Shown one piece after another: positions 1-64,000 of a DNA stretch of 64,000 bases. The DNA lies in NCBI RefSeq assembly GCF_002355155.1, contig NZ_AP017369.1:3286001-3350000 (forward strand). The letters are read 5' to 3'. A program made the position numbers and the translations under genes. Under the pieces are notes generated by a model. That model did no database searches and was not told the DNA's origin. It worked only from the letters and a program-made list of their open reading frames with translations. This DNA comes from Corynebacterium suranareeae. GTDB lineage: Bacteria > Actinomycetota > Actinomycetes > Mycobacteriales > Mycobacteriaceae. Position 1 is the first letter of the stretch, and every line of letters starts with the position of its first letter.

Positions 1-453
1 GAACTCAGTTGCCGGGCAGTCGCGGTGCATGCTGACAAGCTCACTGGTCATCTTCGACAGACCCTCGTTGCGCGAATCGTCATACGTCATCTCATTTTGT
101 GAGTTGATGTTGCGGAACTGCGCGGTGTACGGCAGCGTCCACACCTTGACGTCGTCAGCAGAATAGCGCTCCTGCAGTGGCTGCGTGATGGTCAACATGA
201 ACGACAACGGATTGGCAGTTGGGTTGATCGGATCATCATTAGCAGCCGATTCCCACGTGCCCGGCGCGGACAGGAACTCAACGTCCGGGCACCAATCAGG
301 TTGAGCTGGTGGCTCCGTTGTTTCAGTTCCGGTTGGTTCGCCTGGTTTACCAATGAAATCGGAATCATCGGATGTGTTCACATACTGCACCACGCCCACG
401 CCAATTAAGACGAGGACAATAAGTACAGCAATAACGGTGATGGTTTTCCTCAT
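1..453 (-). CDS. Cutinase-family (Culp6/Rv3802c-like) envelope protein, N-terminal part
   Basis: The gene starts with an ATG at 453-451, three bases after the stop of the upstream lipoprotein gene, and runs off the left edge, so only about 150 residues are visible. They start with a short basic N-terminus and one hydrophobic segment (about residues 4-24, a signal anchor). An acidic, threonine/proline-rich linker follows, then a segment beginning around the Trp-Cys-Pro of the mature domain. In mycolate actinobacteria the gene next to fadD32/pks13 and the mycolyltransferases encodes the Rv3802c (Culp6) cutinase-like phospholipase/thioesterase, essential for envelope lipid homeostasis. Position and topology fit that family. 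The catalytic serine region lies outside the window, so the assignment is inferred from context. Confidence 0.72.
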   Translation of the reverse strand, partial: MRKTITVIAVLIVLVLIGVGVVQYVNTSDDSDFIGKPGEPTGTETTEPPAQPDWCPDVEFLSAPGTWESAANDDPINPTANPLSFMLTITQPLQERYSADDVKVWTLPYTAQFRNINSQNEMTYDDSRNEGLSKMTSELVSMHRDCPATEF

Positions 454-456
454 CGG

Positions 457-957
457 TTAACAATACGTCCGATCTGCCGATTCCTTCAGCAGCGTAGAAA
501 TCTCCGCTGCCTGTTCTTCCTGCACGCTGGTGCGTCCCTGCACGATAAGTTGGCCCGCAACTGCATCAACGGTGACATTTTCGTCCTTGTTTTCAGAATT
601 GCAATAATTCTGCGCGGTTGCGATCAGCTGATCTTCCACACCAGAGACGTCAATGTTTTTATCTGTTAGCTCATCCAGGAACGCTTGTGCCTCCGCGCTG
701 CGTTCCACCGTCGCCTCGGGCAGGCCGTCGATTTCCTCGGCTGCGCCGTCCCGGGCTGTGCTTCCATTGCTTTGCGACGCCTGACCGCTTCGTTCCGACG
801 TCCTTTCGGTACTGCTAGACCCGGAGGATTGCTCCTCAGTGGGCACTGTGCCGGTGGCATTACCGGTGGTGTCGTCACCTTCCACAGTGACGCCACCGCA
901 TGCGGCAAGACTGACACTCAGCAGTGCAGCTGCAAGGGTTGCTAGGATGCGCTTCAC
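457..957 (-). CDS. Small secreted lipoprotein of the mycolyltransferase operon
   Basis: A 166-residue protein that starts with GTG two bases after the stop of cop1 and ends three bases before the next gene, so the three genes are almost certainly co-transcribed. The N-terminus is a lipoprotein signal peptide with lipobox LAAC and the acylated cysteine at residue 20. A Ser/Thr/Glu-rich linker follows (about residues 25-70), and then a compact domain with two further cysteines near the end (Tyr-Cys-Asn and the C-terminal Tyr-Cys) that could pair. I do not recognise the domain. The corresponding gene in C. glutamicum is described only as a secreted protein. The operon suggests an envelope role next to mycolate transfer, but no enzymatic motif is visible. 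Confidence 0.82.
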   Translation of the reverse strand: MKRILATLAAALLSVSLAACGGVTVEGDDTTGNATGTVPTEEQSSGSSSTERTSERSGQASQSNGSTARDGAAEEIDGLPEATVERSAEAQAFLDELTDKNIDVSGVEDQLIATAQNYCNSENKDENVTVDAVAGQLIVQGRTSVQEEQAAEISTLLKESADRTYC

Positions 958-959
958 TA

Positions 960-2927
960 TTAGCGAGACTCCTCAATTCGGCCGTTGACCTGACGGATGG
1001 TGCCGTGCTCAAAATCAATGGTTTGTCCGCCAGCGGTGATTGCTGACTGATCAGAGGTTGGGAAACCGTATTCGCCCTGCTCCCAGCCCTTAGCGCCCCA
1101 CGCGTTAAAGATATCGCCGTGCAGAATCACGTGCGCGCCGGTGTTTGCAGACCAGTAAACGTTGCCCTTTTCAAATTCCTGGAAAGCGCCACCGTTGATC
1201 AGCTTCTCGTTGCCGGTTGGGAAACCAAGCTTTTCGAAGATGCCCTCTTCTGCATACTTCTTGGAGATCTCTCCACGCACCCAGTAGGACTGGTTGTTGG
1301 ACGTGCGGAAGACGTAACCGCCCTGGAACTGCTGGCGCAGGCCACCGTTGTACTCAAGTGCTGCACCAGTTGGGTAGCCCAAGCTGCCCTTCTCATAATC
1401 CTGGGTGCCCCATGCGGCGATCATATCGCCAGGGATTTCCCATGGGCCGGTCTGTGCGGTCCAGTAGATGGAGCCATGCTCAAAGGTGACGTAGCGACCA
1501 TTTCCATCTGGAGTGGTCAGCTCATTAGAGGTTGGGAAGCCCAGCCAAGAATCAGGTCCACCGAGCTCAGAGTAACGAGCATTGATGCGTCCAACCAGGC
1601 CATGTGCACCGGTGTTTGCGGACCAGTATGCGCGACCGTTAGCAAAGTCCTGGGCCTTGCCAGATGCAGCATCGTACTCGTTGGTCAAGCAGGTGCCCAT
1701 GAAACCAGAAGCAACGGCCTCGGCAATAGCTCCAACAGGTGCGCACTCGGTACCGCGATCCTCGGTAGTCATGCCAAGTGCATTAGCGATGTGAGGGAAC
1801 GCCTGAGTCATCTCAAATTGCCAGTACTCCCATGAGTGCACACCAGATGGGCGGAAGCTGGAAATAACATCCACGCCAGCCTGACCCGCGGCGTTAACGA
1901 AGGTCTGGGAGGTCATACGGGAGATAACTTCCAGGCCAACACCTGCCGCATTAGCAGGCCCAATGGCTACAGAACCCTCTTTACCGAAGTCGTCTGCACC
2001 GTTACCGGCAGAAACATAAATGGTCTTGCCCTTGAGCTTGGCCACGTTCGACTTTGGATCATTTTCTTTCCAACGCTCAGAACCTGCAGGTCCCCACATA
2101 GCGTTGACATCATATCCGCCTGCATCCGCTAGCGCTGCAGAAATAGCAATTGGCATACCAGTGGAGGTGGTGTCCAAGTAGCCGGAGAAGGAACCAACGA
2201 ACTTGAACATGTCTGGGTAGTGGGAAGCAATGTTAGCTGCCGCGGTACCACCCATGGAGATACCAGTGATCGCACGGTCGGTGTTGGAGCGGAAGCCCTT
2301 ATCCAGAATCGGTGCGAGTTCCTGGGTGAGGAAAGTCTCCCACTTGTAGTTCTTGCCGTTGTTTGGCTCATTCCAGTCAGAGTAGAAGGAGCTTTCACCA
2401 CCAACAGGAAGCACGACAATTGCGTTCTTATCCGCGTAGTACTGCTCAATGTTGGTCTCAATGGTCCAGCCGCTCTGCTGTTCAATTGCACGCAGACCAT
2501 CGAGGGCCCAAATTTCAGGGAACTCACGATCAGGTGATGAATACCAATCACGTGGAAGCAGCAACTGCACCTTGATTGGGCTTTCAGGCATAGCAGCAGA
2601 CTGGATGGTCAAAGTGACATGCTTGGAGGTTGACCACTCCGCGCTGATCACGCGCACGCCCTCAGGCAGGCCAGCGATCTCTGGGTAGGTGATTTCACCT
2701 GCAGGAATTTCTTCAACGCGTGGCTTCAGGTAATCAGTCAGGCCATCGGTGATTCCACCAATAACAGCGTCTGAGGAGAGGTTGCTGGACTGAGCCATCG
2801 CCGCTGGTGCGGCCAGGGACATGCTCAACGCGAGTGCGGTTGGAACAGCGCCAGCTGCAATCCAGAGGGAACGGCGCCTGGACTTAGATGTGGCCTTGGC
2901 CTTGGTGGAACGTGCGGTGTCGCGCAT
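960..2927 (-). CDS. cop1: Corynomycolyltransferase PS1 with LGFP repeats
   Basis: A 655-residue exported protein. A long basic signal peptide (about residues 1-45, ending Ala-Met-Ala-Gln) precedes an antigen-85-type alpha/beta-hydrolase domain. The nucleophile elbow Gly-Ile-Ser-Met-Gly-Gly puts the catalytic serine near residue 224, and conserved blocks (Trp-Ala-Leu-Asp-Gly-Leu-Arg, Ser-Phe-Tyr-Ser-Asp-Trp) are present. The C-terminal third (about residues 430-655) holds four LGFP-type repeats with cores [24 protein letters not shown] and YGFPTSDQ, thought to bind cell wall. The enzyme moves corynomycolate between trehalose mycolates and onto arabinogalactan. Length and architecture match PS1/Cop1 (Csp1) of C. 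glutamicum. It heads a minus-strand operon with the lipoprotein and cutinase-like genes. Confidence 0.96.
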
Positions 2928-3375
2928 GAAGTTTTCCTTCTCATTTGTTTTTTGGATACTGCAACATAGCCCGGCAATGAGTTAGGTTCGTCCCGAAAGT
3001 TCCCCGCTTCCGGCCCGACAAACACACGTGTGGGCTATGCCTTGAGAGTCTTCAGTTCTTTTCAGTCTGTCGTGATCTTAGATCAGAAAGTTACACATGT
3101 GGGTGTGCAATTCCCTTAATACAGGTCACAACTTCAGATTGCCCTCAATCTTAAGTTCAACTTTAGACTTTTTTCAATGCCACGCCGAAGTTTTTACATA
3201 GTTCCGTAAATAGCGCTTGCATCTTGCTGATACAAAAAGAGCGTTCGGGCGACATGTTTACTTAATTCGATTTTCACCCCCATTTTGGCTCAAATAGTAT
3301 CCCCATTACGATTCTTAAATAGCACTTTTAGGGCTTTGTGGAGCCACATATTTTACTTTGATAGGAACACACTCA
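2928..3375. promoter_or_regulatory. Divergent intergenic region cop1 / GntP-type permease
   Basis: A gene-free stretch of about 450 bases between divergent genes, so it must hold both promoters. Two near-identical words, ACACGTGTGGG (3024-3034) and ACACATGTGGG (3093-3103), lie on the cop1 side. The first is part of the perfect palindrome CACACGTGTG (3023-3032). A GGTCACAACTT word lies near 3122-3132. The permease has the ribosome-binding site ATAGGAA at 3361-3367. I could not assign convincing -35/-10 hexamers and see no gene here. Confidence 0.5.
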
Positions 3376-4719
3376 ATGGACATCCTCCATCTCTTATGGG
3401 TGGTGTTAGGCATCGGCCTCATGCTGCTGCTCAACATCAAATGGAAAATCAACGCCATGCTGGCATTGCTGCTCGCAGCTTTGCTCATCGGCGTACTCGA
3501 GGGCTTCCCACTCATGGATATCCTCGACACCATTCAGACCGGGTTCGGATCCACCCTTGGTTCGCTGGCCATCATCGTCGTTTTCGGCGCGGTCATCGGC
3601 AAATTACTCGTGGATTCAGGTGCAGCCTCCCAGATTGCAGATACTTTGATCCGCAAAATGGGCGTGGGCAAAGTCAAAATTGCCATGGTTATCGCCGGAA
3701 CTGTTTTCGGTTTGGCCATGTTCTACGAGGTGGCCTTCATTATCCTCGCACCACTCATCATTGCGGTTGCTGTGGAAGCCAAAGTCCCGTTCATGAAGAT
3801 TGCGATCCCCGCAGTCGCAGCAACCACCACTGCTCACTCACTGTTCCCACCGCAGCCAGGACCTGTAGCGCTGGTTGATTCTTACGGCGCTGACATCGGA
3901 ATGGTCTACATTTTGGGCATTGTCGTTGCAGTGCCCACCATCGCGATCACAGGTTGGGTGCTGCCAAAGTTCCTTGGAAACCTCGACTATCCAGTGCCAA
4001 AATTGTTGCGCACTGAAGATCCCGTCCCAGAAGACGAGCGTCCATCGTTCGCTATTTCCATGTTCGTGCCCCTGATTCCGGCTATCCTCATGATCGCCGC
4101 AACCATCTTGAACATTTGGCTCAGTGAAGGCAGCCTCGCCCACTCCATCGTCAACTTCCTGGGCTCTTCGGTTGTTTCCGTATCCATCGCGATGATCGCT
4201 GCTTTCTACTTCTTCGCCATCCGCCCCAAACGAGGCATCGACTGGGCTATGGACAGCTTTGAAGGTGCGATCAAGTCCATCGCCATGGTTGTCCTTATCA
4301 TTGGTGCCGGTGGAGCTCTGAAACAGATCATCATTGATACAGGTATCGGCGACTACATCGGCAGCCTCATGAGCGCCACCTCCCTATCTCCGTATCTGAT
4401 GGCGTGGTTGATTACTGTCCTAATCCGTTTAGCCACTGGCCAAGGCGTGGTGTCTGCAATTACTGCCGCTGGCATTATTTCTGGCGCGCTGATGGATCCC
4501 ACCGGCACCCTTGTGGGCGTCAACCCAGCACTGCTCGTTTTAGCAACAGCGGCAGGCTCCAACACCCTCACCCACGTCAACGACGCCTCATTCTGGCTGT
4601 TCAAGGGCTATTTCGACCTCTCTGTCAAAGACACCCTCAAGACATGGGGCCTCCTCCAGCTCTGCAACTCACTTGTAGGCCTTGGCGTAGTCATGCTGCT
4701 TAGCATCTTTATTGGGTAA
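3376..4719 (+). CDS. GntP-family gluconate/hydroxy-acid permease
   Basis: A 447-residue integral membrane protein with about 12 hydrophobic segments, nearly all of it membrane. The start is taken at ATG 3376, nine bases after ATAGGAA, rather than the TTG six codons upstream. The gluconate:H+ symporter (GntP) family is indicated by Phe-Pro-Pro-Gln-Pro-Gly-Pro in the middle and by the C-terminal block [16 protein letters not shown]. Family members import gluconate, D-serine, glycerate or related hydroxy acids, and the substrate cannot be read from sequence. It is paralogous to the permease at 47472-48863. It stands alone, with no sugar-acid kinase nearby, between the two mycolyltransferase genes, which is an unusual place for a carbon-source transporter. 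Confidence 0.86.
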
Positions 4720-4856
4720 GGTACAGCGCCCACCACTTTTGGTTGTGGATAGTTTCGCTGTAAGCAAGGCCGTTCTGTGGATAACTTCGTAGCCCCTTGT
4801 TTTCTCTGTTAGCCTGCGGTTATCTGGGTTGCAATAGCAATCAGAAGGGGGCGGCG

Positions 4857-6242
4857 GTGAAAGAAATTGAAGCGATCATGCAGCGCATGGATGTTCTTAT
4901 CGCTGACCCCTCTGATGGGGCGTTCAAAGAAGTCCTGCCGTTTGCCGAACTGCTTGAAAAGCTACAAAACAAAAAAGCGCTTTTCGACGCCGCCCTCGCC
5001 AAATCCGCCGAGCTCTCAGATGCCGGACGCATCATCGGAAAAACATCCCATATTGATGCCTTGGCGTATCTTCTAGATATCTCCAAGGCGGAAGCATTCA
5101 GACGAGCACAAAGGGCGGAAGAACACTACGGAAATCCCAGCCCCGAGCTGTCTGAAGAAGACCTTGCCAAAGAAACTCCCGCTGAAAAAGAGGCACGGGA
5201 GCAAAAAGAACGCCAAGACAAGATCAAGCAGGCTGAAGCAAACAAGCTTGCCCTCGATCATGGGATCTCTGCCGAAAAGCAAGACACCATCCGGTATGAA
5301 CTGGAAAAACTCAACAACAACACGTCCTTGTCCAGAGCAACCTTGCGTAAACTCGCGATGAAAGAAGCCACAAACCGCTCCTTGGAAGATCTCCGAAACT
5401 GGACTCGTAACAAAGTCACCCGGATCAATCCCACTGCTAAAGATCCATTAGCGGCAGTAAAGAAACGTTCTTTAAGTATTGGACGCCAAGACCATGACGG
5501 CGGAGCTAGAGCATCACTGTATTTAGATCCCAAAGGTTTAGCGCTTTTGAAATCACTCATGTCCAAAGCTAAACCGGGGCATTTGCTTGAAGATGTACTC
5601 GACGACCCAGGCAAAGAAGACAAACGTACAAAACAGCAACGCCAATACGATGCCTTCGCTGATATTCTCCACCGAGCACACAGTGGCTTGCTTCCCGGCA
5701 GAGCTGGAGTGGGCACCATCGTGGTGTCTTTGTCTGCAAAGGATGTAGCCAACCTTGAAAGCGCGGGACCAGACCGCCGCTACCCCACCAGCACCGGCGT
5801 CAAACTAACTCCTTTGGAAATCCTGCGACTGGGAGCAGCAAAATATGATTTCGCCGCAGTCTTAGATTCCGATTCCGGGCGTCCCCTTCACCTAGCGCGC
5901 ACCCAGCGCACCGCAACGCTATACCAACGCCTGGCACTTTTCGCCTCCGAGCTTGTCTGCACCCGCGAAGGCTGCGACTCCCCCTTTGATGAAAACGAAA
6001 TACACCACATCAGATCCTGGTTAGATGGTGGACCAACAGATATTGAAAACCTCACCAATATTTGCACCCACGATCACGGAGCCAACAACGATCAGCGCGA
6101 TGGCAAAGACAACATGGGCTATATGGATGTAGATCCCCAAACCGGTCGCGTTGGCTATCAACCCGCCAACCGACGAAGACCCATGCGTTTTAACGATTCC
6201 GCAGCAGCTACTGAATCAGGTGGAGCTCAAGCTAGGGTCTGA
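4857..6242 (+). CDS. DUF222/HNH endonuclease-domain protein (13E12 repeat family)
   Basis: A protein of about 461 residues. The GTG at 4857 is preferred over a TTG 20 codons upstream, because AGAAGGGGG (4842-4850) lies just before it. The long, charged, helical N-terminal part is of the DUF222 type. The C-terminal HNH nuclease motif includes Cys-Thr-Arg-Glu-Gly-Cys, then Glu-Ile-His-His-Ile-Arg-Ser-Trp-Leu-Asp-Gly-Gly and Asn-Leu-Thr-Asn-Ile-Cys, with His-Asp-His following. The cysteine pairs suggest a structural zinc. This family is present in many copies in mycobacteria and corynebacteria and is often linked to mobile or repeat (REP13E12) DNA. Its biological role is unproven. It is convergent with cmt2 and shares a terminator with it. 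Confidence 0.85.
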   Translation: MKEIEAIMQRMDVLIADPSDGAFKEVLPFAELLEKLQNKKALFDAALAKSAELSDAGRIIGKTSHIDALAYLLDISKAEAFRRAQRAEEHYGNPSPELSEEDLAKETPAEKEAREQKERQDKIKQAEANKLALDHGISAEKQDTIRYELEKLNNNTSLSRATLRKLAMKEATNRSLEDLRNWTRNKVTRINPTAKDPLAAVKKRSLSIGRQDHDGGARASLYLDPKGLALLKSLMSKAKPGHLLEDVLDDPGKEDKRTKQQRQYDAFADILHRAHSGLLPGRAGVGTIVVSLSAKDVANLESAGPDRRYPTSTGVKLTPLEILRLGAAKYDFAAVLDSDSGRPLHLARTQRTATLYQRLALFASELVCTREGCDSPFDENEIHHIRSWLDGGPTDIENLTNICTHDHGANNDQRDGKDNMGYMDVDPQTGRVGYQPANRRRPMRFNDSAAATESGGAQARV

Positions 6243-6255
6243 TCTGCTTGGTTTA

Positions 6256-6306
6256 TGCATGCTTGGTTGATGCATGCTTGGTTGATGCATGCTTGGTTGA
6301 TGCATG
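6256..6306. repeat. 15-bp tandem repeat downstream of the HNH gene
   Basis: Three perfect tandem copies of TGCATGCTTGGTTGA (6256-6270, 6271-6285, 6286-6300), followed by a partial fourth (TGCATG, 6301-6306). Each unit contains the palindrome TGCATGC/GCATGC. The array lies between the stop codon of the HNH gene and the terminator, so it would be transcribed as 3' untranslated RNA. Copy number is a likely strain-variable marker. Confidence 0.93.
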
Positions 6307-6308
6307 TG

Positions 6309-6343
6309 AAAACCCACTGCCTATGGGCGGGCAGTGGGTTTTT
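6309..6343. terminator. Bidirectional terminator between HNH gene and cmt2
   Basis: An inverted repeat with arms AAAACCCACTGC (6309-6320) and GCAGTGGGTTTTT (6331-6343) around a 10-base loop. It has T-runs on both strands, so it can end both convergent transcripts. Confidence 0.9.
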
Positions 6344-6355
6344 AAGTGCTGGTGT

Positions 6356-7381
6356 TTACCAGGCGTTCATGACGTTGAGAACGCGTCCCTGGGTCTTTTC
6401 CAACTGAGAGTTGAACTGACCCCATCCATGGATACCAAACGCTGGGTAGTCCGCGGTTGGGTTTAGACCTTGTAGTCGCGCCTTGGCCTCCCAGATTCTG
6501 GTGGAGGTCATAGCCACGAATTCCAGTACAGAACCAGTCAGGCGGTGGTCTACACGAGTTCCGTCGTCTTGAGGGCTCCACAGGCCGGAAGCTGCAGAGA
6601 TGTAGACGTCAGTGTTAGCCAATCCGCCCATGTTCCAGAAAGGATCGTTTTCAAAACGACGTGGGCTGATGATCGATCCATACATTGCGTTGACGTTGAA
6701 ACCACCGGTATCCAGCATTGCTAGACGCAGCAGAGTCTGCATGCCAGGTGCAGTGGTGTTCAAGTATCCGGACCAAGACATCGCCTGGCGGAACTGTCCT
6801 GGGTGCTTTGCAGCAAGGTTCAGTGCAGCAGTGCCACCCATGGATAGACCCGCGATGGAGTTGTTGTTTCGCGCAACACCGAAGTTTTGCTCAAGGTATG
6901 CAGGAAGTTCCTGAGTCAGGAAAGTCTCCCACATGTAGATAACAGGATCTGAGGAGGAAAGAGATGCCTGTGAGTTCCAGTCTGCGTAGAAGGAACCTGC
7001 GCCACCAACTGGCATCACCAGGGTGATGTTGTGTGGGGCGTAAAGGCGTGCCGCGTTGGTATCTACAAGCCAAGCATTGGAGTAGTCGGTAGCACGCATA
7101 CCGTCGAGCAGGTACAGACCAGCGTTGCCGCCGCGCTCTGCCGGTTGGATCTGAACAGGGATGTTGCGACCCATTGCTGCGGACCACACATCACAACGCT
7201 GAACCCAGTAACCCACACCATCCCAGTCACATGCACCGGTGTTGTCGGCGCGCAGCCAATCTCGGTTTGCTGCTTGTGCGGTTCCAGTTCCAACAACCAT
7301 GAGGGCTGCCGCGGTGGCGATGGCCACTACTAGGGCGACGAGCTTGCGGCTTGCCTCACCAGCTCGTGTAAATACGGACAT
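6356..7381 (-). CDS. cmt2: Corynomycolyltransferase (short form, no LGFP repeats)
   Basis: A 341-residue exported alpha/beta hydrolase of the antigen-85 family. A signal peptide of about 37 residues ends Ala-Gln-Ala-Ala. The nucleophile motif Gly-Leu-Ser-Met-Gly-Gly places the catalytic serine near residue 180. The mycolyltransferase blocks Leu-Leu-Asp-Gly-Met-Arg-Ala and Met-Pro-Val-Gly-Gly-Ala-Gly-Ser-Phe-Tyr-Ala-Asp-Trp are present, and His-Gly-Trp-Gly near the C-terminus supplies the catalytic histidine. Unlike PS1 it ends after the catalytic domain. It transfers corynomycolate from trehalose monomycolate to trehalose or arabinogalactan in the outer envelope. It lies downstream of aftB, as fbpA/fbpD do in mycobacteria. 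A 17-base motif shared with the amidase gene at 19346 lies upstream, at 7472-7488. Confidence 0.93.
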   Translation of the reverse strand: MSVFTRAGEASRKLVALVVAIATAAALMVVGTGTAQAANRDWLRADNTGACDWDGVGYWVQRCDVWSAAMGRNIPVQIQPAERGGNAGLYLLDGMRATDYSNAWLVDTNAARLYAPHNITLVMPVGGAGSFYADWNSQASLSSSDPVIYMWETFLTQELPAYLEQNFGVARNNNSIAGLSMGGTAALNLAAKHPGQFRQAMSWSGYLNTTAPGMQTLLRLAMLDTGGFNVNAMYGSIISPRRFENDPFWNMGGLANTDVYISAASGLWSPQDDGTRVDHRLTGSVLEFVAMTSTRIWEAKARLQGLNPTADYPAFGIHGWGQFNSQLEKTQGRVLNVMNAW

Positions 7382-7471
7382 AATTCTCCTCCGGCAAAAA
7401 TCAATATATCTCCATCGGCGGCGCGGACCGCTGATATCTCTAGATGCCTATCTTGTTTTTCCGACCACACG

Positions 7472-7488
7472 TTACCAAGTTGTGACAC
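7472..7488. promoter_or_regulatory. Shared 17-base motif upstream of cmt2 (possible response-regulator site)
   Basis: TTACCAAGTTGTGACAC occurs here, about 90 bases upstream of cmt2. It recurs with one mismatch at 19221-19237 before the PGRP amidase gene. On the other strand it reads GTCAC, six bases, GTAAC. That resembles the direct-repeat type of site described for MtrA in actinobacteria. The match to MtrA is from memory and untested. Confidence 0.4.
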
Positions 7489-7530
7489 TCTTGGGTAGTT
7501 ATCAAAGCCCAATGATTTGTGAATAAGTGT

Positions 7531-9570
7531 TTACTGAGAGCTATATAAGGGTTCTCCACGCGGTTCATCCAGGTTTATTTCCGCTGGCCAGGCAATAGTT
7601 TCTTGCCCTTCCTGGATTTCTGCTGGCATTGGATCAAATTCTTTTAAAAGATCTTCTGGATCATCAGAAATTTCCAACGTTCGTCCGGTAGTGAGTGCGT
7701 ATTTAATATTGTCCACAAACCTGTGATAGCTCATTGGCTCACGATAAGTTTGGAAAAGATGTATCAACTCTGGATGGCGCAATGCTTGGCGTGCCTGATA
7801 GGTCTTTTCTGGATCAATCCAACCAGGAGTATAAGCCAGTGGTGTTGCTGATTCTGCGACCTGCCATTCAAGGTCCATCAACTTATCGTGGCCAATTCTT
7901 CCTCCCTCGATGCGAGGTTGGCGGGCAGCCAATGGTGTTGCAAGCCCAATTAGGTCAGTGACCCGAACATTAAGTGGTGCGTTCATAGAGGTCATGCCAA
8001 GATTTACGTGGAAAATTGTTGGTGGAATATTGGCCAGGTCTCCAGCTTCAATACCTTCCACTCGGGGGGTAGTAATCCAGGAATAGGTATCAGGATCAGC
8101 AGTTGCCAAGATATTTAGCTGCTGGCCTGTTGGGAAGACCAGAGTTTGATCGCGCATTACTTCTGCGTAATCATTCATGGAATCTACAGTGAGGAAATCC
8201 TCAGCATATAGCGGTGGATGATCTTTGTCTCGGTTGGTGAAATCGATCCAAAAATCGCGCTCATCAACAACATGCTGTCCGGTGTTTTCCCACTGATGCC
8301 CCTGGACAAAAATTACCGTCGACCACACCCAGGTGGAAAATATGAGAGCGAGCGCCACAAAATCTTGCCAACCACGATCAATGAGATTCACCGGCACCAC
8401 GGAGACTGGCAATAAAATGGCAAACAATGGAAGCAGCAGCATGCGCCCGTGCATGAAGTCGCCACCAACGCGTATGACATAAAGGAAATGAACAAGTGCA
8501 CAGATCACAAGAAGTGTGATGGCCATACCAGGTGTGCGCAGCCCTAATCTGCCACGGGGAAGTACCAACTGCTTATCTGTCTTCCATACGGTTAATGCGC
8601 CTGCAGCCAACAGCAAGGCCAACCCAAGCCACAAATTGTAAGGGCCAGTGAAATCTTCGACGTATTCCCAGCCTGTTCCCCACACTGCATCTGAAGCTGA
8701 TTTAGCAACTGCGGTATGAGGGACCATAAGGCCGTAATAGCCCATGCGGAAGATTTGGTAGGCACCTGGAACTGGAATCGCTACGGCTAAAATTCCCAAA
8801 GCTACTTTCCATTTAGGTGCAGTAAGTAGGAGCAATACCCCAGTCAGGCCACCGTAGAGCGCAAGTTCTGGGCGCACCAACCAACTTAAACCAGACCAAA
8901 AGGCCAGGGCATACGTTAAAACACCTGTGCCCATCAGCTTATTCACCACTGACCCGGACGGCTTATTCTCAGCGGTCGCCCACAGCACTAACAGCAGCCA
9001 CTGAATGGAAATCCACATCAATGACAAACCCCACTCCAGGCCTGAAGTGGCGAAATCTCGGGCAGGCGAAAGACTGAAGTATCCAATCACACCAGCAGGC
9101 AGCAAGAAGACGATGCGTTTGCGATGCAGGTGCGCGGTGCCGAGCACACCGATGATTGATGCGGCGGTGGTAAACAGCAGCGCAAGCCAAAGAGCAATAT
9201 CTTCTAGCCGGTAGTCAGTAACTAAAGCAACAAGATATATGCAGTATTGCCACAGCGTGGAGGTGTTGGCTTCAACTCTTTCGCCAGCATTAAACACTGG
9301 CCCGTTTCCAGCGAGGAGATTGCGGACGGTTCGAAGGACAATCAGTCCGTCATCGCTGATCCATTTTCGGGTCCATCCAGCCCAGAATGCGAAAATTCCT
9401 GCTGTTAAAGCCGCTAGAAAGGTGGTAATCAGGGTGTAGTTTGGCCCCGATGAACTTCCAACATCGCTGTTAGAAGCATGTTCTTTTTCGGTTGCCTGAA
9501 GTGATGATTCGGTTTCTGAATCTGGCTGATTACCGGGCTCTATCTCCGGACGCTGTGGACTAAACGTCAT
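7531..9570 (-). CDS. aftB: Terminal beta-(1->2)-arabinofuranosyltransferase
   Basis: A protein of about 679 residues if ATG 9570 is used; a GTG six codons upstream (9588) is possible. The N-terminal half has about nine to ten hydrophobic segments and the C-terminal third is soluble, the layout of GT-C glycosyltransferases. After the first membrane helix comes Trp-Ile-Ser-Asp-Asp-Gly, whose adjacent aspartates (about residues 73-74) match the catalytic pair expected in the first periplasmic loop of AftB. The enzyme uses decaprenyl-phospho-arabinose to add the terminal beta-1,2 arabinose of arabinogalactan, the site where mycolates attach. Its place between ubiA and a mycolyltransferase is the conserved Rv3805c position. 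The start region lies inside a perfect inverted repeat (9571-9601). Confidence 0.9.
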   Translation of the reverse strand: MTFSPQRPEIEPGNQPDSETESSLQATEKEHASNSDVGSSSGPNYTLITTFLAALTAGIFAFWAGWTRKWISDDGLIVLRTVRNLLAGNGPVFNAGERVEANTSTLWQYCIYLVALVTDYRLEDIALWLALLFTTAASIIGVLGTAHLHRKRIVFLLPAGVIGYFSLSPARDFATSGLEWGLSLMWISIQWLLLVLWATAENKPSGSVVNKLMGTGVLTYALAFWSGLSWLVRPELALYGGLTGVLLLLTAPKWKVALGILAVAIPVPGAYQIFRMGYYGLMVPHTAVAKSASDAVWGTGWEYVEDFTGPYNLWLGLALLLAAGALTVWKTDKQLVLPRGRLGLRTPGMAITLLVICALVHFLYVIRVGGDFMHGRMLLLPLFAILLPVSVVPVNLIDRGWQDFVALALIFSTWVWSTVIFVQGHQWENTGQHVVDERDFWIDFTNRDKDHPPLYAEDFLTVDSMNDYAEVMRDQTLVFPTGQQLNILATADPDTYSWITTPRVEGIEAGDLANIPPTIFHVNLGMTSMNAPLNVRVTDLIGLATPLAARQPRIEGGRIGHDKLMDLEWQVAESATPLAYTPGWIDPEKTYQARQALRHPELIHLFQTYREPMSYHRFVDNIKYALTTGRTLEISDDPEDLLKEFDPMPAEIQEGQETIAWPAEINLDEPRGEPLYSSQ

Positions 9571-9601
9571 GAGGCCACATGGTATCACCGCTAGTGGCCT
9601 C
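9571..9601. repeat. Inverted repeat at the aftB start
   Basis: Perfect arms GAGGCCAC (9571-9578) and GTGGCCTC (9594-9601) are separated by 15 bases, immediately upstream of the aftB ATG. On the mRNA this hairpin would cover the place where a ribosome-binding site should be, and no clear Shine-Dalgarno sequence is visible. Confidence 0.75.
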
Positions 9602-9612
9602 TAACGTTAATG

Positions 9613-9634
9613 GACATGCTGGTCAGAGCATGTC
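9613..9634. repeat. Stem-loop in the ubiA-aftB gap
   Basis: Perfect arms GACATGCT (9613-9620) and AGCATGTC (9627-9634) with a six-base loop, 14 bases after the ubiA stop. No T-run follows on the minus strand, so it looks more like an mRNA-processing or stability hairpin than a terminator. Confidence 0.7.
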
Positions 9635-9647
9635 TATTCCTAAATAA

Positions 9648-10646
9648 TTAAAACATCGGCATGATGTACACGGCCATCACGATGCAGAATACCCACGCGA
9701 GGGCAAGCACCTGCAGAACTCTGTCGCTGAGTGCTACTTCATCAGGTGCACCTCCATCGCCGGTGTCTACGCCTGCTGCGTAACGCAAAATCGCGATGGT
9801 AAACGGCACCATGGAGATTTGGTACCACGGGCCTGCGTCTGTGGACTGCTGAGAAAGGTCAAAGCCCCACAGCGCATAGGACATAACCACGGCGGTGGCT
9901 GCCATGGTCCACACGAATCGAAGGTAGGTCGGGGTGTAGCTTTCCAAAGATTTACGGATCTTTGCGCCGGTGCGCTCGTGCAGGAGGATTTCTGCGTAGC
10001 GTTTGCCGGAGGCCATAAATAGGGAGCCAAATGCTGCAACCAGCAGGAACCATTGGGATAGTTCGATGCCTGCTGCCACACCACCGGCCATTGCACGGAG
10101 CATAAATCCAGAGGAGACCAGCGCAATATCGATCACTGGCATGTGCTTCCAACCAAAGCAGTAACCCAACTGCAAGGCGATGTAAACACCAATGACGCAA
10201 GCAAGAGCTACGCCGTCAGTGGCCAAAAATGACAGACCGATGGCCAAGACGATAAGTGCCACTGCCATGCCGTAGGCCATTCCTACTGGCAATACACCTG
10301 CAGCAATCGGACGGAAGCGCTTGGTTGGGTGCTCGCGGTCAGCTTCAACATCGCGGGCATCGTTGACCAGGTAGATAGCAGATGCGCCGAAGCAGAACAC
10401 GATGAACGCAATGGCAACGTCGACGAGTGTGCGCTGGTGGAAGATGGCATCTGCACCTGCAGCTAGTGGCGCTGCTAAAACTAGGGCGTTTTTCACCCAT
10501 TGCTTTGGGCGTAGCGCCTTCACCATGCCATCGGCGAGGTTTTTTGGCGGTTGGCGTTTCTTATTGTCTTCGAGTGCCGTGGTGTGTGGCTCAGAAGTTA
10601 AGAAGTTTTGGGTATCACGGTGATCTTGCGAGGCGTGTTCGCTCAC
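9648..10646 (-). CDS. ubiA: Decaprenyl-phosphate 5-phosphoribosyltransferase (UbiA/Rv3806c type)
   Basis: A 332-residue polytopic membrane protein of the UbiA prenyltransferase superfamily. After a polar N-terminal tail of about 45 residues come about nine hydrophobic segments. The substrate-binding Asn-Asp-x-x-Asp-x-x-x-Asp motif is clear at residues 95-103 (Asn95, Asp96, Asp99, Asp103), followed by Lys-Arg-Phe-Arg-Pro. The enzyme joins PRPP to decaprenyl phosphate, the first committed step to the arabinose donor of arabinogalactan. Its start codon overlaps the stop of the upstream PAP2 phosphatase gene by four bases (10643-10646), as expected for translational coupling of two successive steps of that pathway. 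Confidence 0.93.
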   Translation of the reverse strand: MSEHASQDHRDTQNFLTSEPHTTALEDNKKRQPPKNLADGMVKALRPKQWVKNALVLAAPLAAGADAIFHQRTLVDVAIAFIVFCFGASAIYLVNDARDVEADREHPTKRFRPIAAGVLPVGMAYGMAVALIVLAIGLSFLATDGVALACVIGVYIALQLGYCFGWKHMPVIDIALVSSGFMLRAMAGGVAAGIELSQWFLLVAAFGSLFMASGKRYAEILLHERTGAKIRKSLESYTPTYLRFVWTMAATAVVMSYALWGFDLSQQSTDAGPWYQISMVPFTIAILRYAAGVDTGDGGAPDEVALSDRVLQVLALAWVFCIVMAVYIMPMF

Positions 10647-11152
10647 TTCGTTGCCCTTTCAATCTTATGGACGGCCTCTGCGGTTGCAGCTCCAAGCAGT
10701 GCGCCAGCTAGCACATCCGTTGGGTAGTGTACGCCCAGCACCATTCGTGACAATGCCATGATTGGAATTCCAAGTAGTGGCACGGGTGATTTGGTGATGC
10801 GCGCAAGATACACCATTGTGGCGGTCGTTGAGGTCGCATGTGAAGAAGGAAAGCTTAGCTTTGAGGGGGTGCCCACGCCAATTTTGATGGCTGGGTCATG
10901 TGGTCTTGCCCTGCGTACGACGCGTTTGATAATTACTGACGCTGCGTGGCTTGCCAGGGCCGCAACAAACAGCCCTGCCCAGGAACGACGACGCTTTTTA
11001 TCTAGCACTGCGCCACCCGCACCGAGTGTTAGCCATCCTGCAGCGTGCTCGCCGAGCAAGCTTAGGCCTCTTGCAGTTGGCAAGATTCCTGGGGCATCCA
11101 TCAGTTGATCTTGGATGCTTACCAAGATCTGTACTTCTTTATTGCTCATCAA
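10643..11152 (-). CDS. PAP2-family phosphatase, DPPR phosphatase candidate (Rv3807c type)
   Basis: A 169-residue membrane protein with the three PAP2 phosphatase motifs: a Lys-x6-Arg-Pro-like block (Lys-Arg-Val-Val-Arg-Arg-Ala-Arg-Pro), the central Pro-Ser-Ser-His, and Ser-Arg-x-x-x-Gly-x-His-Tyr-Pro-Thr-Asp. In mycobacteria the homologue between glfT2 and ubiA is proposed to dephosphorylate decaprenyl-phosphoryl-5-phosphoribose. Both gene ends overlap their neighbours: about 14 bases with glfT2 and four with ubiA. Two adjacent ATG codons open the gene, and the choice changes one residue only. The phosphatase class is clear. The specific substrate is inferred from the operon. Confidence 0.88.
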   Translation of the reverse strand: MMSNKEVQILVSIQDQLMDAPGILPTARGLSLLGEHAAGWLTLGAGGAVLDKKRRRSWAGLFVAALASHAASVIIKRVVRRARPHDPAIKIGVGTPSKLSFPSSHATSTTATMVYLARITKSPVPLLGIPIMALSRMVLGVHYPTDVLAGALLGAATAEAVHKIERATK

Positions 11153-13109
11153 AGACCTTTCCCCAGGCTTCGCGGCTGACTAGCTCAGGATGAGCTGCGC
11201 GGTATTTACGGCTGAGTTCTTCGAATCGCTCTGCTACCTGCTTTTGCAGTGCGCGTGCTTCTTTACCTAGTTCTTTGGCTTTGTCACGGTCGCGTTTGCG
11301 ATAGACCACGCCGCGTCCATCTGCTGTGGTGACGGTTGCGCCGTCTACTCGGGACAAGCTGAACCAGCGAGCTTCAATGGGAGCAAAGTTTGCCTGTGGG
11401 ACTTCGTGGTGGGAGGCATCTTCTTTAGACAGCGAGTGCTTTAGTCCCTTTGCTAGCCACATCGCCTTTTTAATTGGCGCGAGACGTCCACCGATGTCTT
11501 TGGTGGGAACTCCCGGCGCGCCGCTAGGCCTTGGTAGTTCCGTGGCGCTTGGTAGCACAACGGCGTCTGGGTAGGTTTTGCGGATTGCTGCGATGCGAGG
11601 CAGTGAGGTGTCCAGGATGGAGAACAGCTGGTCAGGGCCTGCAAGGAAGTCCTTCATCGCTTCGTTCTGGATTGCCACGGTGGAGTATTCCAGGCAGAGC
11701 AGGTGCTTGAAGGTGGCTTTTTGCATTGAACGCACAATGCCATCGACGCTGCCCTCGTGGTACATCGCTGCAACTACGAGGCGGTTGCGGAGATGGAAAT
11801 AGGCTTGCCAGTCGATGGCGTCGTCTTTGTCTGACCATGCCATGTGCCAGATTGCGATTCCTGGCCACGTTGCAGTGGGGAATCCTGCTTTGCGGGCACG
11901 CAGTCCGTATTCGGCGTCATCCCATTTGATAAAGAGTGGGAGTGGTTGTCCGATTTGTTCTGCTACGACGCGTGGGATCATGCACATCCACCAGCCGTTG
12001 AAGTCAACGTCGATGCGGCGGTGCAGGTCGCGGGAGTTTGGTGCGTCTGGTTTATCGTCAAACTTGCCGCGATCGTGCAGTGGGTGTGTGGAGAAGTCGT
12101 GGTCGTAGTGCACGTGTGGTGCAGCAGTCCACATGAAATCGTGTCCGCCTACGACTTCACCCATGGTGTGGAGGTGGCTGCGCTCTTGGAGGTTGAGCAT
12201 TTGTCCGCCGACCAAAATGGGTGACTTGGCGTAGCGTGCCACTTGTAGTGCACGCAGCACTGAATCTGGTTCGATGGCGATATCGTCATCCATGTACAGG
12301 ATGTATGGGCTTTGGGCTGCACCGGCAGCGCCTTTGCCGTCCACTCCTCCTAGAGCTTCGAACATGATTCGGGAGTAGCCGCCTGATCCACCGAGGTTGC
12401 CTTGGCGGAATTCAAAGAAGCGATCGCCAAAATGCTCAACGGCTGCTTTGTAGCCAGGCTCATCAGCGGGGTGTTTATTACCCTGATCAGGCATGATGAC
12501 GGTATCGATAACTGCATCAACTGCTGGGTCTGAGGCTAGTGCTTCCAGTGCTGCAACCGCGTCCGCTGGGCGGTTGAAGGTGGGGATGCCGACTGTTGCG
12601 CGGGCTTCGAAGGGGCCAACTTCGGTTCCATCTGGCATCACCTGTGCTTTGGGTGCGCATGGTGCGAACCAACCTGCTTCTTCGACGGTCGCATCTGTTT
12701 CGGCGGTGAGGTCGAACCAGATCCAGCCACCATCTTCGAAAGGCGCTAAGGAGACTTCGAATTCGATGTAGTCATCTTTGACTACGGATCCGGTGATTCC
12801 GATGCGCGCTCCATCGATCTTTGAGCGGTACAGGTCGACGCGTGCTTCGCCAGAGACTTTCAGTTTTAATACGACGGAGTCGAGTTGTGACCAGCGCCGC
12901 CAGTAGCTTGCAGGGAATGCGTTGAAGTAGGTCTGGAAAGACACTTCGGCACCTGCGGGGACGGATACGCTAAAACGGTCGTCCCATTCCAGGCGTTCTT
13001 TATTGCTTTCAGCTTCAAGCAGGTACAAAGACCTGACATCCGCTGGTTCGCCGCGCCTCGGCAGGAGCACTCGCTGTAGTTGCTCAACCGCCAGGTTTGT
13101 TGCGCTCAT
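11139..13109 (-). CDS. glfT2: Galactofuranosyltransferase GlfT2
   Basis: A protein of about 656 residues starting at ATG 13109, preceded by AAGGGTGAAG. A GTG ten codons upstream is less likely, because it would put that site inside the gene. An N-terminal beta-sandwich precedes a GT2 (GT-A fold) domain with the metal-binding Tyr-Met-Asp-Asp-Asp near residue 256, the acceptor-site block Trp-Asp-Asp-Ala-Glu-Tyr-Gly-Leu-Arg and a downstream His-Met-Ala-Trp. The C-terminal part is helical and highly charged. The enzyme polymerises most of the galactan with alternating beta-1,5 and beta-1,6 links from UDP-galactofuranose. It is the first gene of the glfT2-PAP2-ubiA-aftB-cmt2 run. Its donor is made by glf, about 5 kb away. 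Confidence 0.95.
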   Translation of the reverse strand: MSATNLAVEQLQRVLLPRRGEPADVRSLYLLEAESNKERLEWDDRFSVSVPAGAEVSFQTYFNAFPASYWRRWSQLDSVVLKLKVSGEARVDLYRSKIDGARIGITGSVVKDDYIEFEVSLAPFEDGGWIWFDLTAETDATVEEAGWFAPCAPKAQVMPDGTEVGPFEARATVGIPTFNRPADAVAALEALASDPAVDAVIDTVIMPDQGNKHPADEPGYKAAVEHFGDRFFEFRQGNLGGSGGYSRIMFEALGGVDGKGAAGAAQSPYILYMDDDIAIEPDSVLRALQVARYAKSPILVGGQMLNLQERSHLHTMGEVVGGHDFMWTAAPHVHYDHDFSTHPLHDRGKFDDKPDAPNSRDLHRRIDVDFNGWWMCMIPRVVAEQIGQPLPLFIKWDDAEYGLRARKAGFPTATWPGIAIWHMAWSDKDDAIDWQAYFHLRNRLVVAAMYHEGSVDGIVRSMQKATFKHLLCLEYSTVAIQNEAMKDFLAGPDQLFSILDTSLPRIAAIRKTYPDAVVLPSATELPRPSGAPGVPTKDIGGRLAPIKKAMWLAKGLKHSLSKEDASHHEVPQANFAPIEARWFSLSRVDGATVTTADGRGVVYRKRDRDKAKELGKEARALQKQVAERFEELSRKYRAAHPELVSREAWGKVFDEQ

Positions 13110-13310
13110 TGACGTATCTTCACCCTTCATTGAACTCACAATTTATCTTGCCTAAGCGTAGTATCCGCACCCCGCATTCACAGAACTTACGCGCCGAATT
13201 CCTCCATGGAAGATCCTGGCAATTATATGAAATTTCCGGTTTAGCTGGTCAATCTTTAAAAAATTTTGCTTTTCGACGCCCCAACCCGCCAATGTTGAGA
13301 TCTGGTCACA

Positions 13311-14765
13311 ATGTCAGTTTTTGATAGATTATTGCCCTTTGTCGGACGTACCCTGGCGGGCATGCGACTTCTTTCACTGCCCAAAACCAACAACACTGTT
13401 GCTGGACTTGCAGCAGGAACTTTGCTGTTGCTGTCCATTCCTTTAGCCCCTGATGCTGCTGCGCAAACCGCTGTCCAGGACACTGTTGAGATAACAGTGC
13501 TGGATATGGCGGATGAAATTGCGCCCGAGGATGAAGATTTTCTCAGTACAGAAACACCGAAGATTGATTTTCCTCCTGAAGTCTCGGCAGTCCGCTACAT
13601 TACTTTCGAAGACAACTCCGACAACCTCAACGATGATGTTGAAGAGTATCTGCGGGCAGAACACCCAGAGTGGATCCAATCAGATTCTTTTGCTCCAGGC
13701 GAAGTCATTATTGCTGTCGGCTTTGACCCAAACACCATGGGCGCTTATGCAGGCAATGACGTTGCAGCTGCCACGGGAATTGCTGAACAAGACCGGATAG
13801 ACGGCATTAATGATTCCATGCGTCCCATTCTTCAAGATGGCCGTACTGCGTTAGCCATGTACGAAGGTGCAAAATCCGTTGCTGATACTTCGGTTGTTGC
13901 AGAAAAATCTAGCGCTAGCGGTGGAGTTATCGCTGCTATTTTTGGTGGCATTGCAGCTCTTGTCGCCATAGTCGTAGCGTGGGCAGTAGGTTATGAACGC
14001 AAGAAAACTGCAGAAAAAGCACGCACAAAATTTGATTATGCATCAAATCATTATGGTGAAGTCGCCCAGCAACTCGACGGCATAAACGTTCGCGCCCACT
14101 CATTGACATCGCCTTTGGCTAACGATGAGTTGCGACGCCAGTGGGAAGACGTCAATACTCGTTTCCTTGAAGTCAATGAAATTTTCGGCAATCTAGATGG
14201 TTTGTCACATGCTTCGAGCAACAAAGCTTTCAGAAAAGCAGCCCCCGAGATCGAGAAAGCTCACACTGCGGTAACACAGATGGAGACCGCTCAGAAAAAC
14301 ATCGACACTCTCTACGATATGGAGCACGGCAACGAAGATGTTCGTCGCCGTGAGTTGACTCGCTTGCGTTCCGATATGCAGGAAGCTCGTCAAGATATCA
14401 ATGACAAAGATGCGGTTGTTGATGATGTCCTGCGCACACTCATTCAACGCACGGAAACTATCACCCCAGCAGCCCCAGACTTCATGGATCAATATGCCCG
14501 TTTGATTCGTGATTACGCAGTCGCGCTCAAGGGGGTGGAGAAAAACTTGGAAGCAGTTGAACAGACCACTGATCGCACTACCCCAGCAATTTATGATGAC
14601 AACTGGCGTGTGGGTACGGGCTATAACTCGTGGGTTCCGTACTCCATGATCAGCACGTGGCATGCCGCTGATGCCAGTGCAGCCTCTTCTGCTTCTTCCT
14701 CTGGTTCTTCCAATACCACGTTTAGCAGTGGGTTTAGCGGCGCCGGAGGTAGCTCCAGCTGGTAA
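13311..14765 (+). CDS. Secreted/membrane TPM-like protein of unknown function
   Basis: A 484-residue protein with an N-terminal export signal (hydrophobic about residues 28-51, ending Ala-Ala-Ala-Gln) and an extracytoplasmic domain of about 150 residues with the alternating pattern of TPM/DUF5129 proteins. One membrane helix follows (about 204-226), then a long helical, charged, probably coiled-coil region (about 230-430). The tail is a Ser/Gly-rich segment ending Gly-Ala-Gly-Gly-Ser-Ser-Ser-Trp, typical of YgcG/TPM-type proteins. No enzyme motif is visible. It lies divergent to glfT2 and its last 32 bases overlap the 3' end of the convergent PAP2 gene. Confidence 0.82.
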   Translation: MSVFDRLLPFVGRTLAGMRLLSLPKTNNTVAGLAAGTLLLLSIPLAPDAAAQTAVQDTVEITVLDMADEIAPEDEDFLSTETPKIDFPPEVSAVRYITFEDNSDNLNDDVEEYLRAEHPEWIQSDSFAPGEVIIAVGFDPNTMGAYAGNDVAAATGIAEQDRIDGINDSMRPILQDGRTALAMYEGAKSVADTSVVAEKSSASGGVIAAIFGGIAALVAIVVAWAVGYERKKTAEKARTKFDYASNHYGEVAQQLDGINVRAHSLTSPLANDELRRQWEDVNTRFLEVNEIFGNLDGLSHASSNKAFRKAAPEIEKAHTAVTQMETAQKNIDTLYDMEHGNEDVRRRELTRLRSDMQEARQDINDKDAVVDDVLRTLIQRTETITPAAPDFMDQYARLIRDYAVALKGVEKNLEAVEQTTDRTTPAIYDDNWRVGTGYNSWVPYSMISTWHAADASAASSASSSGSSNTTFSSGFSGAGGSSSW

Positions 14766-15213
14766 TGACAATCACGGGGATCACTGCCCCGATGGCCCAG
14801 CCCACAAGCACATCGCTGGGCCAATGGACACCTACATAAAGCCTGGATAGTCCCACGAGGAGAGCTAACACCCACAGCATTATTTTCCACCATTTGTTCG
14901 CAAAATAGCCTATTGCAACAGCACACGCTGCAACCCCCACAGCGTGACCTGAAGGCAGAGAAAAGTTTGTTTCTTCTACCAGGTGAAAAGCTATATCTGG
15001 GCGTGGTCTTTCCAATAGTTTTTTCAGAAAATGGCTTGCCAGGTTAGCAAGCCCCACAGCAAGTGGTGCGATGACATTTTTCTGCCACACACCCCACACC
15101 AATGAGTAGATAAACATCAGCGTCGGCCCTGTGAGCTGAGTAAATAAAATAATCATTGGTGTCAGCACAGCTATCCGAATGTCGATGAGTACATCTAGAA
15201 TTAACTGATCCAC
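14734..15213 (-). CDS. Second PAP2-family membrane phosphatase
   Basis: A 159-residue polytopic protein with the PAP2 motifs: Lys-Lys-Leu-Leu-Glu-Arg-Pro-Arg-Pro, the catalytic Pro-Ser-Gly-His, and Ser-Arg-Leu-Tyr-Val-Gly-Val-His-Trp-Pro-Ser-Asp. It resembles undecaprenyl-pyrophosphate or lipid phosphate phosphatases. The substrate is unknown, but the surrounding arabinogalactan genes make a polyprenyl-phosphate plausible. Nine bases separate it from the membrane protein gene upstream, so the two are probably one operon. Its end overlaps the convergent TPM-like gene. Confidence 0.86.
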   Translation of the reverse strand: MDQLILDVLIDIRIAVLTPMIILFTQLTGPTLMFIYSLVWGVWQKNVIAPLAVGLANLASHFLKKLLERPRPDIAFHLVEETNFSLPSGHAVGVAACAVAIGYFANKWWKIMLWVLALLVGLSRLYVGVHWPSDVLVGWAIGAVIPVIVITSWSYLRRR

Positions 15214-15222
15214 TAGCGGTCC

Positions 15223-15828
15223 CTAGGTGAGAATGAACGCATAGCTCACAGCAACAGCGACTATGCCGGCCACTACTCCGGCGCAAATTTCAGCTAATGT
15301 GTGGTGCTTAATTTTCATACGTGACCAGGCTGTTACGGGAGTAAACAACAAAGCTAGAAGCCACCACATAGACACTGTTAAACCTAAGAAACTAACGAGG
15401 CAGACCCATAAGCCCACATGCACCGAGGCTTTAATTTTCATCGTCACCGCACTAAACACTGCAAGGAAAATCAGGGCAGAAAATACCCCATCCCATATCA
15501 GTTGCGGTGTTTCAAGTACTCCCAGCAGGAAAAGTAAGACGATGACGCACACAATGATCCCAACAAAAATTAGCCCCCGTTGAGATCGTGCAGTGACGTG
15601 GTGGTTTCCTACTTTGCCAAGGCGCATGAGGCTAATGATCAAGATCATGGGGACAACGCCTGTTCCCAGTGCCGCCACAATTCCTAATGTCCAGGATCTG
15701 GTCACACCACCCAAGATGAGGAAGAACACGATATTTAGTACCCACGGTGCACAGATTTCGCTGACCACTCGCGCAAATAATTCGCTTTGGTTTTTATGCT
15801 TCACGGCTGTTGTCACAGTATTCACCAT
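15223..15828 (-). CDS. Polytopic membrane protein next to PAP2 phosphatase
   Basis: A protein of about 201 residues (ATG 15828; a start seven codons upstream is also open) with about six hydrophobic helices and very short loops. It contains Ser-Gln-Arg-Gly-Leu-Ile-Phe-Val-Gly and ends in a helix facing the downstream PAP2 gene. It contains a His-His-Thr-Leu-Ala-Glu-Ile-Cys-Ala-Gly-Val motif resembling the last helix pair of PAP2-superfamily proteins, so it may be a diverged, catalytically incomplete PAP2 relative that lacks the Pro-Ser-Gly-His block. The function is unknown. Confidence 0.72.
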   Translation of the reverse strand: MVNTVTTAVKHKNQSELFARVVSEICAPWVLNIVFFLILGGVTRSWTLGIVAALGTGVVPMILIISLMRLGKVGNHHVTARSQRGLIFVGIIVCVIVLLFLLGVLETPQLIWDGVFSALIFLAVFSAVTMKIKASVHVGLWVCLVSFLGLTVSMWWLLALLFTPVTAWSRMKIKHHTLAEICAGVVAGIVAVAVSYAFILT

Positions 15829-16064
15829 ATAGTGCCTGTTTTGTTCCACTCTGCGGACTGTGGTTCAACCACAGGTTTTATTCAGAACTCCTTCACTGGG
15901 GGTAATTGCTTAAGGCTATATTTTGCCAATTTCCCCATCAAGTGCTCGTGAAACGCATGCAAAGCATCATTTGCAGGAATCACAAACGGGGGCAAGTTGA
16001 ATGAGCTGTGACACGTTATTGAGTAGAAAGTGAGTCAGAACACTTTCCATTGAAGGAGGATGCT

Positions 16065-17855
16065 TTGCCGGAACAGGACTTAACCACCTTAGCTACCAAT
16101 TGGCTTCAATCTTTTGAAAAGGCCACCACAAGCTCCAGCGCTAATGAAGCTGCGGATGCTGTCATTGAGCTTTTTGAAGACGATGGCTACTGGCGTGATC
16201 TTTTAGCATTCACGTGGAATCTCACCACAGCAGAAGGCGTGAATGAGATTGCCGACATGATTCGAAACACTTGGCCATCAAGCAAGTTGCACAAGGTAGA
16301 ACTCACCGACACCCCTGCTGATGAAGGCGACGGCGTGACCCGTGTGCATTTTTCTTGCGAGTCCGCAGACTTCAAGTGCACCGGCATTGTTCGCCTTCGA
16401 AATGGTAAGGCGTGGACACTTTTGACCTCTGCTCGTGAACTTTTGGATCATCCAGAACCAAAGGGACGCAAACGCGAATTGGGGGCAGTCCACGGACAAA
16501 GCGAGGACAATCGAAATTGGACCGACCGCAAGAATGACCGCCAGGCGGCCTTGGGAGTCACCGAACAGCCCTACACGTTAATTGTGGGTGGTGGACAAGG
16601 CGGAATTGCATTGGGTGCACGACTTAAACGTCTGGGCGTACCTACCTTGATTATCGATAAAGCCTCACGCCCCGGCGATCAATGGCGGAGCCGCTACCAC
16701 TCCCTGTGCCTGCATGATCCAGTCTGGTACGACCACCTCCCATTCCTCCCCTTCCCAGATCACTGGCCCGTATTTACTCCAAAGGACAAGATGGGCGATT
16801 GGTTGGAACACTATGTCGGGATTATGGATCTTGATTATTGGACTCACACAGAATGCCTTCGCGCCGCATTCAATGAGGACACCAAGCAATGGGATGTCAC
16901 CGTTAATAAAGATGGTGCTGAAACAACGTTGCACCCGACTCACTTGGTGATGGCTACTGGCATGTCTGGTAAACCGAACCGTCCTACTCTTCCTGGCCAG
17001 GGCAACTTCAAGGGAGAAATTCGCCACTCCTCCGAGCACCCTGGTGGAGATGTAGATCGCGGCAAGAATGTAGTAGTCCTGGGTGCTAATAACTCAGCGC
17101 ATGATATTTGTGCCGACCTTTATGCCAACGGTGCACACCCAGTGATGATCCAAAGGTCATCCACCCACATTGTGCGCTCTGATTCGTTGATGCGAGAGGT
17201 ATTCGGCCCTCTATATTCAGAAGATGCAGTGGAAGCTGGAATTGATACTGACACTGCTGATCTTTTGTTTGCTTCATGGCCGTATAAAGTTTTGCCAGGT
17301 GTCCAGAAGCAGGCCTTTGACAAAATCCGTGAAGACGACAAGGAATTCTACGACAAGCTTGAAGCAGCTGGGTTCTTGTTAGATTTCGGCGATGATGATT
17401 CGGGCTTGTTCTTGAAGTACCTGCGCCGTGGCTCTGGGTATTACATCGACGTTGGTGCATCTGAGCTGGTCGCCGATGGAAAGATCCCAGTTCGTTCCAA
17501 TGTGAACATCGCAGATGTTAAGGAAAACTCTGTGGTTCTCTCCGATGGATCCGAACTGCCCGCAGATGTGATCGTTTTAGCCACAGGCTATGGAAACATG
17601 AACAACTGGGTGGCAGAGCTGGTGGATCAGGAAACTGCGGACAAGGTTGGCCCATGTTGGGGTCTTGGCTCCGATACCACTAAGGATCCCGGCCCCTGGG
17701 AGGGCGAGCTGCGCAATATGTGGAAGCCAACCAGCGTGGAGGCGTTGTGGTTCCATGGTGGAAATCTCCACCAATCACGCCACTACTCGCGGTACCTGTC
17801 CATGCAGCTAAAAGCTCGCTACGAAGGCATGGATACCCCTGTATACAGCAAGTAA
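16065..17855 (+). CDS. Flavin-containing monooxygenase with N-terminal NTF2-like domain
   Basis: A protein of about 596 residues. The start is the TTG at 16065, since AAGGAGG (16053-16059) lies five bases before it; a TTG five codons upstream would overlap that site. Residues about 1-130 look like a SnoaL/NTF2-type fold. The rest is a class B flavoprotein monooxygenase. It has the FAD Rossmann motif Val-Gly-Gly-Gly-Gln-Gly-Gly and a fingerprint region around Phe-Lys-Gly-Glu-Ile-Arg-His-Ser-Ser-Glu-His. A second, NADPH-binding Rossmann motif follows (Leu-Gly-Ala-Asn-Asn-Ser-Ala-His-Asp), and then Ala-Thr-Gly-Tyr near the end. The substrate is unknown; such enzymes oxidise N, S or carbonyl groups. 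The gene stands alone and ends in a shared terminator with glf. Confidence 0.88.
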   Translation: MPEQDLTTLATNWLQSFEKATTSSSANEAADAVIELFEDDGYWRDLLAFTWNLTTAEGVNEIADMIRNTWPSSKLHKVELTDTPADEGDGVTRVHFSCESADFKCTGIVRLRNGKAWTLLTSARELLDHPEPKGRKRELGAVHGQSEDNRNWTDRKNDRQAALGVTEQPYTLIVGGGQGGIALGARLKRLGVPTLIIDKASRPGDQWRSRYHSLCLHDPVWYDHLPFLPFPDHWPVFTPKDKMGDWLEHYVGIMDLDYWTHTECLRAAFNEDTKQWDVTVNKDGAETTLHPTHLVMATGMSGKPNRPTLPGQGNFKGEIRHSSEHPGGDVDRGKNVVVLGANNSAHDICADLYANGAHPVMIQRSSTHIVRSDSLMREVFGPLYSEDAVEAGIDTDTADLLFASWPYKVLPGVQKQAFDKIREDDKEFYDKLEAAGFLLDFGDDDSGLFLKYLRRGSGYYIDVGASELVADGKIPVRSNVNIADVKENSVVLSDGSELPADVIVLATGYGNMNNWVAELVDQETADKVGPCWGLGSDTTKDPGPWEGELRNMWKPTSVEALWFHGGNLHQSRHYSRYLSMQLKARYEGMDTPVYSK

Positions 17856-17860
17856 AGTAA

Positions 17861-17890
17861 AAACTCTCCCACCTTGTGGGAGAGTTTTTT
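17861..17890. terminator. Bidirectional terminator between monooxygenase gene and glf
   Basis: Arms AAACTCTCCCAC (17861-17872) and GTGGGAGAGTTT (17876-17887) with a three-base loop and flanking A/T runs on both sides. Confidence 0.92.
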
Positions 17891-17895
17891 AACTT

Positions 17896-19116
<1,221 letters not shown>

Positions 19117-19220
19117 TTACATTCGTCGTGGTGGACATTTCAGACACCCTTTTTAAGGCCAGTTTCTCCAGTTAGCAGCACATATCTACGCCCAGCCACC
19201 TTTTTAAATTTCACAGACTA

Positions 19221-19237
19221 TTACCAAGTTGCGACAC
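19221..19237. promoter_or_regulatory. Second copy of the 17-base cmt2-type motif
   Basis: TTACCAAGTTGCGACAC matches 16 of 17 bases of 7472-7488. It lies about 110 bases upstream of the GTG start of the PGRP amidase gene. Both target genes encode exported envelope enzymes. Confidence 0.4.
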
Positions 19238-19345
19238 ACCCTTCGAAACTTCAGTCACATAGGTACCATTATCCCCAGAAGTGCACTAGGCTTCTCAGTT
19301 GTTTCATATAGTCTCAGCCGCACCAATATCATCAGGGAGAACATC

Positions 19346-21451
19346 GTGCAGCAACGACGCCGCATCAGCGAAGCTCGGAAGAAACCGATGCTCGCTATTA
19401 TTTTGACTGCCGTATTGGGTGCCTCCGGCTTAGCAGCAGCCGGCACCCAATACTTGAATACGCAGGGCGAAGGCATCGGGCCAGTAGCCGTGCAAAACAC
19501 CAGTGAATCGTTTAACTCCGGTTCCAATGTGGTTGTTGATGACCCAGCCATTACCGGCCAGGGTGAGGGCGAAGGTGCCCGAACCGTTAAGGAATTTCAA
19601 AGGGATGAGCAATTTTCCAGCTTTGCTCTGACTTGGACCGGTCAAAAAGACGTGACCGCGTTTGTTCGCGCCGAACAGCCTGATGGTTCCTGGTCTCAGT
19701 GGTACGACATGGAACCACTGACCAATGAGGATTCAGGTATCAACGGAACCGAGCTGATCTGGCACGGTCCGACCAACAAGGTGCAGGTATCTACCCTCAA
19801 TATCGACCTGTTTGAGCAAGACGCAGCAGCAGCTGATGAAAATGGCCAGGACATCCCGGCCGCGGAACAAGCCTCCGAACCAGCTCCAGAAGCGCCGGAG
19901 ATCCCAGTCGAGCCAGCTCCAGCAGCTGACGCCCCCGCAGAGATCCCCACAGAGATCCCTGCCGAAGCTCCTACTGCCGACTACTCCGCTGACACTGGCC
20001 TAGCCCCACTTCCGTCAAACTATGGCGATATCCAGCCTGTGGCTGATATTGATGAGGGCTTCAACGCTGTGTTCATTGACGGTAATGCTGACGCAGGCGT
20101 TGGTGTTGGCAATGTTGCTGATACTGACGGCATGCCTAAGGTAATTTCTCGTGCGGGCTGGGGTGCTGATGAGAGCTTGCGCTGCTCCAACCCAACTATC
20201 GATAATGGTGTTTCTGCGATCACGATTCACCACACTGCGGGTTCCAACAACTACACCGAAGCTCAGGCTGCTGCGCAGGTTCGTGGCGCATATAGCTACC
20301 ATGCCAAGACTCTTGGTTGGTGTGATATTGGTTACCAGTCTTTGGTAGATAAGTTTGGCAATATCTACGAGGGTCGTGCTGGTGGCATGACCAAGGCTGT
20401 TCAGGGTGCTCACGCAGGTGGGTTCAACCAGAACACTTGGGCTATTTCCATGATGGGCGATTACTCTTCGATTACCCCGTCTGATGCAACCATTAATGCT
20501 GTTGGTGAGCTTGCTGGTTGGCGTGCAAAGGTTGCTGGTTTTGATCCAACTGGCAGCGATACCCATTACTCTGAGGGTACTTCTTACTCGAGGTATGGAT
20601 ATGGCCAGCGGGTTACGTTGCCTAATATTTTTGCTCACCGTGATGTTGGTTTGACGTCGTGTCCTGGTGATGCGGGTTATGCGCAGATGGATCGTATTCG
20701 TCAGATCGCTAAGACGAAGTACAACAGCTTGCAAAGTGGTAATAGTGGCACCACGACTCCGGCGACTTCAACGAAGCAGACGTCGACAAGCAATGCCCCT
20801 ACAACCACCAACCAGCCTGCAAGCCCGGCTGAGCCTGAGCAGTCGAGCGAGGAGGATGTCCTGGCTACGCTGCTGACCGGCGGATCTTCCGGTGGCGCTG
20901 ACTTGCTCAATGGTGCGAACTCTGAGCAGCTTCTGACTGGTCTTGGTTCTATCGCTGCGGTGCTGCTTGCTGCGTCTTTGGCTGATGGCAGCCTAAGTGG
21001 GCTGATCGGTAATGTGGGCAACAACAATGGTGTACCGGTTTTAAATGATGTGAAGCTCAATGAGATCATTCCGATCGTTGATACCGTGATCAACCTAACC
21101 GGTGATAACAAGTATTCACGTGGCTGGAATGAACTAAACAACACTCTTGGACCTGTGTTGGGTGCTGCAACTGGTGGCGAAACCACGGTGCAGTACGCAA
21201 GTGATCAAAACTCTGAGGTGTCGTTCGTGCCGTTTGAAAATGGCATCATGGTCTCTTCCCCTGAGGCTGGAACCCATGGTCTGTGGGGCGTTATCGGTGA
21301 TACGTGGGCGCAGCAGGGCGCTGACTTAGGCCCGTTGGGACTTCCAACCAGCAATGAGTACCAGTCTGGTGATCAGCTGCGTGTTGATTTCCAGAACGGT
21401 TACATCACTTTTGATCCTGCGACTGGTAAGGCTGACATTCACCTAAACTAG
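19346..21451 (+). CDS. Secreted PGRP-type N-acetylmuramoyl-L-alanine amidase with LGFP repeat
   Basis: About 701 residues from GTG 19346, which has AGGGAGA (19334-19340) in front. An open frame continues 39 codons upstream but without a ribosome-binding site. An export signal (about residues 14-35) is followed by a Pro/Ala/Glu-rich linker. A peptidoglycan-recognition/amidase_2 domain then begins at Arg-Ala-Gly-Trp-Gly-Ala-Asp-Glu. Its zinc-site candidates are His-His-Thr-Ala-Gly, Tyr-His-Ala-Lys, and His-Arg-Asp-Val-Gly-Leu-Thr-Ser-Cys-Pro-Gly. A Thr/Ser-rich linker leads to a C-terminal LGFP-type repeat (Leu-Gly-Leu-Pro-Thr-Ser-Asn-Glu), as in PS1. Predicted role: cleavage of peptidoglycan stem peptides at the wall surface. 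Confidence 0.9.
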   Translation: MQQRRRISEARKKPMLAIILTAVLGASGLAAAGTQYLNTQGEGIGPVAVQNTSESFNSGSNVVVDDPAITGQGEGEGARTVKEFQRDEQFSSFALTWTGQKDVTAFVRAEQPDGSWSQWYDMEPLTNEDSGINGTELIWHGPTNKVQVSTLNIDLFEQDAAAADENGQDIPAAEQASEPAPEAPEIPVEPAPAADAPAEIPTEIPAEAPTADYSADTGLAPLPSNYGDIQPVADIDEGFNAVFIDGNADAGVGVGNVADTDGMPKVISRAGWGADESLRCSNPTIDNGVSAITIHHTAGSNNYTEAQAAAQVRGAYSYHAKTLGWCDIGYQSLVDKFGNIYEGRAGGMTKAVQGAHAGGFNQNTWAISMMGDYSSITPSDATINAVGELAGWRAKVAGFDPTGSDTHYSEGTSYSRYGYGQRVTLPNIFAHRDVGLTSCPGDAGYAQMDRIRQIAKTKYNSLQSGNSGTTTPATSTKQTSTSNAPTTTNQPASPAEPEQSSEEDVLATLLTGGSSGGADLLNGANSEQLLTGLGSIAAVLLAASLADGSLSGLIGNVGNNNGVPVLNDVKLNEIIPIVDTVINLTGDNKYSRGWNELNNTLGPVLGAATGGETTVQYASDQNSEVSFVPFENGIMVSSPEAGTHGLWGVIGDTWAQQGADLGPLGLPTSNEYQSGDQLRVDFQNGYITFDPATGKADIHLN

Positions 21452-21470
21452 CCCCACCATAAAGCTTGAG

Positions 21471-21500
21471 CCCCGCTACTTTCCCTGAGGTAGCGGGGTT
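21471..21500. terminator. Terminator after the amidase gene
   Basis: Arms CCCCGCTAC (21471-21479) and GTAGCGGGG (21490-21498), followed by TTCAACTTTT. It lies between the convergent amidase and glpK genes. Confidence 0.88.
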
Positions 21501-21531
21501 CAACTTTTCCTGAAGCGCCCAAACCCCCAAA

Positions 21532-23061
21532 TTAGGCCTGGTTATACGAGTGCTCCACCGCTTTGTTCCACGCGGCGTAGCGGCGCTCTCGTTCTTCCTC
21601 GCTCATGTCGGGATTCCACACTTTTTTCACCGCGATGAGTTGTTCGATTTCTTCGGTTGATCGGAAGAATCCTGATCCAAGTCCTGCTGCGTAGGCAACA
21701 CCAACGGCGGTGGTTTCTACGTCGTCGAGGCGCTGGACATCGATGCCAAGGAAGTCGGCTTGCATTTGCATGAGCAGATCGTTTTGGACCATGGCGCCGT
21801 CAACGCGGAGGGATTCGAGGGTTTTCCCGGCGTCTTTGGCCATGGCGTCTACTACTTCGCGGGTTTGGAAGGCGTTGGCTTCAAGGACTGCGCGTGCGAT
21901 GTGGTTGCGGTTGGCAAAGCGGGTGAGGCCGGTGATGATTCCGCGGGCGTCGGGGCGCCAGCGTGGTGCGAATAGGCCGGTGAATGCGGGGACTACGTGT
22001 ACGCCGCCGTTGTCTTCTACTTCTCGGGCGAGGTTTTCAATTGCCGGTGCATTGGGGATGAGCTGCAGGTTATCGCGCAGCCACTGCACCAGCGAGCCGC
22101 CCATGGAAACGGAGCCTTCCAGCGCATAGAGGGGTTCTTCGTCCTGTTTTTGATATGCGATGGTGGACAGCAGTCCGTGCTCGGAGATTTTTAGGGACTT
22201 GCCGGTGTTCATCAGCAAGAATAGGCCAGTGCCGTAGGTGTTCTTTGTGGCGCCTTCGTGGAATCCGCCCTGGCCAAAAAGGGCTGCCTGTTGATCGCCA
22301 AGCACTCCTGTGATGGGGACATCGGCAAGCGTGCCGCGGTGGCGTACGGATCGGAATTCGCCGATGGAGGGGCGGATTTCTGGGAGCATCGACATGGGGA
22401 TATCTAAGGCTTCGCAAAGTTCTGGATCCCATTGCCCGGTGCGGATATCCATGAGTAAGGTGCGGGAGGCGTTGGTGATGTCAGTGACGTGGAGGGCGTC
22501 TTCGCCATCATCACCACGCACGCCGCCGGTGAGGTTCCACAGCACCCAGCTGTCCATGGTGCCAAAGAGAAGGTCACCGTTTTCTGCGCGCTTGCGGGCA
22601 CCTTCCACATTGTCCAGGATCCATTTCACTTTGGGACCTGCTGGATAGGAGTTGATCAAAAGGCCGGTGCGGTCGAGCCATTTATCTTGGCCATCTGGGC
22701 CTGCAATTTCTTGGCAGATTTCAGTTGTGCGGGTGTCTTGCCACACAATGGCGTTGTAGACCGGTTCGCCGGTGTGTTTATCCCACACAACGGTGGTTTC
22801 GCGTTGGTTGGTTAATCCTACGGATGCCACTTCGTGCGGGGTGATGTCGATGGACACCATCGCTTGGCTGACAACGGATCGGATGTTGTCCCAGATTTCT
22901 TCCGGGTCGTGCTCTACCCAGCCTTGCTGGGGGAAGATTTGTCGGTGCTCTTTGGAGGCAGAAGACACCACTTTTCCTTGGGCATCGATGAAGATGCACC
23001 GAGTGGAGGTGGTGCCTTGGTCAATCGCTGCAACGTACGCATTGGCCTTTGAGGTTCTCAT
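21532..23061 (-). CDS. glpK: Glycerol kinase
   Basis: About 509 residues from ATG 23061 (another start lies two codons upstream), the normal length for the FGGY-type glycerol kinase. Visible family signatures are the N-terminal phosphate-binding loop Asp-Gln-Gly-Thr-Thr-Ser-Thr-Arg, the block [28 protein letters not shown] and the C-terminal Asp-Gly-Ala-Met-Val-Gln-Asn-Asp. It phosphorylates glycerol to glycerol-3-phosphate. No facilitator or glycerol-3-phosphate dehydrogenase is adjacent. It follows a HAD hydrolase gene by 30 bases on the same strand and may be read through from serS. The reading frame looks intact. Confidence 0.94.
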
Positions 23062-23097
23062 GTGCACTATTTTTACACGTATCAGAACAGAAAACCT

Positions 23098-23934
23098 CTA
23101 AAACCACCATTCCAACACATCGGCCACGCCGGCGTCGTCGTTGGTGGCGGTGATGTGGTCGGAGACTGCTTTGACTTCTGGGCGAGCATTGCCCATGGCT
23201 ACTCCCCTACCTGCCCATTGCAGCATCTCGATATCGTTGGGCATGTCGCCGAACGTTATAACGTCCTCGCGCTCAATACCTAAGCGCTTGGCCAGCATCG
23301 ATACGCCCAACGCCTTGGTCACGCCGGGCGCTGCGATCTCAATCAGGCCACCGGACATGGAGAAGGTCACGTGGACTTGATCGACGGGGACGGCCGCGCG
23401 GACGATATCGAAAAGCTGCTTGGATTCCAGATGGTCGCTGCGCATCAACAACTTGGTGGCAGGTTTGGAAAGCACCTCATCTTCCGACACGGTTCCGTGT
23501 TCGGTTGAGGGCCAGGCGTGGCTGTATTCCGGGGTCACCAGAAACAGTTCTTGGGATGGATCGTAGGCGGATTCTCCGGCGCGCTCGGCGGCAATGCTGA
23601 CGCCACCATGGGCTTCCAAAGCGGCACGCGCAGCCATGACGGTGTCCGTCATAACGGTTGGGCTGAGCGTTTGAGCTGCAAGGATCTCATCGGTGGCGGA
23701 ATCATAGAGCACCGCGCCATTTGCGCAGATACAAATCGGCTTGACGGTTAATTGGTCCAGCACGTAGTGAATCCAGCGGGGCGGGCGGCCAGTGGATAGC
23801 GCAAAGGTTACGTCCTGATCGGTCATCCGCGCGATCACCTCGCGCAGGCGCTTGGGCACGCGCTCAGAGCTATTAATTAACGTGCCATCAACATCAGAGG
23901 CAACCAGCTTGGGCGCTGGCCCCGGGGCAATCAT
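23098..23934 (-). CDS. Cof-type HAD-superfamily hydrolase
   Basis: 278 residues. Motif I, Asp-Val-Asp-Gly-Thr-Leu, lies near the N-terminus. A Cof-type cap domain occupies the middle, and the C-terminal motif Phe-Gly-Asp-Met-Pro-Asn-Asp-Ile-Glu-Met carries the magnesium-binding aspartates. The class IIB HAD fold is typical of sugar-phosphate or flavin/vitamin phosphatases; the substrate is unknown. Its start overlaps the stop of the acyltransferase gene by four bases, so the two are translationally coupled. Confidence 0.9.
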   Translation of the reverse strand: MIAPGPAPKLVASDVDGTLINSSERVPKRLREVIARMTDQDVTFALSTGRPPRWIHYVLDQLTVKPICICANGAVLYDSATDEILAAQTLSPTVMTDTVMAARAALEAHGGVSIAAERAGESAYDPSQELFLVTPEYSHAWPSTEHGTVSEDEVLSKPATKLLMRSDHLESKQLFDIVRAAVPVDQVHVTFSMSGGLIEIAAPGVTKALGVSMLAKRLGIEREDVITFGDMPNDIEMLQWAGRGVAMGNARPEVKAVSDHITATNDDAGVADVLEWWF

Positions 23935-24818
23935 TTTTTAAAGAGTTTCCTAATCAAGGGGGTGCGTTTTTTGGCGGCCTTAGCGGCGCGCTTTGCTTGT
24001 CGACGTTCCTTTTCGGCGATTTCCAACATTTTCGCCTGCTCTAACGTTGGTGCGCCACCGCCAAGAGACTGTGGTCGCCATAATTCTCCACCGTCGAATG
24101 GGCCATATTGTTGTTCGTAGGCGGTGCGGGTTTCGTCGAGAAGCGTTTTCATCGCCTCATAGAGGCGCTGCGTGGCTTCTTCTGGATCGCCGCTGGGGTC
24201 GACGGGTTCGCCCACGCTGATAAATACCGGAATGTGTGAACGTCCCAGGTCGCGGTCGATGTCTTTGGTGATGATGCGCTGCCCGCCCCAAATAATTAGT
24301 GGCAGCAGTGGAACTTGGGCCGCGTCTGCGATGCGTACGGCGCCGGTTTTTAGTTCCTTAATTTCAAAAGACCTAGACACCGTTGCTTCGGGGAAGATGC
24401 CGACGAGGTGGCCGGCGTCGAGACGCGTTTGTGCCTCTTTCATCGAGCTTGCCCCGGCGGATCGGTCCACGGAAACGTGCTTCATCCAGCGCATCAGCGT
24501 GCCTACGACGGGGGTGTCAAAGATTTCTTTCTTTGCCATAAAGCGCACCAGGCGTTTGCCACGCACAAAAGCGGGGATTCCGCCCAAAATGAAATCGTAA
24601 TAACCAGTGTGGTTGATGGCCAACAAAGCCCCACCGGTGGTTGGAATGTTTTCTGCACCAAAGATGGAGATGCGTACATCCTGGGCTTTCAACACCGCGC
24701 GAACTGCGTTGATGATGGTGCGCCCGTAAAATGGCTCCCGTGATTCGCTTGGGTGCGGAGGAACTTTAGCTAAAGAATCCTCAACAAAAAAGCCATTCCT
24801 TTTGATCATTGTGGCCAC
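23931..24818 (-). CDS. 1-acyl-sn-glycerol-3-phosphate acyltransferase (PlsC family)
   Basis: 295 residues with the acyltransferase motifs Asn-His-Thr-Gly-Tyr-Tyr-Asp (the His-x4-Asp catalytic pair) and Phe-Pro-Glu-Ala-Thr-Val-Ser (acceptor phosphate site). A strongly basic C-terminal tail rich in Lys/Arg/Ala probably anchors it at the inner membrane surface. It would acylate lysophosphatidic acid or a related lipid. It sits 11 bases after serS and overlaps the HAD gene, so the transcript is serS-acyltransferase-HAD and possibly glpK. Confidence 0.88.
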   Translation of the reverse strand: MATMIKRNGFFVEDSLAKVPPHPSESREPFYGRTIINAVRAVLKAQDVRISIFGAENIPTTGGALLAINHTGYYDFILGGIPAFVRGKRLVRFMAKKEIFDTPVVGTLMRWMKHVSVDRSAGASSMKEAQTRLDAGHLVGIFPEATVSRSFEIKELKTGAVRIADAAQVPLLPLIIWGGQRIITKDIDRDLGRSHIPVFISVGEPVDPSGDPEEATQRLYEAMKTLLDETRTAYEQQYGPFDGGELWRPQSLGGGAPTLEQAKMLEIAEKERRQAKRAAKAAKKRTPLIRKLFKK

Positions 24819-24829
24819 GCGCTTTCTGC

Positions 24830-26089
24830 TTATTTAACTGGCTTGAGCACATCTTTGCCCACGAATGGACGCAATGCCTCAGGAACAATCACAGAACCGT
24901 CTGCTTGCTGGTTGTTTTCCAAAATGGCAACAAGCCAGCGGGTGGTAGCCAAGGTGCCGTTCAACGTAGCAGCGATCTGTGGCTTGCCGTTTTCATCGCG
25001 GTAGCGGGTTTGCAGGCGACGTGCCTGGAAGGTGGTGCAGTTAGAGGTCGAGGTCAACTCGCGGTAGGTGTCCTGGGTTGGCACCCATGCTTCCGTGTCG
25101 AACTTCCGAGCAGCCGATGCACCTAAGTCTCCACCTGCGACATCGATAACACGGTAGGGAACCTCAATGGCAGCGAGCATTTCTTTTTCCATGGCAAGAA
25201 GCTGCTGGTGGACATCTTCAGCCTCTTCGGGCTTGCAGTAGACAAACATCTCTACCTTGTCGAATTGGTGCACGCGCAAAATACCGCGGGTGTCCTTGCC
25301 GTAAGAACCGGCCTCACGGCGGAAGCAGGAGCTCCAACCGGCGTACTTTACTGGGCCTTCATTAAGGTCAATGATTTCATCTTTGTGGTAACCAGCTAGA
25401 GCAACCTCGGAGGTACCAACCAGGTACATGTCATCGCGCTCAAGGTAGTAGATTTCCTCGGAGTGATCGCCTAAGAAACCGGTGCCGGCCATGATTTCAG
25501 GGCGCACCAACACAGGTGGGATCATCATGCTGAATCCGGCTTCGCGGGCTTTTTGAGCAGCCAACATGAGCATGCCCAGCTGCAGCATCGCGCCATCACC
25601 AGTCAGGTAGTAGAAACGAGCACCCGATACCTTGGTGCCGCGCTTCATATCAATAAGACCTAAGGATTCACCCAGCTCCAAGTGATCCTTTGGCTCGAAA
25701 TCAAACGTCCGAGGCTCACCGATGGTCTCTAGAACAACGAAATCATCTTCACCACCGGCAGGTGCACCAGCAACCACGTTGGAGAGCTTCATTTGCAGCT
25801 CATTGACCTTTTGCTCCGCAGCTTCCTGCGCAGCCTCGGCTTCTTTCACCTTGGCTTTAAGCTCATTGGAGCCCTCTAGCAGCGCGGGGCGTTCCTCCGG
25901 AGAGGCCTGTCCGATCTTCTTTCCAAATGCTTTTTGCTCAGCGCGCAGATCATCGGCAGCCTTGATGGATTCGCGTCGAGATTCATCAGCACTAATCAGT
26001 TCGTCCACAAGCGCGGGGTCTTCGCCGCGAGTGATCTGGGAGGTACGAACAACGTCCGGGTTTTCACGGAGGAATTTCAGATCGATCAT
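24830..26089 (-). CDS. serS: Seryl-tRNA synthetase
   Basis: About 419 residues from ATG 26089. That start gives the canonical N-terminus Met-Ile-Asp-Leu-Lys-Phe-Leu-Arg, whereas an ATG ten codons upstream adds an unusual extension. An N-terminal antiparallel coiled coil (about residues 30-100, rich in Lys/Glu/Ala) binds the long variable arm of tRNA-Ser. It is followed by the class II catalytic core with motif 2 around Phe-Arg-Arg-Glu-Ala-Gly-Ser and motif 3 around Asn-Gly-Thr-Leu-Ala-Thr-Thr-Arg. No clear Shine-Dalgarno sequence is seen. It is divergent from the farR-type regulator gene, with about 127 bases between the two start codons. Confidence 0.96.
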
Positions 26090-26182
26090 AAAGAACAATC
26101 TACCGTGATCATTAGACATTTGGACACTTAGGGCTTTGTTGGTTTGTTAGTGATCTTTAAAACTTGCCTCTCCAACCTCCTG

Positions 26183-26209
26183 TCTGGTTATGACCAGATG
26201 GGCTAAAAT
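26183..26209 (+). promoter_or_regulatory. Operator palindrome and -10 box of the farR-type gene
   Basis: TCTGGTTATGACCAGA (26183-26198) is a perfect six-base inverted repeat around TATG, the GGT-N4-ACC layout expected for GntR-family operators. TAAAAT (26204-26209) follows as a -10 box, and the ATG at 26217 falls about where transcription would start. This suggests a leaderless mRNA and repression of the gene by its own product. Confidence 0.6.
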
Positions 26210-26216
26210 GAACACC

Positions 26217-27032
26217 ATGCCTGCAGAACCCCTCAACAAGGACGCACTCCCCACCGCATCCGATGGGGCGGTACCTGACACACCACGTGCGGATGACCTT
26301 CCCAACCACGTGCTTGTCGACGGCCTCAAGCCCAAGCACCAACAGCTGCGCGAAATCCTAGAGGAAATCTGCACAACCCAACTCCACCCTGGGGATATGC
26401 TTCCTGGTGAACGCATCCTGGAGGAAAAATACGGAGTCAGCCGCATTACGGTGCGTCGCGCTATTGGCGATTTGGTTGCTTCCGGCAGGCTCAAGCGCGC
26501 CCGAGGCAAAGGTACTTTTGTGGCGCACTCCCCTTTAATTTCCCGCCTGCATTTGGCGTCTTTTTCTGCAGAGATGGCCGCCCAAAATCTGTCTGCAACC
26601 AGCAGGATCTTAAGTTCTTCCAGAGGTCCAGCCCCAGATGATATTGCGGATTTCTTTGGCACCGACCGAACGTCCCAGCACATCACGCTGCGTCGCCTCC
26701 GCTTAGGAAATGGTCGCCCCTACGCAATTGATCACGGCTGGTACAACTCCGAATACGCACCTGACCTGCTAGAAAACGACGTGTACAACTCCGTGTATTC
26801 CATCCTGGACAGGGTCTACGGTGTCCCGGTCACCCAGGCCGAGCAAACGGTCACCGCGGTTGCCGCGGACGAGGACACCGCAAAGCTTCTCGACGTCACC
26901 CCCGGTGCCCCTTTGCTCCGGATCCTAAGACAGTCACTTTCCGGCGACAAGCCCGTGGAATGGTGCGTTTCCCTGTATCGAACCGACCGTTATTCTCTAA
27001 AAACATTGGTCACACGCTCCGAAGATCTCTGA
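26217..27032 (+). CDS. farR: GntR-family transcriptional regulator (UTRA/HutC subfamily), FarR-like
   Basis: About 271 residues from ATG 26217. ATGs also occur at 26190 and 26208, but they overlap the operator and the -10 box. The N-terminal winged helix-turn-helix contains Leu-Pro-Gly-Glu-Arg-Ile-Leu-Glu and Ser-Arg-Ile-Thr-Val-Arg-Arg-Ala, the GntR signature. The C-terminal UTRA ligand domain contains Arg-Leu-Arg-Leu-Gly-Asn-Gly-Arg-Pro-Tyr-Ala-Ile-Asp-His. In C. glutamicum the GntR gene beside serS is named farR and has been linked to amino acid (glutamate and arginine pathway) genes. The symbol rests on gene order. Autoregulation is inferred from the palindrome. Confidence 0.82.
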   Translation: MPAEPLNKDALPTASDGAVPDTPRADDLPNHVLVDGLKPKHQQLREILEEICTTQLHPGDMLPGERILEEKYGVSRITVRRAIGDLVASGRLKRARGKGTFVAHSPLISRLHLASFSAEMAAQNLSATSRILSSSRGPAPDDIADFFGTDRTSQHITLRRLRLGNGRPYAIDHGWYNSEYAPDLLENDVYNSVYSILDRVYGVPVTQAEQTVTAVAADEDTAKLLDVTPGAPLLRILRQSLSGDKPVEWCVSLYRTDRYSLKTLVTRSEDL

Positions 27033-27067
27033 CGTGAGCACATTTTGGTGGCATGATGGTGACAATC

Positions 27068-28165
27068 ATGAGTACAAACATTGACACCTCGACGTCTCCA
27101 GAGGGTGAAACCAAGAAGAAATCTTCTTTCCGCACCGCGGCCTCTGTGCAGACCATGCTTGTTGCAGCATTAGCGGCAACAGCTGCTGTTGGCGTGTACT
27201 CCTACAACACGGATACTTCTGCAAACGGCGGGCAATCCCCTTCAGGAACTGAAACAAGCACAGTCGCCTCCACAACCACTGTTGCCTCATTTACCACCGC
27301 TGATGTGGGGCAATGTGCAACCTGGGATGTTAATGATCAAGGCCTTGTGTCTGGTTTTGAACAAACAAGCTGCGACCAAGAACACCGCTTTGAAATCTCC
27401 ACTCGAGAAAACTTAGCTACCTACCCCAGCTCTGAATTCGGACCCGATGCAGAGCCCCCAAATTTAACCCGCCAGGCACAATTACGTGAAGAACTCTGTC
27501 AAGCGCCCACTCTTGCATATTTAAATAACCGTTTCGATCCATCCGGTCGCTACACCATCGCCCCAATTTTGCCCCCTGCCGAAGCATGGGCGGCTGGTGA
27601 TCGCACCATGCTGTGTGGTTTGCAGGCGACCGACGCATCAGGCACACCCCAACTAACCGTGGGTCCAGTTGCTGCCAATGACCAAGCACGCGTGTTCAAC
27701 ACCGGCGCATGTGTAAGAGTGGAATCTTCAGCCGAGTTCCGCGAAGTAGATTGCGCAGAAGACCACCACCTAGAATCCATTTTGACCGTCAACCTTGGCG
27801 TACCATTTTCCCAAGGCGTACCCAGCACCGATGAACAAAATGGCTTCCTCGGAAATACCTGCACCCAAGCAGCCATTGATTACCTAGGTTCGGAAGAAGC
27901 CGTCTACCAATCCACACTGCAGATGTTCTGGCCCACCATTACTTCTAATTCCTGGTTGGGTGGATCCCATAGCGTGAACTGCTATTTAATGTCTCCTTCC
28001 ACCGAGGGTGACGCAACATTTAACACCCTCAATGGATCAGCAACCGGCACGTTCACCATCAACGGTGAAGTTCCTCCACCACAGCCAGAGCGTGATCCAC
28101 TGCGCGAAGATGCTAGTGCAGCTGCCGCAGATGTTGGTGTTCCAGTAGAAGAGAATTCTCCATGA
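27068..28165 (+). CDS. Membrane-anchored septum-formation-domain protein
   Basis: About 365 residues from ATG 27068; two further in-frame starts lie within five codons upstream. One membrane anchor (about residues 28-46) is followed by a Ser/Thr-rich linker and an extracytoplasmic region. That region carries two septum-formation-type modules, seen as Gly-Gln-Cys-Ala-Thr-Trp with Cys-Asp-Gln-Glu-His-Arg-Phe-Glu, then Gly-Ala-Cys-Val-Arg with Cys-Ala-Glu-Asp-His-His-Leu-Glu. The paired cysteines and His-x-Glu pattern are typical. The acidic Pro-rich tail is disordered. The next gene starts inside its stop codon, so the pair is co-expressed. The function is not known. Confidence 0.8.
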   Translation: MSTNIDTSTSPEGETKKKSSFRTAASVQTMLVAALAATAAVGVYSYNTDTSANGGQSPSGTETSTVASTTTVASFTTADVGQCATWDVNDQGLVSGFEQTSCDQEHRFEISTRENLATYPSSEFGPDAEPPNLTRQAQLREELCQAPTLAYLNNRFDPSGRYTIAPILPPAEAWAAGDRTMLCGLQATDASGTPQLTVGPVAANDQARVFNTGACVRVESSAEFREVDCAEDHHLESILTVNLGVPFSQGVPSTDEQNGFLGNTCTQAAIDYLGSEEAVYQSTLQMFWPTITSNSWLGGSHSVNCYLMSPSTEGDATFNTLNGSATGTFTINGEVPPPQPERDPLREDASAAAADVGVPVEENSP

Positions 28166-28506
28166 TTGAAGTCAGCGACGAACGCTTTGAAGAGCTGGTG
28201 GATTTAGCCTTCGACCAGGTTCCCCAACAGTTTTTAGATCATATGCGCAACGTGGTTTTGCTCATTGAGGATTTCAACCCGGATTCCCCCTATATCCTGG
28301 GCTTATACCACGGCGTTGCCCTCACAGAGCGCACCTTCAACCATGGTGGTTTGCCTGATTCCATCACGATTTACAAAGGTGCGCTGCAAAATTATTGCCA
28401 TTCAGAAGAACAACTAGTGGAGCAGGTTCGGGTAACCGTGCTGCATGAGATTGGTCATTACTTCGGGCTCGGAGAAGAAGACCTGCATCGTCTGGGTTAT
28501 GCCTAA
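28162..28506 (+). CDS. Small zincin-like metallopeptidase (DUF1025/MMP-like)
   Basis: 114 residues. The C-terminal motif His-Glu-Ile-Gly-His-Tyr-Phe-Gly-Leu-Gly-Glu-Glu-Asp-Leu is the HExxH-x-x-Phe/Leu-Gly-x-x-Glu/Asp zinc site of minimal metalloproteases. The N-terminal part resembles the usual Asp-Glu-Arg-Phe-Glu-Glu-Leu-Val opening. The start overlaps the upstream septum-formation-type gene by four bases. Cytoplasmic, with no signal peptide. The substrate is unknown. Confidence 0.87.
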   Translation: MIEVSDERFEELVDLAFDQVPQQFLDHMRNVVLLIEDFNPDSPYILGLYHGVALTERTFNHGGLPDSITIYKGALQNYCHSEEQLVEQVRVTVLHEIGHYFGLGEEDLHRLGYA

Positions 28507-28727
28507 GCCCATTGCTTCTCAACTAAATTTCTGCGGAGCCGTTTAAGCCGAACACGCATGCCACAACTTCGTGACGCCTGCTTAACCCCCTCAAGATGCC
28601 ACCAAAAAATCAAGCTAAAACCCTGAAGCCGGTGCCCTGAAAGTGGCTATATCTTTGTACCTGAAATAGGTTTAAGATCAAAAGCAATAGCACTCGTGCA
28701 GCACCTTCTTGAGAAAAGAGATTTGCC

Positions 28728-29366
28728 ATGAAACCTAAGCTCATCACCGCTGTTGCAGTTTTCTCGTTTTCTTTCGCACTAACCACCCCGCTGGCTCCAT
28801 TCGCACAGGCCGCAACTGTTGCCATCAACGAAGACTATTGCTCCTACAACCTTGAAGCTGGGGACTACGAACTGATCGTCGCCGCAATTGAAAATGCCGC
28901 CTCCACGGATCTCAAACGGCTTTATCCTGATGAGTTCATTGATCAAGCAATCAGTGATTATCGGATGGTTGTGGTGGGAGCGTGGCCAGGTAGGGAAGAA
29001 TTCCTCGCCGAGTTAAAGGACAGCTTGGAGGAGGCTGGTTTCACTAATGACGATTTCAGTATTTTGGACGACGCAGTATTGGGGTCAAAGAACGTCTTCT
29101 ACTGGGTCCCTGGAGCCACCCCAGCTGAAGCTGCGCAGAACGTAAATCTCCTCGCTGATGAATCCATCGATGCTAGTCGCTATCCAAATACGCATCGTGT
29201 TCGCACAGCATTGAACACTGCCATCAAGACAGCGAACCAGGCGTGTGTGAATGGGGAGGAAATAACATTTTCCACTGATCTCACTCAGCCCGAGCTACCT
29301 ACACCGGGCAGTAATGATTTCAGTTCTAGTACGTTTCGTTTTGGAAGTAGCCAGGCACTTCCATAA
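28728..29366 (+). CDS. Secreted protein of unknown function
   Basis: 212 residues with a clear signal peptide (about residues 1-29, ending Phe-Ala-Gln-Ala-Ala) and a predicted ribosome-binding site GAGAAAAGAG (28711-28720). The mature part is acidic, has two cysteines (about residues 37 and 167) and a Ser/Gly-rich tail. I recognise no domain. The gene is flanked by 221 bases upstream with no other gene, and it is convergent with the phosphoglycerate-mutase-like gene. Confidence 0.75.
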   Translation: MKPKLITAVAVFSFSFALTTPLAPFAQAATVAINEDYCSYNLEAGDYELIVAAIENAASTDLKRLYPDEFIDQAISDYRMVVVGAWPGREEFLAELKDSLEEAGFTNDDFSILDDAVLGSKNVFYWVPGATPAEAAQNVNLLADESIDASRYPNTHRVRTALNTAIKTANQACVNGEEITFSTDLTQPELPTPGSNDFSSSTFRFGSSQALP

Positions 29367-29385
29367 CTGACAATAACTAACCTAA

Positions 29386-30057
29386 CTATTCTTGCCACGG
29401 CAGCGGGCTATCAGTCCAGCGCACAACGTCCCATTGGCCAAATTTTTTCCCGTTGGGTTCTAGCACCACAAAGCGGCAGTTGCCCAGGTAGGTGTTGAAG
29501 GCAAAGTTGGGATCAACTCCGGTGGCATGTGTTGCCACAATGCGGATGACAGCACCGTGGCTGACAACTGCGACGTCGCGGTCATCATCCAAATCGTGGC
29601 TGTCCATGATCCGGTCAAGGGTTGGTTGGTAGCGGTTGAGTACGTCCTGATAGGTTTCACCACCAGGAAGACCTGCGGTTGGGTCGCCGTGGAGCCAGCC
29701 GTTAAGAGCGCGGGAGTAGTTCATGTGGGCTTCTTCATCGCCACGCATTTCAAAGTCACCGACATTGATTTCTTGGATGCCTTGAACAACATCAAGGGGA
29801 ATCGCACCGGCGTGCAGGTCACGAGCCTTTTCAAAGGTGGAGGTGGCTAGCACTGCGGTTTGTTGGGCACGAAGCACAATTGAACTGTAGACGTGGGCTA
29901 GGCGTTCACCGGAGTAGGTGGCTAGTTCGTGGCCTACCTCGAGAGCTTGTTTACGGCCTAAGTCGGTGAGTTCCGCTCCCGGTGGGCGGGTGTCTAGGAG
30001 GTGTTTGACGTTGTTGTGGGTTTGCCCGTGTCGTAGCAAAATGATGCGGCCGGCCAT
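29386..30057 (-). CDS. gpmB: Histidine phosphatase (phosphoglycerate-mutase-like)
   Basis: 223 residues of the histidine phosphatase superfamily. The catalytic Leu-Arg-His-Gly-Gln-Thr motif is at the N-terminus, Val-Tyr-Ser-Ser-x-x-x-Arg-Ala-Gln-Gln-Thr-Ala follows, and Val-Ser-His-Gly-Ala-Val-Ile-Arg supplies the second histidine. Whether it is a mutase or a broad phosphatase cannot be told. The mid-protein Glu-Ile-Asn-Val-Gly-Asp-Phe-Glu block favours the phosphatase-type branch. Two bases separate it from pheA upstream, so the genes form an operon. Confidence 0.86.
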   Translation of the reverse strand: MAGRIILLRHGQTHNNVKHLLDTRPPGAELTDLGRKQALEVGHELATYSGERLAHVYSSIVLRAQQTAVLATSTFEKARDLHAGAIPLDVVQGIQEINVGDFEMRGDEEAHMNYSRALNGWLHGDPTAGLPGGETYQDVLNRYQPTLDRIMDSHDLDDDRDVAVVSHGAVIRIVATHATGVDPNFAFNTYLGNCRFVVLEPNGKKFGQWDVVRWTDSPLPWQE

Positions 30058-30059
30058 GG

Positions 30060-31007
30060 CTAGTTAAGTTTCCTTCCTTCGCTTGCTGCGCGAACCCATT
30101 CGTCCGCCTTTTGTAGCTTAGCTAGTTGGTCGGTTTGTGGCGTGCTGTCTTCTGCGCGGTTAGACGGCCAGGATCCAACGAAGACGAGTTCTTCGGCGTG
30201 GAGATACAGTGCGCGGAGTGCTTCGGCGACGGGGATGTCGCGGATGTGGCCTGCGATGTCGAGGTGGAATCGGTAGGTGCCAAATACTTTGCGGGTGGGT
30301 CGCGATTCAATGCGGGTGAGGTCAACGCCACGGTTAGCGAATTCATTAAGCGCACGCACGAGACTGCCCGGCACATTAGGTAGGGAGAAGATAACTGAGG
30401 TTCGATCGTGTCCGGTGGGTTCCGCGACGGCGGTTTGCGCACGCACGGCAACAAATCGGGTGCGGGCACCGCGCACATCGGCGACATCATCTACCAGGCG
30501 TTCAAGGCCAAAAAGTTGGGCGGCACGCGAAGGTGCGGCGGCGGCATCAGCGGTTCCTTCGGCCACCATTTGGGCACCGGCACCATTGGAGCTTGCTGAA
30601 AGGTAGGTGGCTTCTGGAATGTTGGTTGCCATCCAGTTTTTGACTTGTTGGTACCCAACGGGGTGGGTGGCCAGGGTTTTTACGTCGGCAAGCGTTGTTC
30701 CAGGCCGGGCCATGATGGAAAAGGCGATGTCGAGTTCTTCTTCGGCGATGATTTGCACGTTGGAGCCCTGGTCAAGGGCGTCGAAGGTGGGGGTGACGGG
30801 GCCGTCGACGAAGTTTTCGATAGCAACCACCGCAAATTGCGCGACACCGCTGCGCACAGCGTCGACTGCTTCTTGCGGCGATTTCGCTGGTAGCTGCTCA
30901 ATCTCACCGTCGCCGAACACTCCGGCGTCGGCAAATTTGTAGAGGGCTTCTTCGGTGAAGGTTCCGGCTGGCCCCAAATAGGCCACAACAGTTGGTGCGT
31001 CGCTCAT
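30060..31007 (-). CDS. pheA: Prephenate dehydratase
   Basis: 315 residues, monofunctional. The catalytic domain opens with Tyr-Leu-Gly-Pro-Ala-Gly-Thr-Phe-Thr-Glu-Glu-Ala and contains the invariant Thr-Arg-Phe (Arg-Thr-Arg-Phe-Val-Ala-Val). A C-terminal ACT domain follows, with the phenylalanine-binding motif Leu-Thr-Arg-Ile-Glu-Ser-Arg-Pro. It converts prephenate to phenylpyruvate, and the ACT domain makes feedback inhibition by phenylalanine likely. It is divergent from the amidase gene, with only about 39 bases between starts, so the two promoters must overlap. Confidence 0.96.
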   Translation of the reverse strand: MSDAPTVVAYLGPAGTFTEEALYKFADAGVFGDGEIEQLPAKSPQEAVDAVRSGVAQFAVVAIENFVDGPVTPTFDALDQGSNVQIIAEEELDIAFSIMARPGTTLADVKTLATHPVGYQQVKNWMATNIPEATYLSASSNGAGAQMVAEGTADAAAAPSRAAQLFGLERLVDDVADVRGARTRFVAVRAQTAVAEPTGHDRTSVIFSLPNVPGSLVRALNEFANRGVDLTRIESRPTRKVFGTYRFHLDIAGHIRDIPVAEALRALYLHAEELVFVGSWPSNRAEDSTPQTDQLAKLQKADEWVRAASEGRKLN

Positions 31008-31046
31008 GGTTACACAGCTTAACCCGCCGAACTAAGGTGGGTGTCC

Positions 31047-32186
31047 ATGTCCGTTGCTCAATTAGCCAACCGCTTAGCCCAGCTGTCTCCCGCCGAGCAT
31101 GGTTTTGAATGGTTCGACCCTGAAATCACCGCTGGCCATGGCGTTGGCCCGCTGCATGGCATGATCATTCCGGCGAAAGACTTAAACGATGTGGCAGGCA
31201 TGCCCACGGCGTTCGGCAACGTCACCCGGCGCGCGATGGCAACGCAGACGGACCCGTTTATCCAACGCCTCATTAACCGCGGCGCGATCATCGCAGGCAA
31301 AACCCAAACCAGCGAGCTCGGCATGACAGCGTACTGCGAACCCATCGGCATGGAGGCTCCCGACAACCCCATCCTGCCTGGTCATACGCCCGGCGGATCG
31401 TCTGGTGGTGCAGCCGTTGCTGTTGCCAGATCGCTTGTCGACGCCGCCCACGCCTCAGACGGCGGCGGCTCCATCCGGGTTCCGGCCGCCGCATGCGGAC
31501 TGGTCGGGTTTAAACCCGCCCACGATTCCAGCGGCGCAAACCCCTCCACGCAAGGGTTTATTACCCGCGATGTTGCCACCCAGGCGCGGCTGCACGCAGT
31601 TCAACCACGAAACCGGCGCCTGCGCATCGGCGTTCTCACTGAGCCCATCCACGCTAATTCGCTTGTCGACGCCTCCTTCCTGAGCATCCTCGAATCCACC
31701 GCCCACCTACTGGAGAAAGCCGGCCACGAGATAGTGTCCGTGCCCCTCCCCTATGGCGCTTGGGCGTTTGAAGCTTATACAGAAGTGTTCATGATGAAAT
31801 CCGCTGGACTAACCAACCTGGGCAGCCCCATTACAAGATGGTTGAGTGAACAAGGCCGAATGCTTTCCCCCTCTGCACGACAGTCATGTATTGGCGCTTT
31901 TGATTCCGTGGCTGAGACTGTACACGGAGCATGGGACATCGATGTTTTATTGACCCCTACCTTGGCTTTTAGCCCTCCGAAGATCGGCCACTTTTCTTCC
32001 ATGCCACCTGAGGAAGACTTCCGCGCGCAGACGCAATGGACACCATGGGCAACGCTGTTCAACATGACTGGTGACGCAGCAATCAGCATCCCGGTTGATG
32101 GTGTGGGCATTCATCTTGGCGGAGTGCGCGTAGGAAATGAAGACATCCTTGGGTTGGCTGCATTTGTGGAAGGAGCTGTGGCATGA
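31047..32186 (+). CDS. Amidase-signature family hydrolase
   Basis: About 379 residues from ATG 31047, with AAGGTGG at 31034-31040 in front. A GTG two codons upstream is too close to that site. The catalytic Ser-cisSer-Lys triad is visible: Lys in Ile-Pro-Ala-Lys-Asp, and the serines in Gly-Gly-Ser-Ser-Gly-Gly and Asp-Gly-Gly-Gly-Ser-Ile-Arg-Val-Pro-Ala. It is shorter than GatA (about 480-490), and a GatA role is unlikely without gatB/gatC nearby. It hydrolyses an unknown amide. It overlaps the next gene by four bases. Confidence 0.9.
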   Translation: MSVAQLANRLAQLSPAEHGFEWFDPEITAGHGVGPLHGMIIPAKDLNDVAGMPTAFGNVTRRAMATQTDPFIQRLINRGAIIAGKTQTSELGMTAYCEPIGMEAPDNPILPGHTPGGSSGGAAVAVARSLVDAAHASDGGGSIRVPAAACGLVGFKPAHDSSGANPSTQGFITRDVATQARLHAVQPRNRRLRIGVLTEPIHANSLVDASFLSILESTAHLLEKAGHEIVSVPLPYGAWAFEAYTEVFMMKSAGLTNLGSPITRWLSEQGRMLSPSARQSCIGAFDSVAETVHGAWDIDVLLTPTLAFSPPKIGHFSSMPPEEDFRAQTQWTPWATLFNMTGDAAISIPVDGVGIHLGGVRVGNEDILGLAAFVEGAVA

Positions 32187-32914
32187 GTGATTCAGTAATG
32201 TCGCCACGTCGGATCAAGGCGGAAATACTAATCGTTTTAGCCATCACCTTTGGCATGAGCGGTCTGCGATCAATCCTGCGCCTCATCGATGACTTGCTTG
32301 CACCGGTCGCGCTCAACGATCAACAAGTTGCGCTGAATGCCTCGATGGCTAACTCAACGTGGTTGGATCTTGCTCTGCAGCTATGTTCTGCCGGTGTGCT
32401 GTTTTTCTGGGGAGCACTGGCAATCTTCCTGCTTGGTGAGAGATTTCACTGGATCAAACCCAAAGATTGGGCATGGGGTGCAGGCCTTGCAGCGCTCATC
32501 GGCATTCCCGGGCTGATCTTCTACGCGAGTGCTGTTCACCTGGGACTCTCAAAACAGGTCGTGCCCACCACGTTGGAAACCTGGTGGGAAATCCCCGTGC
32601 TGCTCATATGGTCAGCTGCCAATGCCTTTGGTGAAGAAATCGTGGTGGTCATGTGGTTCTTCGCTAGGCTGCGTCAACTGAAATGGAGCGTGCCAGCAGT
32701 CATTGTGGCGTCTTCGGTTTTACGCGGTTCCTATCACCTCTACCAAGGATTGTCCGCTGGTTTCGGCAACATCATCATGGGTGCGGTGTTCGCCTACTTC
32801 TATCACCGCACAGGCAAAGTCTGGCCGCTAGTGATCGCGCACTTCTTGATTGATGCGGTGGCTTTTGTGGGCTATTCCGCCATCGGCGGGAATCTGAGCT
32901 GGTTGGGACTATAG
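32183..32914 (+). CDS. CPBP-family intramembrane protease-like protein
   Basis: 243 residues with about seven hydrophobic segments. The CPBP/Abi motifs are present: Gly-Glu-Glu-Ile-Val-Val-Val-Met-Trp-Phe-Phe-Ala-Arg (the Glu-Glu-x3-Arg-type block), Arg-Gly-Ser-Tyr-His and a final His-Phe-Leu-Ile-Asp. Such proteins cleave membrane-embedded peptides or protect against bacteriocins. In actinobacteria most are uncharacterised. The start overlaps the amidase stop by four bases. Confidence 0.85.
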   Translation: MSDSVMSPRRIKAEILIVLAITFGMSGLRSILRLIDDLLAPVALNDQQVALNASMANSTWLDLALQLCSAGVLFFWGALAIFLLGERFHWIKPKDWAWGAGLAALIGIPGLIFYASAVHLGLSKQVVPTTLETWWEIPVLLIWSAANAFGEEIVVVMWFFARLRQLKWSVPAVIVASSVLRGSYHLYQGLSAGFGNIIMGAVFAYFYHRTGKVWPLVIAHFLIDAVAFVGYSAIGGNLSWLGL

Positions 32915-33462
32915 CTTTCGAGCACATCCAAGTCAGCCGGGGACGGTCTGATGTCTGAGTATCCGAGAGGATAGATCACCGGCACTTAAATAAGACGTGA
33001 TGGCACCAAGCTCTCACACCACCAAATACCGATTAATTAATAGGGTTAATCCCAACGAGCGCAGTTATGTAAAACATTAAGTTCTTTAATAAAATCCCAA
33101 GGTAGCCATCTAGAATTTTCTTAAAAATGGCCGCATGGACATTACTTTCCTGAGAGACAGATGTCCACCCAAGCAGTAAAATCTCGCCCGGCTTTGGCAG
33201 ATTTAAATTGTGTGACCACCCCTAATACACACCCCCACCGATATTAGAACTTCATTATTTTTGCAGGTGAAGTGAGTTGAACATATTTGACTATACTCCG
33301 AAGCAATTTCCAGGTTATTTTAATGTGCAGATACGCAAAGTTTCTAATACGATCCTCATTGTTCACCAAAATTAAAGAATCAATAGGAAAACTCGATCCG
33401 AAGCTTCTTTTTTCGATACGCAGTGCTCCGACCTGACTCCACTCTTCGAATTTAGGAATGCA
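32915..33462. promoter_or_regulatory. Gene-free region upstream of the pilus operon
   Basis: About 550 bases, clearly more A/T-rich than the flanking genes. TATACT (33292-33297) is a good -10 box, but no convincing -35 is at the right distance. A start there would leave about 160 bases of untranslated leader before the pilin gene. I see no gene or terminator hairpin. Confidence 0.45.
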
Positions 33463-35028
33463 ATGAACCCGACCTCCAAGCGGATCTCCGCCGCCGTCCT
33501 CAGCCTCGCTCTCGGATTCACCCTCGCAGGCGCCCCCATGCTCGCCCCAGTTGCTTCTGCCCAGATTTCGATCACTGCTGGCGAAGCGTCCACCGTTACA
33601 CTCGGCAGTAACGTTTCTCTAACGATCAACAAGTACGACGGACTCCCTGTTACAGATCCTGCTGATCTCGCAAATCTGGCACCACTAGATGCAACATTCA
33701 CGATTGAAAAGGTTCTTCTAAACAACAACCTCAACACCCTCGCCGGTTGGCAAGAGCTGTCAGGATACACACCGACTACTGCACCCAAAGACACTGCATT
33801 CACACCAATCTCGGTGACTACAGATGCTACAACTGGTCGAGGCGTAGTTAGAACCACAGATGATGGAACCATCATTGACGGTACTGATGTCGTGGATCCG
33901 ACCTTCGTTGTTGGCGCCTATGTAGTAACAGAAGTTGCTAAGGCCGGATATTCTATTGCACCACCATTCCTGGTCACCCTGCCATTCACAAATTCAACTA
34001 ACAACGACTGGAACTACAACCAGGTCGTTCACCCAAAGAACCAAGCTGATATCACTGTCGAAAAGGGCGTCGAAGACCTTGGCGCAACAATCGGCAGCAC
34101 CCTGAACTACACTATCTCTGCACCACTTCCTGCTGGTAACCTAACCAGTCTCGAAGTGCTCGATGATCTCCCAGACGAACTGGGAACAGCCACCAACATT
34201 GTCGTGTCCACTCGAATTAACAACGGTGCACCACTTGTGGAACTACCTCTCATCGACACCACTCCAGTAACAACTGGTGGCACCGATGCAGTTCCAAATA
34301 ATCTCTCCATTGTTTTCGGAGAACTTGATCGCGCCGAGCTCGAGAGCCGACGCGTTGGCAACCCAGGACTAGAGCTCGTTGTCACATTCAGCGCCGTGAT
34401 CACTTCGCTCCCAACTAATGGAACCATCGTCAACCACGCTGTCATCAACCTTCCTGGCGGTTTGACCTTTAGCACCGATGATCCAAATGATCCAGACGAT
34501 GGCGCACAGACCCACTTGGGTGATCTGATCATCCGCAACGTTAACAACGAAGAACCAGCAGTTCTCATCACAGAAGGTTCCGCAACCTACGAATTGTGGC
34601 GCTGCCAAGCCAACGGCGCTGGTGGTTTCAATGTGATTTCCCAGGTTTCCGCAGCTACTGATCCTGCTGGCCCAGCTGTCGATACCTTCACCACCACCGG
34701 AGGCACCATCACTCTTTATGGTGTTCAGGCAATTGACTGGGTCAATGGCGCTGCCCCAACTGCAGCAATTGGCCAAGATCTCTGTGTTGTTGAGCTGGAG
34801 TCTCCTGACGGATACGAGCTAAACCCAGAGCCAACTCAGGTTGAATATGTGGACCCACCGGTTGGCTACAACATGGAAGCTGATGTTATTCACCTCGCAA
34901 GCGATGATGTCATCACCCTCCCAGCTACCGGTGGCAACGGCACCATGATCCTGATCGGCGCCGGTGTTCTCGTGGCAGCTGCTGGTGGAGCTGCTGCGGT
35001 TCGTGGAAACCGAGCACGCAAGAACTAA
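33463..35028 (+). CDS. Major (backbone) pilin subunit, SpaA/SpaD type
   Basis: 521 residues. A signal peptide (about 1-34, ending Ala-Ser-Ala-Gln) opens the protein. The pilin motif is Trp-Asn-Tyr-Asn-Gln-Val-Val-His-Pro-Lys-Asn with the cross-linking lysine at about 192, close to its position in corynebacterial SpaA. E-box-like segments are Tyr-Val-Val-Thr-Glu (about 153-157) and Leu-Cys-Val-Val-Glu-Leu-Glu-Ser-Pro-Asp-Gly-Tyr. The sorting signal LPATG is at 486-490, followed by a hydrophobic helix and Arg-Ala-Arg-Lys-Asn. The class C sortase encoded next joins LPATG threonine to that lysine to make the fibre. Ig-like CnaB domains with isopeptide bonds are expected. This is the first gene of the five-gene island. 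Confidence 0.93.
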   Translation: MNPTSKRISAAVLSLALGFTLAGAPMLAPVASAQISITAGEASTVTLGSNVSLTINKYDGLPVTDPADLANLAPLDATFTIEKVLLNNNLNTLAGWQELSGYTPTTAPKDTAFTPISVTTDATTGRGVVRTTDDGTIIDGTDVVDPTFVVGAYVVTEVAKAGYSIAPPFLVTLPFTNSTNNDWNYNQVVHPKNQADITVEKGVEDLGATIGSTLNYTISAPLPAGNLTSLEVLDDLPDELGTATNIVVSTRINNGAPLVELPLIDTTPVTTGGTDAVPNNLSIVFGELDRAELESRRVGNPGLELVVTFSAVITSLPTNGTIVNHAVINLPGGLTFSTDDPNDPDDGAQTHLGDLIIRNVNNEEPAVLITEGSATYELWRCQANGAGGFNVISQVSAATDPAGPAVDTFTTTGGTITLYGVQAIDWVNGAAPTAAIGQDLCVVELESPDGYELNPEPTQVEYVDPPVGYNMEADVIHLASDDVITLPATGGNGTMILIGAGVLVAAAGGAAAVRGNRARKN

Positions 35029-35084
35029 CATCCACTCCCTGATCAGATGCAGTTTCTATAAGTAACAGTGTTTGATCAGCCATC

Positions 35085-35109
35085 GCGCGACTAGATTCCC
35101 TGGTCGCGC
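35085..35109 (+). repeat. Hairpin between backbone pilin and sortase genes
   Basis: Arms GCGCGAC (35085-35091) and GTCGCGC (35103-35109) lie in the 111-base gap. No T-run follows, so it is not a full terminator. It could cut or pause the transcript and keep pilin mRNA more abundant than sortase mRNA. Confidence 0.5.
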
Positions 35110-35139
35110 TTCCGGCTTTAAGTGTTGAGAGATTTTTAA

Positions 35140-36015
35140 ATGGGCGCCCACACAATTCCAGCTCCCAAGCCTGCTTCTTCTAGAAAAAGCACGCTTGGTT
35201 ATCAGCTGCGCTTTGTGGTGGCGCCCATTGTTCTTGTTTTGGTTGGCTTGAGCATCATTCTCACACCTGTTGTGTCCACTCAGTTCCACAATTGGCAGCA
35301 GGCGCAAGAAGCGCAAGAGTATTCAGAGCGCATTCAGCGGCAGGAAGCTGAAGTCCTCAACGCGGAGCGCAGCCAAGCTAATGATTGGAACGCAGTCCCA
35401 TCAACCTCAGCCGCAGTTGATCCGTGGTCTGGCCAGGTCGATCACAACACTCCGGAATATCAGCTTTACCTCGAACAACTCAATACTCTTCCAACTATGG
35501 CTAGGGTTCGTGTGCCTGCTGTTGGTATTGATTTGCCTGTGTATCACGGCACTGATGAGCACACCTTGGCTCAAGGTGTCGGCCATTTATTTGGAACTGA
35601 TCTGCCTCTCGGCGGGGTTGGTAACCATGCAGTTTTGACCGGCCACACGGGAATCACAACGGCAACGCTTTTCGACAACCTCATCGATGTCACAGACGGC
35701 GATCTCATTGCCGTCGATGTCCTCGGTGAAACCTTGACTTACCAGGTCAACGACATCACGGTCGTCACTCCCGACCAAGTCGATGCCTTGTCCGCGGATT
35801 CTGACCGCGACCTTCTTACCCTCATCACATGTACTCCTTACGGCATCAATTCGCACCGACTGCTCGTCACCGGTGAGCGCGTTTTTGGAGCCGAACTCCC
35901 CGCCCAAAATTCCGCCATCTTTTCTTCTTGGATGTTGTGGGCGTTGGGCTTAAGTCTCGCAATCATTCTGATCACTTTGCTGTGGATCGTCCGACGCAAG
36001 AAAGGCCCTCAATGA
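35140..36015 (+). CDS. Class C (pilin-polymerising) sortase 1
   Basis: 291 residues. An N-terminal membrane helix (about 24-46) and a C-terminal one (about 263-285) are the two-anchor layout of class C sortases. The active-site lid motif Asp-Pro-Trp is at 94-96. Catalytic residues are His169 (Thr-Gly-His-Thr-Gly), Cys231 (Thr-Leu-Ile-Thr-Cys) and Arg240. It polymerises the pilins encoded on either side. The minor pilin gene begins inside its stop codon (ATGA), so translation is coupled. Confidence 0.94.
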   Translation: MGAHTIPAPKPASSRKSTLGYQLRFVVAPIVLVLVGLSIILTPVVSTQFHNWQQAQEAQEYSERIQRQEAEVLNAERSQANDWNAVPSTSAAVDPWSGQVDHNTPEYQLYLEQLNTLPTMARVRVPAVGIDLPVYHGTDEHTLAQGVGHLFGTDLPLGGVGNHAVLTGHTGITTATLFDNLIDVTDGDLIAVDVLGETLTYQVNDITVVTPDQVDALSADSDRDLLTLITCTPYGINSHRLLVTGERVFGAELPAQNSAIFSSWMLWALGLSLAIILITLLWIVRRKKGPQ

Positions 36016-37190
36016 AACGGGTTTTCCTTCTCTTCCTTGCATTTTTGGTGCTGTTCCCCTCAAATGCGCACGCGCAGAGCCCTCAAACCGGCTCCATCAC
36101 CATCCATAAGGAAGCAAGCAGTTTCGATAGCCCGGGCTTAAGTCTCGCCGGAATCGAATTCCAAATAAACCGCCTCAGCGAGATCGATGTGATGAGCGAA
36201 GCAGGCCGCAAGGCCCTAGAAACGCTCAGCGTTGCTGACGTGCTTAAAGGGCAAACGCTTATCGACGCCCCCCTCTACCAACAAACCACCCTCGAGGGCA
36301 GCATCGGTGTCGCACGATTCACCGACCTCCCCATCGGCGCCTACTTGGTTCAAGAGCTTCCCAGCCGAACTGGCGATGTTTCACGAGCCATCACTTCCCC
36401 ATTTTTTGTGAGCATCCCTTACTTCAGCGTCGACGGCACCTACTACAACGTTGAGGGCAAGCCGAAAATCCAGCCGATCACCCTCACCAAAAGTGCCGAC
36501 GTCAGTTATATAAACGCAGGTGACAAGTTTGATTACACCCTCGATGCCGTCGTCCCGCTTCCCGATACCAACAGCGAGCTCCACCGCTTCGTCATCAAAG
36601 ACACCGTCCCCGACGGACTTGAAGTCAACGATAACCCCCGAGTCACGATGCGCGGCCTTAACTACCAGTCCACACTGCAACAAGGCACTCATTACAGCTT
36701 TACCGTGGACAATAATCGCGACGTCACTTTACGATTCTCCCCCAACGGCCTCACCGAGCTAGCGCGCGCACGCCAACAGCATTTCGATCTCACCGTGCAA
36801 TTCACCTTCGAATCCACCGCCTCCAAAGATCTAGCCGACGGCACCCGCCTCCACAACATCGCCTACTTCTATCCCGACGGCTACCCAGACACCGACGACT
36901 CCCGAAACATCCCCTCCAACGAAGTCATCCTCGCCGTTCGAAAAGACGACAACGGGATCATCGTCCCACCAATCCCGACGGTCCCTACCTTCCCCAGCAC
37001 ACCGGACACCCCTGGCTACGCCCCCGATCCAACAGATCCCACTGGCAGTACCAACGCTGAAAAAGTCCCCGAAAAGCGAAACATCCTGGCCTCCACAGGC
37101 GCGAGCGTTATCGCCATGATCGTCTTCGGCCTAATTCTTGCCACCATCGGTGTCGCACTGATCTGGAAGAGGCAGAGCAATGAACAGTAA
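36012..37190 (+). CDS. Minor pilin (base/accessory subunit, SpaB/SpaE type)
   Basis: 392 residues. A signal peptide (about 1-23, ending Ala-His-Ala-Gln) is followed by SpaA-family domains starting Gly-Ser-Ile-Thr-Ile-His-Lys-Glu. The E-box-like Gly-Ala-Tyr-Leu-Val-Gln-Glu-Leu-Pro appears midway through the N-terminal half. The sorting motif is the non-canonical LASTG (359-363), followed by a membrane helix and Lys-Arg-Gln. Its small size and unusual sorting signal fit a base subunit handed to the cell wall rather than the backbone. It overlaps the sortase gene by four bases. Confidence 0.88.
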   Translation: MKRVFLLFLAFLVLFPSNAHAQSPQTGSITIHKEASSFDSPGLSLAGIEFQINRLSEIDVMSEAGRKALETLSVADVLKGQTLIDAPLYQQTTLEGSIGVARFTDLPIGAYLVQELPSRTGDVSRAITSPFFVSIPYFSVDGTYYNVEGKPKIQPITLTKSADVSYINAGDKFDYTLDAVVPLPDTNSELHRFVIKDTVPDGLEVNDNPRVTMRGLNYQSTLQQGTHYSFTVDNNRDVTLRFSPNGLTELARARQQHFDLTVQFTFESTASKDLADGTRLHNIAYFYPDGYPDTDDSRNIPSNEVILAVRKDDNGIIVPPIPTVPTFPSTPDTPGYAPDPTDPTGSTNAEKVPEKRNILASTGASVIAMIVFGLILATIGVALIWKRQSNEQ

Positions 37191-37221
37191 ACGATTCAAT
37201 TTTCCGTCCAAAGAGGTCAAA

Positions 37222-40017
37222 ATGTTTCGAGCAAAGATCACACGATGTATTGCAACAGTTCTTAGTGTGTTCTTGATTGCTGGTATCGTCACGCCTACAG
37301 TTTCTCAAGCCCAAACTTCTAGCCCGTACGACCCGCTGTCAACTTATCTAGACGATGCTTACTCATATGGCTATGGAGGCCTATTAGATCTTCGATTGTT
37401 AAATCAACATCTACGAATAGGTCCAGATAATCGTGCTCTTACCGTGGCGGAGCTGAATGGCGTAAACCAACTTTGGGAAGCGCTAGAAGATGACACTAAT
37501 AATGAAGAGCCCAACACTTCTTCGATCAATCTTGGACTTTTAGAACTCATTAACGTCAACCTTGGCCAAATATCTCTTCCCCTATTGGGCGATGGAGGAC
37601 TGCTTCAATTCGTCCTAAACGACGCCCAAGTTGGTGTTCTTAGAGAATTCGCTCATGCACCTTCGGTGAATCATGCGATTGGTGCAGTAGGTGTCGTAAG
37701 TGATTCGGGTGGTTTGGAAGTAACACAACCAGGCGAAGGCGCAAATGCAGAAATAAATATCCTGAGCTTGCTCGATCTTCAAAGCACTATTATCGCAGAC
37801 ACAGTTATCGATGAAGCCCACCTTTCACTCGGTGCATTAAGCGCTGGAGCAATTAAGCCTGACCAAAATCTTAATGAACTTCCTGCGCTAAACTGCGCCG
37901 CAAATTACACCGAATTTGATTACAACAAGCTTGACCCAAGCGAGGATCTTTTCGGAACACCGTCCGTACTTGAACAAGAAGATGGCCGAATCTGTAGCTC
38001 TTATCAAATCGCTGATGCTGAGCTAGTCATCAGTGCTCCTCTAGTCGGTGGCCTGGTGACTGAACTGGGAAGCACACTGAGAACACTTTTAGGCGGAGTC
38101 GAAAACACACTCAACTTGCTGCTCGGCTCTGACGGGGTACTAGAGGTCCTGGGTCCAGTTCTGGATCCAATTCTTTCTGTCACCGCTGAAGCTAGTATCG
38201 ATGAAGACACCATTGTTAATTCGCTTCTAATCGATCCCCTGACTTCTTCGGATGAACTGGTAACAATCGATCTCGGCACAGGATTGATAAAAGTAGATCT
38301 TGAAAAACTACATACTGACGGTTTAAGCAATTTAGAGCCCAATACATCACTCTTGACTGCTGCGCAGTTGGCAAAAATCACAGATACTGTGACAAACCTC
38401 TTGACAGCAAGTGCCGTAGAAGAGCCAAACGGTCTCAACGCAAAACTAGATAAAATACTGCGTGGAGAAAATAAGCAGGGTGGTTTATATGCAACGGAAC
38501 TTACCCTCGACGTATGTGTGCTTGGGGTTTTGGTTGACTGCTTGCTAGAAGTTGAGCTAATTGCCACCCTCGGAGGTCTGCTCACTGGAGCTACTGGAAC
38601 CACTGACATAGACGAGTATCGAAATGACCCTTATGGAAAATACTATCGCTCCGGAGCTCTCGGTCTCATCCTCGGACCAGTTGTTGCAACACTTTTGAGC
38701 ACAGTTGGTGGAATCGTTGAAGGCCTTCTCTTCGGAAACGATGACAATCCATCTGGTCTCTTGGGCGGCCTCCTAGGTGATCTCCAAACAGCAGTCATCA
38801 GTCCGTTACTTTCAACGCTGAATCCTGCATTAGTTCTAGTACTAGATCCGATTGCCAATATCATCATTAACCGACAGACTTTAGTAGAAGTTGAGCACGG
38901 CACAGTATTCACCGTCTCTGCGCTTGAAGTTAATATTCTGGATCTAGGAACATCTGCGAGCGATGTAATTCATCTACCATTGGCCACCGCATCTGTCATG
39001 GCACAACATTGGAAGCCATTCGAGATACAGCTAAACGTCGCCAAACAAGGTGATGGTCGTAATTTGCATAGCGGTGGTTTCACTTATGATCTGCAATGTG
39101 TCGATGGAACTACGCCGGTTTTCGAATCTGAACTAGTGGAATACACATCTAACAAAGTCGGAGAAAGATTTGAATATTCATCTGCTCAAAACCAGTTGCA
39201 ATTAGTTGGCGCTACAGGGTTAACAAGCACTGCTCTACTTCCCGCAGGTTCTGAATGCCAATTGATGGCGAATCCTTCGTTGGCAACTGAGAAGTTTTCA
39301 GCTCTTCAACCGACAGGCACAACTCCTACAAGAACTCCATACACTTACTTCCTTGACACTAGCGATCAGGGCCTTCAGGTGTCGGCCGGAGAATCATTGT
39401 GGGAAACGATCACGGATCTAGATAGTCTCAGTTCTTATTCTGTTGAAGATGCGTGGAAGCAGCACTCCATCACTATTACGGTTCCTGAACAAGGGGATAA
39501 AATTCCTTTCAATATTGTTCACTCCTACGACATTGACACTCGAAATATTGAAGTCGTTGCAACGACCGATGGTGTGGCTCCAACTGATCCTTACGTCTTC
39601 GAATACTCGATTGACAGTGGTGCCACTTGGACACCAGTTGTGGATAATCTCATTTCAAATGTCCCGTTCATTGATGGGACTAGTTTGGAACCAATTCAGG
39701 TTCTTGTTCGCGAGCAGCTACCCACACCAGTACCCGATGTCTCTTGGATGATCGCGGATCCAGAAACTCAGTTAGACAGCACAGTAGAAAATGGGTATTC
39801 AACTGCTAAACAATTTGCTGCTGGGTATGGCCTCGATGCAGATTCCTCGACAACTCCGAATCTTCAACTCGTGGCGGCCAACGGAGTTCCCGTCGAGATC
39901 AACTTTGAAGCCATGCTTCCAAAGACCGGTCAGACAACATTGGTGTGGGTCATTGGTTTGGGACTACTCACAGCACTCGGTGCAGTGATCATGTACGTGC
40001 GGAGCAGGAAGCAGTAA
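37222..40017 (+). CDS. Large LPKTG surface protein, candidate pilus tip adhesin (anchor G type)
   Basis: About 931 residues from ATG 37222, which has AAGAGG (37211-37216) in front. An ATG 14 codons upstream overlaps the minor pilin gene and would put polar residues before the signal peptide. After the signal peptide (ending Ser-Gln-Ala-Gln) the first 600 residues are rich in Leu/Gly/Val/Asn with repeated short patterns such as Leu-Leu-Gly-Gly-Leu. They resemble the loosely defined 'choice-of-anchor G' proteins of actinobacteria. The end is LPKTG (about 899-903), a helix and Arg-Ser-Arg-Lys. No von Willebrand A domain is visible, unlike many SpaC tips. By eye the gene is richer in A/T and rare codons than its neighbours. 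Confidence 0.8.
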   Translation: MFRAKITRCIATVLSVFLIAGIVTPTVSQAQTSSPYDPLSTYLDDAYSYGYGGLLDLRLLNQHLRIGPDNRALTVAELNGVNQLWEALEDDTNNEEPNTSSINLGLLELINVNLGQISLPLLGDGGLLQFVLNDAQVGVLREFAHAPSVNHAIGAVGVVSDSGGLEVTQPGEGANAEINILSLLDLQSTIIADTVIDEAHLSLGALSAGAIKPDQNLNELPALNCAANYTEFDYNKLDPSEDLFGTPSVLEQEDGRICSSYQIADAELVISAPLVGGLVTELGSTLRTLLGGVENTLNLLLGSDGVLEVLGPVLDPILSVTAEASIDEDTIVNSLLIDPLTSSDELVTIDLGTGLIKVDLEKLHTDGLSNLEPNTSLLTAAQLAKITDTVTNLLTASAVEEPNGLNAKLDKILRGENKQGGLYATELTLDVCVLGVLVDCLLEVELIATLGGLLTGATGTTDIDEYRNDPYGKYYRSGALGLILGPVVATLLSTVGGIVEGLLFGNDDNPSGLLGGLLGDLQTAVISPLLSTLNPALVLVLDPIANIIINRQTLVEVEHGTVFTVSALEVNILDLGTSASDVIHLPLATASVMAQHWKPFEIQLNVAKQGDGRNLHSGGFTYDLQCVDGTTPVFESELVEYTSNKVGERFEYSSAQNQLQLVGATGLTSTALLPAGSECQLMANPSLATEKFSALQPTGTTPTRTPYTYFLDTSDQGLQVSAGESLWETITDLDSLSSYSVEDAWKQHSITITVPEQGDKIPFNIVHSYDIDTRNIEVVATTDGVAPTDPYVFEYSIDSGATWTPVVDNLISNVPFIDGTSLEPIQVLVREQLPTPVPDVSWMIADPETQLDSTVENGYSTAKQFAAGYGLDADSSTTPNLQLVAANGVPVEINFEAMLPKTGQTTLVWVIGLGLLTALGAVIMYVRSRKQ

Positions 40018-40899
40018 TTGTCTAAACATCAAAAGGTAGCCAAGGCCGGTAGTGCGGGGCGTGGGTCTCGTATTACTTCGTTGGTCTTGCTGATCGTAAG
40101 TTTGGCTCTGCTGTCGTATCCGGTGGTTGCTACAGTGTTGGCGGATTACAACAATAGTGAGAATGCTCGTCGATACGCGGAGGAGATTACGGAGTCCGCG
40201 ACGCCAGAGACGATCCAGCAGCTGCGCAGCAAGGCGGAGGATTACAACGCTGACCTGTGGGCTACTGGGCACCCGGTGCGGCAGGAAAATCCGGAGGATC
40301 CTGCGTACCAGGGTTATAAGGAGCAGTTGCTGACTTCGGATCGCTCAACCACGATGGCTCGCATTCAGATTCCGGATGTGGGTATTGATCTGCCGATTTA
40401 TCACGGTACGACTGATGATGTTTTGTACCGAGGTGCTGGCCATATGTACAATTCTGACCTACCGATTGGTGGAGAGAGCAGTACTTCGGTGATTACTGCG
40501 CATACGGGCATGGTGAATGCGAGTATGTTCGATAACCTGGGAAAACTTAAAGAGGGCGAGCCTGTTTACATTAATGTTCTTGGTGAGACTCTGCGCTATC
40601 GGATGACTGGCTACGAAGTGGTGAAGCCGGAAGATTATGATGCGGTGACGTACGAGGATGGGGTGGATAAGCTCATTCTGATTACCTGTACTCCGTACGG
40701 CATTAACTCGGATAGATTGCTGGTCACTGCCGAGCGAGATCACTCGCCGATTGAAGAAGGTGAAGTTCCTGATGGTTGGCGTTTACAGCTGTCGTGGTGG
40801 ATGAAGCTGGACTTGGCGATTATTGCCACCATTATTGCGATTGCGTTGTGGTCAACAATCCGCCGGAGGAAGAATCTCAAAGTAGAAATTTCAGGATAA
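40018..40899 (+). CDS. Class C sortase 2
   Basis: 293 residues starting at TTG 40018, directly after the previous stop. Membrane helices lie at about 20-42 and 263-283. Catalytic residues are His162 (Thr-Ala-His-Thr-Gly), Cys224 (Leu-Ile-Thr-Cys) and Arg233. The lid region reads Glu-Asp-Pro-Ala rather than Asp-Pro-Trp/Phe, so this enzyme may have a different lid from sortase 1. Two class C sortases in one locus, one per pilin pair, is the SpaD-E-F-like arrangement of C. diphtheriae. No housekeeping class E sortase is in the window. Confidence 0.93.
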   Translation: MSKHQKVAKAGSAGRGSRITSLVLLIVSLALLSYPVVATVLADYNNSENARRYAEEITESATPETIQQLRSKAEDYNADLWATGHPVRQENPEDPAYQGYKEQLLTSDRSTTMARIQIPDVGIDLPIYHGTTDDVLYRGAGHMYNSDLPIGGESSTSVITAHTGMVNASMFDNLGKLKEGEPVYINVLGETLRYRMTGYEVVKPEDYDAVTYEDGVDKLILITCTPYGINSDRLLVTAERDHSPIEEGEVPDGWRLQLSWWMKLDLAIIATIIAIALWSTIRRRKNLKVEISG

Positions 40900-40943
40900 T
40901 CCCTTAAATACATCTGTCCCGCCTAGGCGCTACTCTATTAACC

Positions 40944-42188
40944 ATGGATTCACCAGGACAGGGCGAGATTGCCCGCGATAGTCAAGGACGCCCGATACTG
41001 GACCGGTATGGTCGGCCGGTTCGGGTTCGTCCGCAACCGCGGCAAACTCCCCCGGCTCCTCGAACCCCTCCGGTGAATGAAACGCGGGTCTATCAGCCAA
41101 GGCAAACGCCACCGCGCCAGACTCCTCCAAGGCAGACACCTCCACGACAAATGCCTCCTAGGCAAACCCCACCGAGGCAGGTTCCCCCACAACAGCATTA
41201 CCAGCAGCCTGGTCAGATCGGACAGGTTCGTCCACAGCCGCCGGTGATTGCAAATGGTGGAGGGAGACGTCGAAAAGCAATATCTTTTAAGCCCCGTGGC
41301 TGCCTTGGCTCGCTCGCGGGCCTGGTGGCTGTGGTGCTGGTGCTCGCTTTTGTGGTCGCGCTGTGGGCGGATGCCAAGCTGAATCGCGTGGATGCGACGC
41401 CGGCGACGCAGGTGGCGAACACCGCTGGAACGAACTGGCTGCTGGTGGGTTCGGATTCACGGCAGGGTTTAAGTGATGAGGATATTGAGCGGCTGGGTAC
41501 CGGCGGCGATATCGGTGTGGGGCGTACGGACACGATCATGGTGTTGCATATGCCGCGCACCGGCGAGCCGACGTTGTTGTCGATTCCGCGTGATTCTTAT
41601 GTCAATGTCCCTGGTTGGGGCATGGATAAGGCGAACGCCGCGTTTACCGTGGGTGGCCCGGAGCTGCTCACGCAAACCGTGGAAGAGGCCACTGGCCTGC
41701 GGATTGATCACTATGCGGAAATCGGCATGGGTGGTTTGGCAAACATGGTCGATGCGGTAGGCGGCGTGGAAATGTGTCCCGCTGAGGCCATGTATGATCC
41801 GCTGGCGAACCTGGATATTCAGGCTGGTTGCCAGGAATTTGATGGCGCGACCGCGCTGGGTTATGTGCGCACCCGTGCCACTGCCCTGGGCGATTTGGAC
41901 CGCGTGGTGCGCCAGCGTGAATTTTTCTCCGCGCTGCTGAGTACCGCCACATCCCCGGGCACGCTGCTGAATCCGTTCCGCACCTTCCCGATGATCTCCA
42001 ACGCAGTGGGAACATTCACGGTGGGCGAAGGCGATCACGTATGGCACTTGGCAAGGTTGGCGCTGGCGATGCGCGGTGGAATCCAGACAGAAACCGTGCC
42101 GATCGCATCATTTGCCGACTATGACGTAGGAAACGTGGCGATCTGGGATGAAGCTGGAGCCGAAGCATTATTTAGCTCCATGCGCTAA
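40944..42188 (+). CDS. LytR-CpsA-Psr (LCP) cell-wall ligase with Pro/Gln-rich cytoplasmic tail
   Basis: 414 residues. The cytoplasmic N-terminus holds about six tandem copies of Arg-Gln-Thr-Pro-Pro (residues 53-84). One membrane helix (about 122-141) leads to an extracytoplasmic LCP domain with Val-Gly-Ser-Asp-Ser-Arg, Gly-Arg-Thr-Asp-Thr-Ile-Met-Val and the catalytic-type Ser-Ile-Pro-Arg-Asp-Ser-Tyr. In mycolate bacteria LCP proteins join arabinogalactan to peptidoglycan. This one lies just after the pilus island but is in a family found generally in the genus, and probably belongs to the core chromosome that the island interrupts. Confidence 0.93.
   Translation: MDSPGQGEIARDSQGRPILDRYGRPVRVRPQPRQTPPAPRTPPVNETRVYQPRQTPPRQTPPRQTPPRQMPPRQTPPRQVPPQQHYQQPGQIGQVRPQPPVIANGGGRRRKAISFKPRGCLGSLAGLVAVVLVLAFVVALWADAKLNRVDATPATQVANTAGTNWLLVGSDSRQGLSDEDIERLGTGGDIGVGRTDTIMVLHMPRTGEPTLLSIPRDSYVNVPGWGMDKANAAFTVGGPELLTQTVEEATGLRIDHYAEIGMGGLANMVDAVGGVEMCPAEAMYDPLANLDIQAGCQEFDGATALGYVRTRATALGDLDRVVRQREFFSALLSTATSPGTLLNPFRTFPMISNAVGTFTVGEGDHVWHLARLALAMRGGIQTETVPIASFADYDVGNVAIWDEAGAEALFSSMR
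41097..41196 (+). repeat. Short tandem coding repeats in the LCP gene
   Basis: Degenerate 15-base units of the type AGGCAAACNCCNCCN encode Arg-Gln-Thr-Pro-Pro about six times. In-frame gain or loss of units would only change the length of the cytoplasmic tail. Confidence 0.8.
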
Positions 42189-42310
42189 AACCCCAGCTAA
42201 TTACTCACAGGAAGTGTTCAGTGAACTTTTGGGCTAATTAATTATCTTCCCTAGAATCTTGGATACTTCCCTCCACGGATCGCTAACGAAGCAGTTTTAT
42301 CGTTGGACTC

Positions 42311-43171
42311 ATGAAAAAGCACCTCATGATTCCAGCGGCTCTGCTCATCGGTTCCCTCGCGCTTGTCAGCTGCGCACCGACGCCTGCCACGCAAAACGTC
42401 GAAACCGTCTCCGCCGCCATGACCGACACCCCGACCTACACCTCCTCATCACGGTCCGTGGAATCCACCGCCGGCACGGTCGCCGCCACCGAGGAAGCCG
42501 CGCTCACCCTGCAGGCCAACAGCCCCGGGGTGCCCGGCGCCGGAGGCACAAGATATAGCTTTAATTCACTTACGGTTTCCGAACAGGCCGCGGCAAGTGC
42601 CGTGCTAAAAGCCTTGCTTAACGACGCCTCCTCCCAACACTTCGCACACCCCTCCTACCTCGACATCTCAGGAACGCCTTCGGCGGATAACACCTGGGGA
42701 GTATCTTTCAGCGGAGACGCCGGATCAGCTTCGGCAATTTTCTCAGGCGGTGGCGTGGAAATCTCCGCCGTTGATATGCCACTATCCGCCGACTCCCTGC
42801 CCCAGATGAATTCCTTCTACAGCAGCCTGACTCAAGAGCAATTGGATGGTTTGGAATCCGGTATAGCTGTTTCTTCACTGAGCGCTGGCCAACAGGACGT
42901 GCTTTTAGATATGGTGGCTACCTCTGTCGGTTTGGCAGACAGTGAAACCACCGACACGATGATCACCAAGATCCGCGATTCCTTATCCGATACGTATCTA
43001 TTTGGCACCGCCGATGAACTTTCGATAAGCGGCCCAGAGGTAGATTTCGAGGTTTCCCGCCAGGGCAGTGCGTTGAAGGTGACTTACCGAGACCCAAGCA
43101 CCGATAGTTTGATCGCCGAAGAACGAGTGGACATTTCCGGTGTGGCTGCTGCACCCCCTGAGGTTGTTTAG
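42311..43171 (+). CDS. Lipoprotein, diverged DUF3500-like paralogue 1
   Basis: 286 residues with a lipoprotein signal, lipobox LVSC and acylated Cys21, then a Ser/Thr-rich linker. The C-terminal part aligns by eye with the second lipoprotein (43821-45062): Leu-Leu-x-Asp-x-Val-Ala-x-x-Val-Gly-Leu-Ala-Asp, Ile-Arg-x-x-Leu-x-Asp-Thr-Tyr, Ser-Gly-Pro-x-Val and Tyr-Arg-Asp-Pro. It is about 125 residues shorter and lacks the Gly-His-His-Ile-Gly segment of the paralogue, so any metal or catalytic function there is probably lost. A copy of the 235-bp element follows its stop. Confidence 0.8.
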   Translation: MKKHLMIPAALLIGSLALVSCAPTPATQNVETVSAAMTDTPTYTSSSRSVESTAGTVAATEEAALTLQANSPGVPGAGGTRYSFNSLTVSEQAAASAVLKALLNDASSQHFAHPSYLDISGTPSADNTWGVSFSGDAGSASAIFSGGGVEISAVDMPLSADSLPQMNSFYSSLTQEQLDGLESGIAVSSLSAGQQDVLLDMVATSVGLADSETTDTMITKIRDSLSDTYLFGTADELSISGPEVDFEVSRQGSALKVTYRDPSTDSLIAEERVDISGVAAAPPEVV

Positions 43172-43235
43172 GGTTTCTTGGTTGTTATGGTTTTTGTGGT
43201 TTGCAGGCGTTGATACTGCATTGATACTGCATATA

Positions 43236-43470
43236 CGACCAAATCCATAGGTGTTCTGAGAATTCTTGGTCGCCAGTGCAAGTTTACTGGTCTAGATAAC
43301 GCCGCATTTGACCAAAGCTTGCTCTCAGAACAGCTCGCTTGGTCGCCAGATGAAGTGAGGTGCAATTGTTGATTTTGAGCCCAGAAAAAGTGACCTCACA
43401 GAATCGCGTGTGAGAGCCTTTCCGGTCCAGGGTGATGCAAATACTCATCTGGAAAACCCGGTCGCTTAAA
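43236..43470. repeat. 235-bp structured element, copy A
   Basis: Lies 64 bases after the stop of lipoprotein 1. It matches 45108-45342 along its whole length, by eye about 70 % or more. Both copies keep two stem-loops: CGACCAA (43236) with TTGGTCG (43266), and GACCAA (43310) with TTGGTC (43339). The words TTGGTCGCCAG and GTGAAGTGAGGTGCAA-like segments recur. No coding sequence or terminator T-run was found. The function is unknown. Confidence 0.85.
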
Positions 43471-43820
43471 TTGGCTGTCATGGACAGAAGAACAGGTTAA
43501 GGGAAAATGTGTGCTTCCCGCGGTCACCACTAGAGCCGTACATTACACAACAAGATATTGGCAAAATGGAGGCCAAAATCGAGAAATCTTGTTGTCTTAT
43601 GTACATCAGCCTTCTGCCAAGACCCTCCCCTTTTCAACGGTCAGGGGTTGCCGGATCGCATTGTCGTGAGATCATTTCTTTGGCCTACAAAAAGCACACA
43701 CCTCCCCCTCTTGTAGGAGAAATGGCAGCTCAACACACACAGAAACTGTTCAGCAATCATGCAGATACTTCCCTTTTAGCTTTCATCACCTTGCGAGCAT
43801 GAAGTTTCAAGTTAGTTCTC
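43471..43820. other. Gene-poor stretch before lipoprotein 2
   Basis: About 350 bases. A 97-codon open frame (43509-43802) has no ribosome-binding site and no recognisable composition, and is probably not a gene. Promoter elements for the downstream lipoprotein must lie here, but I cannot place them. Confidence 0.4.
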
Positions 43821-45062
43821 ATGCGCCTCAACAAACGAATCCCCGCAGCACTTTCCGGACTGCTGCTTTCCACTGCCCTTCTTGCCGGTTGCTCAACTTC
43901 TGGAACCGACGAGACCACGACAACGACCGTTTCCTCTGCTGCGGCATCAACCATCACTTCCACTTCTTCAGACTCTTCGGACTCTTCGGCCTCAAGCACA
44001 ACCGCAGAGACCATCTCCAACACTGCGGACGCTGCCCAAGCATTTTTGGATACTTTGTCCACTGAAGAACAAGACGCCGTTCTCTACGACTACGACGCCG
44101 AAGAAAAGTCCACCGGCTGGTCCAACTTCCCCGTGACTTTCGTTGAACGCTCCGGTGTAAACCTCACTGATCTCACCGAAGAACAGCAGGCAGCAGCACT
44201 CAATGTTCTAAAGAACCTGCTCAATGATGACGCCTACCAAATGATCGAGGAGATCATGGCTGGCGATCAGTACCTCAACGATGAAAGCAACTCCACCGAG
44301 GATTCCCTTGGCCAGTACTACATCGCATTCTTCGGCGATCCAAGCAGTGATTCTGATTGGGCAATCCAATTCGGTGGCCACCACATCGGCATCAACGCCA
44401 CCTTCTCTGATGGTGAGATCACTTTCGCCCCAACTCACCTTGGCACCCAACCTTCCAAGTGGACCAATGAAGACGGCGAAACCATCTCCGCTCTGGGCAA
44501 TATGTACGACACCGCTTTCGCCTTCTACGACAGCCTGACCGAAGAGCAGCAAGAAGCTCTCTACCAGGGCGAAGAACTTGATTCCATGGTGTGCGCACCA
44601 GGCAGCACGTGTGACTACCCAACCGGTACTGGCTTGAAAGGTTCCGACCTCACTGATGAGCAAAAAGAATTGCTCATTGATGTCATCGCAAACTGGGTTG
44701 GTCTAGCCGATGAGGAAACCACCGAAACTGAACTCGACGCGATTCGTGAAACCTTGGATGACACCTACATCAACTGGTCTGGTGCCACCGAATACGACAC
44801 CTCCACCGGCGAAGGCATCTACTTCCAAATCAGTGGTCCAAAGGTTTATATTGAGTTCGCTAACCAGCAGGGATCTGCAGGTGCCGATATTGACGGCGTC
44901 ATCACCGCTGGTTGGGGGCATATTCACACCATCTACCGTGATCCAACCAATGATTACGCTAATTCTGTCACCCAGGAAGAAGCCAGCGGAATGATGGGCG
45001 GACCTGGCGGTGACGGTGGCGAAATGCCTTCCGGAATGCCTGGTGAAGCTCCATCAAATTAA
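43821..45062 (+). CDS. DUF3500-type lipoprotein, paralogue 2
   Basis: 413 residues with a lipoprotein signal, lipobox LAGC and acylated Cys24, then a Thr/Ser-rich linker. The folded part contains Phe-Leu-Asp-Thr-Leu-Ser-Thr-Glu-Glu-Gln, Trp-Ala-Ile-Gln-Phe-Gly-Gly-His-His-Ile-Gly-Ile-Asn and Ile-Tyr-Arg-Asp-Pro-Thr-Asn-Asp-Tyr, the pattern of DUF3500 proteins. The family has no established activity. The two adjacent histidines are candidates for a metal or ligand site. The tail is Gly/Met/Pro-rich. The shorter paralogue lies 650 bases upstream, so this is a tandem duplication. Confidence 0.84.
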   Translation: MRLNKRIPAALSGLLLSTALLAGCSTSGTDETTTTTVSSAAASTITSTSSDSSDSSASSTTAETISNTADAAQAFLDTLSTEEQDAVLYDYDAEEKSTGWSNFPVTFVERSGVNLTDLTEEQQAAALNVLKNLLNDDAYQMIEEIMAGDQYLNDESNSTEDSLGQYYIAFFGDPSSDSDWAIQFGGHHIGINATFSDGEITFAPTHLGTQPSKWTNEDGETISALGNMYDTAFAFYDSLTEEQQEALYQGEELDSMVCAPGSTCDYPTGTGLKGSDLTDEQKELLIDVIANWVGLADEETTETELDAIRETLDDTYINWSGATEYDTSTGEGIYFQISGPKVYIEFANQQGSAGADIDGVITAGWGHIHTIYRDPTNDYANSVTQEEASGMMGGPGGDGGEMPSGMPGEAPSN

Positions 45063-45107
45063 CAAGGCACTAGAATGATCCGCCGCTAAGTTGCACACCA
45101 AACTAGG

Positions 45108-45342
45108 CGACCAAATCCATAGGGGCTAACACGGTTCTTGGTCGCCAGATCAAATCTGCAAGCCTGGAAAACGTCACACACGACCAAAAATCTCCTTTGG
45201 ATGAGCTGCCTTGGTCTCCAGGTGAAGTGAGGTGCAAATCTTAAAGATTGGGGCCAGAAAAGTGACTCCACAGATTCGCGTGTAAAGCCCTGGCAGAGCT
45301 TGGGTGATACAAATACTCGATCTCAAAATCCAGTTGCTTAAA
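45108..45342. repeat. 235-bp structured element, copy B
   Basis: Starts 46 bases after the stop of lipoprotein 2 and has the same length as copy A. Stem-loops are CGACCAA (45108) with TTGGTCG (45138) and GACCAA (45182) with TTGGTC (45211). The surrounding loop sequence differs from copy A while the paired bases are kept. It lies between the lipoprotein stop and the terminator at 45362-45404. Confidence 0.85.
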
Positions 45343-45361
45343 AACCGTATTAGATCCCAGA

Positions 45362-45404
45362 CAAAAGCGCGCACCCCATCACAGAAAAGGGGCACGCGCT
45401 TTTG
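45362..45404. terminator. Terminator hairpin between lipoprotein 2 and DUF5926 gene
   Basis: Arms CAAAAGCGCG (45362-45371) and CGCGCTTTTG (45395-45404), extended by CCCC/GGGG inside (one mismatched pair). It serves the minus-strand DUF5926 transcript and probably the plus-strand one as well. Confidence 0.85.
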
Positions 45405-45419
45405 GTGTGTTTATGTATT

Positions 45420-46334
45420 TTAGCGGATGGTCACCTGGCGGGACTTGATGTTTTCAAGCTGGCGGCGCTCATCGGCGTTGAGCTGTGCATCGTTGTCTAG
45501 CTCAGCAACGATCTTCTCGTTCAGTGCCACCAACACATCGGCGTAGTCGGTGTGTGAACGCTCAGGATCGAGATCCCACACTGGGACGACGATGCCGTGG
45601 GTGCGGAAAGCGCCAGCAAACTTGGTTTCTTCGCCTAAGTTGAGCTCGCCACGAGCTGCGATGCGTGCCAAAGCGTTGAGCAATGCGGTTTCGTTTTCGG
45701 TGCGTACCCAGCGGATATGCGCCTTGCCACCTGGGTTGACCCACCACACGGCACCTGGAACATCTGCTTCAACTTCGTAGGAAGGCAAGATGGAATCATT
45801 AGCTGCCTGCATGTGCTGTGCAACTTCTGGGGAGAGGTTGTCGTTGTCAGCCAACCACCAGTTGAAGTCTTGGTGGGCGGTGATGTTGAGGAGGGAGGCG
45901 TCGTTAAGCAAGCTCTTTAGCTCTGGCTGCGTGCCATCCGCTGTGGCGGTGGCCAGTGACTCGCCGGGTTTTGCGTTGATGACCCAGTTCAGCGCGAACG
46001 CGAGGTCCTTGCCCGGGTTGTTGGAGCGGATCGCCTGCTGCATTGCAACGAATGCCTCGCCGCCGAATGCTTCCTCGCGCACGAGCGCTGCGGCTGCACC
46101 TGGGAGGACGGTGCACAAGGTGATTTTGCGGTCGGTACCTGCAACGGTGATCGGTGCTGTTGCAGATGGAATGAATTCCTGCAGCGCCACCAGCTGTGGC
46201 TCCATTGCCAAGCCATCAAACGGGCGTGGTTCACGCTCAAGCGCTGCACGTTCAGCCGCGCGGGCTGCAAGTTTTGCCTGACGACGGCTCATGCCCTCCG
46301 GCAGCTGTTCATTCTTCTTATTCTTCTTTGCCAT
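45420..46334 (-). CDS. DUF5926-family cytoplasmic protein
   Basis: About 304 residues from ATG 46334; an upstream start two codons away is possible. A strongly basic N-terminal tail (Met-Ala-Lys-Lys-Asn-Lys-Lys-Asn) and Ser-Arg-Arg-Gln-Ala-Lys-Leu-Ala-Ala-Arg-Ala open the protein, typical of this actinobacterial family. The rest is a globular domain without a recognisable active site. The overlap of 17 bases with the upstream GDPD gene shows one operon. The function is unknown. Confidence 0.85.
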   Translation of the reverse strand: MAKKNKKNEQLPEGMSRRQAKLAARAAERAALEREPRPFDGLAMEPQLVALQEFIPSATAPITVAGTDRKITLCTVLPGAAAALVREEAFGGEAFVAMQQAIRSNNPGKDLAFALNWVINAKPGESLATATADGTQPELKSLLNDASLLNITAHQDFNWWLADNDNLSPEVAQHMQAANDSILPSYEVEADVPGAVWWVNPGGKAHIRWVRTENETALLNALARIAARGELNLGEETKFAGAFRTHGIVVPVWDLDPERSHTDYADVLVALNEKIVAELDNDAQLNADERRQLENIKSRQVTIR

Positions 46335-47079
46335 GCGCATTAGCGTACATGGCAGGCTCCGCGTCTGCGTTCAGAAGCTCCGCTGCACGGTCAGGATAAT
46401 TAGTAGCCAGCATGTCAACGCCCTGGTCGCGCGCCCACAGCATGTCTTTTTGCTTATCGACGGTGAAAAGATAGGTGGGTAACCCCTTGGCCCCAATAAT
46501 CTTCGGCTCCAATTTCGCCCGCTCCAGCGACAACCCCAAACCGGTGGGCACACCGCAGCGCAGATCACGTGGATTACCCCACCGCTCCCACGACCTGCGC
46601 AGATGAATCCGATCAAGGTGTGGGGCAAGGCGAGCCATGCGATACATCGCGGGAAGTGCAAAAGAAATGATGTGGATGCGTGGATCTTCCGTCAGCCCGC
46701 GATATTTTAAAATTTTTGTGATTTCTTCTTCCAGCATGACCGCGTAGCGCATCGGGTGCTTGGATTCTATATAAAGGTGCTTATCTGGATAATCCTCAAG
46801 AATGTCCAACAGATTGTTTAGAGTAAGCACCTTTTCTGGGGCTTCTTTGGTGCCAAAGTTCAAGCTCAGCAAGGATTCCAAATCTAAACGCGACACCCTG
46901 CCACGACCATTGGACACGCGATCCACAATGGGGTCATGGACGTTGACCACTTCGCCGCATTTAGTTAGCCGGACGTCAGTTTCAATTCCATGAATCGGTA
47001 ACTCCAGAGCCGCCCGAAACGCAGACTCTGTTAACTCGGGAAAGCGAGACGATAAACCTCGGTGCGCAATGATCTTCAT
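46318..47079 (-). CDS. glpQ: Glycerophosphoryl diester phosphodiesterase
   Basis: About 253 residues from ATG 47079. GDPD-family catalytic residues are seen in Ile-Ala-His-Arg-Gly near the start, Gly-Ile-Glu-Thr-Asp-Val (metal-binding Glu and Asp) and Val-His-Asp-Pro. It hydrolyses glycerophosphodiesters to glycerol-3-phosphate and an alcohol. No signal peptide, so probably cytoplasmic. A similar gene precedes gntP in C. glutamicum. It is divergent from gntP. Confidence 0.92.
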   Translation of the reverse strand: MKIIAHRGLSSRFPELTESAFRAALELPIHGIETDVRLTKCGEVVNVHDPIVDRVSNGRGRVSRLDLESLLSLNFGTKEAPEKVLTLNNLLDILEDYPDKHLYIESKHPMRYAVMLEEEITKILKYRGLTEDPRIHIISFALPAMYRMARLAPHLDRIHLRRSWERWGNPRDLRCGVPTGLGLSLERAKLEPKIIGAKGLPTYLFTVDKQKDMLWARDQGVDMLATNYPDRAAELLNADAEPAMYANAHGKEE

Positions 47080-47471
47080 GAACACATCTCTCTTGGCTTT
47101 AACTACCTGCTATCGCCTCTAGTATCCCTCCAAACCGCACTCCTTGCAGCGTGAACGGAAATAAGTACACTGAAGCATTTTTGTGACTTGGACTACTTTC
47201 GCTTTTGATGGCTGGGGGCGGGGTAGGTGAGGAAGATTTTCGGACAACCGGATACAATCCCAAGATAGCAATCGATTGCATAGATTCTTGGGAAAGTTTG
47301 GCCGGTAATTTACCTGCCCGATTGGGTGGCAAAAATCCGGTTAGACGCAGCAGCAGGCGTAAATTATTCAGTGACAACCATTGGGTTTTAAAAAAGTTGT
47401 GGCTTAAATCTCAAGTTCTGTGTACTTTGATCATACTTATTCATTCGGATTTCTTACGAAGGATCACCTCC
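47080..47471. promoter_or_regulatory. Regulatory region glpQ / gntP
   Basis: About 390 gene-free bases. A stem-loop with arms TCCCAAGA (47258-47265) and TCTTGGGA (47286-47293) encloses the palindrome CAATCGATTG (47269-47278). TTTGATCATACTTAT (47427-47441) partly resembles the GntR1/GntR2 operator as I remember it (10 of 15 bases). GATCACCTCC just before the ATG contains a weak ribosome-binding site. An in-frame extension of 89 codons to 47205 exists but is A/T-rich and has no start signals. Confidence 0.5.
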
Positions 47472-48863
47472 ATGGACACTTGGGAACAAACACTTGGAGC
47501 AGGGCCACTGCTCGGCATCGCAGCCGGAGCCATTGCCCTCATCTTGGTTCTCGTCATCGTTTTTAAACTGCACGCTTTTCTCACACTGGTACTGGTGTCA
47601 ATCGTCACCGCACTCGTTGCCGGTATTCCTGTCACCGCAGTTGTCGATACTTTGCTCGATGGTTTTGGTGGAACGCTTGCCTCGGTCGCCCTACTGGTGG
47701 GTCTGGGTGCAATGCTTGGTCGATTGGTTGAAACATCAGGTGGCGCAAAATCTCTAGCCGACACCATGGTGCGAATCTTCGGTGAAAAACGAGCACCTTT
47801 CGCACTCGGTGTTGCATCCCTAATTATGGGATTCCCCATCTTCTTCGACGCTGGCCTCGTGGTCATGCTCCCCGTGATCTTCGCAGTTGCTCGCCGACTC
47901 AACGGCTCCGTTCTCACTTTTGGCATCCCTGCAGCTGGCGCATTCTCCGTCATGCACGTGTTCGTCCCACCACACCCAGGACCAATTGCAGCTTCAGAAT
48001 TCTTCGGCGCACAGGTTGGATATGTGCTGATCGCAGGCATCATCGTTGCACTTCCAACCTGGTACTTGACCGGTTACCTGCTGGGTAAGTTCCTTGGCCG
48101 AAAGTTCCCGCTTCCCGTACCTGACCTACTCAGTGGTGGAGCACAAGAAGACGATCAGCCACAAAACCCCGCTAGTGCTGCATCAATTATTGTCATTTTG
48201 CTCATTCCGATGCTGCTCATCTTCGGCAATACCGGAACGTCAATGGCCGTTTCCGCCGGTCTTCTTGACGCAGAATCTGCGGTAGTGAAAATTTTGGGAT
48301 TCCTTGGCGAAACCCCAGTAGCCCTGCTGATCACCGTGATCATCGCGCTGTTCTTCCTAGGCAATCGACGTGGCGTTAATGGTTCCGCACTGGAAAAGAC
48401 CGTCGAAGGTGCCCTCGGACCAATCTGCTCAGTCGTATTGATCACTGGCGCCGGTGGAATGTTCGGTGGAGTGCTGCGCACCTCTGGAATTGGTGGAGCA
48501 CTTGCAGATTCCATGTCCGACCTGGGACTTCCAGTAATTGCAGGATGTTTCATCGTGGCAGCCGTCCTTCGCGTCGCTCAGGGTTCTGCCACCGTTGCAC
48601 TCACCACCGCCGCAGCCCTTATGGCTCCCGCAGTTGCCGCCGCTGATTTCAATGAATTCCAACTAGCAGCAATTGTCATCTCCACCGCTGCAGGATCAGT
48701 CATTGCCAGCCACGTGAACGACTCCGGATTCTGGCTTGTTGGCCGACTCATGAACGCCGATGTCCCCACCACGCTAAAAACCTGGACCGTAAACCAAACC
48801 TGCATTGCGATTGTGGGATTCGTGATGGCCTATGCAATGTTCGGGTTGGCATCGCTTGTATAG
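47472..48863 (+). CDS. gntP: Gluconate permease
   Basis: 463 residues from ATG 47472, the natural start of the membrane domain. It has about 12 to 14 membrane segments of the GntP family. The motifs are Phe-Val-Pro-Pro-His-Pro-Gly-Pro and the C-terminal Ser-His-Val-Asn-Asp-Ser-Gly-Phe-Trp. It is a gluconate:H+ symporter by family and by its C. glutamicum gene position (before pyk2 and ldhA). The first permease in the window (3376-4719) is a distant paralogue with Gln instead of His in the Phe-x-Pro-Pro block. Confidence 0.92.
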   Translation: MDTWEQTLGAGPLLGIAAGAIALILVLVIVFKLHAFLTLVLVSIVTALVAGIPVTAVVDTLLDGFGGTLASVALLVGLGAMLGRLVETSGGAKSLADTMVRIFGEKRAPFALGVASLIMGFPIFFDAGLVVMLPVIFAVARRLNGSVLTFGIPAAGAFSVMHVFVPPHPGPIAASEFFGAQVGYVLIAGIIVALPTWYLTGYLLGKFLGRKFPLPVPDLLSGGAQEDDQPQNPASAASIIVILLIPMLLIFGNTGTSMAVSAGLLDAESAVVKILGFLGETPVALLITVIIALFFLGNRRGVNGSALEKTVEGALGPICSVVLITGAGGMFGGVLRTSGIGGALADSMSDLGLPVIAGCFIVAAVLRVAQGSATVALTTAAALMAPAVAAADFNEFQLAAIVISTAAGSVIASHVNDSGFWLVGRLMNADVPTTLKTWTVNQTCIAIVGFVMAYAMFGLASLV

Positions 48864-48894
48864 TCCGCTGGTTCCGTTGGTTCACAGACTTTAA

Positions 48895-49304
48895 GTTCGA
48901 GACCTTAACTGCGATTTCTTATTACCGATACCAGTCGGTTTTGGTTGGAAATCCGACTGAAATCGGTGTTAAGAAATTGAGCTTGAGGTATCGGAGGTGC
49001 GGTATCGAACTTAAGAAATCGCACTTTAGACCCAACGCACTCAGAGCGCTTTTAAGGCGTCGAAAATCTGTGATGGGCATTGGCATAGGTGGGGCCCTGA
49101 AAAGACCTTAGAAGCGATTCTGGAGCCTTAAGATTTTTGGGATCAGCCACCAAAATTTACGCCACACAGACGGGACCAAACCAGGAGACCCAGAAACCTC
49201 GAAAAGCCAGAATTTGGGCATCTATGTTTGGTATCAAGCGCGATAAACCAAACCAGGAGACCCAGGATCTACGAAAATCAGAATCCTGGGTCTCCTGGTT
49301 TGGT
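48895..49304. repeat. Inverted repeat element, left arm
   Basis: About 410 bases that reappear in inverted orientation at about 54005-54440. Two blocks are identical in both arms: 48946-48985 (40 bases, matching 54324-54363) and 49109-49142 (34 bases, matching 54166-54199). The arm contains a hairpin at 48924-48967 (CAGTCGG/CCGACTG core) and a perfect 22-base hairpin (arms 49247-49268 and 49283-49304). No reading frame of note. Confidence 0.93.
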
Positions 49305-49391
49305 GTGGCGCGTTAAGCGCTTTCCTGCAAGCGGCAAACACTTTTTTATCCGCTTCTACCTGCGTAAAGAGAAGCATCTTACACAAACCCC

Positions 49392-49428
49392 TTGACGTAA
49401 GGTGCATCACACTGCATGATGTTCACCA
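49392..49428 (+). promoter_or_regulatory. Promoter of the asparagine/aspartate operon
   Basis: TTGACG (49392-49397), a 17-base spacer and CATGAT (49415-49420). The ATG at 49428 lies eight bases after the -10 box, which suggests a leaderless transcript. CATCA-N7-TGATG (49405-49421) overlaps the -10 and could be the operator of the encoded regulator. Confidence 0.65.
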
Positions 49429-50132
49429 TGAACCTGTCTGACAGCTGGACACCCCGACAGCCGGTGCTCTCTCGCACCAGTGCTGCGGAGGAAGTCTTCA
49501 ATGCAATTCGTCAAGGAATCGAATCTGGGGAGATCCCACTTGGTTCCAAACTCAGCTCTGAAGCAGCGTTGGCTGCATCGTTTGGGGTGAGTCGCTCGGT
49601 GATTCGGGAAGCGCTTCGATCTTCAGCAACCTTGGGACTAACCAAGACTGAAACGGGTCGTGGAACTTTTGTTATTTCGGCGTCTCCTACCAATGATCTT
49701 GTGTTGGGTAATTTTTCATCCACGGATCTTTATGAGGCCCGCCCTCACATTGAGGTTCCTGCTGCTGGCCTTGCTGCCACCAGGCGGTCGAAGGATGATT
49801 TGCAGCAGCTTTTTAACATCATCGAGCAGATGGAAGCCGAAGATGATCATGTGGCTTGGGTGGAATTAGATACTGAGTTTCATGCAGCTATCGCTAATGC
49901 CAGTGGCAACTCGGTGTTCGCCAAGATTGTCGGCGATATCCGTGAGTCGTTGGCCAGGCAGTCTGAGACCGTGAACGTGGTGTCCGGTCGCAGGGAACCC
50001 TCCAATGAGGAGCACCGCGCGATCGTTGAAGCCATTGCAGCGCAAGATAAACAAGCTGCTGAAACTGCCATGGCATTCCATCTTTCTGCAGTTCAGGTGG
50101 CTGTGGATGACATCGTGAGGAAGCAATCATGA
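49428..50132 (+). CDS. FCD-type GntR regulator of asparagine/aspartate genes
   Basis: About 234 residues from ATG 49428; earlier in-frame ATGs lie in the promoter. The N-terminal winged helix has Leu-Gly-Ser-Lys-Leu-Ser-Ser-Glu-Ala-Ala-Leu and Val-Ser-Arg-Ser-Val-Ile-Arg-Glu-Ala-Leu-Arg. The C-terminal FCD domain has Asp-Thr-Glu-Phe-His-Ala-Ala-Ile and later His residues typical of metal and ligand binding (Glu-Glu-His-Arg-Ala-Ile, Ala-Phe-His-Leu). FCD regulators usually respond to organic or amino acids, and aspartate, asparagine or fumarate is the natural guess here. It overlaps the asparaginase start by four bases. Confidence 0.88.
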   Translation: MNLSDSWTPRQPVLSRTSAAEEVFNAIRQGIESGEIPLGSKLSSEAALAASFGVSRSVIREALRSSATLGLTKTETGRGTFVISASPTNDLVLGNFSSTDLYEARPHIEVPAAGLAATRRSKDDLQQLFNIIEQMEAEDDHVAWVELDTEFHAAIANASGNSVFAKIVGDIRESLARQSETVNVVSGRREPSNEEHRAIVEAIAAQDKQAAETAMAFHLSAVQVAVDDIVRKQS

Positions 50133-51082
50133 TCCCAGCGCACGCCCCACTGGTGGGCCAAAGCCGTGGCGATTACATCGAATCCATTCACTACGGATCA
50201 GCTGTGTTGCTTGATGTGGATGGACATATCGAAACCTCCATCGGTGATACGGAAGCACTATTTTATCCCCGTTCTGCACTCAAACCGTTGTTTGCAGTCG
50301 GCATGGTTCGTGCAGGTCTCAAGCTCAACCAAGCACAGCTGACCTTGGCAAGTGCCAGCCACTCTGGATCCTTGGAACACCAAAAAGTAGTGCTTAGCAC
50401 CTTGCATGATGCAGGGCTTGCGGAATCTGATTTGGGCAACTCTGTTGATCTTCCTTATGGAAAAGCAGAACGCGATGCTCACCTTGCAGCAGGTGGACGC
50501 CCTACCCGGCTGGCCCAAAACTGTTCCGGAAAACATGCAGCACTGTTGGCGCTGTGTGCTCTGAAAGGGTGGGATACCGAAACTTATCTTGATCCTGAGC
50601 ACCCGGTTTCTGCTTTGCTTCGGGAGACTGTTGAGGAGCTGTGTGGAACGAGGGTGGCGTCGATAAGCATCGATGGCTGCGGAACCCCCGTCTATCCCCT
50701 AACGCTTGAAGCTTTGGCCCGGGGCTATGCGCGGCTGGCGAAAGCGCAGCCTGGAAGCGCTGAATACCAGGTCAAGGTGGCAATCATGAATCATCCTGAG
50801 CTGCTCGCCGGCGTTGGCCGCGATGTCAGCGCGCTGATGAGGGCGCTGCCCGGCGCGGTGGCCAAGGACGGATTTGAAGGAATCCAGGCAGTCGCGCTTC
50901 CCGACGGGCGCGCACTCGCCGTGAAAATTTCTGATGGTGGCGACCGCGCCCGCATGCCCATTACCGCAACGCTACTTACCCACGCTTTGGAAGAAGCGCC
51001 GGATGACCTGCGTGCTTTAACCCACCTGAATGTTACAGCGGGACCGGCGGAGGAACTCGTCGGCAAGCTATTTGCTCTTTAA
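50129..51082 (+). CDS. L-asparaginase, Rhizobium AnsA / asparaginase_II family (PF06089)
   Basis: 317 residues, unlike the E. coli-type asparaginases. The Rhizobium-type active site is visible: Ser49-x-x-Lys52 (Pro-Arg-Ser-Ala-Leu-Lys-Pro), the Ser-Ala-Ser-His-Ser-Gly-Ser segment near 75-81, Asn-Cys-Ser-Gly-Lys-His with Cys132 and Lys135, and Cys184 (Asp-Gly-Cys-Gly-Thr-Pro). In the R. etli enzyme equivalent Cys/Lys residues bind zinc and Ser-Lys pairs catalyse. It hydrolyses asparagine to aspartate and ammonia, feeding the aspartase encoded ten bases downstream. Confidence 0.9.
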   Translation: MIPAHAPLVGQSRGDYIESIHYGSAVLLDVDGHIETSIGDTEALFYPRSALKPLFAVGMVRAGLKLNQAQLTLASASHSGSLEHQKVVLSTLHDAGLAESDLGNSVDLPYGKAERDAHLAAGGRPTRLAQNCSGKHAALLALCALKGWDTETYLDPEHPVSALLRETVEELCGTRVASISIDGCGTPVYPLTLEALARGYARLAKAQPGSAEYQVKVAIMNHPELLAGVGRDVSALMRALPGAVAKDGFEGIQAVALPDGRALAVKISDGGDRARMPITATLLTHALEEAPDDLRALTHLNVTAGPAEELVGKLFAL

Positions 51083-51092
51083 GGAAAAACAA

Positions 51093-52502
51093 ATGACCAC
51101 TACTTTTTCAACCACCCGCACCGAACACGACCTGATTGGCGACGCCGAAGTACCAGCTCACGTGTACTGGGGCGTGCATACGATGCGCGCTGCCGAGAAT
51201 TTTCAGATCACCGACCAAAAGCTTGCCGATAATCCTTTCCTCATCGCAGCTCTAGCCCGCGTCAAACAGGCCGCTGCCCGCGCTAACCTGCAACTTGGCC
51301 TGCTTGATCAGACTCGCGCTGAAGCAATTGACCAGGCCTGTGACCGCGTTGCTGCCGGTGAATTCAATGAACAATTCATCCTCGACCCCATTCAGGGCGG
51401 CGCTGGAACAAGCACCAACATGAATGCCAATGAGGTCATTGCCAATGTGGCACTCGAGATCCTTGGGCATGAAAAGGGCGACTACCAGTACCTTCACCCC
51501 AATGATCACGTGAATCTTTCACAATCCACCAACGACGCATACCCCACGGCGGTCAAGATCGCGACCTGTTTTGCCGCCCGCCCGCTGCTCGACGCACTGA
51601 CCGAGCTTGAGCAAGCATGCCGCAGCAAAGCCGTGGAATTTCGGACCGTAGTGAAAATGGGACGCACCCAACTGCAAGACGCCGTGCCAATGACCGTGGG
51701 CCAAGAATTCGGCGGATGGGCTGTCACGCTGCGCGAAGACCACGATCGCCTCGAGGAATCCCTCAAACTCGTCACCGAAATCAACCTCGGCGCAACCGCG
51801 ATCGGCACCGGACTTAACGCGCCAGAAGGATACGCCGAAGCCGCGCGCCGGCACCTGGCAGAACTCACCAACCTGCCACTGACCACCAGCCCGCACCTCG
51901 TGGAAGCAACCAGCGACGTCGGATCCTTCGTTCACCTATCCGGCGTACTCAAGCGCGTGGCCGTGAAACTCTCCAAAATCTGCAGCGACCTGCGCCTACT
52001 TTCCTCCGGGCCACGCGCAGGCCTCAACGACATCCAACTCCCCGCCGTGCAATCCGGATCCTCCATCATGCCGGGCAAAGTCAACCCCGTCATCCCCGAA
52101 GTAGTCAACCAAATCGCCTACCAAGTAGTCGGCTTTGATGCCACCGTCACCATGGCCGCAGAAGGCGGCCAACTCCAACTCAACGCATTCGAGCCCGTCA
52201 TCATGCACTCCATCGGACAGTCCATGAAACACCTGGCCAACGGCTGCACCACGCTAGCCCGCAAGTGCATTGCGGGCATCACGGTCGACGAAGATGCTTT
52301 ACGACGCCAAGTTGAACAATCAATCGGCCTCGTCACCGCCCTCAACCCAGTTCTTGGCTACACCCAATCCACCATGATCGCCATGGAAGCCCTCCACACC
52401 GGACGCGGCGTTGCCGAACTCGTCCTCGAACGCGGTCTCCTTACCAAAGCTGAACTCTCCGAACTTCTCCGCCCCGAACGACTCGCCAACCTCGCCTCCT
52501 AG
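51093..52502 (+). CDS. aspA: Aspartate ammonia-lyase (aspartase)
   Basis: About 469 residues from ATG 51093, with AAGGAAAA (51081-51088) in front. Frames extend upstream into the asparaginase gene but lack a start signal. The fumarase/aspartase superfamily signature [10 protein letters not shown] is present, as are [13 protein letters not shown] and [10 protein letters not shown]. Context (asparaginase, permease) favours aspartase over fumarase. It releases fumarate and ammonia. C. glutamicum is thought to have another aspartase elsewhere, so this may be an additional copy. Confidence 0.9.
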
Positions 52503-52515
52503 AAACGAGAACACC

Positions 52516-53994
52516 ATGTCAACTACTCAAGCACACGGGACTGTGGCTTCTGCTGCTGATTCTGCTTTTGATTCCGCTTTAACCGCAGGTGACAACGACT
52601 ACCACAAGGGACTCAGCACCCGCCAAGTCAACATGATCGCCATCGGTGGCGCCATCGGCACCGGACTGTTCATGGGAGCAGGTGGACGACTCGCCCAAGC
52701 TGGCCCCGGCATTGTCATCAGCTACGCCATCTGTGGAGTCCTCGCATTCCTCATCCTCCGCGCACTCGGCGAACTAGTAATGTATCGCCCCAGCTCAGGA
52801 TCTTTCGTGTCCTATGCTCGTGAGTTCTACGGCGAAAAAGCAGCCTTTGCCACCGGTTGGCTGTACTGGCTGAACTGGTCCATGACAGCAATCGTCGACA
52901 TCACCGCCGCAGCCCTCTACATGAACTTCTTCGGCCGCTACGTTCCATGGATCTCTGCAGTTCCACAATGGGCCTGGGCTTTGGCAGCACTACTGTTGGT
53001 CCTTGGCATGAACCTCATCTCCGTGAAAGTCTTCGGTGAACTAGAGTTCTGGTTCGCACTGATCAAAGTCCTAGCACTCACTGCATTCCTCGTTGTTGGC
53101 TGCTACTTTGTCATCTTCGGAACCCCCATCGAAGGCCATGACACCGGCTGGTCACTTATCAGCAGCAGCGGTGGCATCCTACCGTCTGGAATCCTGCCAG
53201 TATTAGTCCTCATGCAAGGCGTTGTCTTCGCATACGCATCCATCGAACTCCTCGGCACCGCAGCCGGCGAAGTGGAAAACCCCGAAAAGGTCATGCCAAA
53301 GGCAATCAACACAGTGATCTTCCGCATCGCAGTCTTCTACGTCGGATCCCTAGTGCTGCTCTCCATGCTGCTGCCATACACCGCATACAAAGCAGGTGAA
53401 AGCCCCTTCGTGACATTCTTCAGCGCCATCGGAATCCCCGGCATGGACGTAGTCATGAACCTAGTGGTCCTCACCGCCGCGATGTCCTCACTGAATGCCG
53501 GACTCTACTCCACCGGACGAATCCTCCGCTCCATGTCACTAAACGGATCCGCACCCAAATTCGCCGGACGAATCAGCGCCAACGGAGTCCCCTACGGCGG
53601 AATCATCATCACCACCGTCATCGCAGCAGTCGGAGTATTCCTCAACGCACTTGTCCCAGCGCAAGCCTTTGAAATCGTGCTCAACTTCGCAGCAATCGGC
53701 ATCATCGCATCCTGGGGCATGATCATGCTCTGCCACATCGCACTCGTGAAAAAGGCAGAACGCGGCGAACTGAAACGACCAAACTACCGCATGCCCTTTG
53801 CCCCATACTCCAGCTGGATTGTCCTCATCGCGCTCGTTCTCATCGTCGTGCTGATGGCTTTTGATAATCCAGTGGGCACCTGGACAGTCGCCGGACTTCT
53901 TGTCATCATCCCGCTGCTGATTGCCGGTTGGTACGCCTGCCGAGGACGCATCAACGCGATCGCAGCAGAAAGAGCGGCTGCTGTTTCTGAGTAA
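52516..53994 (+). CDS. Amino acid permease (APC family), asparagine/aspartate uptake candidate
   Basis: About 492 residues from ATG 52516, with GAAACGAGAA in front. Twelve hydrophobic segments. The APC family opening [13 protein letters not shown] is clear, and the sequence resembles E. coli AnsP and related amino acid transporters. The first two dozen residues are polar. It is the last gene of the operon and supplies substrate for the asparaginase and aspartase. The exact substrate is inferred. Confidence 0.88.
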
Positions 53995-54004
53995 TTAGCG
54001 CGGT

Positions 54005-54440
54005 GCACCAAACCAGCGGGCCCAGGATTCTGATTTTCGGAATCCTGGGTCTCCTGGGTTTCCTGGTTTGTCCCCACCAAACATACGTGCCAAAGTTTCG
54101 GGTTTTCGAGGATTCTTGTCATGTATGTTTGGTCGGATCTGCGTTGGGAGATTTTTGGAGCCCTATCCCAAAAATCTTAAGGCTCCAGAATCGCTTCTAA
54201 AGGCCTTTAACTGCTCGGTCCATACCAAAGTTCATTGCAGGTTTTCGACGCCTTAGAAGGGCCCTAAATGAGTTGGCCGCTAAAGGGCGATTTCTTAAGT
54301 TCGATACCGCATTACCGATACCGCAAGCTCAATTTCTTAACACCGATTTCAGTCGGATTTCCACCCCAATCCGACTGGTATCGAAGGTGCGAAATTGAGG
54401 ATAAGAAATTGGAAACGCGGAATCGAAAGGGTGAAATCGC
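54005..54440. repeat. Inverted repeat element, right arm
   Basis: The reverse complement of the left arm (48895-49304), diverged but with two long identical blocks (54166-54199 and 54324-54363). Its hairpins are CCCAGGATTC/GAATCCTGGG (54021-54049) and CAGTCGG/CCGACTG (54341-54382). Several stem positions differ from the left arm but remain paired. It fills the gap between the permease and pyk2 stops. Confidence 0.93.
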
Positions 54441-54493
54441 AGGTGAGGTCTCGAAGTTAACGCCGGCAAAGCAGCGCTACCTCAAATCGCGGG

Positions 54494-56353
54494 TTATTCC
54501 TCCCAGCTTTTCACCTTGCGCAGCAGCAGCCTGCTCTTTCGTTGGGATGCACCAAGTTTGCGACTCATCTTGTTGAGAACCTTGATGGCATCGTTGATGT
54601 GTGGGCCCTTGTTGAGCATGACGCATTCAGCACGAAGAGCCATGGCGGCGTCGGTGATTTCTGCGCGGGATGGGAGTCCGTTTTTGGCCATGTTTTCTAG
54701 AACTTGGGTGGCCAGAATGGTGGGGACGTGGGCGGCTTCGGCAAGAGCCATGATCAGTTGGGGGACTTCCGCCATGCGGTCAAAGCCGAGTTCAACGGCG
54801 AGGTCTCCGCGGGCGATCATGATGCCGAAGTTTTCGTGTCGCATGCCGGTGAGCAGGATGTGGGCGAGGCCTTCGTAGCCTGGGATGGTTTCGATTTTCA
54901 GTACGAGACCGAGGCGTTCTACTGCTGCTGGGTCGTCGATGTCTTCAAGTGCTTGGAGGAGGTATTCGACATCTGCGACGTCGCGGATAAAGGAAACCGC
55001 GACGATGTCGGCGTATTTGACCACAAAGCGCAGGTGTTGGAGGTCCTCTCCGGTAAGGCTTGGGAGGGGAAGTTCGGAGTCGGGCAGGTTGATACCTTTG
55101 TAGGCTGCCAGGTTTACGCCTTGTGGCCTAGCGCGTGTGATTTCTAGTTCCACGTCGTTGAAGCCGTCGGGCGTGGAGGCCTTGTCGATGCAGACTGCGG
55201 CGATGGCTCCGTCGTCGAAAAGCACTCTGTGCCCGACCTTAATTGCGCCGACTGCCTGCGGAAGTGTGCAGCTCAGGCGTGGGGTGCGGCCGGATCCGAG
55301 GGAGGGATCGTAGATTTGGTCTTCATCGGTGAGGATGAGGCGGTCGCCGACTTTGAGGTTGATGCGTTGGACTACGGCGGGGATTCCGTAGACGCGGGAG
55401 CGGTCATAATCGTGTTCTAAGAGAGTGCCGTTGGAGACGTAGGCTTTTTGTTGGCCTTCGGCGAGAACTGCGCCGTCGAAAGTTCGGGTGACGGTGAAAG
55501 ACCTGCGGGACCCCCTAGAATCAGGGACGTTGATGACGCTGCCGACGCTTAATTTGCTGAACCATTCTGGGGTTACTTCGATGGGGAGTGCGGGGCGGCC
55601 AGGCAGGTTGGTGGGTACGGGGACGGGATCATAGCCGTGCGGGGTTATCCACAATTTTGCGGGAGTGAGCACTTTGCCGGTTTCGTTGCGGGTGACTCGT
55701 GCACGTCCAACTTCTGGACCGGGAGCTATTTCGCCAGTACGAACCTTCGGGCCAGCAAGGTCCATGCTCACGCGGATTTCGCGGCCGACTTCTTCTGCAA
55801 CCGCGTGGACGTTGTCGATCATCTGCTTCCAGACGGTTTCATCATCATGGGCACAGTTGATGCGGGCGAGATCCATACCGCTTTTGGCGAATCCGCGAAC
55901 CAATTCAATGTCGGTGGCAGCCTCCGTGGGGAGGGTAACCATGATGCACGATGGCGTGTCAGGCAAAGGTTCGCCGAGGAGGATTTCCGCGTGCTCGTCT
56001 AGGATTTCATCGGCATCCTCATAGGCATCAACCACATCAGATGGTGGATAAAGGGGGCCTTCACCAGCGAAAGCTCCAATAACATTGCGGGCAGCTTTCA
56101 GTCGGGCTTGGACGGCAGGTTCCGTGGCGGTTAAGCGGGTAGCGCCTACTGAAGCGAGGCGTTGCTGCAGTCCGCGGAGATCCTTGGTGCGCAGATGGGC
56201 ATAGTGCATGAGGTTGCGGGCGCCCACATAGTGAGTCGGTGCGACTTTCCCGATGGCTTCGCTGTGAGTTTGTGTCACCTCATCAAGTTCTAGGATCAAA
56301 CCATCAAGTTCAGTTTTGATCTCTTGGAGAATGTCCTGGTCAAACTCGTTCAT
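54494..56353 (-). CDS. pyk2: Pyruvate-kinase-like protein (Pyk2)
   Basis: 619 residues, longer than ordinary pyruvate kinase (about 475). An N-terminal helical extension of about 135 residues precedes the barrel. Pyruvate kinase blocks are recognisable: Met-Asp-Leu-Ala-Arg-Ile-Asn-Cys-Ala-His, Met-Asp-Leu-Ala-Gly-Pro-Lys-Val-Arg-Thr, Val-Ser-Phe-Ile-Arg, Ile-Ala-Arg-Gly-Asp-Leu-Ala-Val-Glu and Ala-Thr-Gln-Val-Leu-Glu. The usual C-terminal regulatory domain is largely absent. Where typical enzymes have Ile-Glu-Asn, it reads Ile-Glu-Thr. It catalyses, or derives from an enzyme catalysing, phosphoenolpyruvate plus ADP to pyruvate plus ATP. It lies downstream of ldhA, behind a strong terminator. 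Confidence 0.9.
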   Translation of the reverse strand: MNEFDQDILQEIKTELDGLILELDEVTQTHSEAIGKVAPTHYVGARNLMHYAHLRTKDLRGLQQRLASVGATRLTATEPAVQARLKAARNVIGAFAGEGPLYPPSDVVDAYEDADEILDEHAEILLGEPLPDTPSCIMVTLPTEAATDIELVRGFAKSGMDLARINCAHDDETVWKQMIDNVHAVAEEVGREIRVSMDLAGPKVRTGEIAPGPEVGRARVTRNETGKVLTPAKLWITPHGYDPVPVPTNLPGRPALPIEVTPEWFSKLSVGSVINVPDSRGSRRSFTVTRTFDGAVLAEGQQKAYVSNGTLLEHDYDRSRVYGIPAVVQRINLKVGDRLILTDEDQIYDPSLGSGRTPRLSCTLPQAVGAIKVGHRVLFDDGAIAAVCIDKASTPDGFNDVELEITRARPQGVNLAAYKGINLPDSELPLPSLTGEDLQHLRFVVKYADIVAVSFIRDVADVEYLLQALEDIDDPAAVERLGLVLKIETIPGYEGLAHILLTGMRHENFGIMIARGDLAVELGFDRMAEVPQLIMALAEAAHVPTILATQVLENMAKNGLPSRAEITDAAMALRAECVMLNKGPHINDAIKVLNKMSRKLGASQRKSRLLLRKVKSWEE

Positions 56354-56404
56354 CTGCGCTCCTTAGCTACAAACACTCAGTAGCTTCATTGTGCCCCCAA
56401 ATTA

Positions 56405-56458
56405 AAAAGTTGGCAGTGCAAGTACTCAAATTGAAAGTTACTTGCGCTGCCAACTTTT
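56405..56458 (-). terminator. Terminator of ldhA
   Basis: A 20-base stem with one wobble pair. The arms are 56405-56424 and 56439-56458 and both end in AAAA/TTTT, lying between the ldhA stop and the pyk2 start. Partial read-through would couple the two genes. Confidence 0.93.
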
Positions 56459-56469
56459 CTGACCTTGTT

Positions 56470-57414
56470 TTAGAAGAACTGTTTCTGGATTTCACGCAAA
56501 GTGTTGGCGGAATGTTGGAAGCGTTCCATTTCGTGGTCAGTGATTTCTAGCTCTACCACTCGGCGGATACCACGACGGTTAATAATGGCGGGGGTGCCAA
56601 TGTAGATGTCTTCTTCGCCGTATTCACCGTTCAACAGTGCGGAGACTGGGAGGGCAACGTCTTGGTTTTGCAGGACCGCGCGGGTGATTCGTGCAAGACC
56701 CATGCCGATGCCATAAGAGGTGGATCCTTTGGCGTCGATGATGTGATAGGCGGCGTCGCGGGTGTCTTCGAAAATTTTCTCCAGACGTCCCTCAAGGGTT
56801 GGGTCCTTGTCCAGCATGCGGCTAAGCGATACACCCGCGATGGTTGCAGAAGATAAAACCGGAAGCTCAGTGTCGCCATGTTCACCGATGATGTAGGCGT
56901 GCACAGAGCTTGGTGCAACCTCATACAGTTCACCCAGCATGTAGCGGAAACGTGCAGAGTCCAGGACAGTTCCGGAGCCGATCACGCGGTGCCAGTCCAG
57001 ACCGGAATGCTTCCACACGGTGTAGGTAAGAATGTCCACTGGGTTGGAGGCCACGAGGAAGATGCCGTCAAAGCCGCTGGCCATGACATCATCGACGATG
57101 GTTTTCATGATCTTGACGTTTTTGTCCACGAGCTGCAGGCGGGTTTCACCTGGCTTTTGAGCTGCGCCGGCACAGATGACCACCATTGCTGCATCTTCAC
57201 AGTCCGCATAGGTGCCTCTGGTAACACGGGTGCGGGAATCAGCCCACACAACACCATGGTTTAAGTCCATGACGTTGCCTTCGAGTTTCTTTTCATCAAT
57301 GTCAATGATTGCCAGGTGATCCGCGGTGCCCTGGTTGATCAGTGCGTATGCGTATGCAACTCCAACATCACCTGCACCAATGAGGACGACCTTGTTGCCG
57401 ACGGTTTCTTTCAT
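56470..57414 (-). CDS. ldhA: L-lactate dehydrogenase (NAD+)
   Basis: 314 residues from ATG 57414, the normal start for this family; an open frame continues 14 codons upstream. The NAD-binding motif Gly-Ala-Gly-Asp-Val-Gly is at the N-terminus. The substrate site contains Asp-Ser-Ala-Arg-Phe-Arg, and the catalytic histidine is in Gly-Glu-His-Gly-Asp-Thr-Glu. It reduces pyruvate to L-lactate, the main fermentation product under oxygen limitation. The upstream region carries the palindrome TGGTCTGACCA (57540-57550), the same as before the lactate permease gene. The gene is divergent from the DUF2319 hydrolase gene. Confidence 0.97.
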
Positions 57415-57539
57415 TTTCGATCCCACTTTCTGATTTCCCTTAACCGGACAACCCACAAAGCAGCTCAGAAAATCAGCAAGAGCTCGTGCCCGGATTCCTT
57501 TGTTACACCTTTAATTATGCCCGATTATGTCCGAAAATG

Positions 57540-57550
57540 TGGTCTGACCA
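57540..57550. promoter_or_regulatory. LldR-type operator upstream of ldhA
   Basis: TGGTCTGACCA, a perfect palindrome fitting the TNGTNNNACNA consensus of FCD-type GntR regulators. It is identical to 62514-62524 upstream of the permease-lldD operon. The extended context TGTGGTCTGACCACG is also palindromic. Confidence 0.8.
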
Positions 57551-57654
57551 CGTTCTATTTTTGTTGAAAAAATCACATGGCTTACACATTGCCATTCAGG
57601 CCAAACCAACTTATGCACTGCAGAACTACCTATGCTCTGCCAAGATGACCAAGT

Positions 57655-59451
57655 ATGGTTTTGCTCCCCAGACTAGCGTCTTGGCTCACCGCCTGCTTGC
57701 CAGTCTCAAAAACTCACTCAAAAACTCACTCGCTCAGCCAGAAGCCGATCCTAAAAACCACCGTTCACCTCGCATCCCTTAGCGCGCAGTTGATCACAGA
57801 ACTAGTCCCGGGAATCCGAATGTCCCGGACTCAAAAGCGAATCCTGCCCGCTCACATGGGTGCAGGGTTCATCGGCGCGGAGGTCGCATCGTGGTGGGCA
57901 TTATCACCGTCTCTATTACCTAAACCATGGTGGGTAACCGCTGCCAACCTGGCAGTTTTGCAAGCAGTGGGGCATGCGGTGGCAACAGGAATCCACACAG
58001 TCCTCCCCACAACCAGCCGGCAATTATCCAAAATTCACATCACGACCGGCACAATCACTGCAACCACCACGGCTGTGGGGTTAATCAGACACCGCACCCA
58101 AATCCGACTCATCGGCACGAAAGATATTGGACCAAAAGACACCATCGCGGGAATTGTCTTCGGCACTTTAGGCTATGGCGCACTCCTGATCGGTGGCGAA
58201 CTCACGCAGCACAGTATTAATAAAGTCAAACGCCACATCGAAAAATTCCTACCGCCGTGGATCAGTTTCATCGCAGCGGTTGCAGCCATCACTATAACCA
58301 CCTTGACCTTGGCCGATCGCGTGTTGTTGCGGCGTATTCTCCACAATTCCGCAATCCAGGCAGAACGTCTTAATCGCCTGGTTTTCCCCGGAACCGAGCA
58401 ACCGTGGGAACCGGAACGTTCAGGCAGTCCGTGGTCGTATGAAAAGTGGGGTGCGGTGGGTTCGCAAGGTCGCGCAGTACTCTCGGGAGGCCCGCGTAAA
58501 GATGACATCATCACTGTCACCAGGCTTCCTGCCGCAAGCGTGCATGAACCGATCCGAATTTTCATCGGCAAAATCCCAGGGCGTTCAATCAGTGATCAAA
58601 TAAAACTTGTCATTCAAGAAATCCACCGCACCGGAGCGCTACGCCGCGACCACATCGTGATCAACAATTCCACCGGCACCGGCTGGATCACCGATTGGTC
58701 CGCCCACACCTTCGAATTCCTCACCGGCGGAAATTGCGCAACACTTTCCATCCAATACTCCTACCTCCCCAGCGCGCTGAGCTGGTACAAGGACAACGAC
58801 GCACCCATCAACGCGGCGAGATTGCTTATCGACGCCCTCCTCCACCAACTAAATCTCCTCCCAAAGGCAAGCCGCCCGAAACTTTTTCTAGCGGGAGAGT
58901 CACTGGGGGCGTATGGGTTGGTGGAGGTGTGGGGAGACGTCGAAAAGCTTCTTGAGGTCGCGGACGGCGTGCTTTTAAGTGGCACGCCGCGGTTTTCGGA
59001 CTCGATGAATGCGTTTCGCGCGCGGCGTGATGCGGGCAGCTCCGAGCGCCTACCCGTGATTGATAGTGGGCGCCACATCCGTTTTGCTGGTAATCCCGAC
59101 CATTTGAAAATGGCTTCTACCTGGGAATTTCCGCGTATGATCGTGGCCCAGCATGCCTCTGATCCAATTGTATGGTGGGATGCCGCGCTATTTTTTCGGG
59201 CGCCCGAATGGCTGAAAACTCCCAAGCAGGACCACCAAGATGTGTTTCCGCGCCTGCGTTGGGTTCCGTTTGTGACCGGCTGGCAGGTGGCGTTGGATTT
59301 GCTGACTTCGACTGCGGTGCCTGGCGGGCATGGGCATAACTATCACGAAGAATTTATCGACTACTGGGCAGCACTTTTGGACCGCGACGTCACCCCCGAG
59401 CTGCGCCATGCCATTTCATATTGGATCCGGGCGAATCACATTAAACGCTAG
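57655..59451 (+). CDS. Membrane alpha/beta-hydrolase (DUF2319 family)
   Basis: 598 residues, though the exact start is uncertain. The N-terminal half (about 50-230) has five to six hydrophobic segments. The C-terminal half is an alpha/beta-hydrolase-like domain with the nucleophile motif Gly-Glu-Ser-Leu-Gly-Ala-Tyr-Gly. A conserved His (Pro-Gly-Gly-His-Gly-His-Asn-Tyr) near residue 560 is a candidate catalytic histidine. This two-part layout is the actinobacterial DUF2319 family, of unknown substrate. The short repeat AAAACTCACTC occurs twice near the start and encodes repeated Lys-Thr-His-Ser. The operator at 57540 is shared with ldhA. Confidence 0.82.
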   Translation: MVLLPRLASWLTACLPVSKTHSKTHSLSQKPILKTTVHLASLSAQLITELVPGIRMSRTQKRILPAHMGAGFIGAEVASWWALSPSLLPKPWWVTAANLAVLQAVGHAVATGIHTVLPTTSRQLSKIHITTGTITATTTAVGLIRHRTQIRLIGTKDIGPKDTIAGIVFGTLGYGALLIGGELTQHSINKVKRHIEKFLPPWISFIAAVAAITITTLTLADRVLLRRILHNSAIQAERLNRLVFPGTEQPWEPERSGSPWSYEKWGAVGSQGRAVLSGGPRKDDIITVTRLPAASVHEPIRIFIGKIPGRSISDQIKLVIQEIHRTGALRRDHIVINNSTGTGWITDWSAHTFEFLTGGNCATLSIQYSYLPSALSWYKDNDAPINAARLLIDALLHQLNLLPKASRPKLFLAGESLGAYGLVEVWGDVEKLLEVADGVLLSGTPRFSDSMNAFRARRDAGSSERLPVIDSGRHIRFAGNPDHLKMASTWEFPRMIVAQHASDPIVWWDAALFFRAPEWLKTPKQDHQDVFPRLRWVPFVTGWQVALDLLTSTAVPGGHGHNYHEEFIDYWAALLDRDVTPELRHAISYWIRANHIKR

Positions 59452-59704
59452 GCCCTCAGATGGGTTGAAATTCCTAGAATGAGTGTTTGTATCGGCGGCG
59501 TCCGTTTAGGCGCTTGAGAGCGATTCTAGAAGGGGCCATTTTTGAGGCCCGTGGGATTATTGTGAAACCAGTACGTTTGCTGATCAAATTTTCACCACAT
59601 CCGTGAGGTCCGACCTCAAAATCGAGCGAATTTTTGCATTACTGCGACACCCGCACGTCGATTCAACTTACCCCCGGCAAAAATTAGGCCGCTAATCTAA
59701 ACCC

Positions 59705-60343
59705 ATGACGCATGCGATCCTTTTTGACCTCGACGGCACCCTCGTTGATCACGCCTCCGCCGCCAGCGCCGCACTTCACGCCTGGTCACCGACCGTCGGC
59801 GTGGAAACAGACGTCGAGCGCTGGATCGAATTAGACAAATGGGGCTTTGCCCGTTTCGAGCGCGGCGAAACCACACATTTAGGTCAGCGGCGCGACCGCA
59901 TCAGGGCATACCTGAACAAACAGCTTGACGACGCCACCTGCGATGACATTTACTCCGGCTACCTTAAAGCATATGAACAAAACTGGACTGCCTTTCCTGA
60001 TGCGAAGGGCGTACTCGATCGTGCGGTAGCCACCGGAAAACCTGTTGGAATTCTAACTAACGGCGCAGCCCCCATGCAGCAGGGCAAACTTGATCGCACC
60101 GGTCTTGGCCTGCCAGAACTTGTCATGCTGGCTGCGTCTACCTTGGATTCCGCGAAACCACGCCCTGAAATGTATGCCCGTGCCCTTGCCCATTTGGGTG
60201 CAACGTCTGCAACGATCATCGGTGATGACTGGGTCAATGATGTTGAAGCCCCTCGAGCGCTTGGCTGGGAAGCATTTTATCTAGATCGTTCCGAAACTGA
60301 TCCGCGCGCTGATATCCACTCGCTCGATCAACTCTTTCACTAG
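59705..60343 (+). CDS. HAD-superfamily phosphatase (phosphoglycolate phosphatase-like)
   Basis: 212 residues with motif I Phe-Asp-Leu-Asp-Gly-Thr-Leu, motif II Leu-Thr-Asn-Gly-Ala, the lysine region Asp-Ser-Ala-Lys-Pro and motif III Gly-Asp-Asp-Trp-Val-Asn-Asp. The cap domain is of the helical class I type. The substrate is unknown. About 250 bases upstream contain no gene. The next gene follows within 42 bases, so it probably heads the operon running to the metallophosphoesterase gene. Confidence 0.88.
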   Translation: MTHAILFDLDGTLVDHASAASAALHAWSPTVGVETDVERWIELDKWGFARFERGETTHLGQRRDRIRAYLNKQLDDATCDDIYSGYLKAYEQNWTAFPDAKGVLDRAVATGKPVGILTNGAAPMQQGKLDRTGLGLPELVMLAASTLDSAKPRPEMYARALAHLGATSATIIGDDWVNDVEAPRALGWEAFYLDRSETDPRADIHSLDQLFH

Positions 60344-60384
60344 GCTGGTTTTTGTTAGAAACATTCTTGAAAGGACGGTTGTTT

Positions 60385-60930
60385 ATGAAAATCGGCGTCA
60401 TTCTAGGAAGCATCCGCGAAGGTCGGTTCGGTGCAGGTGTTGCAGATTGGGTCATGGAACAAATCGCAGCGTACGATGCCCCCGATGCAGAGTTTGAACT
60501 CCTAGACCTTAAATCTTTCAATGTTCCGCTGTTGGAATCCGCCACTGTTCCAGGTGCCGCCAACAAACAATACGACGATCCGCAGGTCACCGCCTGGTCC
60601 AAGGCTATCGATGCCTGTGACGCTTTCATTTTCATCACCCCTGAGTACAACCATGGTGTGCCCGGCGCGTTTAAAAATGCCTTCGATGTCTTAGGCAATG
60701 AGTGGCAAAACAAAGTTGTTGCTTTCGTTTCCTATGGTGCAGCTGAAGGAGTTCGCGCTGTTGAGCAGTGGCGCCAAATTGTCGGAAACTTCAATATTTT
60801 TGATATCCGCAGCCAGGTGACGTTTTCCACCTTCACGGAAAACAAGGACGGCGCTTTTAGCCCCAATGAACGCCGCGCCGGTGAGTTAGAACGACTTCTT
60901 GATAGCCTCCTATCGGCTCTACGCAAATAA
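60385..60930 (+). CDS. NADPH-dependent FMN reductase family protein
   Basis: 181 residues from ATG 60385, with GAAAGGACGG (60369-60378) in front; an ATG-like start upstream lies without such a site. The flavodoxin-like fold is shown by Gly-Ser-Ile-Arg-Glu-Gly-Arg (FMN phosphate loop) and Pro-Glu-Tyr-Asn-His-Gly-Val-Pro-Gly-Ala-Phe-Lys-Asn. It reduces FMN or quinone-type substrates with NADPH. It sits 15 bases before lldR. Confidence 0.9.
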   Translation: MKIGVILGSIREGRFGAGVADWVMEQIAAYDAPDAEFELLDLKSFNVPLLESATVPGAANKQYDDPQVTAWSKAIDACDAFIFITPEYNHGVPGAFKNAFDVLGNEWQNKVVAFVSYGAAEGVRAVEQWRQIVGNFNIFDIRSQVTFSTFTENKDGAFSPNERRAGELERLLDSLLSALRK

Positions 60931-60945
60931 GGTTCTGAAATACTA

Positions 60946-61641
60946 ATGAGTGTGAAAGCACATGAATCTGTCATGGATTGGGTCACCGAGGAGCTCCGCA
61001 GCGGGCGGCTAAAACTCGGCGACCATCTCCCCAGCGAACGTTCCCTGTCTGAAACCCTTGGTGTTTCCCGGAGTTCGCTGCGGGAGGCACTTCGTGTGCT
61101 TGAAGCGCTCGGCACGATTTCTACCGCCACTGGTTCCGGGCCACGTTCCGGCACGATTATCACCGCGGCCCCTGGCCAGGCTCTTTCCTTGTCTGTGACT
61201 TTGCAATTGATCACAGACCAGGTCGGCCATCACGATATTTACGAAACCCGCCAGCTCCTCGAGGGCTGGTCCGCGCTGCATTCCAACCCCGAGCGCGGCG
61301 ACTGGGCTGCCGCTGAAGCTTTGCTGGAAAAGATGGACGACCCCAGCCTTCCGCTGGAAGATTTTTTGCTTTTCGACGCCGAATTCCACGTTGTTTTATC
61401 AAAAGGCGCAGAAAACCCGCTGATCACCACTTTGATGGAAGCCCTTCGACTCTCCGTGTCTGATCACACTGTTGCCCGCGCGCGTGCCCTTCCCAATTGG
61501 TCTGAAACGTCAGCGCGTTTACAAAAAGAACACCGCGCAATTTTGAAGGCACTGCGTGCTGGTGAATCTGTACACGCAGCCGAGTTGATTAAAAAACACA
61601 TCGAAGGCTACTACGAAGAAACCGCTGCAGCGAAGGCCTAA
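60946..61641 (+). CDS. lldR: FCD-type GntR regulator of lactate genes
   Basis: 231 residues. The N-terminal winged helix carries Pro-Ser-Glu-Arg-Ser-Leu-Ser-Glu and Val-Ser-Arg-Ser-Ser-Leu-Arg-Glu-Ala-Leu-Arg. The FCD domain has Asp-Ala-Glu-Phe-His-Val-Val and a later His-Ile-Glu-Gly-Tyr-Tyr. The sequence closely resembles the C. glutamicum LldR whose structure is known (from memory), a repressor of the lactate permease-lldD operon released by L-lactate. Two identical TGGTCTGACCA sites (57540 and 62514) are its likely targets. It is co-transcribed with a metallophosphoesterase gene that starts directly after the stop. Confidence 0.93.
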   Translation: MSVKAHESVMDWVTEELRSGRLKLGDHLPSERSLSETLGVSRSSLREALRVLEALGTISTATGSGPRSGTIITAAPGQALSLSVTLQLITDQVGHHDIYETRQLLEGWSALHSNPERGDWAAAEALLEKMDDPSLPLEDFLLFDAEFHVVLSKGAENPLITTLMEALRLSVSDHTVARARALPNWSETSARLQKEHRAILKALRAGESVHAAELIKKHIEGYYEETAAAKA

Positions 61642-62430
61642 ATGTCCCGCACTTTGTGGGCGGTCAGTGATCTTCATGTAACTTTCGCCCAAAACCAAAA
61701 AACCGTTGATGCACTCCAGCCCCATAATCCAGGTGATTGGCTGATCGTTGCCGGAGATGTAGCCGAAAAAATCCCTGATGTGGTGCGGGTGTTGTCAGGG
61801 TTAGCTGCACGCTTTGACACTGTCATTTGGGTTCCCGGAAACCATGAGTTATTCAACCGGAAAACTGATCGCATCAACGGCAAAGCTCGATACCGCGCAT
61901 TGGTTGGTCAGCTTCGAGCGCTAGGTGTCATCACCCCCGAAGATCCCTACCCCGTCTTTGGCGGAGTCACTATTTGCCCACTGTTCACGCTTTACGATTA
62001 CTCTTTCCGCCCCCTTGGCTTCACCGCAAAACAGGCCGTGGCTCAAGCAAAAGTGAAACTCGACGACGAGCTAGCTATTGCCCCTTACGTTGATATCCCA
62101 CAGTGGTGTGCCGAACGACTCTCCTACACAGAAGATCGACTCAAAGCCACCAAGGGGCCAAAAGTCCTGGTCAATCACTGGCCACTTGTTATCGAACCCA
62201 CCCACCGCCTCTTTGAAAAAGACATCGCCTTATGGTGTGGCACCACCGCCACCAGAGACTGGGCAGTGCGCTTTAATGCAGTGATGGCGATCCATGGACA
62301 CCTGCATATTCCTGCTGAAACTCGAGTAGATGGAATAAGCCATGTGGAGGTGTCTTTGGGGTACCCCTTTGAAAAGCATCCACCACATTTAAAGAGGCCA
62401 TGGCCTTTTCCGGTCATGCAGATCAACTAA
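61642..62430 (+). CDS. Calcineurin-like metallophosphoesterase
   Basis: 262 residues with the five metallophosphoesterase blocks: Ser-Asp-Leu-His, Ala-Gly-Asp-Val, Gly-Asn-His-Glu-Leu-Phe, Asn-His-Trp-Pro and His-Gly-His-Leu-His. The start codon follows the lldR stop with no gap. The substrate is unknown. Confidence 0.9.
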   Translation: MSRTLWAVSDLHVTFAQNQKTVDALQPHNPGDWLIVAGDVAEKIPDVVRVLSGLAARFDTVIWVPGNHELFNRKTDRINGKARYRALVGQLRALGVITPEDPYPVFGGVTICPLFTLYDYSFRPLGFTAKQAVAQAKVKLDDELAIAPYVDIPQWCAERLSYTEDRLKATKGPKVLVNHWPLVIEPTHRLFEKDIALWCGTTATRDWAVRFNAVMAIHGHLHIPAETRVDGISHVEVSLGYPFEKHPPHLKRPWPFPVMQIN

Positions 62431-62491
62431 TTTTGCCCGATTGTGGGGGTAATTAGGCTCACCTGTTTCCTGGACCCCATTGACATTCAAA

Positions 62492-62524
62492 GGTGACGTG
62501 TCTTACATTCATGTGGTCTGACCA
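62492..62524. promoter_or_regulatory. Regulatory sites of the permease-lldD operon
   Basis: TGGTCTGACCA (62514-62524) is the LldR-type operator shared with ldhA. Just upstream, GGTGA-N6-TTACA (62492-62507) differs from the GlxR (CRP-type) consensus TGTGA-N6-TCACA by two bases. The first is well supported and the second is tentative. Confidence 0.7.
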
Positions 62525-62588
62525 TGAGGTTGGGCCAATCGGTTACAGCCCGTTTACTCCCGCCGTCCGTTCCAGAGAAGAGGTCACC

Positions 62589-63890
62589 ATGACAACTGCC
62601 GTAGATCAAAACTCACCACCGAAACAGCAATTAAACAGACGCGTCCTGCTGGGCAGCCTCAGTGGCAGCGTCATTGAGTGGTTTGATTTCCTCGTATACG
62701 GAACCGTCGCCGCACTGGTATTCAACAAGATGTACTTCCCCAGTGACAATGAGTTCCTTTCCACCATCTTGGCGTATGCGTCATTCTCCCTGACCTTCTT
62801 CTTCCGTCCCGTTGGTGGCGTCATTTTCGCTCACATCGGTGACCGGATTGGCCGCAAGAAAACCCTGTTCATCACCCTCATGCTCATGGGTGGTGGCACC
62901 GTTGCCATCGGTTTGCTTCCCGACTACAACTCAATCGGCATCTGGGCACCGATCCTGTTGATGTTCCTGCGCATCCTGCAGGGCATCGGCATCGGTGGCG
63001 AGTGGGGCGGCGCACTGCTTTTGGCTTATGAATACGCACCTAAGAACCAGCGTGGTCTCTACGGCGCAGTTCCTCAAATGGGCATTTCCCTCGGCATGCT
63101 TCTGGCTGCTGGTGTGATCTCCCTACTTACCCTCATGCCAGATGAGCAGTTCCTGACCTGGGGTTGGCGTGTCCCATTCGTAGGATCGATCATCCTCGTG
63201 TTCATTGGTCTGTTCATCCGAAATGGCCTTGATGAAACACCAGAATTCAAGCGCATCCGTGATTCCGGCCAGCAGGTAAAGATGCCTCTGAAGGAAGTGC
63301 TAACCAAGTACTGGCCAGCCGTACTTGTTTCCATCGGCGCGAAAGCTGCAGAAACCGGACCTTTCTACATCTTCGGCACCTACATCGTTGCGTATGCAAC
63401 CAACTTCCTGAACATCCGCGACAACATGGTCCTCCTGGCTGTTGCGTGCGCAGCACTCGTTGCCACCATTTGGATGCCACTGTTTGGTTCCTTCTCCGAC
63501 AAGGTCAACCGCGCAGCCCTCTACAGGATCTGTGCATCTGCAACCATCGTGTTGATTGTCCCTTACTACTTGATTCTCAACACCGGCGAAATTTGGGCAC
63601 TGTTTATCACCACCGTGATCGGCTTCGGAATTCTCTGGGGCAGCGTGAATGCAATCCTCGGAACCGTCATCGCAGAAAACTTCGCACCTGAGGTCCGCTA
63701 CACCGGCGCTACCCTGGGTTACCAAGTCGGAGCAGCACTCTTCGGCGGTACCGCCCCCATCATCGCCGCGTGGATGTTTGAAGTTTCCGGCGGACAGTGG
63801 TGGCCAATCGCCCTCTACGTTGCTGCATGCTGCCTCATCTCGGTCATCGCATCGTTCTTTATCCAACGCGTTGCCCACCAAGAGAACTAA
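62589..63890 (+). CDS. MHS-family (MFS) permease, L-lactate uptake candidate
   Basis: 433 residues from ATG 62589, with GAAGAGG in front; an in-frame stretch upstream overlaps the operator. Twelve hydrophobic segments. The metabolite:H+ symporter family is shown by Ser-Gly-Ser-Val-Ile-Glu-Trp-Phe-Asp-Phe-Leu-Val-Tyr-Gly, and the MFS loop by Gly-Asp-Arg-Ile-Gly-Arg-Lys-Lys. Lactate is inferred from the adjacent lldD, 34 bases downstream, and from the shared operator. Confidence 0.92.
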   Translation: MTTAVDQNSPPKQQLNRRVLLGSLSGSVIEWFDFLVYGTVAALVFNKMYFPSDNEFLSTILAYASFSLTFFFRPVGGVIFAHIGDRIGRKKTLFITLMLMGGGTVAIGLLPDYNSIGIWAPILLMFLRILQGIGIGGEWGGALLLAYEYAPKNQRGLYGAVPQMGISLGMLLAAGVISLLTLMPDEQFLTWGWRVPFVGSIILVFIGLFIRNGLDETPEFKRIRDSGQQVKMPLKEVLTKYWPAVLVSIGAKAAETGPFYIFGTYIVAYATNFLNIRDNMVLLAVACAALVATIWMPLFGSFSDKVNRAALYRICASATIVLIVPYYLILNTGEIWALFITTVIGFGILWGSVNAILGTVIAENFAPEVRYTGATLGYQVGAALFGGTAPIIAAWMFEVSGGQWWPIALYVAACCLISVIASFFIQRVAHQEN

Positions 63891-63924
63891 GATCTATTTT
63901 TAAACCTTCCGAAAGGATCCACCC

Positions 63925-64000
63925 ATGGTGAAACGTCAACTTCCAAACCCAGCCGAGCTCCTCGAGCTCATGAAGTTTAAAAAACCAGAGCTCAATGGCA
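63925..64000 (+). CDS. lldD: L-lactate dehydrogenase (quinone), N-terminal part
   Basis: The first 25 codons from ATG 63925, with GAAAGGATCC in front. The peptide opens Met-Val-Lys-Arg-Gln-Leu-Pro-Asn-Pro and matches the N-terminus of C. glutamicum LldD as I remember it. The gene order lldR, permease, lldD agrees. The FMN domain lies beyond the window, so the identity rests on the N-terminus and context. Confidence 0.88.
   Translation, partial: MVKRQLPNPAELLELMKFKKPELNG

Follow-up and report, generated by a model that had tools for sequence, protein, structure and literature searches.

Two members of a dispersed gene-end element family flank an asparagine/aspartate operon between gntP and pyk2 in Corynebacterium suranareeae

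The asparagine/aspartate cassette found between gntP and pyk2 in Corynebacterium suranareeae is, judging from sequence comparison, most likely an old resident of that gap and not cargo carried in by the two hairpin-rich arms that flank it. Each arm is a separate member of a family of intergenic mosaic elements that is confined to one clade. Taken as a whole, we consider it likely that the arms are independent, dispersed 3′-end elements resembling the BIMEs of enterobacteria, and that the operon between them is an older resident, lost in two relatives and partly exchanged with a third. The analysis centred on a window of 64,000 nucleotides, belonging to genome G000, and on the relatives G116, G205, G212 and G186, of which G212 was taken as C. 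glutamicum ATCC 13032.

As an earlier note on this DNA had described, four genes lie between gntP and pyk2, and Pfam supports the assignments of gntP, FCD-GntR, Asparaginase_II, aspartase, AA_permease and pyruvate kinase. The order is gntP, left arm, gntR-asparaginase-aspartase-permease, right arm and pyk2, with the following features (positions in the window):

47472..48863, + strand: gntP, GntP-family permease, left neighbour (PF02447, E 3.4e-124)
48890..49033, + strand: left arm module A, inverted YRAKWYC heptamer arrays every 14 bp (DNA fold of 48898-49032, z -6.3)
49036..49162, + strand: left arm module B, ~125 nt (match to model R1 at G000:C1:3335036-3335162, E 1.1e-20; this copy is one of the 49 sequences from which R1 was built)
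49175..49232, + strand: left arm hairpin 1, 58 nt, ACCAAAC...GTTTGGT, weak stem (fold z -0.7)
49247..49304, + strand: left arm hairpin 2, 58 nt, starting 72 nt after hairpin 1 (fold z -10.6)
49419..50132, + strand: FCD-GntR regulator (PF07729, PF00392)
50129..51082, + strand: asparaginase of the PF06089 (Asparaginase_II) family (Pfam; solved relatives 8cly and 7os3)
51093..52502, + strand: aspartate ammonia-lyase (NF008909 above cut-off, TIGR00839 slightly below; Pfam Lyase_1; 1jsw, E 4.9e-159)
52516..53994, + strand: amino-acid permease (PF00324, AA_permease; the closest model, L-asparagine permease PRK15049, gives 622.9 bits, below its cut-off of 773)
54007..54070, - strand: right arm hairpin 2, split by a short insertion (by eye; fold of 54007-54075, z -4.7)
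54076..54133, - strand: right arm hairpin 1, 58 nt (fold z -4.0)
54151..54271, - strand: right arm module B (match to model R1 at G000:C1:3340151-3340271, E 9.9e-16)
54279..54462, - strand: right arm module A, 6 + 6 heptamers with a 14-bp period (outer edge by eye)
54494..56353, - strand: pyk2, right neighbour, encoding pyruvate kinase and transcribed toward the permease gene (NF011314, 835 bits)

The four genes form an operon, presumably controlled by its own GntR regulator, for taking up asparagine, converting it to aspartate and splitting aspartate into fumarate and ammonia. A permease, an asparaginase, an aspartase and a regulator are also what asparagine/aspartate catabolic operons contain; unlike those, the operon described here carries a PF06089-type asparaginase, which was present in 3 of the 242 Corynebacterium genomes searched, every time at the gntP-pyk2 locus.

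The left arm comes after gntP; the right arm, which faces pyk2, comes after the permease gene. That the arms are diverged, inverted copies was borne out by three inverted matches of 74-86%: 49032-49232 with 54076-54276 (201 nt, 74%), 48904-49029 with 54280-54405 (126 nt, 86%) and 49272-49316 with 53995-54039 (45 nt, 84%). The longest identical blocks had been given as 40 and 34 bases; the first was recovered at 40 nt (48946-48985), and the second measured 36 nt (49108-49143). The left half of module A in the left arm is ~42 bp shorter than in other copies. No ORF above about 112 aa was found in the arms, which therefore hold no transposase, as had been noted. Each arm is nearer to copies elsewhere in G000 than to the opposite arm: the left arm is 84.5% identical to the copy at 7616 versus 78.6% to the right arm, and the right arm is 85.6% identical to the copy at 3275914.

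The suspicion that the arms are repeated elements was confirmed by a search of G000 with the left arm, which gave 77 dispersed matching stretches including itself (best other E 4.1e-91), far beyond chance. The elements follow a common plan, in which an optional heptamer palindrome (module A, with heptamers every 14 bp where present) is followed by module B (~125 nt), a 58-nt hairpin, 14 nt, a second 58-nt hairpin and an optional tail. Exact hairpins numbered 123 in G000, 14 in G186, 11 in G212, one in G116 and none in G205, and the reversed pattern gave none in the same five genomes. With 150 candidates scored per genome (150 of 848 in G000), module B reached at least 150 copies in G000, at least 75 in G212 and at least 69 in G186; there were 27 in G116, three in G205 and none in seven other relatives. 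The hairpin is 58 nt long in 117 of 117 cases in G000, 20 of 22 in G212 and 7 of 11 in G186, and 72 is the commonest spacing in all three. The stem words differ among the three species, and length and spacing are common to all. For module B, RNAalifold predicted no pair in alignment A1 (49 sequences); 54 cores aligned at greater length by a script, with different scoring, gave a hairpin around AGAAGCGCTTCT in which each pair is broken in 3 to 25 of the 54 sequences, so that a weak stem may exist there. No known structured RNA accounts for the arms, since Rfam returned no gathering-level match over seven loci (48000-55500 gave four miRNA/sRNA matches far below gathering scores). A plasmid or phage origin was likewise set aside, the arm having no match among 72,556 plasmid and 50,697 phage records, collections that may omit sequences closely related to the window.

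The element clusters sit at gene 3′ ends. In the stretches fetched from G000, 46 of the 79 clusters lie in convergent gaps, 29 in tandem gaps, one in a divergent gap and three inside weak ORFs; among the module B matches listed, the corresponding convergent, tandem and divergent counts are 10, 8 and 0 in G212 (n=18) and 10, 5 and 1 in G186 (n=16). Counts over five homologous 64-71-kb regions served as the control for gap orientation, gaps adjoining a convergent gap being biased as a control because they cannot be convergent themselves. Against this regional control, convergent gaps are favoured over tandem ones, beyond mere avoidance of divergent gaps. The orientation of the 54 paired elements is mixed (15 opposite versus 8 along the genes in tandem gaps; 20 on the minus versus 9 on the plus strand in convergent gaps), which weakens the case for an RNA function on one strand. 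At least three of the twelve element-bearing gaps inspected (325453, 1459490 and 1504875) retain, by eye, an ordinary terminator, and the element is thus dispensable for termination there. Nor do the arms qualify as intrinsic terminators (a GC hairpin followed by a T run): 48700-54700 holds eight terminator-like sites versus 6.1 in shuffles (sd 1.8), no excess. Seventeen orthologous gaps were compared by eye for target duplication (in G212, matches for 16 of the 17 anchors and delimited gaps for 15 of those 16; in G186, matches for all 17 anchors and 13 delimited gaps), with flanks too diverged for the junctions to be placed.

Synteny places the cassette at this locus independently of the arms. 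G116 and G205 carry the four genes in the same order between gntP and pyk2, without arms, and in a tree rooted on outer relatives G205 and then G116 branch outside G000, G212 and G186 (support 100 and 100). G212 and G186 lack the cassette and have gntP close to pyk2, as the earlier note had it for C. glutamicum; no cassette remnant was found in either, a point against the loss of a resident cassette. The proposal that the arms inserted the cassette as a unit, or were inserted with it, is not supported, given the cassette without arms in the earlier-branching G116 and G205 and given that the arms are dispersed genome-wide and are not each other's closest relatives. That the arms are the two ends of a transposon, composite or non-autonomous, which brought in the cassette is highly improbable: they are inverted and free of long ORFs, as such ends might be, but they are unmatched and hold no transposase-sized ORF, the asparaginase gene occurs only once in G000 although the element is dispersed there, and the one transposase family searched, Y1, is absent from all five genomes.

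The cassette would thus be older at the locus than the arms, and would have been lost in C. glutamicum and G186. A three-protein tree pairs G212 with G186 with a support of only 80; a 29-gene tree pairs G000 with G212, which requires two losses. In G212, the left arm aligns with the window in one 3.9-kb stretch that includes gntP (86.5%), indicating the same insertion as in the window. G212 also has a right arm beside pyk2, inverted and degenerate (67% over 169 nt); it is nearest to other G000 copies and not to the right arm of the window (66.5%), so its identity as right arm rests on position only.

The presence of the cassette in the G000 lineage may not be purely vertical, given its low third-position distance to G116: this is 0.29-0.36, below even the G000-G212 median of 0.38, whereas 34 other genes of the window have a median of 0.51 (two of them at or below 0.36). 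Positions 49389-49430, at the start of the regulator gene, are identical to G116, and homology to G116 runs from 49358, 54 bp past the last hairpin of the left arm, to the permease stop codon. These limits and distances, together with the arms left without a cassette in G212, would also suit a version of the unit insertion in which the common ancestor of G000, G212 and G186 lost the cassette and this lineage later re-acquired it from a donor resembling G116, at a site between two elements already there. The cassette-proximal hairpins are moreover alike (19 nt identical, 38 of 45 bases; next best match 35 of 45), but the match is not the best one in both directions, left hairpin 2 being nearer to copy 2407343 (6 edits). 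Since G116 has no arms here, an exchange by homologous recombination within gntP and pyk2 would have deleted them, and the permease gene shows near-ordinary divergence in its later portion (0.38-0.44), as if resident beforehand. We regard re-acquisition as unlikely; the permease divergence speaks for a cassette already in place that was exchanged in part with a G116-like relative.

BIME/REP elements of enterobacteria are high-copy intergenic palindromes arranged in mosaics and inverted pairs, with a preference for 3′ ends and compensating stem changes. The elements described here share the high copy number, the palindromic intergenic units, the inverted pairs, the mosaics, the preference for gene 3′ ends and the subfamilies with compensating stem changes. 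They differ in that their hairpins are 58 nt long with ACCRRAC/GTYYGGT ends, whereas REPs measure 20-40 nt and bear GTAG or CGTC tags; the hairpins also come as twins with a constant 72-nt period and are accompanied by the ~125-nt module. REP elements with GTAG/CGTC repeats are treated in a published survey (PMC3733652). Among the copies viewed, no GTAG or CGTC tag was seen by eye at the hairpin ends, which read ACCAAAC/GTTTGGT with variable flanks. The element is BIME-like in form, but a REP/RAYT system was rejected because no Y1 (IS200/IS605-like) transposase (PF01797) was found in any of the five genomes, the same model having matched in 5 of 14 control genomes. MITEs and Correia-type elements are similarly short, non-coding and dispersed, with a likeness to terminal inverted repeats; the mosaic ends of the present element vary, in contrast, and no parent transposon was identified. 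Integron attC sites (59-base elements) are also imperfect palindromes of ~58 nt with structure better kept than sequence, but the hairpin end motif does not fit the attC core and no gene-cassette array was seen. The integron integrase (TIGR02249) did not exceed the cut-off in any of the five genomes nor in the 14 control genomes, so that this rejection of attC stands without a positive control; the weak matches are presumably XerC/D-like.

The sequences show how the elements are distributed and built, where they sit relative to 3′ ends and, by synteny, the history of the locus; what the elements do and how their copies spread is inferred. The elements probably work as BIMEs do, with fixed-length hairpins that would form in DNA or at transcript 3′ ends from either side and would insulate gene ends or offer docking sites to proteins, or they may simply be tolerated. 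That the repeats are wholly neutral or selfish, and are tolerated at 3′ ends since elsewhere their insertion would disrupt a promoter or a gene, is a plausible reading that falls somewhat short of an even chance. It agrees with the inconsistent orientation, with one lineage being richer in copies than its relatives, and with three loci that bear the element in G000 and whose orthologous gaps in G212 measure 65, 52 and 6 bp; against it stand the preference for convergent over tandem gaps and the shared geometry, which, with stem words differing among three species, suggests a constraint beyond copying. We propose only tentatively, with more doubt than belief, that the elements of the C. glutamicum group form an unnamed structure-constrained class, with twin 58-nt hairpins at a 72-nt period, a ~125-nt module and a location mainly at convergent gene ends, its geometry fixed while the stem words drift. 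If true, such retention of geometry over sequence would point to a dedicated, fast-evolving partner, be it a DNA-binding protein, a nuclease or a copying enzyme.

The locus cautions that an operon lying between inverted repeats need not have moved. The family offers a system for studying hairpins whose geometry outlives their sequence, and, C. glutamicum being a leading industrial organism, an element family with at least 75 module copies in the genome taken as its reference, concentrated at gene ends, would bear on views of 3′ ends and terminators and on genome-reduction designs.

The inverted arms that the earlier note had described are real, and align in blocks of 201 nt (74%), 126 nt (86%) and 45 nt (84%) on either side of four cassette genes (gntR, asparaginase, aspartase and amino-acid permease), all on the single contig of 3,537,507 bases of the source Corynebacterium genome, G000, in which the window is G000:C1:3286001-3350000. 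Its identical blocks are present as stretches of 40 and 36 nt, and its gene assignments for the cassette and the neighbouring gntP and pyk2 were upheld. The cassette asparaginase belongs to Pfam PF06089, which we take to be the family called Rhizobium-type. From the protein families, the operon is predicted to take up asparagine, to hydrolyse it and to convert aspartate into fumarate by deamination, with the GntR protein as its own regulator. A 42-nt stretch that begins before gntR and runs into the gene (window 49389-49430) is identical to that of a relative, G116, which suggests a conserved promoter and operator.

The note had reasoned that the cassette and both arms, if shared at this locus by all close relatives and with arms absent elsewhere, would argue for an ancestral arrangement rather than insertion. 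What was found is the cassette without arms in G116 and G205 (taken as C. callunae DSM 20147) and its absence from G212 (taken as C. glutamicum ATCC 13032) and G186. G116 has the same four genes between gntP and pyk2 and, at the arm positions, hairpins followed by T runs that by eye look like ordinary terminators. In G205 the four genes lie between plaC and pyk2, gntP being absent there, and the asparaginase gene (L052:5171-6124) has one in-frame stop. The cassette asparaginase occurs in 3 of 242 genomes (G000, G116 and G205), always at this locus. The gap in G212 and G186 holds no remnant of the cassette. The left element of G212 and gntP align with the window as a single stretch, and next to pyk2 there is an inverted element that is more degenerate; the G186 gap contains module B, one part of the element, at G186:C1:2887421-2887528, followed by hairpins. 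A three-protein tree rooted on outer relatives gave (G205,(G116,(G000,(G212,G186)))), in which the first two splits have a support of 100 each and the last one of 80, and an unrooted 29-gene tree (30,480 nt) placed G000 with G212. The simplest reading is that the cassette is ancestral at the locus and was lost on the G212 and G186 side, in one loss or two.

Close to the idea of the earlier note, the cassette might have been re-acquired between existing arms, an unlikely course even though the third-position distances between G000 and G116 in its four genes (0.34, 0.30, 0.29 and 0.36) fall below 0.51, the median of 34 further genes in the window, two of which are at or below 0.36. The sliding distance between the two genomes is 0.30-0.40 from gntR through asparaginase into the early part of aspartase, 0.20-0.22 where aspartase ends and the permease gene begins, and 0.38-0.44 in the later part of the permease gene, near that of pyk2 (0.42-0.53). 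Because of this pattern in the sequence, we read the divergence as partial homologous exchange of an already resident cassette with a G116-like lineage. At the neighbouring gene plaC (window 46318-47085; third-position distance to G116 0.13), nucleotide identity is 94% to G116, 92% to G212 and 79% to G186, and recent between-species exchange probably took place there. Elsewhere in the window, the G116 copy of another gene, at 30060-31007, is unusually close (third-position distance 0.22), as are G212 and G186 to each other (0.12), and 33463-40899 holds five genes without a match in the homologous G212 region, with 35-83% protein identity where matched in other relatives.

Searching with the left arm, as the note had proposed, did reveal further copies across its own genome: among the best 40 of 128 candidates, the nine strongest other places, right arm included, match it at 74-84% identity over 233 bases or more. 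When the arms were compared with seven other G000 copies and three from G212, the nearest copies of the left arm were those at 7,616 (84.5%) and 293,117 (84.1%) and that of the right arm the one at 3,275,914 (85.6%), the arms themselves being 78.6% identical. Each arm is thus nearer to copies elsewhere than to the other, so they are not a matched pair made for the cassette. In a tree of the 12 copies, the left arm grouped weakly with the G212 left arm (0.49) and the right arm with the copy at 3,275,914 (0.80). A local duplication is seen at G000:C1:588201-588635 (L139), where the twin-hairpin element occurs twice, near-identical, 304 bp apart and with flanks identical as far as shown.

Of 54 paired copies, the 28 with the least divergence were compared with one another, which defined a common core that starts some 127 nt before the first hairpin and ends with the second. 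From -125 to +125, most of these copies align with over 20 of their 27 partners; 25 nt further out the number drops to 0-15 (left) and 0-20 (right), and the outer modules are therefore common to a subset only. The copies at 1789492 and 2671229 lack the left end. The hairpins end in ACCAAAC/GTTTGGT, 149 of 152 relaxed matches are exactly 58 nt long (two are 57 and one 61), and 53 neighbouring hairpin starts lie 72 nt apart. A scan with looser ends found 58 nt in 117 of 117 hairpins in stretches of G000, 20 of 22 in G212 and 7 of 11 in G186, with 72 the commonest spacing in each (35, 6 and 4 pairs), and no hairpin in 71 kb of G116 or 69 kb of G205. The commonest inner stem words of G000, G212 and G186 differ (GAGACCCA, CGTGACAA and GTGACCAA, respectively). 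At L064 and L187 another repeat type adjoins some elements, its recurring units resembling, by eye, GTCATGACnTTGTGCAC.

Folded as DNA, three of the four window hairpins were far better than shuffles (z -10.6, -4.0 and -4.7); the first hairpin of the left arm was not (z -0.7). The consensus fold of the 54 paired copies drew the hairpin pair as a single long nested hairpin, not two. Stem variation in these copies is compensated, but one word is common to all four half-sites of a copy, and the compensation is in part concerted change. For module B, conserved structure was not found on an alignment of 49 sequences (A1), and the fold of the 54 copies gave weak structure. In the optional module A, 7 of 9 extracted G000 copies repeat the heptamer YRAKWYC at a 14-bp period, with direct repeats in the left half and inverted ones in the right half. 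The seven copies together have 102 spacings of 14 or 28, where 500 single-base shuffles averaged 0.008; as the copies are homologous, they show a single design seven times over and do not count as independent cases. A further array of heptamers, these with the word CGACTTC and by eye an apparently similar spacing, was noticed at L191 (the gap around G000:C1:3426267) and L072.

The exact hairpin pattern matched 18 of 242 genomes, with 123 matches in G000, 14 in G186, 11 in G212, 1 in G116, none in G205 and one each in 14 others. The reversed pattern gave 0 in these five genomes and 0-2 nearly everywhere else (6 in G144, 4 in G156), so single matches mean nothing. A module-B profile of 135 positions, all of whose counts are lower bounds, was built from 49 G000 copies and so matches G000 partly by construction; it found at least 150 copies there (the best 150 of 848 candidates), at least 75 in G212, 69 in G186, 27 in G116 and 3 in G205 (150 candidates scored each), and none in seven further Corynebacterium genomes. 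Among the matches listed, titles and abstract openings of the open-access literature named no repeat family of this kind in C. glutamicum; subscription papers, original genome papers included, lie outside that scope, and we therefore do not claim the family as undescribed. Two stem-loop surveys (PMC2267715, PMC1590033) name C. diphtheriae, the word glutamicum being absent from their main text; the passages found in a C. glutamicum sRNA survey (PMC4046766) do not mention such repeats, and the main text of a REP survey (PMC3733652) lacks the word Corynebacterium.

The placement of the elements was followed in 79 G000 hairpin clusters, drawn from 100 listed of the 123 exact-hairpin places and some left-arm match places, with genes called by a codon-usage script, not annotation. 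Forty-six lie in convergent gaps, 29 in tandem and 1 in divergent ones, and 3 inside weak ORFs. Background gaps of at least 100 bp (n=96) comprise 15 convergent, 25 divergent and 56 tandem; against these shares, p is 7e-19 for convergent (46/76) and 4e-9 for divergent (1/76), values that must be read with the homology, and so the non-independence, of the five 64-71-kb background regions in mind. The module-B matches listed give the same picture in G212 (10 convergent, 8 tandem and 0 divergent, n=18) and G186 (10, 5 and 1, n=16). Relative to tandem genes the direction of the elements is inconsistent (15 opposite, 8 along). A search for the Y1 transposase family, the one family sought, found no member in any of G000, G116, G186, G205 and G212. 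The elements, if active at all, probably act at gene ends. Because of the convergent preference without strand preference and the fixed hairpin geometry, a BIME-like role would fit, in which they may serve in supercoiling or protein docking, or as 3′-end hairpins usable from both sides.
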